From the NCBI GenBank assembly GCA_004565275.1, contig SDOX01000043.1:24190-52278 (forward strand): a stretch of DNA of 28,089 nt. Reading direction: 5' to 3'. This document shows positions 1 through 28,089 of the stretch, in pieces (positions within the stretch are counted from its first letter, which is position 1; every line of letters starts with the position of its first letter). Position numbers and translations under genes: made by a program. The notes beneath the pieces were generated by a model. It saw only the letters and a list, made by a program, of their open reading frames with translations. It was not told the origin of the DNA and searched no databases. This DNA comes from Nannochloropsis salina CCMP1776 (Eukaryota > Sar > Eustigmatophyceae > Eustigmatales > Monodopsidaceae).

Positions 1-3
1 GAC

Positions 4-67
4 CCTTCCCTCCCTCCCTCCCTCCCCTCCTCCCTCCCTTTCTCCCTCCCTCCCTCCCTCCCTCCCT
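4..67. repeat. CCCT tetranucleotide tract at window start
   Basis: The window opens in an almost pure pyrimidine CCCT/CCCTT run. The same motif recurs in the introns of the following gene and, as GGGA on the plus strand, in the minus-strand gene at 5326-6706. It is probably intron or flanking sequence of the first gene. Nothing coding can be supported here. Confidence 0.85.
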
Positions 68-186
68 AGCAGGGCTGAGGATCTATCCGCCTGGCCCCAG
101 GAAGGAGGGGCGATCGGACGCGCAGAAAAGGGAGGAATCGCAGCGGGAGGGGAAGGGAGCTTGCATCTTTTTTCCTCCTCCGCTCC

Positions 187-2340
187 TTGTCCGGGAGCCA
201 CCGGGATCTTTCCCTCCTCCCTCCTCGTCTTCCCCCCCCCACCCTCTCGAGCGGGTCCAACTCCACCACGTCCTCCTCGTCCACGACGTGGGAGGAGGAG
301 GGGCCAGGCGAGAAGGCGGCAGGGGAATGCAAGGAGCGGCCTCAGAAGGAGGATCGGTACGCGTCCCCATCCTCCCTCCTCTCCCTCTCGGGCTTCACCA
401 CCTCCCCCTCCACCCTCTCCGCCTCCGGCTCCGTCACCCCCACTGCCTGCTACTCCAGCTTGACGTGAGTCCTCGCTGGAGGAAAGAGGCGTTGAGCGCG
501 TCAGTTCTCTGGATTTTGGCGCGAAGGAAGGGAGGAAGGAAAATGCCAAAGCTCTTTTTCCTCTCTAGCTTGTCCCATAGCTCTTACTCCCCCCCCCCCA
601 ATCCCTCCCTCCCTCCCTTCCTCCTTCCCTCCCTTCCTCCTTCCCTCCCTCCTCATTCCTTGCCGTTTCGCACCTTATCTGTCAATCCCAGTGCCCCGCC
701 CGGCCTGGGAGACTACGCCTCAGGCTACGGTGAGAGCCGCACGTTCGCTTCGCCTGATTATACCAACCTCCCTCCCTCCGGGCACGTTGAGCACCCTTAT
801 GCACAGCAGCATTCGGGCGCCTCGTGGATGCCCACGTTGAAGACGCACTATCAGGGAAGTGAGCCGGAGCGAGCGCCCGTATTCGAGCACGTGCAGGCGT
901 CACAGGAGGTAAGGAGGGAGGACGGGGGGGAAAGGAGGGAGGGAGGGAGGGCAGGCGGAAGGAAGGGCGGGTTGTAGGAGGAAAGGTACCGTACGCAGCC
1001 GCATGGGTTCCTCCTTTGCCTTGTGCTGGCTTTATCATCCCCAGCCCTCTCCTTTCGCTGTTTCTTCCCCCTCTTCTCACCTTCTTTTCCATCCCTCCCT
1101 ATGTCCCCTCCCTCCTCGCCCTCCTCCCGCCCCTTTTACCCCTTTTGCTCCGCTCAGATTCTCAGCATGGAAAGTTTCCTTGTCCTTCTGGGCCTCGCCC
1201 ACCACGTGAACTCTTTTCACCAGCGGGGACTGGACCTGGAGGTGGGGAGGGAGGGAGGGAGGGAGGGAGGAGGAGGAGGAGGAGGAGGAGAAGGAGAAAG
1301 AGGAGGAGGAGGAGGAGGGGGACGTGGTACAAGCAACGAAAAAACTTGTGACGATGTGCGGACCGCCGGCTTCCTCAGCACACACGACACAACCACCCGT
1401 CCTGAATTCATCGCACAAGCGTCTCCGGTACTGGAAAGAGCCCGATAATGCCCAGGGAAGAGTGGTTCTGGGTATGGAGGTAGGTGCAGCTTCACCCTCC
1501 CTCCCTTCATCCCTCCCTTCATCCCTCCCTCCATTCCTCCCTCCATTCCTCCCTCCCTATATGCTTTCCCCCCGTTCTTGCGTCACAGTACCCTGTTTTC
1601 CTTGGTCCCTCCATTCTCTTTCGTGCCCCCCCTTCGCCATCCAGTCCACAGACACGTGCGCTCTGGTCGGGAGCCTCGGTTTGCGAGTCCTAAAGGGGGC
1701 AGTCCAGGCACTCGGCCATCCCCTCCGAGCCCCCATGTCAGGCCCCGTTCCCCTTCATTCACCGCGATGGATGTCTGCCTTGACCTGGACGGCTGCCCTC
1801 TCTCCTTCCCCCCCTCCTTCCCCCACGTCCTCGGTCGGTCCCTCTGCCACGACTTCCCGGAAGTTCAAGGGAGAGAGTTCCGACAAAGGCACTGTCAATC
1901 CGGGCCGCCACGCTTGTCCTGGCCCTCCCTCCCTCCCTCCCTCCCTCCCTTCCTTCCTTCCTTCCTCCCTGTCCTCTTTTCCCGTCCTCCTCCTCCTCAC
2001 CCCTCTGTCCCCCTCCATCTCCCACCTGCCCCCTTTTCTCACCGCCCACGATGATGCCGAGGCCCTGTGGACCCAACACCAGCCTCTCGCAACTCCTGCT
2101 CGCGGCCCTTCCTCCCTCCCTCCCTCCCCCCTTCCCTCCTCCCCCTCCGTGGCCCCGCTGGGCCCAGGCCAAGGTCGGAGTGGGAAGGACAAGAGAGAGG
2201 GGGGCGAGGGGATGCAGGAGGCTTCTTCCCTCATTCTTCACTTACCTGGAGCTTTGGTCATGGACGAGAAGGTGTTGGTGGAGTGTTTGGGCATGGTCCC
2301 GTTGTGCGTGCCCCCGACGTGGACGAACGCGGGGGATGAG
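187..2340 (+). CDS. Upstream exon chain of unknown product, possibly the N-terminus of the GRC3-like gene
   Basis: I do not recognise this product. A phase-compatible exon chain can be read: about 187-464 (donor GTGAGT), 692-908 (donor GTAAGG), 1158-1241, 1318-1479 (donor GTAGGT) and 1645-2340 (donor GTGCGT). The last exon ends in phase 0 and the kinase exon at 2658 begins in phase 0, so one long transcript is possible. The chain would add about 480 residues. Recognisable stretches are a Ser/Thr-rich start, a Gly/Tyr/Pro/His-rich second exon, a short segment reading MESFLVLLGLAHHVNSF that faintly recalls a SAM-type helix, and KRLRYWKEPDNAQGRVVLG that faintly recalls a PH-type strand pair. Neither resemblance is secure. 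The 1645-2340 part is low complexity and may hide another intron. The true start lies at or left of 187 and is not fixed. It could equally be a separate gene. Confidence 0.4.
1243..1320. repeat. GGGA/GGA purine tract in a 76-base intron
   Basis: This is a nearly pure purine run of GGGA changing to GGA and GAAGGA units. The frame changes across it, and removing 1242-1317 restores one open frame, so it is read as a very short intron. The run of G triplets could form a G-quadruplex in the RNA. Confidence 0.7.
1494..1560. repeat. CCCT/CCATTCCT tract
   Basis: Pyrimidine tetranucleotide tract just after the GTAGGT donor at 1480, inside the intron that ends at the acceptor before 1645. Confidence 0.75.
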
Positions 2341-2365
2341 GTGCGTTTTTTCAAATTTCGCAAAT

Positions 2366-2377
2366 TTTGAATTCAAA
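2366..2377. repeat. AT-rich 12-base perfect palindrome just inside an intron
   Basis: TTTGAATTCAAA is a perfect palindrome inside a longer AT-rich near-palindromic block (about 2351-2382), starting about 10 bases after the GTGCGT donor at 2341. It contrasts sharply with the GC-rich surroundings. A role in RNA folding near the donor is possible but only inferred. Confidence 0.5.
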
Positions 2378-2657
2378 TTTGATTTTCTCAAAAGTTTGGG
2401 AGGGGACATTGTTTATTGTGAGGAATGCCCAGCCATGCCCTAACGAACTGAATGCGCTTCGCTCCCGTGTTCCGTCCTTCCCTCTTGTGCCCTGGCAGCG
2501 ACCTCCTCACATCCATCCCTAAACACCTTTTCTCCTGCTTTCCCTTCCTCCCATCCTCCTAGTCTCCCTGCCCAGGCCGTGTCTCTCATGCTCCCTAACC
2601 GCCTTTCCCTCCCTCCTTCCCTCCCTCTCTCCCTCCCTCCCTCCCTCCCTCCCTCAG

Positions 2658-4868
2658 ATCGTCGCCCTCCAAGCCTCCCGCACCTGTCCCAAGCCTGTGA
2701 GCCCTCCCATCCCCCCACCTCTCGCCCACGAGCCGGGCTACCATGACAAAAGAGAAGCCAGCAGCCTTTTGCGCCCCACTAGACGCTCCCTGAACGAAAG
2801 GAATGGCTCTGATCCAGACCTCTCCGCCGCGCCTCCCCACGGCAAGAAAGGGGACAGAGAGGCCCGCAGCCACCATCCCCCCCAGGCGAGCACCGGCATT
2901 GGAGTACCTCGGCGGGGGCAAGACTCGGAGAGGGGAGGGCATGTGGCGCCCAAAGGTCTTGTGGTTGCCGTTTGCGGCGGGAAAGGGACGGGGAAGTCCA
3001 CGTTCAGCCGCTATTTGACCCACCGTCTCGTGGCCTCCCTCCCTCCCTCCCTCCCTCCCTCCCTCCCCCCCGCCCTCGCCTACCTGGATTGCGACGTGGG
3101 CCAGCCGGAATTTTCTCCTTCCGGTCTCCTCTCCCTCTCCCTCCTCTCTTCCGGCCTTCCTCCCACCTCCTACCCCCTCCTCGGGCCCCCCCACACCCAC
3201 CTCCTTCCCGCCCGCCCGCCCTCCCTCCCTTCCCATGCCATCTTCCTAGGGGACCTCACCCCCCGCCACGACCCATCCCTCTTCGTCCGAGCCGTGCGGG
3301 AGCTGCACGCCCTCTACCTCGCCCTCTATCCCTCCCTCCCCCTCGTCGTCAACCTGGATGGGTGGGTGCGGGGCCTCGGTCTGGAACTCATGCGGGTCCT
3401 CCTCCAAGATGTGCTCATGCCGGACGTGGTCGTGAAAATGCAGGTGAGGGAGGGGGAGAGAGGGAGGGAGGGAGGGAGGGAGGGAGGGAGGGAGGGATGA
3501 GTAAGATCTCTTCACATGCCTCGCGCGCATTCGAGTAGAAGGTGGCAGCTATGCGACTGCATTATCCCGACACCACGTGTCTGCTTCTTGACCTTTTGAG
3601 GACCTCGTCCTCTTTCCCTTCCTCCCTCCCTTCCTTCCTCCCTTCCTTTCTTCCCCCCCCCCCTGTCCACATTGTAGGGTGTCGTGAAAGCCGCTCAATT
3701 CGCTCTCCCGAACCCTCTTGCGCCTCTAACTCGAGTGATGGAAGTGGAAGGAAGCGACTATTTTGAGCCGAGGGAGAAGGACGGAAGGGACGGGGGAAGG
3801 GGCAGCAGGAAAAGAGGAGTGGCGGCACAAGACGCGAGGATCTTAAGGTTGCTGGCATATTTTTTGGCGGGAAAACATGAGGAGGAAAATGGAAGGGAAA
3901 ACTGGACGACGATGGAGGAAGAGGAATCTGAGGAGAAGAGGGTGGCAGGAGGAGGAGGAGATGAAGGAGAAAGAGATAGAGGCAGGGGAGAGCTCTTTCA
4001 TGGTGTCCGCCAGCAGAGCGGGACCGTACTTGACCCTGAAGGGAGGATCGCCCATTTCTTCGCAGCCATGGTAGGTGTTGCAAGCCCTTTCCTACGCCCT
4101 CTTCATGTCTCCCTCCTTCCCTCCCTCCCTCCCTCTCTCTCTCACGCCTTCCCTTCTCTAGCTGTGCGTGCCTCCCGGCGCCGAGGCAAGCGTTTAATTT
4201 GTTGTAGACGCGTCTTCTGCCTGTTGGTTTTTAAAGAATGTAGAATGTATTTCTCGATTTGTTAGGATTAGGTTTCCTGCATGCCTGTGCATTTGGACCC
4301 TTCGAAACCTTCTTCCCCTTCTGTGTCACCTCCAACTTGACTTAAAGTGTACCTCCTCCATCCCCTCCCCTCCTCCCTCCCTCCATACCTCCCCCAGGCC
4401 CCGTACCGTATCCCCCTGCATCTGCTTCAATTGAGCGTCCTTCACGAGGAAGTCCCTTTCCACGAAACAAATCGAGCGTTCAACGCCTCCCTCGTTGGCC
4501 TGCATGCCCTCCCTCCCTCCCTCCCTCCCTCCCTCCCTCCCACGCCCGATCGCCCCACCACCAACCAGTCCTCCGTGGCCCCTTCCTCCCCCCGGCCCTC
4601 CCTCCCTTCCTCCCTCCCCCTGTGCCTGGGTCTAGGTATCTGTCGCGGCCTGGACGCCCACTCTCTCTACCTTCTCTCTCCTCTTCCTCTCTCCGAGCTG
4701 CAGTGCGCCAGGGTCCTTTTCAGAGGCAGATTACAGCTGCCCCTCCTTTGTTATGACATGGGAAGTACCGGCGCTCCTTGCCCTTACGTATCCGCAGAAA
4801 CCACGACCACGGCCATGGGGGGCACGTCGCAACTTAGGAATCGAGCAGGAATGCCCAGAAGAGGATGA
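2658..4868 (+). CDS. GRC3: GRC3/NOL9-type polynucleotide 5'-hydroxyl kinase (Clp1/Grc3 family)
   Basis: Members of this family phosphorylate RNA 5'-hydroxyl ends and act in nucleolar pre-rRNA ITS2 processing. Three phase-0 exons are read: 2658-3443, 3678-4070 and 4398-4868, giving about 550 residues. The first holds the Walker A loop GGKGTGKST and the strand LDCDVGQPEFSPSG. The motif GDLTPRHDPSLF and the stretch VVNLDGWVRGLGLELM follow, all characteristic of GRC3/NOL9. The second exon ends with a helix resembling the family's RILRDLSILSYL region. The third has APYRIPL, NASLVGL and CLGLGICRGLD, matching the family C-terminal domain. CCCT repeats enter the coding frame as Ser-Leu-Pro-Pro runs at 3034-3072 and 4510-4541. 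A small extra exon between 3539 and 3600 cannot be excluded. An alternative last exon could use the acceptor before 5078 and stop at 5180. The protein start may lie in the upstream exon chain, because no initiating Met is evident at 2658. Confidence 0.87.
3034..3072 (+). repeat. CCCT tract inside the kinase coding sequence
   Basis: The tract sits in frame between the Walker A helix and the LDCDVGQPEF strand and is read as repeated Ser-Leu-Pro-Pro. The frame stays open and matches the family on both sides. It lacks an AG acceptor at its end, so it looks like coding insertion rather than an intron. Confidence 0.75.
3444..3677 (+). other. Intron with GGGA tract after the donor and CCCT/CCTT tract before the acceptor
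   Basis: The donor GTGAGG is followed at once by about 50 bases of GGGA repeats (3444-3497). The acceptor, a TAG ending at 3677, is preceded by CCCTCCTT repeats (about 3618-3664). The two ends are complementary, so the intron RNA could fold back and bring its splice sites together. Flanking exons join in phase 0. Confidence 0.65.
4107..4142. repeat. CCCT tract in the third kinase intron
   Basis: CCCTCC run followed by CT repeats, inside the intron 4071-4397 (donor GTAGGT, acceptor CCCCCAG). Confidence 0.7.
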
Positions 4869-5325
4869 GACCCTCCCCCCCTCCTTCCCTCCCTCCCTCC
4901 CTCCCTCCCTTTCTCTTGATGGCCACGGGACGTGTGCCCCTTGTTCCCTCACTTCCTCCCCCATGGTGGTTCGTTGCATGTCGGAGAGGAAGCAAACCAG
5001 CGAAAGCCTTCGTTGACAACCATCCACGCTTTGGGCATTGTGAAATAACGGAGCGCTGCACGTCTGCTCCTTTCCAGGGAATGGAATTTCCCTTACACCG
5101 TCCAGAAGCATGAGGAAAGCACATATGTATTTTTGGGAAACAAACAAAACACGACGCATCAAAGAATGAACCCCTTATAAATTCGGCATTCACATCCGAA
5201 CAACCGTGACCCGAGTCAGCCACATGCAACGTGGCACCCGTTATCTACAACGTGCTTTCACAAAAGAATTTTCTTTTTTCCTATGCATGCTAGCTGTCTT
5301 TCTTAGCCCTTGTATGTTCTGTCCC
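4869..5325 (+). other. 3' flank of the kinase gene, including a CCCT tract
   Basis: This stretch follows the TGA at 4866-4868 and reaches the end of the convergent minus-strand gene. It begins with a CCCT tract (about 4870-4912). A strong acceptor (CCTTTCCAG, ending about 5077) precedes an open stretch that ends with TAA at 5178-5180, which might be an alternative last exon. Otherwise it is probably 3' UTR and about 145 bases of true spacer. Confidence 0.4.
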
Positions 5326-6706
5326 CTATTCTGATTTGAAGCCCGCGTTTTTAACTTTCTTGTTTGCCCCCACCACCCGTTTCAGCTCCTTTTTGGTCAT
5401 GATGGCTATTTCGGCATTGGGAGGGAGTTTTCCATCCACCACATCCCTCGAGTACTGCGCACGCTGCAAGAGCTTGACCCACGCCGCTAAAGAGCCAGGG
5501 AAGAGAAGGGAGGAAGGGAGGAATGGAGGACATAAGCAAATGGGTGGTGTGTAGCATGTAATCCTGCATAAACCTCAACAAGGATGAGAGGGAGCGAGAA
5601 AGTGAGGGAACGGGCCCCCCGCCAAAGAGACTGTATGCCCACCTTTCTCCGCCATCAGCAGCTGCTCTCCTCCTTCCGCACGTCCAAGCAACTCCTCTTC
5701 TTCCCGGGTCAGGGTCCCTCCCACACTACCCAAGTTGAAGCCCTGCTCCTTCATTTCTGCCACATACGCCTCCTTCTTCTTCTCCTCCCTGTCTAAGGCT
5801 GCCTTCACGCGCCGTGCCTCTTCCCGGGCCATGCGTTTCCGATTCACTGCCACGTACAGGCAGAGACCGATGGGAATGATGAAGCGCCCAACAACTGTAT
5901 TGATGGGGAGAGAGGATGGGGCGAGGGAGGGAGGGAGGAAGGGCGGGAGGGAAGGAAGGACGCTCAAATCCGATTCGGACCTCACGCAGACATATACCCC
6001 TTTCCAATTCTAATTCGAGAAAACAAAAACGAACACCTTCCCCCCGAAAAAGGCACACGAATAGCCAGGTAGGCAGTGTGGTACGAGATAGGGAAACGTG
6101 AAACAATTGTCATCTTCAGTCGTAAGAAAAACGGAGGAAAACCCTTACGCAACCAGCAACTCTTTCATAATACAGACACCAAAGCCACCGAAAAAGGGCC
6201 AGTAAGCTCTGAGGATAATAACAAAATTCCTAAGCCATGTGGATTGTCCAAAATGACGTACTTGCAGCGACGATGCGAGTCTCGGGAGACATGCTTGTGT
6301 CTCGATACGCATGCGCTGGCTTGACGGCAACTCCCAAAAGTGTCGCAAAAGACGGAAGAAGCGCGCATTGTATGAAACGCCCAGTACGAGAAAGAAGACC
6401 TGGAGTTTTCCTGTTCCCTTTCTTCTCCTGCGTTGTCGCTTCCTTTTTTGAAGACTTGAGTAACTCTCTTATTGGGACATAATTAGCAGTAGGCGAGGCG
6501 ATACGAAGGGAAGAAATCCTGGCCAAGTATTGTACGTCGCTAGGCTGGGCTCTTATCCTTGTTTTGCAGCTTATTGTGGAGAGTTTTCCGCCAGGGAATG
6601 TTCGTAATACCGGGAGCGATAGGAAGGCAGCAATGCAGGTAGTACAGAGGAGCAGGATGCTGCAGGAGGTGAAGAGGAAGAATTGCAAAGTCCTCGATGT
6701 GCTCAT
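5326..6706 (-). CDS. Plastid-targeted, probably thylakoid, single-span membrane protein of unknown family
   Basis: Three exons read cleanly on the minus strand: 6706-6262 (donor GTACGT), 5894-5643 (donor GTGGGC) and 5486-5326. They join in phase 1 both times to give 285 residues. Residues 1-27 form a signal peptide ending in IAA before Phe28, the ASAFAP-like site of heterokont plastid presequences. A basic, Ser/Thr-rich transit-like part follows. Residues 108-133 are a second hydrophobic segment ending KPAHA, like a thylakoid transfer signal. Residues about 145-167 form a membrane span, followed by a charged helical stretch (MAREEARRVKAALDREEKKK) likely to be coiled coil. The third exon is soluble and Lys-rich. 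The intron nearest the start carries the CCCT tract (GGGA on plus, about 5920-5960). It converges on the kinase gene with about 145 bases between them. No family is recognised; the location is inferred from the presequence. Confidence 0.8.
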
Positions 6707-8083
6707 CAGTCTGTCTTAATACAACCCCAGAGCGCCTACTCGATCACAAAAGTTGTGTTATTGTACCGTAAGTTGCTCTGGATTGATGCTACCAGATTGA
6801 ACAGGCTGCGAATATCACGTGCGGGGATAGAGCTTGAAGATTATTGACGGAATGAGCAATTAACTTCCAGATAAGACATCAACAGGCATCAGATACGTGT
6901 ACATGCTTCACACATATGTCGTACAAGACGAATTTTAGCGCACAAGTCGTCAACATGCGGTAAAAACTCGAGTGGGAGGGATGTGCTCGAGTGGGTGGCT
7001 GATTCCCAGCCCTCGCTCGAGCGAAAGCTTGCTATGAGAAGACTTGCTCAACAATTAGTACTTCGATCCTTATGTATCCAACAAAGAAAGTTGGTTGCAT
7101 AATTGATTAACCTTTTCTTCACACCTTGAGAAGAGTCTTCGGCAAAGATTGAGACACTCTCTGACAGGTTTTGAACGAGCTCTTAGACTAACCCTGGGTA
7201 GCAAGCAAGTCTCTCTTCAAGAATCTTTTCGCGCCATAACTTGATGCCCGCTACCTCTCTCAACTCTGCCACCATGCTTCAAATATTTGGATAAGAATCA
7301 TCCCTTGAAATCATAGAAAATAATTTTAATTCGCTTGGAGTGAGCCATCAAGGAGATGGGCGTGATTGGGATGGCGCTTTATCCGTCCATAAATCATGTT
7401 GCGCTAGTGTTGCCTTTTCTAAGCCTGGCTTCTGCGACGTATACACGTATATACGCATGCACAGCTGTGCATGCATCCATTCTGTCTGGCAATTTGATTT
7501 AAAATTGATAAATAGGTTACTCATATACGGGTTCCAGGAGTAAATGAGTTTTATAATTTTAGCGCCGAGGAAAAATTCAGTACTCGCTGCCAATATTTCA
7601 AGACAAAGAAATGTTGTCGTGTTTCTTGTCAATTTTCGAAATGCTTGCCTTTTTGACCGCCAAAAATCACTTCATTCAATATTTCAGGACATTCTCACAT
7701 CTTTCTTGTTGACTCTTATAAAAAGGCTTGAAAGATCACACTTGGACGTCTCCGATTATCAGACTGAACAAGGCTTTTGTGCCGCTACTCTACGTCATTA
7801 CATGTTGGATCACGAGTTGGCGTCCCAAACAATAAATCCTAGCAAGCATTTAAATTGTCATACTGTATGACACATTAAGCTGTAAACGAAAGGGGTATTG
7901 CTTAACTGCGCAAATGGCCTTTCATAAGAAGTAGCTAGCATGAGCTCTTCTCAAACTACCTCGCCATGATACCGAAACTGAAAATGCATCATTGATACGA
8001 GCTGAAATAAGTTGATATATCAGCGGATACGATTATCTTATTCGTACCATCTCTATCTCAAGACATCATCCACTCACCTTAAA
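6707..8083. other. Intergenic, AT-richer, no supported gene
   Basis: This stretch separates the plastid-protein gene (which starts at 6706 on the minus strand, so its promoter lies at the left end) from duplicated segment A. A plus-strand open frame at 7544-7870 (108 codons) has no recognisable domain or signal and is not called. No tRNA, CRISPR or mobile-element structure was seen. Confidence 0.6.
6985..7022. repeat. Imperfect inverted repeat around GCTCGAG / CTCGAGC
   Basis: The arms GCTCGAGTGGGTGGCTG and CCAGCCCTCGCTCGAGC flank a short loop, with a perfect GCTCGAG stem end. A direct copy of CTCGAGTGGG lies just before it, at about 6968. The role is unknown: it could be a transcript hairpin or a protein-binding site in the promoter region of a neighbouring gene. 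Confidence 0.5.
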
Positions 8084-8632
8084 AAGAGTACGACTTAAGT
8101 AGCTCGTACCTCCCGGCCAAGGCGGGCAACAAATCGAGTATGCTCACACACGGTACTCAATTTTGAAGTATCGTCATCAATGTCACTCATTCGCATCTGC
8201 TCTTCATACGACACAATGCATGAGTCTCATAATATCTGGCACTACTCGTGGGCATCCTAGGACCCTCCAAAGAAAGCCCAAGACTTGCTCAGGAGGACAT
8301 ACTAAACTAACGGTCAAACGTCAGTTTCAGAGAAATGACGACATCATAGTAAAACAGAAATGCTAACGTACAATTCTTGGGATTCTTAAGAGTGTTTACA
8401 TGACAGGATTGCATACATACTGGAGAACTCCTTATAGCCGATTTGTGTATACATTCATCTCTACATTATTACTTAAGTAGAGTCTAAAAGTCCAGATGTT
8501 GTGACCACACATTTACTCAGAGTTTTCGAGGCGTCCCACTTGTTTACTTCCGCTCTGTGTTCAACCAAACCGATCCTTTCCTTTTTACCGTGGTATTGCC
8601 TAGCCGAACCTGATTAGAATTCACGCCCTACC

Positions 8633-10426
8633 ATGTCTCATCTATCCCATTTAACGACGGTTTCTTTGTCACAAGTCACTTTTCTTTACACAGCACCCAC
8701 TCTGGGCATAAAGCGTCCATCTCACACAAGAGATATGCGTCTCCCTTTCGTGTCTGCATGCCTGGTCGTACTTGGCATTGTCCCTGCCCCCATTGCAGTC
8801 GCGCAGGAGTGTCCCACTCTCACTCTCACTGGCAAGGCACGTCCGAGCCCCAAGCGCGGAGTCTTGGCTGGTAAAGGTCATGCCAGGGTCACTGTCACTC
8901 TCCGAAGTAAGGAAGTCGTGGACGATCTCAACTTCAAACTGCTGCTACCAGTCGGTGTGTCACCTGTGCGATCCTCCACTCGTCCAAAGCCGCGCATGTA
9001 TCCTGAAGTCGTCAAGAACCCGGACGGATCAACGGCCGTGTTTTGGCTCGGCTTCGACTTTGTGAAAGCCAAGGGCGGCAAGCGTGTTTTCAAAGCCAAA
9101 CTGAAAGTCGACGAGTGTGCCCCAGAGACCCTGACAGTCACCGGTCTAGCGTATCTGGTCAATGCGACGGACCTCACAACCTACTGCGCGACGCCGTTGG
9201 CAAGTCCCGCAGTCTTGAATGTGCGGTATTCGAAAGCCAAGAAGGCGGCTACATGTGCGCCGACTCCTGCTCCGACCGTCAACCCCACGCAGCCCTTTGT
9301 GTTGTTTGGCGAAGGACAGCGATGCTTGGAAGCAGGCAGACTTGCACCATTCGACGGTCGCCGCTTGTTGTCGAGCTTCGGCGTAGAACGCGGTGATACG
9401 GACTCTACCCACGCGGAGCACCGGCAGCTACAATCAATAGCAACGCCAAGTGACTGCTACACATACTGCTCTCTGAACGGGGGGGAGTCGACGCCTTTCT
9501 TTTTCAACTGGAACACAGTCACATCACAGTGTTTCTGCTGCGAGAACCAGTGCACGTTGATTATTGACCCAGCGTTCAACGCGTATGAGGTGATCGTGGC
9601 TGCAACAGGCGCTCCAACGGCAGTTCCCACGCCGGTCTCTTCGGCAGCCCCTACCGCATCGCCTACAGCTGCGCCTACGGAGTCGCCGACGGCATCGCCG
9701 ACCGCGTCGCCTACAGCTACCCCTACAGCATCGCCTACAGCTACCCCTACGGCAGCGCCTACAGCCTCCCCTACAGCGTCGCCTACAGCTACCCCTGTGG
9801 TATTGCCCACGCAGCCTCCCACTGCTCCTTGCTACAATCACGATGCCCACGTCGTCATGGCCGATGGCTCGCTTAAGAGCGTTATAGACCTTCGTAAAGG
9901 AGACCTCATTTCGGTGGATCCCAACGATCACAGCATTCATGCCAAGGTCCTTTCTCTTGTCGAAACTACCATAGAAGGTGCTGGTCATCGCCGTATGTGC
10001 GAGCTCGCTCCGGGCTTCTTTCTCACTCCAACACACCCTCTTTTAGTGAATGGAACGCGATGGATCCGACCTGAATGGGAATTCGCTTGTAATACTCCTA
10101 AACTATTCAAGAGCTTATTTAACATCGTGTTAGAGGAGGGTCCGCATCATACAATCAACATTCAGGGCTTTGCCGTGGCTTCTTGGGTGAAGTATCCTGT
10201 CGGCGTTCCTATGATTGATCGCCCTTATAAGATGGGCACGTACCGTGTCTTCGAACAGAAGCCCGGATTTGCAGAAGGTCATGTGAAGATCGATGCCAAA
10301 ACATTTTCTGATTTCAAATCGAAATGGATGAAAACCACTGGAAGCATTTCCGCACCGGAAGCTCCAACTTCGGTGTCATCATCGCCGGTCACGATTTCCG
10401 CGACCCCCCTGCACATGGAGCTCTGA
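8633..10426 (+). CDS. Secreted protein with PT-rich linker and C-terminal Hint (hedgehog/intein-type) module
   Basis: This is a single open frame of 597 codons. Met35 (base 8735) begins a textbook signal peptide ending in IAVA before Gln58, so it is the more likely start; Met1 is the longest option. Residues about 58-220 look like a beta-rich domain. Residues about 273-310 are a Cys-rich patch with CFCCENQC. Residues about 330-395 are an APTASPTA-type linker, likely glycosylated. The Hint module begins at Cys400 and continues with VVMADGSLKSVIDLRKGD. It carries the Thr465-x-x-His468 motif (TPTHPLLVNG), as in hedgehog Hog domains, and HHTINIQGFAVASW at about 505-518. In this superfamily the first Cys attacks the preceding peptide bond and causes self-cleavage, so release of the secreted N-part is inferred. 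No C-terminal splicing junction is evident, so protein splicing is unlikely. The N-domain's ligand is unknown. Copy B at 16653 is damaged. Confidence 0.82.
   Translation: MSHLSHLTTVSLSQVTFLYTAPTLGIKRPSHTRDMRLPFVSACLVVLGIVPAPIAVAQECPTLTLTGKARPSPKRGVLAGKGHARVTVTLRSKEVVDDLNFKLLLPVGVSPVRSSTRPKPRMYPEVVKNPDGSTAVFWLGFDFVKAKGGKRVFKAKLKVDECAPETLTVTGLAYLVNATDLTTYCATPLASPAVLNVRYSKAKKAATCAPTPAPTVNPTQPFVLFGEGQRCLEAGRLAPFDGRRLLSSFGVERGDTDSTHAEHRQLQSIATPSDCYTYCSLNGGESTPFFFNWNTVTSQCFCCENQCTLIIDPAFNAYEVIVAATGAPTAVPTPVSSAAPTASPTAAPTESPTASPTASPTATPTASPTATPTAAPTASPTASPTATPVVLPTQPPTAPCYNHDAHVVMADGSLKSVIDLRKGDLISVDPNDHSIHAKVLSLVETTIEGAGHRRMCELAPGFFLTPTHPLLVNGTRWIRPEWEFACNTPKLFKSLFNIVLEEGPHHTINIQGFAVASWVKYPVGVPMIDRPYKMGTYRVFEQKPGFAEGHVKIDAKTFSDFKSKWMKTTGSISAPEAPTSVSSSPVTISATPLHMEL
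9640..9800 (+). repeat. 12-base minisatellite encoding the Pro-Thr linker
   Basis: Tandem 12-base units (GCx CCT ACA/G GCx) encode Ser/Ala/Thr-Pro-Thr-Ala. Copy B at about 17690-17730 has 96 bases (eight units, 32 residues) fewer, an in-frame length change typical of slippage or unequal exchange. Confidence 0.85.
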
Positions 10427-11205
10427 GTCGAGGCATTAACTACGGTCTGCTCTAGGCCGGTGCATCGATCAGGTTATGGTCTAACGAACGGGACTGTGAA
10501 GGTGATACATACTGGCAAAACCTAGACTTGATGCGTGCAGAAGTAAAAATACATAGTATCTGTCGTAGAGAGTTTTATTTCCCCCGTGGAGTATTGTCAC
10601 GGCATTCGAGACTGTTCTCTCATGATATCCTATGCCCAAAAAAGGTTTGCAACTATATTAACGGCCCAAATGCATGCATCTTGTGAAATTACGACCGTTC
10701 TTGTTGAAAAGAACTTCTCCCTTACTATGTAACAAAGAAAGAAAGATTACTGTGGGCTGACATTCCATTCCTCATTCCTCATCAATTCCTCATCCTCATA
10801 TGTTCTGATCTTGAGATTTTATTCCATCAACTGACGTTTTAGAACATATCTCTTTACCGGGAGGTGTGGGTTTCCCCGTCGCCCACGCGTAGGTTTTTAT
10901 CGTAAAACGGTACTATTGTTTTGACATGAGGCTTGTCTCGTCTGTAGAAGGGCCTGTTAGAATGTCAAACCTAAGCGCAAGAACTGAACTGTCTGGTTTA
11001 TAGCCAAGCAATGTAGATCTTACATGCCTCGTGTATGCTGTTTGGAGCCTTCCTTTTGCTATTCTTCTTCAACTTTCATAGCTACAAGAACCCATTTTGT
11101 GCCCTTCCAACTTTTTGTTTTTCCATCTCAGGATCGATGCCGTGGCAAATTTCCAATCTCATGCAAATATTTATCTTAGGCTACTGTACAGCAAGCAGCA
11201 AGTCC

Positions 11206-11627
11206 TGATCCTATGTCGGGTGCTCACCCAAATCTCTTACTTACGCTACGGAACGATATTTCAAATTTAAAAAGTGATCCGTGGAAATCTTGATCTTGTC
11301 TCAGCCAGAGGAGGGGCTATCAACTGCTGCGCCACGGCAGGGTAATAGTAACGAAGCCAATCCCCTTTGCCTGCGGCGTCTTTCATGCAGCACCCTTTTC
11401 ACAGTGCCTTTTTGGTCGACCAGCACACCACGCTCCAAAACTCTTGTCTGGGACTCCCGGCTTTTCGAGGAACTTCTCAGCCCTTGTCAGACCAAGAAAT
11501 TCTGGAACGCAGGCGTTCTTGTCAATCGCCAACGAGGGCAAGATAGACGGTTGGGACGACGCCATCTTGTCGAAAATAAGGAAGACTGCTTCCTCATTTC
11601 TTGATGCTTTCTGGGCCTGCTACCCAG
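11206..11627. other. Intergenic between duplication A and the DUF1764 gene
   Basis: Nothing coding is supported. Open frames on either strand here have no recognisable domains. The right end is the likely 3' UTR and terminator region of the minus-strand DUF1764 gene, which stops at 11628. Confidence 0.5.
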
Positions 11628-12826
11628 TCACCCAAAACAGCAATTGCAGTCGAAAGGACACAAGGCCGTGCCTCCACCTTTTCCAACACGCATTGATTCA
11701 GGGTCGTAGATGGGCATGCCAGTCGCATCGCGTTTCCCTGTGGTAATAAGCAAAGCGCTCGATGGTTCAGTTGTCCCTACACCTTAGTCTGATCACTGAG
11801 TATATGGTCGCCTCGAGAGGCCTTCGGCCAGTGTATGGCAACATCCACACCTTTTTTTTCTCTAAAGGAAGATTGCGTCTCATCTTCAGCTGCCCGGATC
11901 AAAGTTCATCCCTTTGATGCCTCCCTTGCCATTTAGCAGCCCTACCACTTACATGGTCTGACGTCGGGATCGTCTCTCTGAGGGTCGTACCTCCGTCCTT
12001 CATTCTTTCCCACCGTATGGGACGGTGGACGGGAATCTGCCTTTTTAATCTTCACCACAGCTTTCTTGGTGGTAGCACTGGCCGCTGCCACTCGTTTACG
12101 TTGAGTCAGATCATTGAAAAGGTCGTCAATCTCTTTGCCTGCCTGACGCACCGCGTCTGTGAGGAGATTCTGGATACGAAGGAGACAAATAAGAAAATGA
12201 CGGGTTGGGTCCCAGTTTTATTCTCTGTGAAAACGCAACGACCAGAGCAGTCGGAAACCAGGGCCATTCGTATCAGCCTTCTTGTTTTTCAAACAAGACC
12301 CCTCCTTCTGCAACTGCAACGGATCCGGGCTCGTTCGAACGTTTGCCACCTGTCCCTTGCCTTGTTACTTGCTTCCCACATTTCGTGCATTCCCGAAAAG
12401 CCGGCCATTTCGCGTACCTTTTCCTCTTTCCCTGCAAATATCTCTTCCACACCGGCCGTTTCTCCGGTAGTGTGACTCCGCTCGTTGCGTGTTTTAGGGT
12501 CCTTTTTAATCTTTGACTGAGGTCTTGAAGGCCTAAAAGCTGTGTCTGTTCGCGTCCTCCCCATGTCCACCTCCCCTTCCGTCCCTAGATTCTGTGTGGA
12601 AACATCAAAGAGAAGAGTGTAGTAGTGTATTAGGCAGGTAGAAGGCCTGGCAATGCCCGATGTCGATCACAATCAATGAGCATTCAATGCTTCTCCTCCT
12701 CGGTGCCCCTCTGTCTATATCATGACGCCCCAATGCTACAATTAAGCTGCCTGGCAAGGAAAATACATTTTGTTTCTGCCAAGGACGACAAGAAAATACC
12801 TGCATCTGTGAGGTTCTACGGACCAT
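11628..12826 (-). CDS. DUF1764 family protein
   Basis: Four minus-strand exons join with matching phases: 12826-12800 (donor GTATTT), 12591-12418 (donor GTACGC), 12169-11953 (donor GTAAGT) and 11737-11628. They give 175 residues. The C-terminus reads ATGMPIYDPESMRVGKGGG followed by TALCPFDCNCCF, the diagnostic end of the conserved eukaryotic DUF1764 family. The middle has the family's acidic/Lys motif EIDDLFNDLTQRKR. Unusually, a second similar motif, VEEIFAGKEEK, ends the preceding exon. The rest is Lys/Arg-rich and probably disordered. The family's molecular function is not established; the Cys-rich end suggests metal binding (inference). The short first exon encodes MVRRTSQMQ. A later start at Met in the second exon (12564) is possible. 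It is divergent from the BRAP gene, and the two modelled start codons overlap. Confidence 0.85.
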
Positions 12827-12827
12827 G
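12824..12827. promoter_or_regulatory. Overlapping divergent start codons on a CCATGG palindrome
   Basis: The minus-strand ATG (12826-12824) of the DUF1764 model and the plus-strand ATG (12825-12827) of the BRAP model share two bases within CCATGG (12823-12828). Both first exons are short and end in plausible donors (GTATTT on minus, GTAAGT on plus) that splice in phase to well-supported exons. If both are right, the 5' UTRs of the two genes overlap and the promoters lie inside each other's first introns. Confidence 0.45.
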
Positions 12828-15683
12828 GCAGGTCTTTCTTATTGCGATAAGCCGGTAAGTCCCCCTCTTTCCTTGCGACACTCGAGCCGTTCTCAGACTC
12901 GCCACCCTCCCTTGCTCCACTTCGCCGTCCTCGATGTGCTCAAGGAAAATTAAATAATATGTCCCGGCTTCCCAACCAATTTCACACACAGCATGACAGC
13001 GATTGCAGCAGAACGATGAGTAGTGAGAGCGCCCTCTCTCCCCCCGACAGGGGCAGCAGCACATTAATTGGCCACAAGCTCGGCTGCCCAGGGAACAAAA
13101 AACCTCCTGCCTCTCCCCTGCAGGCCCCCTTTCCTGCCATCTCCTTGCAGACTGCCAGGCGCACAGACCGTATTCCCTGCCTTGTAGGCACATCTCAAAT
13201 GGGTGCACAACAGAAGGTGGGCATGCTGCTACTGCACGAGCCAGTGAACGTAGCTCCCATTCTGTACGGGGAGGACGAGGACGACGGGGCAGAGGAGATG
13301 GCAGGACAAGGGGAAAAGCAAACAGAGATAGGCACCCCGAAAACAACGGCCACAACCTCCGCCCCTTCTCCCCCCGAGGGGACATTGTCACCTCCCTTTC
13401 CAGCGCACACCGATGGTGTGGGACTCGCAGGCCCCCCTATTAGTTTGCCTCCAGGTCGCGGCTTGCATTTGGTCATTTTCTTCGTGCCCGCCCACATGAT
13501 TACCAGCGAGCTCCTTCAGTTCGTCTCCCCCTTTCGGGACGACATCCGCCTCCTACGCATCGTGAGTCACCGCCTGCCTGCACCCTCGCCGTCCCTGCAT
13601 CCCTCCATTTTCGCCGTGTCCGCCCTCGCCTCCTTCCCATCCATGCGAGACCCCCCCCTGACTGCGGGAGACCCTTCTTCCACGCATTCCCCCTTGCCCC
13701 CTCCCTACGCTACACGATCGCAGCCGGCCAAATACATGGCTTTACTGGAAATGACAACGTCGACGGCTGCGGATGCGTTCTATCATGAATTTAACGGGCG
13801 GCCGTTTAACAGCTTGGAGCCGACGCTCTGTGCCGTCGGTTTTTTGAAAGGAATACTGTTCAGACGACCCTCCGCTCCTCATGCCCGCACTGGTACGTGA
13901 CCCTTTGTCATTGATGTGCTCACAAAACAGGACCTGCTCGCGGTTTTTACGTGATTCCTCCCTTTTTCTCCTTTCCCCCATACCGATTACCCGCCCCCTT
14001 GTTGATGCCCCGCTTCACTCTGGCTCCGCCTTCCTGCCTCGCTCCTACTGTTTTACCATGATCCTTGTCGCAGAATGGGTAGGGAATGGGGCTGACAATA
14101 ACACGTCCGAGGAAAGAGGAGCCAGGGAGACCCAAAGCCCATCGCATGGAGGGCCTACTGTAGCGGAAGGCGAGGGGACGAGGAGAGCAGGGCTCGAGGA
14201 AGACAAGATGAAGGAGGAGGAGGAATGCATGGACTGCGGACGAAAAGCGGGATTGGGCATAGAGGGGGGAGGGGATCATTGTCAGGTCGCTGGCCAGGAC
14301 TCGTCGGCAGGAATTCGGGGTCTCGACGCGGATGGTGGTATCTTCCACAGCCGCAGTGGCGTTGGAGACGACGGCCAAGACGTTATCCCTCGCGCAAAGG
14401 AATATCAAGCACCGTGTGACACTAGCTCTCCTTCGCTCCACCCTTGCTCCCTCCCTCCCTGCTTCCTGAGCCCCAGCCTCCATCAAGCCGTCCACGATCC
14501 AAGTGACCCTCAAATATCAACGAGCAGGGATTACCACGACAGCACATGCACTGCAACCAGCCACGCAGATGGAGAGGGCGGCAGTTCTTTGTTCTCTCTC
14601 GGTGCCAATGAAGAGAACCTCTCGCATTGCGTCGTCTGCCTCGAAACCCTCGCCGGCCTTCCCCCCTCCCCCTCCGCCTCTCCCTCGCTCCCTCCCCTGT
14701 CTCCTCCTATCCTCATCACGGCTTGCAACCACGCCTTTCATATCCCTTGTTTGGGACAGGTCCCTTCCCCGCTCTGCCCCGTTTGCCGTTACAACCACGA
14801 CGACGCCCTTGCCCACCATTCCTCCGCCTGCACGGACTGCGGGCGGACCACCGACCTGTGGGTCTGCCTGGTTTGTGCCTACGTTGGGTGCGGCCGGTAC
14901 CATGCCCACCATTCTCGAAACCACTACCTGGCCACCCTCCACGCCTACGCCATCGAGGTCCAGACCCAGCAAGTCTGGGATTACGTTGGGGACGGCTACG
15001 TTCACAGGTTACTCTACCATCCGTACTCCGCAGGAGGAGAAAGCGGTGGGGAGGGAGGGAAAATCGTCGAGGTTCCCGACCCCAATACCAATTCCAATCA
15101 ACGGCCGCGGCATGCGCCCATGCCGGAGGCGATGGAAGAGGAAATGGTGCACCGGAAGCTGGAAAACTGGGCCGAACAATACACGGTGCTCCTCTCGACG
15201 GGGCTACAAGAACAGCAAACGCGCTTTGATGCACGCTTGGCCGCATTACGGACAGCCTTCTCGCCTTCTTATCGTACTTCCTCGTCGGGCGCTACGGTGG
15301 TGGCAGCCTTGCGACAAGAGAAACGGCAAATGGAGAAACGTTGCGCAGGGGCTCGGGAACGCTTGCGGAAAGTAAGGGAGGAGGTGGGTTTCTTGAGCGC
15401 TGTGAACGCGTCCCTGGAGGCAAATCAAGAATCGGTAGCAGCCTCCTTGCGGGAGGCACAAGAGGAGCTGATGAAGACAGAGAAGGAAAGAGAGACGATG
15501 GTGGGCCCATTGGAGGAGAGGTTGCGGCAATTGATGATGCGCTTGGATTGTCAAATCGGGGATGGATCGGAATCGAAAGCGCAAGGAGATCATGGAGTGC
15601 AGGAAGCCAAAGAGAGAGGTTGTGGGGAAGCTGGGGGTGATAGTGGAGATAGACGTCAGGGGAAAGAGACCGAAGAGGATTGA
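12825..15683 (+). CDS. BRAP: BRAP/ETP1-type RING-H2 and ZnF-UBP E3 ubiquitin ligase
   Basis: This is a homologue of BRCA1-associated protein (BRAP2/IMP; yeast Etp1), a cytoplasmic E3 ligase that in animals restrains Ras-MAPK signalling. Four exons, 12825-12854, 12992-13561, 13724-13892 and 14074-15683, join in matching phases to give 792 residues. The domains come in family order. The RRM-like BRAP2 domain at about residues 155-252 includes GRGLHLVIFFVPAHM and FYHEFNGRPFNSLE. The RING-H2 has ligands Cys442, Cys445, Cys474, His476, His479, Cys482, Cys491 and Cys494. The ZnF-UBP starts CTDCG at Cys509 and ends VWDYVGDGYVHRLL. A long C-terminal coiled coil follows (about 600-740). Compared with animal members there is a long, low-complexity, acidic insertion (about 258-435) between the RRM-like and RING domains. 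A start at Met in the second exon (13015) is the alternative. The function in algae is inferred. Confidence 0.93.
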
Positions 15684-16103
15684 TCAGGTCAACATGCCAA
15701 TAAGTAGTCTATTGAAATCGGCTGGAGGGTTGTGGTTACAAGTATTTTCTCGCTATCGCACTTACAGTTCAAATCAAAGTACCTTCAAAATTTCGCGTAC
15801 TCTTATAAGTTTTAAATGAGGCTTTGGTTGACTGATGTAGGACATAAATTGTAATTGTATCAATTAGCCAAATACTTTCAAGACAGATTAATAATTTCCT
15901 GGGATATTGATTTCTTACTAAATCAGTTTACTTTGAAGCATATAAAGTTTTTATCGCAATTCGCTACTCCCAAATAGTCTTCAGTGGCGTAACAAAAATG
16001 AAAAGAGTTTTCGTCCACCAGGAAGCCAATCTGCGATCAAGCAAGACTATGTCGTGAAGGAGTCCTGCGTTTCAATTCCAACACTTCACGCACTAATTTT
16101 TAA
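15684..16103. other. 3' flank of BRAP and spacer before duplication B
   Basis: AT-rich sequence with no supported coding region. It is the presumed 3' UTR and terminator of BRAP, then unique spacer up to the point where similarity with 8084 begins. Confidence 0.5.
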
Positions 16104-19040
16104 AGCGGCACGATTTAAGTGACGCCTACCTCCTGACCAAAGCGGGCAACAAATCGAGTATGCTCACACACGGTACTCAATTTTGAAGTATCGTCATCAA
16201 TGTCACTCATTCGCATCTGCTCTTCATACGACACAATGCATGAGTCTCATAATATTTGGCACTACTCGTGGGCATCCTAGGACCCTCCAAAGAAAGCCCA
16301 AGACTTGCTCAGGAGGACATACTAAACTAACGGTCAAACGTCAGTTTCAGAGAAATGACGACATCATAGTAAAACAGAAATGCTAACGTACAATTCTTGG
16401 GATTCTTAAGAGTGTTTACATGACAGGATTGCATACATACTGGAGAACTCCTTATAGCCGATTTGTGTATACATTCATCTCTACATTATTACTTAAGTAG
16501 AGTCTAAAAGTCCAGATGTTGTGACCACACATTTACTCAGAGTTTTCGAGGCGTCCCACTTGTTTACTTCCGCTCTGTGTTCAACCAAAACGATCCTTTC
16601 CTTTTTACCGTGGTATTGCCTAGCCGAACCTGATTAGAATTCACGCCCTACCATGTCTCATCTATCACATTTAACGACGGTTTCTTTGTCACTAGTCACT
16701 TTTCTTTACACAGCACCCACTCTGGGCATAAAGCGTCCATCTCACACAAGAGATATGCGTCTCCCTTTCGTGTCTGCATGCCTGGTCGTACTTGGCATTG
16801 TCCCTGCCCCCATTGCAGTCGCGCAGGAGTGTCCCACTCTCACTCTCACTGGCAAGGCACGTCCGAGCCCCAAGCGCGGAGTCTTGGCTGGTAAAGGTCA
16901 TGCCAGGGTCACAGTCACTCTCCGAAGTAAGGAAGTCGTGGACGATCTCAACTTCAAACTGCTGCTACCAGTCGGTGTATCACCTGTGCGATCCTCCACT
17001 CGTCCAAAGCCGCGCATGTATCCTGAAGTCGTCAAGAACCCAGACGGATCAACGGCCGTGTTTTGGCTCGGCTTCGACTTTGTGAAAGCCAAGGGCGGCA
17101 AGCGTGTTTTCAAAGCCAAACTGAAAGTCGACGAGTGTGCCCCAGAGACCCTGACAGTCACCGGTCTAGCTTATCTGGTCAATGCGACGGACCTCACAAC
17201 CTACTGCGCGACGCCGTTGGCAAGTCCCGCAGTCTTGAATGTGCGGTATTCGAAAGCCAAGAAGGCGGCTACATGTGCGCCGACTCCTGCTCCGACCGTC
17301 AACCCCGCGCAACCCTTTGTGTTGTTTGGCGAAGGACAGCGATGCTTGGAAGCAGGCAGACTGGCACCATTCGACGGTCGCCGCTTGTTGTCGAGCTTCG
17401 GCGTAGAACGCGGTGATACGGACTCTACTCACGCGGAGCACCGGCAGCTACAATCAATAGCAACGCCAAGTGACTGCTACACATACTGCTCTCTGAACGG
17501 GGGGGAGTCGACGCCTTTCTTTTTCAACTGGAACACAGTCACATCACAGTGTTTCTGCTGCGAGAACCAGTGCACGTTGATTATTGACCCAGCGTTCAAC
17601 GCGTATGAGGTGATCGTGGCTGCAACAGGCGCTCCAACGGCAGTTCCCACGCCGGTCTCTTCGGCAGCCCCTACCGCATCGCCTACAGCTGCGCCTACGG
17701 AGTCGCCTACAGCTACCCCTGTGGTATTGCCCACGCAGCCTCTTACTGCTCCTTGCTACAATCACGATGCCCACGTGCCCACACATGCTTTCTCTTGTTG
17801 AAAGTACCACAGAAGGCGCCGGTCATCGACGTATGTGCGAGCTCGCTCCCGGCTTCTTTCTCACTCCAACACACCCTCTTTTGGTGAACGGAACGCGATG
17901 GATCCGGCCTGAATGGGAATTTGCTTGTAACACCCCTAAAGTATTCAAGAGCTTATTCAACATCGTGTTAGAAGAGGGTCCGCATCATACAATCAATATT
18001 CAGGGCTTTGCCGTGGCTTCCTGGGTGAAGTATCCTGTCGGAGTCCCTATGATTGATCGCCCTTACAAGATGGAAACCTATCGTGTCTTCGAACAGAAGC
18101 CCGGATTTGCAGAAGGTCACGTGAAGATCGATGCCAAAACATTTTCTCATTTCAAATTGAGGTGGATGAAAACCACTGGAAGTATGTCCGCACTAGAAGC
18201 TCCAACTTTGGTGTCATCGTCGCCGGTGACGACTTTTGCGAGCCCCCTGCACATGGAGCTTTGAGTCGAGGCATTGACTACGGTCTACTCTAGGCCGGTG
18301 CATCGATCAGATTATGGTCTAACGCAAGGAGCTGTGAAGGTGAAACATACTGGCAAAACCTAGACCAGAAGCGTGCAGAAGTAAGAAATCGTAGTATCTG
18401 TCGTAGAGAGTTTAATTTCCCACGTGGAGTATTGTCACGGCATTCGAGACAGTTCTCTCTTGATATCCTATACCTAAAGGTTTGCATAACTATATTAGCG
18501 GCCCAGATGCTTGCGAGCAAGCGACTCCCTGCATCTCATGAAATAACGCCCGTTCCAATTGAAAGGAACTTTTCTCTAACTACGTAGCAAAAACAAAGAT
18601 CATTGTGGGCTGACATGCCATTCGTCATATGTTCTGATCTTGAGATTTTTTTCTGTAAACCTCTTCATTTTCGATCATGTCGCTTTACCGGGAAGTATGA
18701 GATTTCCCGTCGCGAACGCGCGGGTTTTCATCGTAACATGGCACCATTGTTCAGACGTGACGCTTGTCTCGTCTGTAAAAGGGCCTGTTAGGATGTCACA
18801 CCTAAGCGCAAGAAGTGAACTGTCTGGTTTATAGCCAAGCAATAAAGATCTTACCTGCCACATGTATGCTGTGTGGAGCCTTCCTCTTGATATTATTCTT
18901 TAATCTTAATAGCTGCAAATGCCCATTTTGTGCCATTCCAACTTTTCACTTTTCCATCCCAGGATCAATGCCGTGGCAAAGTTCTAATCCCATGCAAATA
19001 TTTTATCTTAGGCTGTTGGACAGTAAAGCAGGTCCTCATT
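16104..19040 (+). repeat. Segmental duplication, copy B (direct repeat of 8084-11205)
   Basis: It mirrors copy A in the same orientation, about 2.9 kb long. The upstream region 16142-16652 differs from copy A by only about two substitutions, yet the sequence just before it is only about 70% alike. Copy B is shorter because of a 96-base loss in the PT minisatellite and a net 86-base loss at the start of the Hint region. The two copies bracket the DUF1764-BRAP pair. Confidence 0.88.
16653..18264 (+). pseudogene. Second Hint-protein gene, disrupted at the start of its Hint module
   Basis: Relative to copy A, 97 bases (9853-9949 there) are replaced by the 11 bases GCCCACACATG, which shifts the frame. 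The first frame therefore ends at 17801 with a short unrelated tail (VPTHAFSC) after the catalytic-type Cys. The rest of the Hint region is still open as 17767-18264. The signal peptide, beta-rich domain and Cys-rich patch are intact, so the locus could still yield a secreted 382-codon protein without a working Hint module. The detached C-terminal frame keeps TPTHPLLVNG and HHTINIQGFAVASW but lacks the starting Cys. An intron across the junction is unlikely: the segment is simply missing compared with copy A. Confidence 0.8.
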
Positions 19041-19198
19041 ACCCCAGGTCCGACGTTTTCAACTTAGTCCCACAGCTGACCCTGCGCCTGATCCTACACC
19101 ATAGCCTACTCGTACCTCTTCCGGCTCACTTACAGCACATTCGCTTACTTCAGGACTAACAACCTCTTGATAAAGTGTTTCTTGGTAATTTGTAATCG

Positions 19199-19567
19199 AT
19201 GGCCCAGCATGGAACAGCTTCTTCATACATTGCTACGGCCACTCTCCCCCGATTTGCCTTATTTTTTTTAATGATTTTGATTCTTATTAAGCAAGTTCAC
19301 GATGGTTTCCCCAAAAAAGAAAACATATATGATCATAACAACGAGTGGGGCGCATTGCAGGAGGGGAATAAAGGAAAAAGAAATGAGGCATCTTATCCTA
19401 AGGGTCTTGATGATGCTCAAATTAAAAGATTACTAGATCCTGACAGAGGAAACACCATTAAAGAACCACATAACTTATTTGATACATCCTTATTCGAATG
19501 TTTTTTTATTCGGAGAGATTTCTTAGCTCGCAGTTATCGAGCAAAGACTCGTGTGATGAATAGTTGA
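19199..19567 (+). CDS. Orphan ORF with an N-terminal membrane anchor
   Basis: I do not recognise this gene. It is a 122-codon open frame with ATG at 19199. Residues about 17-34 (LPRFALFFLMILILIKQV) form a signal or anchor segment, followed by a hydrophilic, charged region with GLDDAQIKRLLDPDRGN. The amino-acid make-up after the anchor looks protein-like, and the frame is longer than most in this AT-richer stretch. It lies just right of duplication B with no coding neighbour. It might be one exon of a spliced gene or a chance ORF. Confidence 0.3.
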   Translation: MAQHGTASSYIATATLPRFALFFLMILILIKQVHDGFPKKENIYDHNNEWGALQEGNKGKRNEASYPKGLDDAQIKRLLDPDRGNTIKEPHNLFDTSLFECFFIRRDFLARSYRAKTRVMNS

Positions 19568-20884
19568 CTTTTCACCATCGGTTTTACAAAATCCTTTAGC
19601 CTTTAGAAGCCAGAAGGATGAAGGGTGAAGAACAGGCAGCACGGGTTTAAGCTGGGGAAAACGATGCGATGTCAAGTATAATGCCGTCTTGAAGAGAGAC
19701 GTTTCTCCGAACAAGTGCGATCATCGCTTGTTGTGTACTACGTATACGACGGACGATTATAGTTCTTTTGTTTCTCTGTTTACACAGCCTCAGGAAATCG
19801 ACCGTTATGGTTTCACCGATGCATGTATACATAACGTTTTGAGGAATGACAGCGGCACTTGGGTCGACCCAGGTCGGACCTGGCATTAATTTTATCAGGC
19901 CGGATCGATCGATACATGGGGATCGATTACAATGAGCTTTACTTACAAACACACGCTTTTTGGGACTGTTATGTGAATGCCAAAAGGGTTTAATGCTCTT
20001 CTGATAATTATTGTCATATTGAGTTGAGCTGAATACATATTGAAGTGACCAAAAGAATGTATTAAAAACGTAAAAGATAATGGACCGATTCATTAGCATA
20101 TGTGCTTGATCGCGGAAGTGGTTTGCTGCGGTCCCAAATGAAAAGTCAGACAAACGTCATTTTAGAAGTACCAGAAGTTCACTTGGCCATTTTTATGATC
20201 GAATATGATCCACATACTACTAACGTATAAATATACAAAAGCAAAGCGGGTATATACCTGAAAGAGACTGAAAAATACGCGTTGGAAAATATCCTCCAGA
20301 CCGCTTCAAAAAGATCCGGTGGGTGGTCGTTCTGAGGCTGAATGAAAACATGATTGATATCCGGATCCTTTCTTAATGAGGATTTCGGCAGTTTCGATAT
20401 GTGTCCAATGTGAAGTCGTCCAGCACGGACATACGACTGGTCCTAGCGGGTCGCAGCAAGGGAAAACTTCCTTGCCTATTGCACATTCCTTGCGTTGACT
20501 TGAAGTCGCCCTTTGTGCATCGGATATGTCGCTGTCTTCAGTTGGACCTGACGAGGGTCCATTCTTTTTTATCACTCTCTCACTTACCTTGTGCCATTTT
20601 CTTCTCTTCCTAAGCCTTTTTTCCCGGGCTGGATGGCCTGGTTGCGAACACGCTAGTCCAAGATGCGCGGTGGAACTGATGAGCAGCAAATTAAAAAGAC
20701 TAACAAAAATGTTTTGTCGTCAAATAAGATAATAGGTAATGGGCACTATTGAAAATGAATGAGTATGAGGGCTAGGACTATCATGATTTTTCTAGAGGCA
20801 GAGCATGAGAGCGGCATTTTACGAAAAAATACTTGGAATTGAATTCCTTACTCCATCTTACTGATTATTCGATTTTTTCTCCAG
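19568..20884. other. Intergenic, AT-richer; weak minus-strand ORF at 19647-20153
   Basis: A minus-strand open frame at 20153-19647 (168 codons) starts with ATG but shows no domain, signal peptide or splice support. It is noted, not called. The right part must hold the promoter and at least one upstream exon of the dioxygenase gene, because that gene's visible exon starts in mid-codon and has no initiating Met. I could not fix that exon. Confidence 0.4.
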
Positions 20885-21915
20885 ATGCAAAACAAGAAAC
20901 AGAGGAAGAGGAAGCAGACGAGCAGGACGATGATGCAGATAAGCACTGCTTCGGAAAAGAAAAAGGCTGGGGCAACAATGATTTCCAAAGCAAGCAAGAC
21001 GAAGGGGACGGCGACAGAGAAGCAGAGGGAAAGGAACTGGAATTGCTGGTTGATGGGGACGGACGCCTCGTTTTCGATGGAGGCCATGTCGACTTCTCTT
21101 TCCGCTCCTTCCCTGCGGCCTTTCCTTGCTTCTGTACAGATGCTACGTCTTCCTCCGTCCTGTCCACCTTGCTGCACGATTGTCGATTAGCCAGCACGGC
21201 ACGGGCGCAGGCCAAGGCTGGGGGAGACTACAGCGAAGGCGAGACCTTTTTCATCACTGCTGACACCGAGCCCAAGGTGCAACTGGAAGCGCTGGCCCTA
21301 TCGATCTTTCGGGCGCACACCACCCAAGCTGCCTACGCCGAAGGACAAAGTGGGGCGGAATGGTGGGTGCAGGTGCTGGAGGAGGAGGACGACATTGGCC
21401 TGCATTTCGACAAGGACTATGCCCTGGAAGCACACGGTCTCAACATCTACCCTCACCTGGCCACGGTCACCTACCTCTCTTCCTTGGGAGGTCCCACTCT
21501 GGTCCTTCCCCTCTCGGGCCCCCTGCACGTGGGGGAAGACCTGTCCGGCGCGCTCTCCGGAGCCTGGCTCTCCCTGCCCGCCGTGGGCAAACACACCGTC
21601 TTCGATGGACGCCTGCTACATGCGGCGCCCGCGGAATTGCGGGGACTGTGGGCCGACGGAGACGGTTTGGAGGAAGGTGGGAGGGCGGAAAGGAAAGGGG
21701 GACGGAAGCGGGTGACCCTCCTGGTGAATGTCTGGCTGAATCACATTCCCAACGGCTCGGAACGGCCGTCGCCCTCCCTCCTCCAGGCCCTCTCTCCCTG
21801 CGACTCTGCCGCCCCATTGGAAAGAAGATTCCCTTCGCCCCTCCCTTTCAGCGAGGGGAGGCTGAGGAAGGGACTATCTCGTCCTCCCTCGCGTCCCCCG
21901 GCGCCTCTCAGGTGA
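20885..21915 (+). CDS. 2-oxoglutarate/Fe(II)-dependent dioxygenase-like protein (5' exon not found)
   Basis: The visible last exon follows a TTTTTTCTCCAG acceptor, starts with two bases of a split codon and encodes about 343 residues to TGA at 21913-21915. The first ~60 residues are very acidic (ETEEEEADEQDDDADK). The catalytic fold is recognisable: the HxD iron motif in GLHFDKDYALEAHG, then YPHLATVTYLSSLGGPTLVL, the distal His in DGRLLHAAP, and the Arg of RVTLLVNVWLNHIP that usually binds 2-oxoglutarate. Proteins of this fold hydroxylate protein or small-molecule substrates using O2 and 2-oxoglutarate; the substrate here is unknown. No Met occurs in the exon, so at least one upstream exon (phase 1) is needed. 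The truncated first unit of the tandem array starts about 20 bases after the stop. Confidence 0.78.
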
Positions 21916-21934
21916 CGGAGGTGACACTAAGAGT

Positions 21935-22231
21935 ATCTTCCAAGGCATTGGCGCGGTGCTAGGGGTTGCTGGTGCTACCGCTTTGGTCGTGCGTACTTTC
22001 GACCAGACTGAGATAAAGTATATCGAGAGCAAGGCGGCGGCGGAGATCGCGCGTGTGGAGGACAAGCGGACAATGTCGGAAATGTTTTGGAAGGCAGAGG
22101 TGGAGCGGTTCAAGCGCGAGGTCCAACTGGCTTACACTCAAGACTATGAGCCTTATCAGGCCGCGCTTGTGGACAAACGTAAAAAGAGGGGAGGAACCGG
22201 CGGATTGGAGGAGAAGGAAGAGGAGAATTAG
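21935..22231 (+). pseudogene. Coiled-coil protein, array copy 1, 5'-truncated
   Basis: Only the distal part of exon 2 is present, from ATCTTCCAAGGC to TAG at 22229-22231. The presequence exon, the intron and the start of exon 2 are missing and are replaced by the end of the dioxygenase gene. It has just one 11-residue repeat (KAAAEIARVED). The frame is open back to about 21864, and a CTCTCAG acceptor-like site sits at about 21911, so expression from an upstream exon is conceivable but unproven. Confidence 0.75.
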
Positions 22232-23229
22232 GATTCGGGGCCCTACCTTAATATAAATAGAAACCATGTAGAAAGACACATTCAAAGACATGTACAGTGG
22301 ACGGGGTTGTGCAGTAGAGAGATGGGCAGGAGGGGGATAGGACTCATACACGACAAACGTAATAACGAGGGCTCCTCACAACTTGTATCGAGCGAGTTTT
22401 TCCTTTGTCTTTTATGATTTGATGCACTGGCTCATATCCATCTCCCCCACACTAACGCCGCCGACCCTGCTTTCGACTTGTCCAACCAAGCCCCTGCCGC
22501 TTGACGGCAGCAGACCGAGGCGACCCGTCGAAGGAGGGGGCAGACGCGGTGGGAAGGACGGAGGAAGTCATGGTATGAGTCAATGGAATGTAGCGGAAGC
22601 TTTGGACCCCGGAAGAAAGGCACGGTGTTGTGTTGTTAATAGTGCCAGCACCAAGGCCTGTTTGCGTAATAGACGCACATACTACTTAGAAAGGCGGCAC
22701 GTAAGGAGGCTCAACAAGCTTTGTGGACCCCCGCCCAGCAGCCAACAGCCAGTCTAGCATGTCTCCCTAGGCCCAGTCTTGTGCGCAGCACCACACTTAA
22801 TACCACCCACCACCCGCCCATCCGTACAGGTTTGTCACGTCGCACCCTCTACATGGTCCTGGCGTCTGTGGCTGGCATCGCGGTGGTGGGTGTGCTCTGT
22901 GTGTGCCTTCCATGCATCATCATCATCAAGCAAGCCTGTTCTTGTCCCCCAATCCCCTTTTGGTCTTGCCCTTTGGCAAGCCAGGGGCACCCGCTTTGCC
23001 ACCAACCTGTGGTGTAGCATGCGGAGGGGGAGTGTTTGACGCTGACGGCGTAACGAGCTTGGTTCTGAAGAGCTTGTTTGTTGTATTTAGGGCGGCTTGG
23101 AAACCGACCTCAAACACTGTCTCATTCCCCTTCCCTTCCTCCCACCACTACACCACAACAACATGCACCGCTTGCTTGCTTGCCTTGCTGCTTGCTGCCA
23201 TCATCAACCACGACCACCAGGGGGACAAC
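22232..23229 (+). other. Array spacer with a conserved putative membrane-segment reading frame
   Basis: This is about 1 kb between one coiled-coil gene and the next. It recurs at 24012-25027, 25753-26753 and 27479-28089. It holds a TATAAATA site soon after the preceding stop and a stretch (about 22681-23017) that can be read as KEAQQALWTPAQQPT, then, after a possible TACAG acceptor, as a hydrophobic segment YMVLASVAGIAVVGVLCVCL. In the third unit that frame stops just after the hydrophobic stretch, and a 14-base indel breaks the region between the two parts in the fourth. A second small spliced gene per unit is possible but not shown. The right end is the promoter and 5' UTR of the next coiled-coil copy. 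Confidence 0.35.
22252..22259 (+). promoter_or_regulatory. TATAAATA site after array copy 1
   Basis: TATAAATA lies about 20 bases after the stop of copy 1 and recurs at 24032-24039 after copy 2. After copies 3 and 4 the same position reads TATCAATA. It could be a TATA box for a spacer transcript or part of a 3'-end signal. Confidence 0.3.
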
Positions 23230-23300
23230 ATGCTTCGGCGCTTCACGGCGAAGGCTGGGGCCATGGCACGGAGAGGGAGCACGCTTCCCGGGCCAGGTGA
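23163..23300 (+). other. Conserved upstream ORF overlapping the coiled-coil start (unit 2)
   Basis: A 45-codon frame starting MHRLLACLAACC begins 67 bases before the ATG of the coiled-coil gene, in a different frame, and overlaps it. It recurs at 24961 and 26687. In unspliced RNA its TGA lies exactly on the donor (AG|GTGA); after splicing it would run on into exon 2. It may modulate translation of the main frame, or be an alternative product. Confidence 0.4.
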
Positions 23301-24011
23301 GGTGGCGTGTGTGATGCATTTTGGAAGAACTCGGGCTTGTTGATGGGGTGGGAGTGCGCGTTCGGTGCACGCGACCGCAGTCTGGCCGAGGCATGTTGAT
23401 GCCCCCTTTGTCTGCGTGTCTGTGTCGTTTGCGTTGCAATCTTTGTTATGCGGACAAGGGCCCGCGTCAAGGTGTTCACGCACACGCACATCCATACACA
23501 CCCAACAGGAAAGGGACGCGTGCTGCGGGGGGGCCTTCTCCTCGACAGCCCACTCGGGGCCGGGCACGAGCAGTGGAGAGGAGCTTGGTAAGAAGTGGGC
23601 GACAATCTTCCAAGGCATTGGCGCGGTGCTAGGGGTTGCTGGTGCTACCGCTGTGGTCGTGCGTACTTTCGACCAGACTGAGATAAAGTATATCGAGAGC
23701 AAGGCGGCGGCGCAGATCGCGCGTGTGGAGGACAAGGCGGCGGCGGAGATCGCGCAGGCGAAAAGCGGATATCACGCAGGTGAAAAGCAGACGTCGCGCG
23801 TGTGGAGGACAAGGCGGCGGCGGAGATCGCGCGTGTGGAAGACAAGCGGACAATGTCCGAAGTGTTTTGGAAGGCAGAGGTGGAGCGGTTCAAGCGCGAG
23901 GTCCAACTGGCTTACACTCAAGACTATGAGCCTTATCAGGCCGCGCTTGTGGACAAACGTAAAAAGAGGGGAGGAACCGGCGGATTGGAGGAGAAGGAAG
24001 AGGAGAATTAG
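23230..24011 (+). pseudogene. Coiled-coil protein, array copy 2, frameshifted
   Basis: Exon 1 is 23230-23296 and exon 2 starts at 23509, as in the intact copies. Exon 2 has an extra C after the G run at about 23534, which leads to an early stop. Two further single-base gains lie in the degenerate part of the 33-base repeat (about 23760-23795). The last part is again open in the family frame and ends with TAG at 24009-24011. The presequence MLRRFTAKAGAMARRGS is unchanged. It is probably a recent pseudogene of the array, since its spacer and exon 1 are still nearly identical to the intact units. Confidence 0.75.
23700..23856 (+). repeat. 33-base coding minisatellite (hendecad repeat)
   Basis: Units of about 33 bases encode Lys-Ala-Ala-Ala-Glu-Ile-Ala-Arg-Val-Glu-Asp. 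The number and form of units differ by copy: one in copy 1, an enlarged degenerate set in copy 2, and two 11-residue units plus a 7-8 residue partial unit in copies 3 and 4 (about 25497-25587 and 27223-27313). Confidence 0.85.
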
Positions 24012-25027
24012 GATTCGGGGCCCTACCTTAATATAAATAGAAACCATGTAGAAAGACACATTCAAAGACATGTACAGTGGACGGGGTTGTGCTGGAGAGA
24101 GATGGGCAGGAGGGGGATAGGACTCATACACGACTAACGTAATAACGAGGGCTCCCCACAACTTGTATCGAGCGAGTTTTTCCTGTGTCTTTTATGATTT
24201 GATGCACTGGCTCATATCCATCTCCCCCACACTAACGCCGCCGACCCTGCTTTCGACTTGTCCAACCAAGCCCCTGCCGCTTGACGGCAGCAGACCGAGG
24301 CGACCCGTCGAAGGAGGGGGCAGACGCGGTGGGAAGGACGGAGGAAGTCATGGTATGAGTCAATGGATTGTAGCGGAAGCTTTGGACCCCGGAAGAAAGG
24401 CACGGAGGGGCGTGCTAGAGGCGGTGCTGTGTTGGTAATAGTGCCAGCACCAAGGCCTGTTTGCGTAATATACACACATACCACTTAGAAAGGCGGCACG
24501 TAAGGAGGCTCAACAAGCTTTGTGGACCCCCGCCCAGCAGCCAACAGCCAGTCTAGCATGTCTCCCTAGGCCCAGTCTTGTGCGCAGCACCACACTTAAT
24601 ACCACCCACCACCCGCCCATCCGTACAGGTTTGTCACGTCGCACCCTCTACATGGTCCTGGCGTCTGTGGCTGGCATCGCGGTGGTGGGTGTGCTCTGTG
24701 TGTGCCTTCCATGCATCATCATAATCAAGCAAGCCTGTTCTTGTCCCCCAATCCCCTTTTGGTCTTGCCCTTTGGCAAGCCAAGGGCACCCGCTTTGCCA
24801 CCAACCTGTGGTGTAGCATGCGGAGGGGAGTGTTTGACGCTGACGGCGTAACGAGTTTGGTTCTGAAGAGCTTGTTTGTTGTATTTAGGGCGGCTTGGAA
24901 ACCGACCTCAAACACTGTCTCATTCCCCTTCCCTTCCTCCCACCACTACACCACAACAACATGCACCGCTTGCTTGCTTGCCTTGCTGCTTGCTGCCATC
25001 ATCAACCACGACCACCAGGGGGACAAC

Positions 25028-25752
25028 ATGCTTCGGCGCTTCACGGCGAAGGCTGGGGCCATGGCACGGAGAGGGAGCACGCTTCCCGGGCCAGGTGAGG
25101 TGGCGTGTGTGATGCATTTTGGAAGAACTCGGGCTTGTTGATGGGGTGGGAGTGCGCGTTCGGTGCACGCGACCGCAGTCTGGCCGAGGCATGTTGATTC
25201 CTCCTTTGTCTGCGTGTCTGTGTCGTTTGCGTTGCAATCTTTGTTATGCGGACAAGGGCCCGCGTCAAGGTCTTCACGCACACGCACATCCATACACACC
25301 CAACAGGAAAGGGACGCGTGCTGCGGGGGGGCTTCTCCTCGACAGCCCACACGGGACCGGGCACGAGCAGTGGAGAGGAGCTCGGTAAGAAGTGGGCGAC
25401 AATCTTCCAAGGCATTGGCGCGGTGCTAGGGGTTGCTGGTGCTACCGCTGTGGTCGTGCGTACTTTCGACCAGACTGAGATAAAGTATATCGAGAGCAAT
25501 GCGGCGGCGGAGATCGCGCAGGCGCAAGCGGAGATCGCGCGTGTGGAGGACAAGGCGGCGGCGGAGATCGCGCGTGTGGAGGACAAGCGGACAATGTCCG
25601 AAGTGTTGTGGAAGGCGGAGGTGGAGCGGTTCAAGCGCGAGGTCCAACTGGCTTACACTCAAGACTATGAGCCTTATCAGGCCGCGCTTGTGGACAAACG
25701 TAAAAAGAGGGGAGGAACCGGCGGATTGGAGGAGAAGGAAGAGGAGAATTAG
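25028..25752 (+). CDS. Small single-span coiled-coil protein, probably mitochondrial, array copy 3 (intact)
   Basis: I do not recognise the family. Exons 25028-25094 (donor GTGAGG) and 25307-25752 (acceptor CCCAACAG) join in phase 1 to give 170 residues. The N-terminus MLRRFTAKAGAMARRGS lacks acidic residues and can form an Arg/Lys-rich amphipathic helix, typical of a mitochondrial presequence. A Gly/Ser-rich stretch follows, then a membrane segment, GIGAVLGVAGATAVVV. An alanine-rich charged helix comes next with two repeats of pattern x-AAAEIA-xx-E-x and a shorter AEIARVED unit, then a conserved helix with KAEVERFKREVQ and DYEPYQAALVDKRKK. The tail is acidic (EEKEEEN). The 11-residue period suggests a hendecad coiled coil. 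A membrane-anchored scaffold or tether role is a guess. The unit is preceded by the overlapping upstream ORF at 24961. Confidence 0.78.
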
Positions 25753-26753
25753 GATTCGGGGCCCTACCTGAATATCAATAGAAACCATGTAGAAAGACAC
25801 ATTCAAAGATATGTACAGTGGACGGGGTTGTGCTGGAGAGAGATGGGCAGGAGGGGGATAGGACTCATACACGACTAACGTAATAACGAGGGCTCCCCAC
25901 AACTTGTATCGAGCGAGTTTTTCCTTTGTCTTTTATGATTTGATGCACTGGCTCGTATCCATCTCCCCCACACTAACGCCGCCGACCCTGCTTTCGACTT
26001 GTCCAACCAAGCCCCTGCCGCTTGACGGCAGCAGACCGAGGCGACCCGTCGAAGGAGGGGGCAGACGCGGTGGGAAGGACGGAGGAAGTCATGGTATGAG
26101 TCAATGGAATGTAGCGGAAGCTTTGGACCCCGGAAGAAAGGCACGGTGTTATGTTGTTAGTAGTGCCAGCACCAAGGCCTGTTTGCGTAATATACACACA
26201 TACTACTTAGAAAGGCGGCACGTAAGGAGGCTCAACAAGCTTTGTGGACCCCCGCCCAGCAGCCAGCAGGCAGTCTAGCATGTCTCCCTAGGCCCAGTCT
26301 TGTGCGCAGCACCACACTTAATACCACCCACCACCACCCCATCCGTACAGGTTTGTCACGTCGCATCCTCTACATGGTCCTGGCGTCTGTGGCTGGCATC
26401 GCGGTGGTGGGTGTGCTCTGTGTGTGCCTTCCATGCCTCATCATCATCTAGCAACAAGCCTCTTCTTGTCCCCCAATCCCCTTTTGGTCTTGCCCTTTGG
26501 CAAGCCAAGGGCACCCGCTTTGCCACCAACATGTGGTGTAGCATGCGGAGGGGGAGTGTTTGACGCTGACGGCGTAACGAGCTTGGTTCTGAAGAGCTTG
26601 TTTGTTGTATTTAGGGCGGCTTGGAAACCGACCTCAAACACTGCCTCATTCCCCTTCCCTCCCTCCCACCACTACACCACAACAACATGCACCGCTTGCA
26701 TGCTTGCCTTGCTGCTTGCTGCCATCATCAACCACGACCACCAGGGGGACAAC

Positions 26754-27478
26754 ATGCTTCGGCGCTTCACGGCGAAGGCTGGGGCCATGGCACGGAGAGG
26801 GAGCACGCTTCCCGGGCCAGGTGAGGTGGCGTGTGTGATGCATTTTGGAAGAACTCGGGCTTGTTGATGGGGTGGGAGTGCGCGTTCGGTGCACGCGACC
26901 GCAGTCTGCCCGAGGCATGTTGATGCCCCCTTTGTCTGCGTGTCTGTGTCGTTTGCGTTGCAATCTTTGTTATGCGGACAAGGGCCCGCGTCAAGGTGTT
27001 CACGCACACGCACATCCATACACACCCAACAGGAAAGGGACGCGTGCTGCGGGGGGGCTTCTCCTCGACAGCCCACACGGGGCCAGGCACAAGCAGTGGA
27101 GAGGAGCTCGGTAAGAAGTGGGCGACATTCTTCCAAGGCATTGGCGCGGTGCTAGGGGTTGCTGGTGCTACCGCTGTGGTCGTGCGTACTTTCGACCAGA
27201 CTGAGATGAAGTATATCGAGAGCAAGGCGGCGGCGGAGATCGCGCAGGCGAAAGCGGAGATCGCGCGTGTGGAGGACAAGGCGGCGGCGGAGATCGCCCG
27301 TGTGGAAGACAAGCGGACAACGTCCGAAATGTTTTGGAAGGCAGAGGTGGAGCGGTTCAAGCGCGAGGTCCAACTGGCTTACACTCAAGACTATGAGCCT
27401 TATCAGGCCGCGCTTGTGGACAAACGTAAAAAGAGGGGAGGAACCGGCGGATTGGAGGAGAAGGAAGAGGAGAATTAG
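26754..27478 (+). CDS. Small single-span coiled-coil protein, probably mitochondrial, array copy 4 (intact)
   Basis: It has the same two-exon structure as copy 3: 26754-26820 and 27033-27478, joined in phase 1, 170 residues. It differs from copy 3 by a few residues, including Lys for Asn at the first repeat, AQAK for AQAQ, KRTTSEMF for KRTMSEVL, and Phe for Ile in WATxFQGI. Intact frame, conserved splice sites and the same presequence suggest it is functional. It shares spacer variants partly with copy 1 and partly with copies 2 and 3, which points to exchange between units. The family is unknown. Confidence 0.78.
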
Positions 27479-28089
27479 GATTCGGGGCCCTACCTGAATA
27501 TCAATAGAAACCATGTAGAAAGACACTCAAATCAAAGACATGTACAGTGGACGGGGTTGTGCAGTAGAGAGATGGGCAGGAGGGGGATAGGACTCATACA
27601 CGACAAACGTAATAACGAGGGCTCCCCACAACTTGTATCGAGCGAGTTTTTCCTTTGTCTTTTATGATTTGATGCACTGGCTCGTATCCATCTCCCCCAC
27701 ACTAACGCCGCCGACCCTGCTTTCGACTTGTCCAACCAAGCCCCTGCCGCTTGACGGCAGCAGACCGAGGCGACCCGTCGAAGGAGGGGGCAGACGCGGT
27801 GGGAAGGACGGAGGAAGTCATGGTATGAGTCAATGGATTGTAGCGGAAGCTTTGGACCCCGGAAGAAAGGCACGGTGTTGTGTTGTTACTAGTGCCAGCA
27901 CCAAGGCCTGTTTGCGTAATAGACGCACATACTGCTTAGAAAGGCGGCACGTAAGGAGGCTCAACAAGCTTTGTGGACCCCCGCCCAGCAGCCAGCAGGC
28001 AGTCTAGCATGTCTCCCTAGGCAGCACCACACTCAATACCACCCACCACCCGCCCATCCGTACAGGTTTGTCACGTCGCACCCTCTACA
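27479..28089 (+). other. Start of the next array unit, cut by the window end
   Basis: Spacer sequence of the array follows copy 4. It contains the TATCAATA variant, the long shared spacer and the TACAG acceptor-like site before the putative membrane-segment frame, where the window stops. Compared with other units it lacks 14 bases (CCCAGTCTTGTGCG) at about 28020. The next coiled-coil copy would lie beyond the window. Confidence 0.7.

Follow-up and report, generated by a model that had tools for sequence, protein, structure and literature searches.

Hint modules are widespread outside animals, and their job there is mostly unknown. The 28,089-nt stretch of Nannochloropsis salina CCMP1776 DNA analyzed here (hereafter the window) contains an open reading frame (ORF) that raises two questions: which kind of Hint module has this alga placed behind a secretory-looking protein, and is the combination peculiar to a single gene? 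The original prediction had described a secreted protein with a self-processing module of the hedgehog type and had regarded the pairing as distinctive. That the DNA comes from an alga was supported by the genome, which yielded 34 matches to the light-harvesting model PF00504, the best of them nearest to solved fucoxanthin antenna chains; none of the solved chains was near-identical, and searches at E 1e-60 gave nothing.

The ORF (termed copy A; positions 8633–10426, + strand, as are all features described for this gene) encodes 597 aa without an internal stop, i.e. ORF reading of the window shows an intact frame over 597 codons. Hydrophobicity analysis revealed that a strong hydrophobic stretch begins right behind Met35, and an in-frame Met stands directly ahead of the same stretch in all 11 aligned members that share the front part of the protein (the start Met of these members being our own choice). 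Together these observations make a start at Met35 (position 8735) probable, giving a protein of 563 aa in which Cys400 is Cys366. The predicted signal peptide-like stretch (MRLPFVSACLVVLGIVPAPIAVAQ; positions 8735–8806), recognized by its hydrophobicity alone and similar to the start of the 11 aligned members, is followed by a conserved front domain (8807–9256) that ends at Cys174 (Met35 numbering) and is found at approximately 50 places in the genome. For this domain there was no match in Pfam and nothing significant among PDB sequences (best E 0.46), and hence no known fold in these collections. Next come a conserved Cys-rich patch (9257–9589; Cys197, 241, 245, 266, 268, 269 and 273 in Met35 numbering) and a 73-aa PT/A/S linker (9608–9826; 19 P, 19 T, 18 A and 9 S), which leads into Cys400.

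The Hint-type module (9827–10297) contains Cys400 (9830–9832), the predicted nucleophile, which is preceded by Pro, and motif B, Thr465-Pro-Thr-His468 (10025–10036; Thr465 at 10025, His468 at 10034); the motif A Cys and the motif B TxxH are thus both present, at exactly the positions first assigned to them. The last 42 residues (10298–10423) have a C-terminal part with many S, T, P and A. The predicted layout of a secretory-looking N-terminal part, a PT linker and a Hint-type module with catalytic residues is therefore borne out by the hydrophobic start, the composition of the linker and the profile match described below. No match to NCBIfam was found for the copy A protein, and the top matches of the whole protein in the PDB, which involved the low complexity of the PT linker (circumsporozoite protein), were set aside.

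Pfam analysis assigned the module to Vint (PF14623; residues 399–515, E 1.2e-12, 48.4 bits, cut-off 27), whereas the hedgehog Hint model PF01079 scored 11.5 bits against a cut-off of 29.7. The same assignment was obtained for copies on two other contigs (denoted C with a number), namely C48 (Vint 51.6 bits, E 1.2e-13; PF01079 17.7 bits, below cut-off) and C79 (Vint 48.5 bits, E 1.1e-12). When the whole genome was searched, PF14623 matched three places at 48.6–51.2 bits and PF01079 none above its cut-off. The back half of copy A is, by profile, a Vint module. The sole solved chain matching it at E up to 10 was 8r2c (E 1.1e-6, residues 403–555), from a protein named for a VWA domain. No VWA match was found by Pfam in the copy A ORF, and when all six frames of the 26.5 Mb genome were searched with PF00092, 0 matches were obtained at E 1e-3; the same search was positive in 11 of 14 control genomes. 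To our knowledge, a eukaryotic genome without any VWA domain would be unusual, if the assembly is complete. An AlphaFold model of copy A and the second copy of the window (copy B), built on an alignment of these 2 sequences, reached a pLDDT of 29.2, so that the assignment of the Hint fold rests on sequence profiles. Searches for outside relatives gave no match among phage records at E 0.01, 5 stretches fitting a pattern in viral contigs (none confirmed) and 24 stretches in prokaryote genomes (none confirmed), and thus supplied no outside sequences for a deep alignment.

Of the predicted hedgehog-type Hint module, the Hint part accordingly stands and the hedgehog part does not: among the profiles compared, Vint lies above its cut-off and the Hog and intein models below theirs. 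A protein of the hedgehog or Hog type, whose tail would bind sterol and whose front part would leave as a sterol ester, is what the layout calls to mind, since a secretory-looking N-terminal part precedes a Hint module with Cys and TxxH; moreover, Hog proteins are widespread in protists, according to the accessible text of Burglin 2008 (PMC2362128). Yet membership of this group had to be rejected on the PF01079 scores of copy A and of the entire genome. The tail may point the same way. The approximately 70 residues behind the Hint core, where hedgehogs bind sterol, are mostly contained in the 8r2c alignment, which reaches residue 555 and leaves 42 residues over, and Vint lacks the Hog motifs J, K and L, as stated by its definer in the text available to us (PMC2362128). 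We therefore consider a hedgehog-like mode of action very improbable. The module could also belong to a splicing intein or a bacterial intein-like element, for which the Hint-type character and two weak scores of the C48 copy speak (Hom_end_hint 14.6 bits, cut-off 32.1; Hint_2 16.4 bits, cut-off 28.4). Both scores are sub-threshold, however. The C-terminal splice motif of inteins ends in HN; here the motif-F-like segment, identified by eye, ends in VAS-W and is followed by approximately 42 residues without a C-extein domain. The intein was rejected on these grounds, and we give it hardly any chance.

With the copy A Vint module as the query, four places were found in the genome (A, B, C48 and C79; 4 of 4 candidates scored). 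Copy B, the second family copy in the window (16653–18264, + strand), consists of a front module with a shorter PT linker (16653–17801), ending soon past PCYNHDAHV at a frame break, and a remaining Vint module (17767–18264) that is out of frame with it and scores 27.2 bits against the Vint cut-off of 27. A 96-bp deletion in its linker is in-frame; what has broken the frame is a net loss of 86 bp from the Hint core. On C48, front module and Vint occupy different frames, the switch lying inside the PT repeat at a run of C that is one base short, either through a genuine mutation or through an error in sequencing. In the C79 copy the front pieces are in different frames, Ser replaces the Thr of motif B, and no match to the first 125 residues was found at that place. 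Because copies B, C48 and C79 are broken or altered, only copy A is complete and in one frame among the four Vint places, and the Vint branch may therefore be in decay.

The residues expected to act in catalysis have been retained well: the Cys is kept in 3 of the 3 Vint copies that cover it, the His in 4 of 4 and an intact TxxH in 3 of 4. Pro precedes the Cys in copies A and C48. Between the three diverged Vint copies, pairwise dN is 0.25–0.36 and synonymous sites are saturated (pS 0.77–0.81). In the 158 codons that copies A and B share behind the deletion, 28.5 synonymous and 13.5 other changes were counted (dN/dS 0.124). The Vint module has been held under strong purifying selection.

The distribution of the family in the genome was examined with two queries. 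The whole copy A protein, for which 73 of 150 candidates were scored, gave at least 92 matches; with the front domain as the query there were 54 (54 of 54 candidates scored), which merged to approximately 50 places. The pairing that was called distinctive is consequently real, but it is one case in a wider pattern, in which approximately 50 front modules are joined to many C-terminal partners. The 92 whole-protein matches were merged by hand into 51 places (pieces of one gene joined; matches to the PT linker only, e.g. C70:1361811, C94:18390, C94:33863, C56:381822 and C28:25342, left out). A contig end lies <10 kb away from 33 of these 51 places, 32 of the 33 being transcribed towards it, and all 25 places <5 kb from a contig end point at that end; neighboring copies included in these counts are not independent of each other. 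An informal control gave a different picture, as 0 of the 34 light-harvesting matches start below position 10,000 and none of the 17 located on eight contigs of measured length comes closer than 10 kb to the far end.

Not every contig end is a telomere. TTAGGG arrays were present in 11 of the 16 inspected loci that reach a contig end (9 of 14 in the first batch, plus L071 and L072; L029 stops 5 bases short). In four of the five array-less loci the contig ends inside or just behind the gene, and the fifth, L031, was read without its outermost bases, as were L024 and L033. In two loci the array lies some way inside the contig (L029:4112–4285, approximately 500 bp from the end, and L033:2123–2260); hence, some family members may adjoin interstitial telomere repeats. 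The front-module family is enriched near contig ends, with telomere repeats in most of the loci inspected, and there it almost always faces the end. The Vint members do not occupy the extreme ends, all 4 places being more than 10 kb away from one.

The back halves were inspected in 38 of the approximately 50 copies (2 in the window and 36 in other genomic loci), most labels being assigned by eye; on C84, C70 and C41, fragments of genes that adjoin a counted copy were left out of the tally. Nine kinds were recognized behind the PT linker. The most frequent, recognized by motif, are repeats ending in AYFG (10 of 38), followed by BNR-like WTEQTAAGS...SIASSSDG repeats (5; BNR scores sub-threshold), Vint (4, including the broken copy B) and SBBP repeats (4, of which two were scanned, with E 6.5e-14 and 3.1e-19, and one other has frame breaks). 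For the SBBP part of the C78 copy, the leptospiral SBBP model of NCBIfam gave 179 bits, far below its cut-off of 400. Collagen was found in 3 copies (E 1.1e-61 for the one scanned, which has an AYFG unit behind it), class 3 lipase in 2 (E 1.6e-15 on C89; on motif alone on C2), Cys-rich repeats without a Pfam domain match in 2, lysophospholipase PLA2_B in 1 (E 3.2e-23) and an HExxH back half in 1 (Peptidase_M8 at E 0.14); the latter we take, from its motifs, to be protease-like. In 5 copies PT or other low complexity stands alone, and 1 is cut by the contig end.

The AYFG and BNR-like back halves may be propellers; none of the seven single units or pieces scanned scored above any cut-off. In L023, L024, L026, L029, L032 and L036 the AYFG back halves are split into many short open stretches, mostly of approximately 53 codons, which proceed in the direction of the contig end and resemble exons of one repeat each, separated by small introns. 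Three other loci (L066, L076 and L077) have in common an extra stretch (DPLFVPPTGFSLGNPPTYKFINTTATFDGDVALCLSYS...SFSPFALGI) between the front module and the back half.

Comparative analysis of closely related copies showed where the family members part. The copies on C17 and C78 are 98.9% identical over 2,528 bp, from upstream of the gene into the PT linker, with identical front modules; the homology ends in the linker and is followed by AYFG units in one copy and SBBP repeats in the other. Similarly, the C4 and C7 copies are 93.5% identical over 2,172 bp, behind which they continue into BNR-like and AYFG units, respectively. Copies A and B are 98.7% identical over positions 8090–9687, mostly 85–94% over the next 1.3 kb and 77–79% past approximately 11.2 kb, so that their near-identity also stops in the linker; other family members diverge at their own linkers. 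In a tree built from 23 front modules, the back halves require 6 changes for AYFG, 3 for SBBP, 4 for BNR and 3 for Vint, of which the well-supported branches force at least 5, 2, 4 and 2, respectively (the placement of C79, a short row on a long branch, is unsure). For all labels together, 12 changes were needed compared with a mean of 14.4 after shuffling, a value as low occurring in 10 of 200 shuffles. The labels are thus somewhat more clustered than shuffled ones, and the swapping of back halves is not free. We infer that recombination was the cause of the swaps.

One front module, at 56 kb of C66 (L018, C66:55000–60500, approximately 890–2370), has lost the signal peptide-like start and continues in frame into part of a 1.7–1.8 kb unit that fills the window from 22.0 to 28.1 kb. 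In this region of the window (22005–28089) the unit, of approximately 1.72–1.80 kb, is repeated in tandem three to four times, and ORFs such as EELGKKWATIFQGIGAVLG recur in it. The reported 300-base blocks of the unit are 86–100% alike, except for one at 75%; Tandem Repeats Finder (periods up to 500, score 200) returned no row. Two further regions of the window were inspected. The ORF at 13881–15683 encodes a zf-UBP finger (E 2.5e-19) with sub-threshold RING scores, and is possibly a BRAP2-like ubiquitin ligase. At positions 1–5000, many overlapping ORFs with LPPSLPP or GGREGG repeats occur on both strands, which suggests CT-rich simple repeats rather than genes.

Taking these results together, we think it probable, though by no means certain, that copy A is the one apparently complete Vint member of a modular, secretory-looking and largely end-near family, whose back halves have been swapped by recombination, and that it is processed at Cys400. 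A typical member would consist of the shared front module (signal peptide-like start, conserved domain and Cys-rich patch) and the PT linker, and the back half behind them would be exchanged via recombination within, or close to, the repeats that code for PT. Copy A and its kin are predicted to be secreted. Carbohydrate-binding modules carry cargo in secreted enzymes, and by analogy the front module may serve as the constant export and surface- or wall-binding part, bearing enzymes, rods or propeller-like repeats on a stalk. In copy A, the bond before Cys400 (Cys366) would be converted into a thioester with the aid of Thr465 and His468. Water would then release the front module together with its PT stalk, or both would be handed on to a nucleophile, e.g. 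a wall component. Considered separately, cleavage by Vint before Cys400 seems to us somewhat likelier to occur than to be absent. In inteins, a Pro before the Cys disfavors or slows the N–S acyl shift, and the Pro ahead of Cys400 therefore counts against cleavage.

This Pro, together with the broken or altered state of 3 of the 4 Vint places, would fit a Vint module that does not cleave now and forms a structural or binding back half, one cargo of many on the front module, just as the enzymes, rods and propeller-like repeats of other members appear to be cargo. We regard this as a possibility to be taken seriously although not the one we expect, given that the catalytic Cys, His and TxxH have been kept in nearly all copies and that purifying selection on the module is strong. 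It overlaps with a simpler view, in which ordinary subtelomeric duplicates are drifting to decay and the Vint copy has no present function. The broken copy B and the disrupted frames of C48 and C79 agree with such drift, but the open frame of copy A over its entire length and the low dN/dS of the Vint part shared by A and B make it unlikely. The favored reading, i.e. a modular family with a cleaving Vint member, can be extended further, to a free-living alga that assembles its surface proteins anew at the chromosome ends: recombination at PT repeats near the telomere would join interchangeable back halves to a secreted front that stays constant, a self-cleaving Vint would free or covalently attach the front, and the population as a whole would possess a switchable surface resembling antigenic variation and convergent with a red-algal Hint family. 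This picture is speculative, and we hold it to be doubtful.

Vint modules and subtelomeric modular families are both known already, and the combination described here is a variant of both; no published description of this front-module family was found in a literature search, most subscription journals being outside its scope. Like the VWA-Vint proteins (Burglin 2008, PMC2362128, in its accessible text; PF14623; 8r2c), copy A has by profile the same Hint subtype, with motifs A and B, in C-terminal position; unlike them, it has no VWA match, either in its ORF or elsewhere in the genome. The presence of one front part with and without Hint within a single family provides a built-in control for the role of Hint. 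A similar situation is found in the nematode warthog, groundhog and ground-like families, where only some members of an N-terminal domain family carry Hint/Hog (PMC1636047). Their module is Hog rather than Vint, and the opening part of that abstract does not mention swapping among many C-terminal domains. The diatom Pleurosigma pacificum has a Hint entry in >290 genes (PMC12803021); in Ectocarpus, one Hint gene shows weak expression in the female gametes (PMC3879662).

With regard to genomic location, the family resembles the subtelomeric surface proteins of Pneumocystis and trypanosomes, for which, in the sources as far as accessible, genes near telomeres and mosaic recombination between copies are described. 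It differs in belonging to a photosynthetic cell, and switching or one-at-a-time expression of its members would be conjecture. The end-facing layout and the direct signs of exchange at a repetitive linker would place algae next to parasites in diversifying their exported proteins where chromosomes end.

The closest parallel in the literature comes from the Cyanidiales, which are red algae. According to the accessible text of Cho et al. 2023 (PMC9812998), their subtelomeric duplicates most often encode kelch together with trefoil or Hint, joined by a Thr/Pro/Ala-rich peptide. These domains occur there in varying combinations and in approximately 12–24 copies, a signal peptide is named in a figure legend, and the authors cannot determine the benefit. 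The common features are thus subtelomeric duplication, a T/P/A-rich linker and a Hint module in varying combinations. The Hint of the Cyanidiales, called hedgehog in that paper, has been reclassified as non-Hh Hog in a report, also accessible in part, in which 8 of the 10 Hog genes of one species are expressed mainly in haploid cells (PMC13353863). There, Hog is joined to kelch; in the present family, Vint stands behind a constant front without known relatives, and the back halves also include lipases, a protease-like domain and collagen. The two families are likened here by their layout, and the parallel suggests that families of this kind are either old or of repeated origin.
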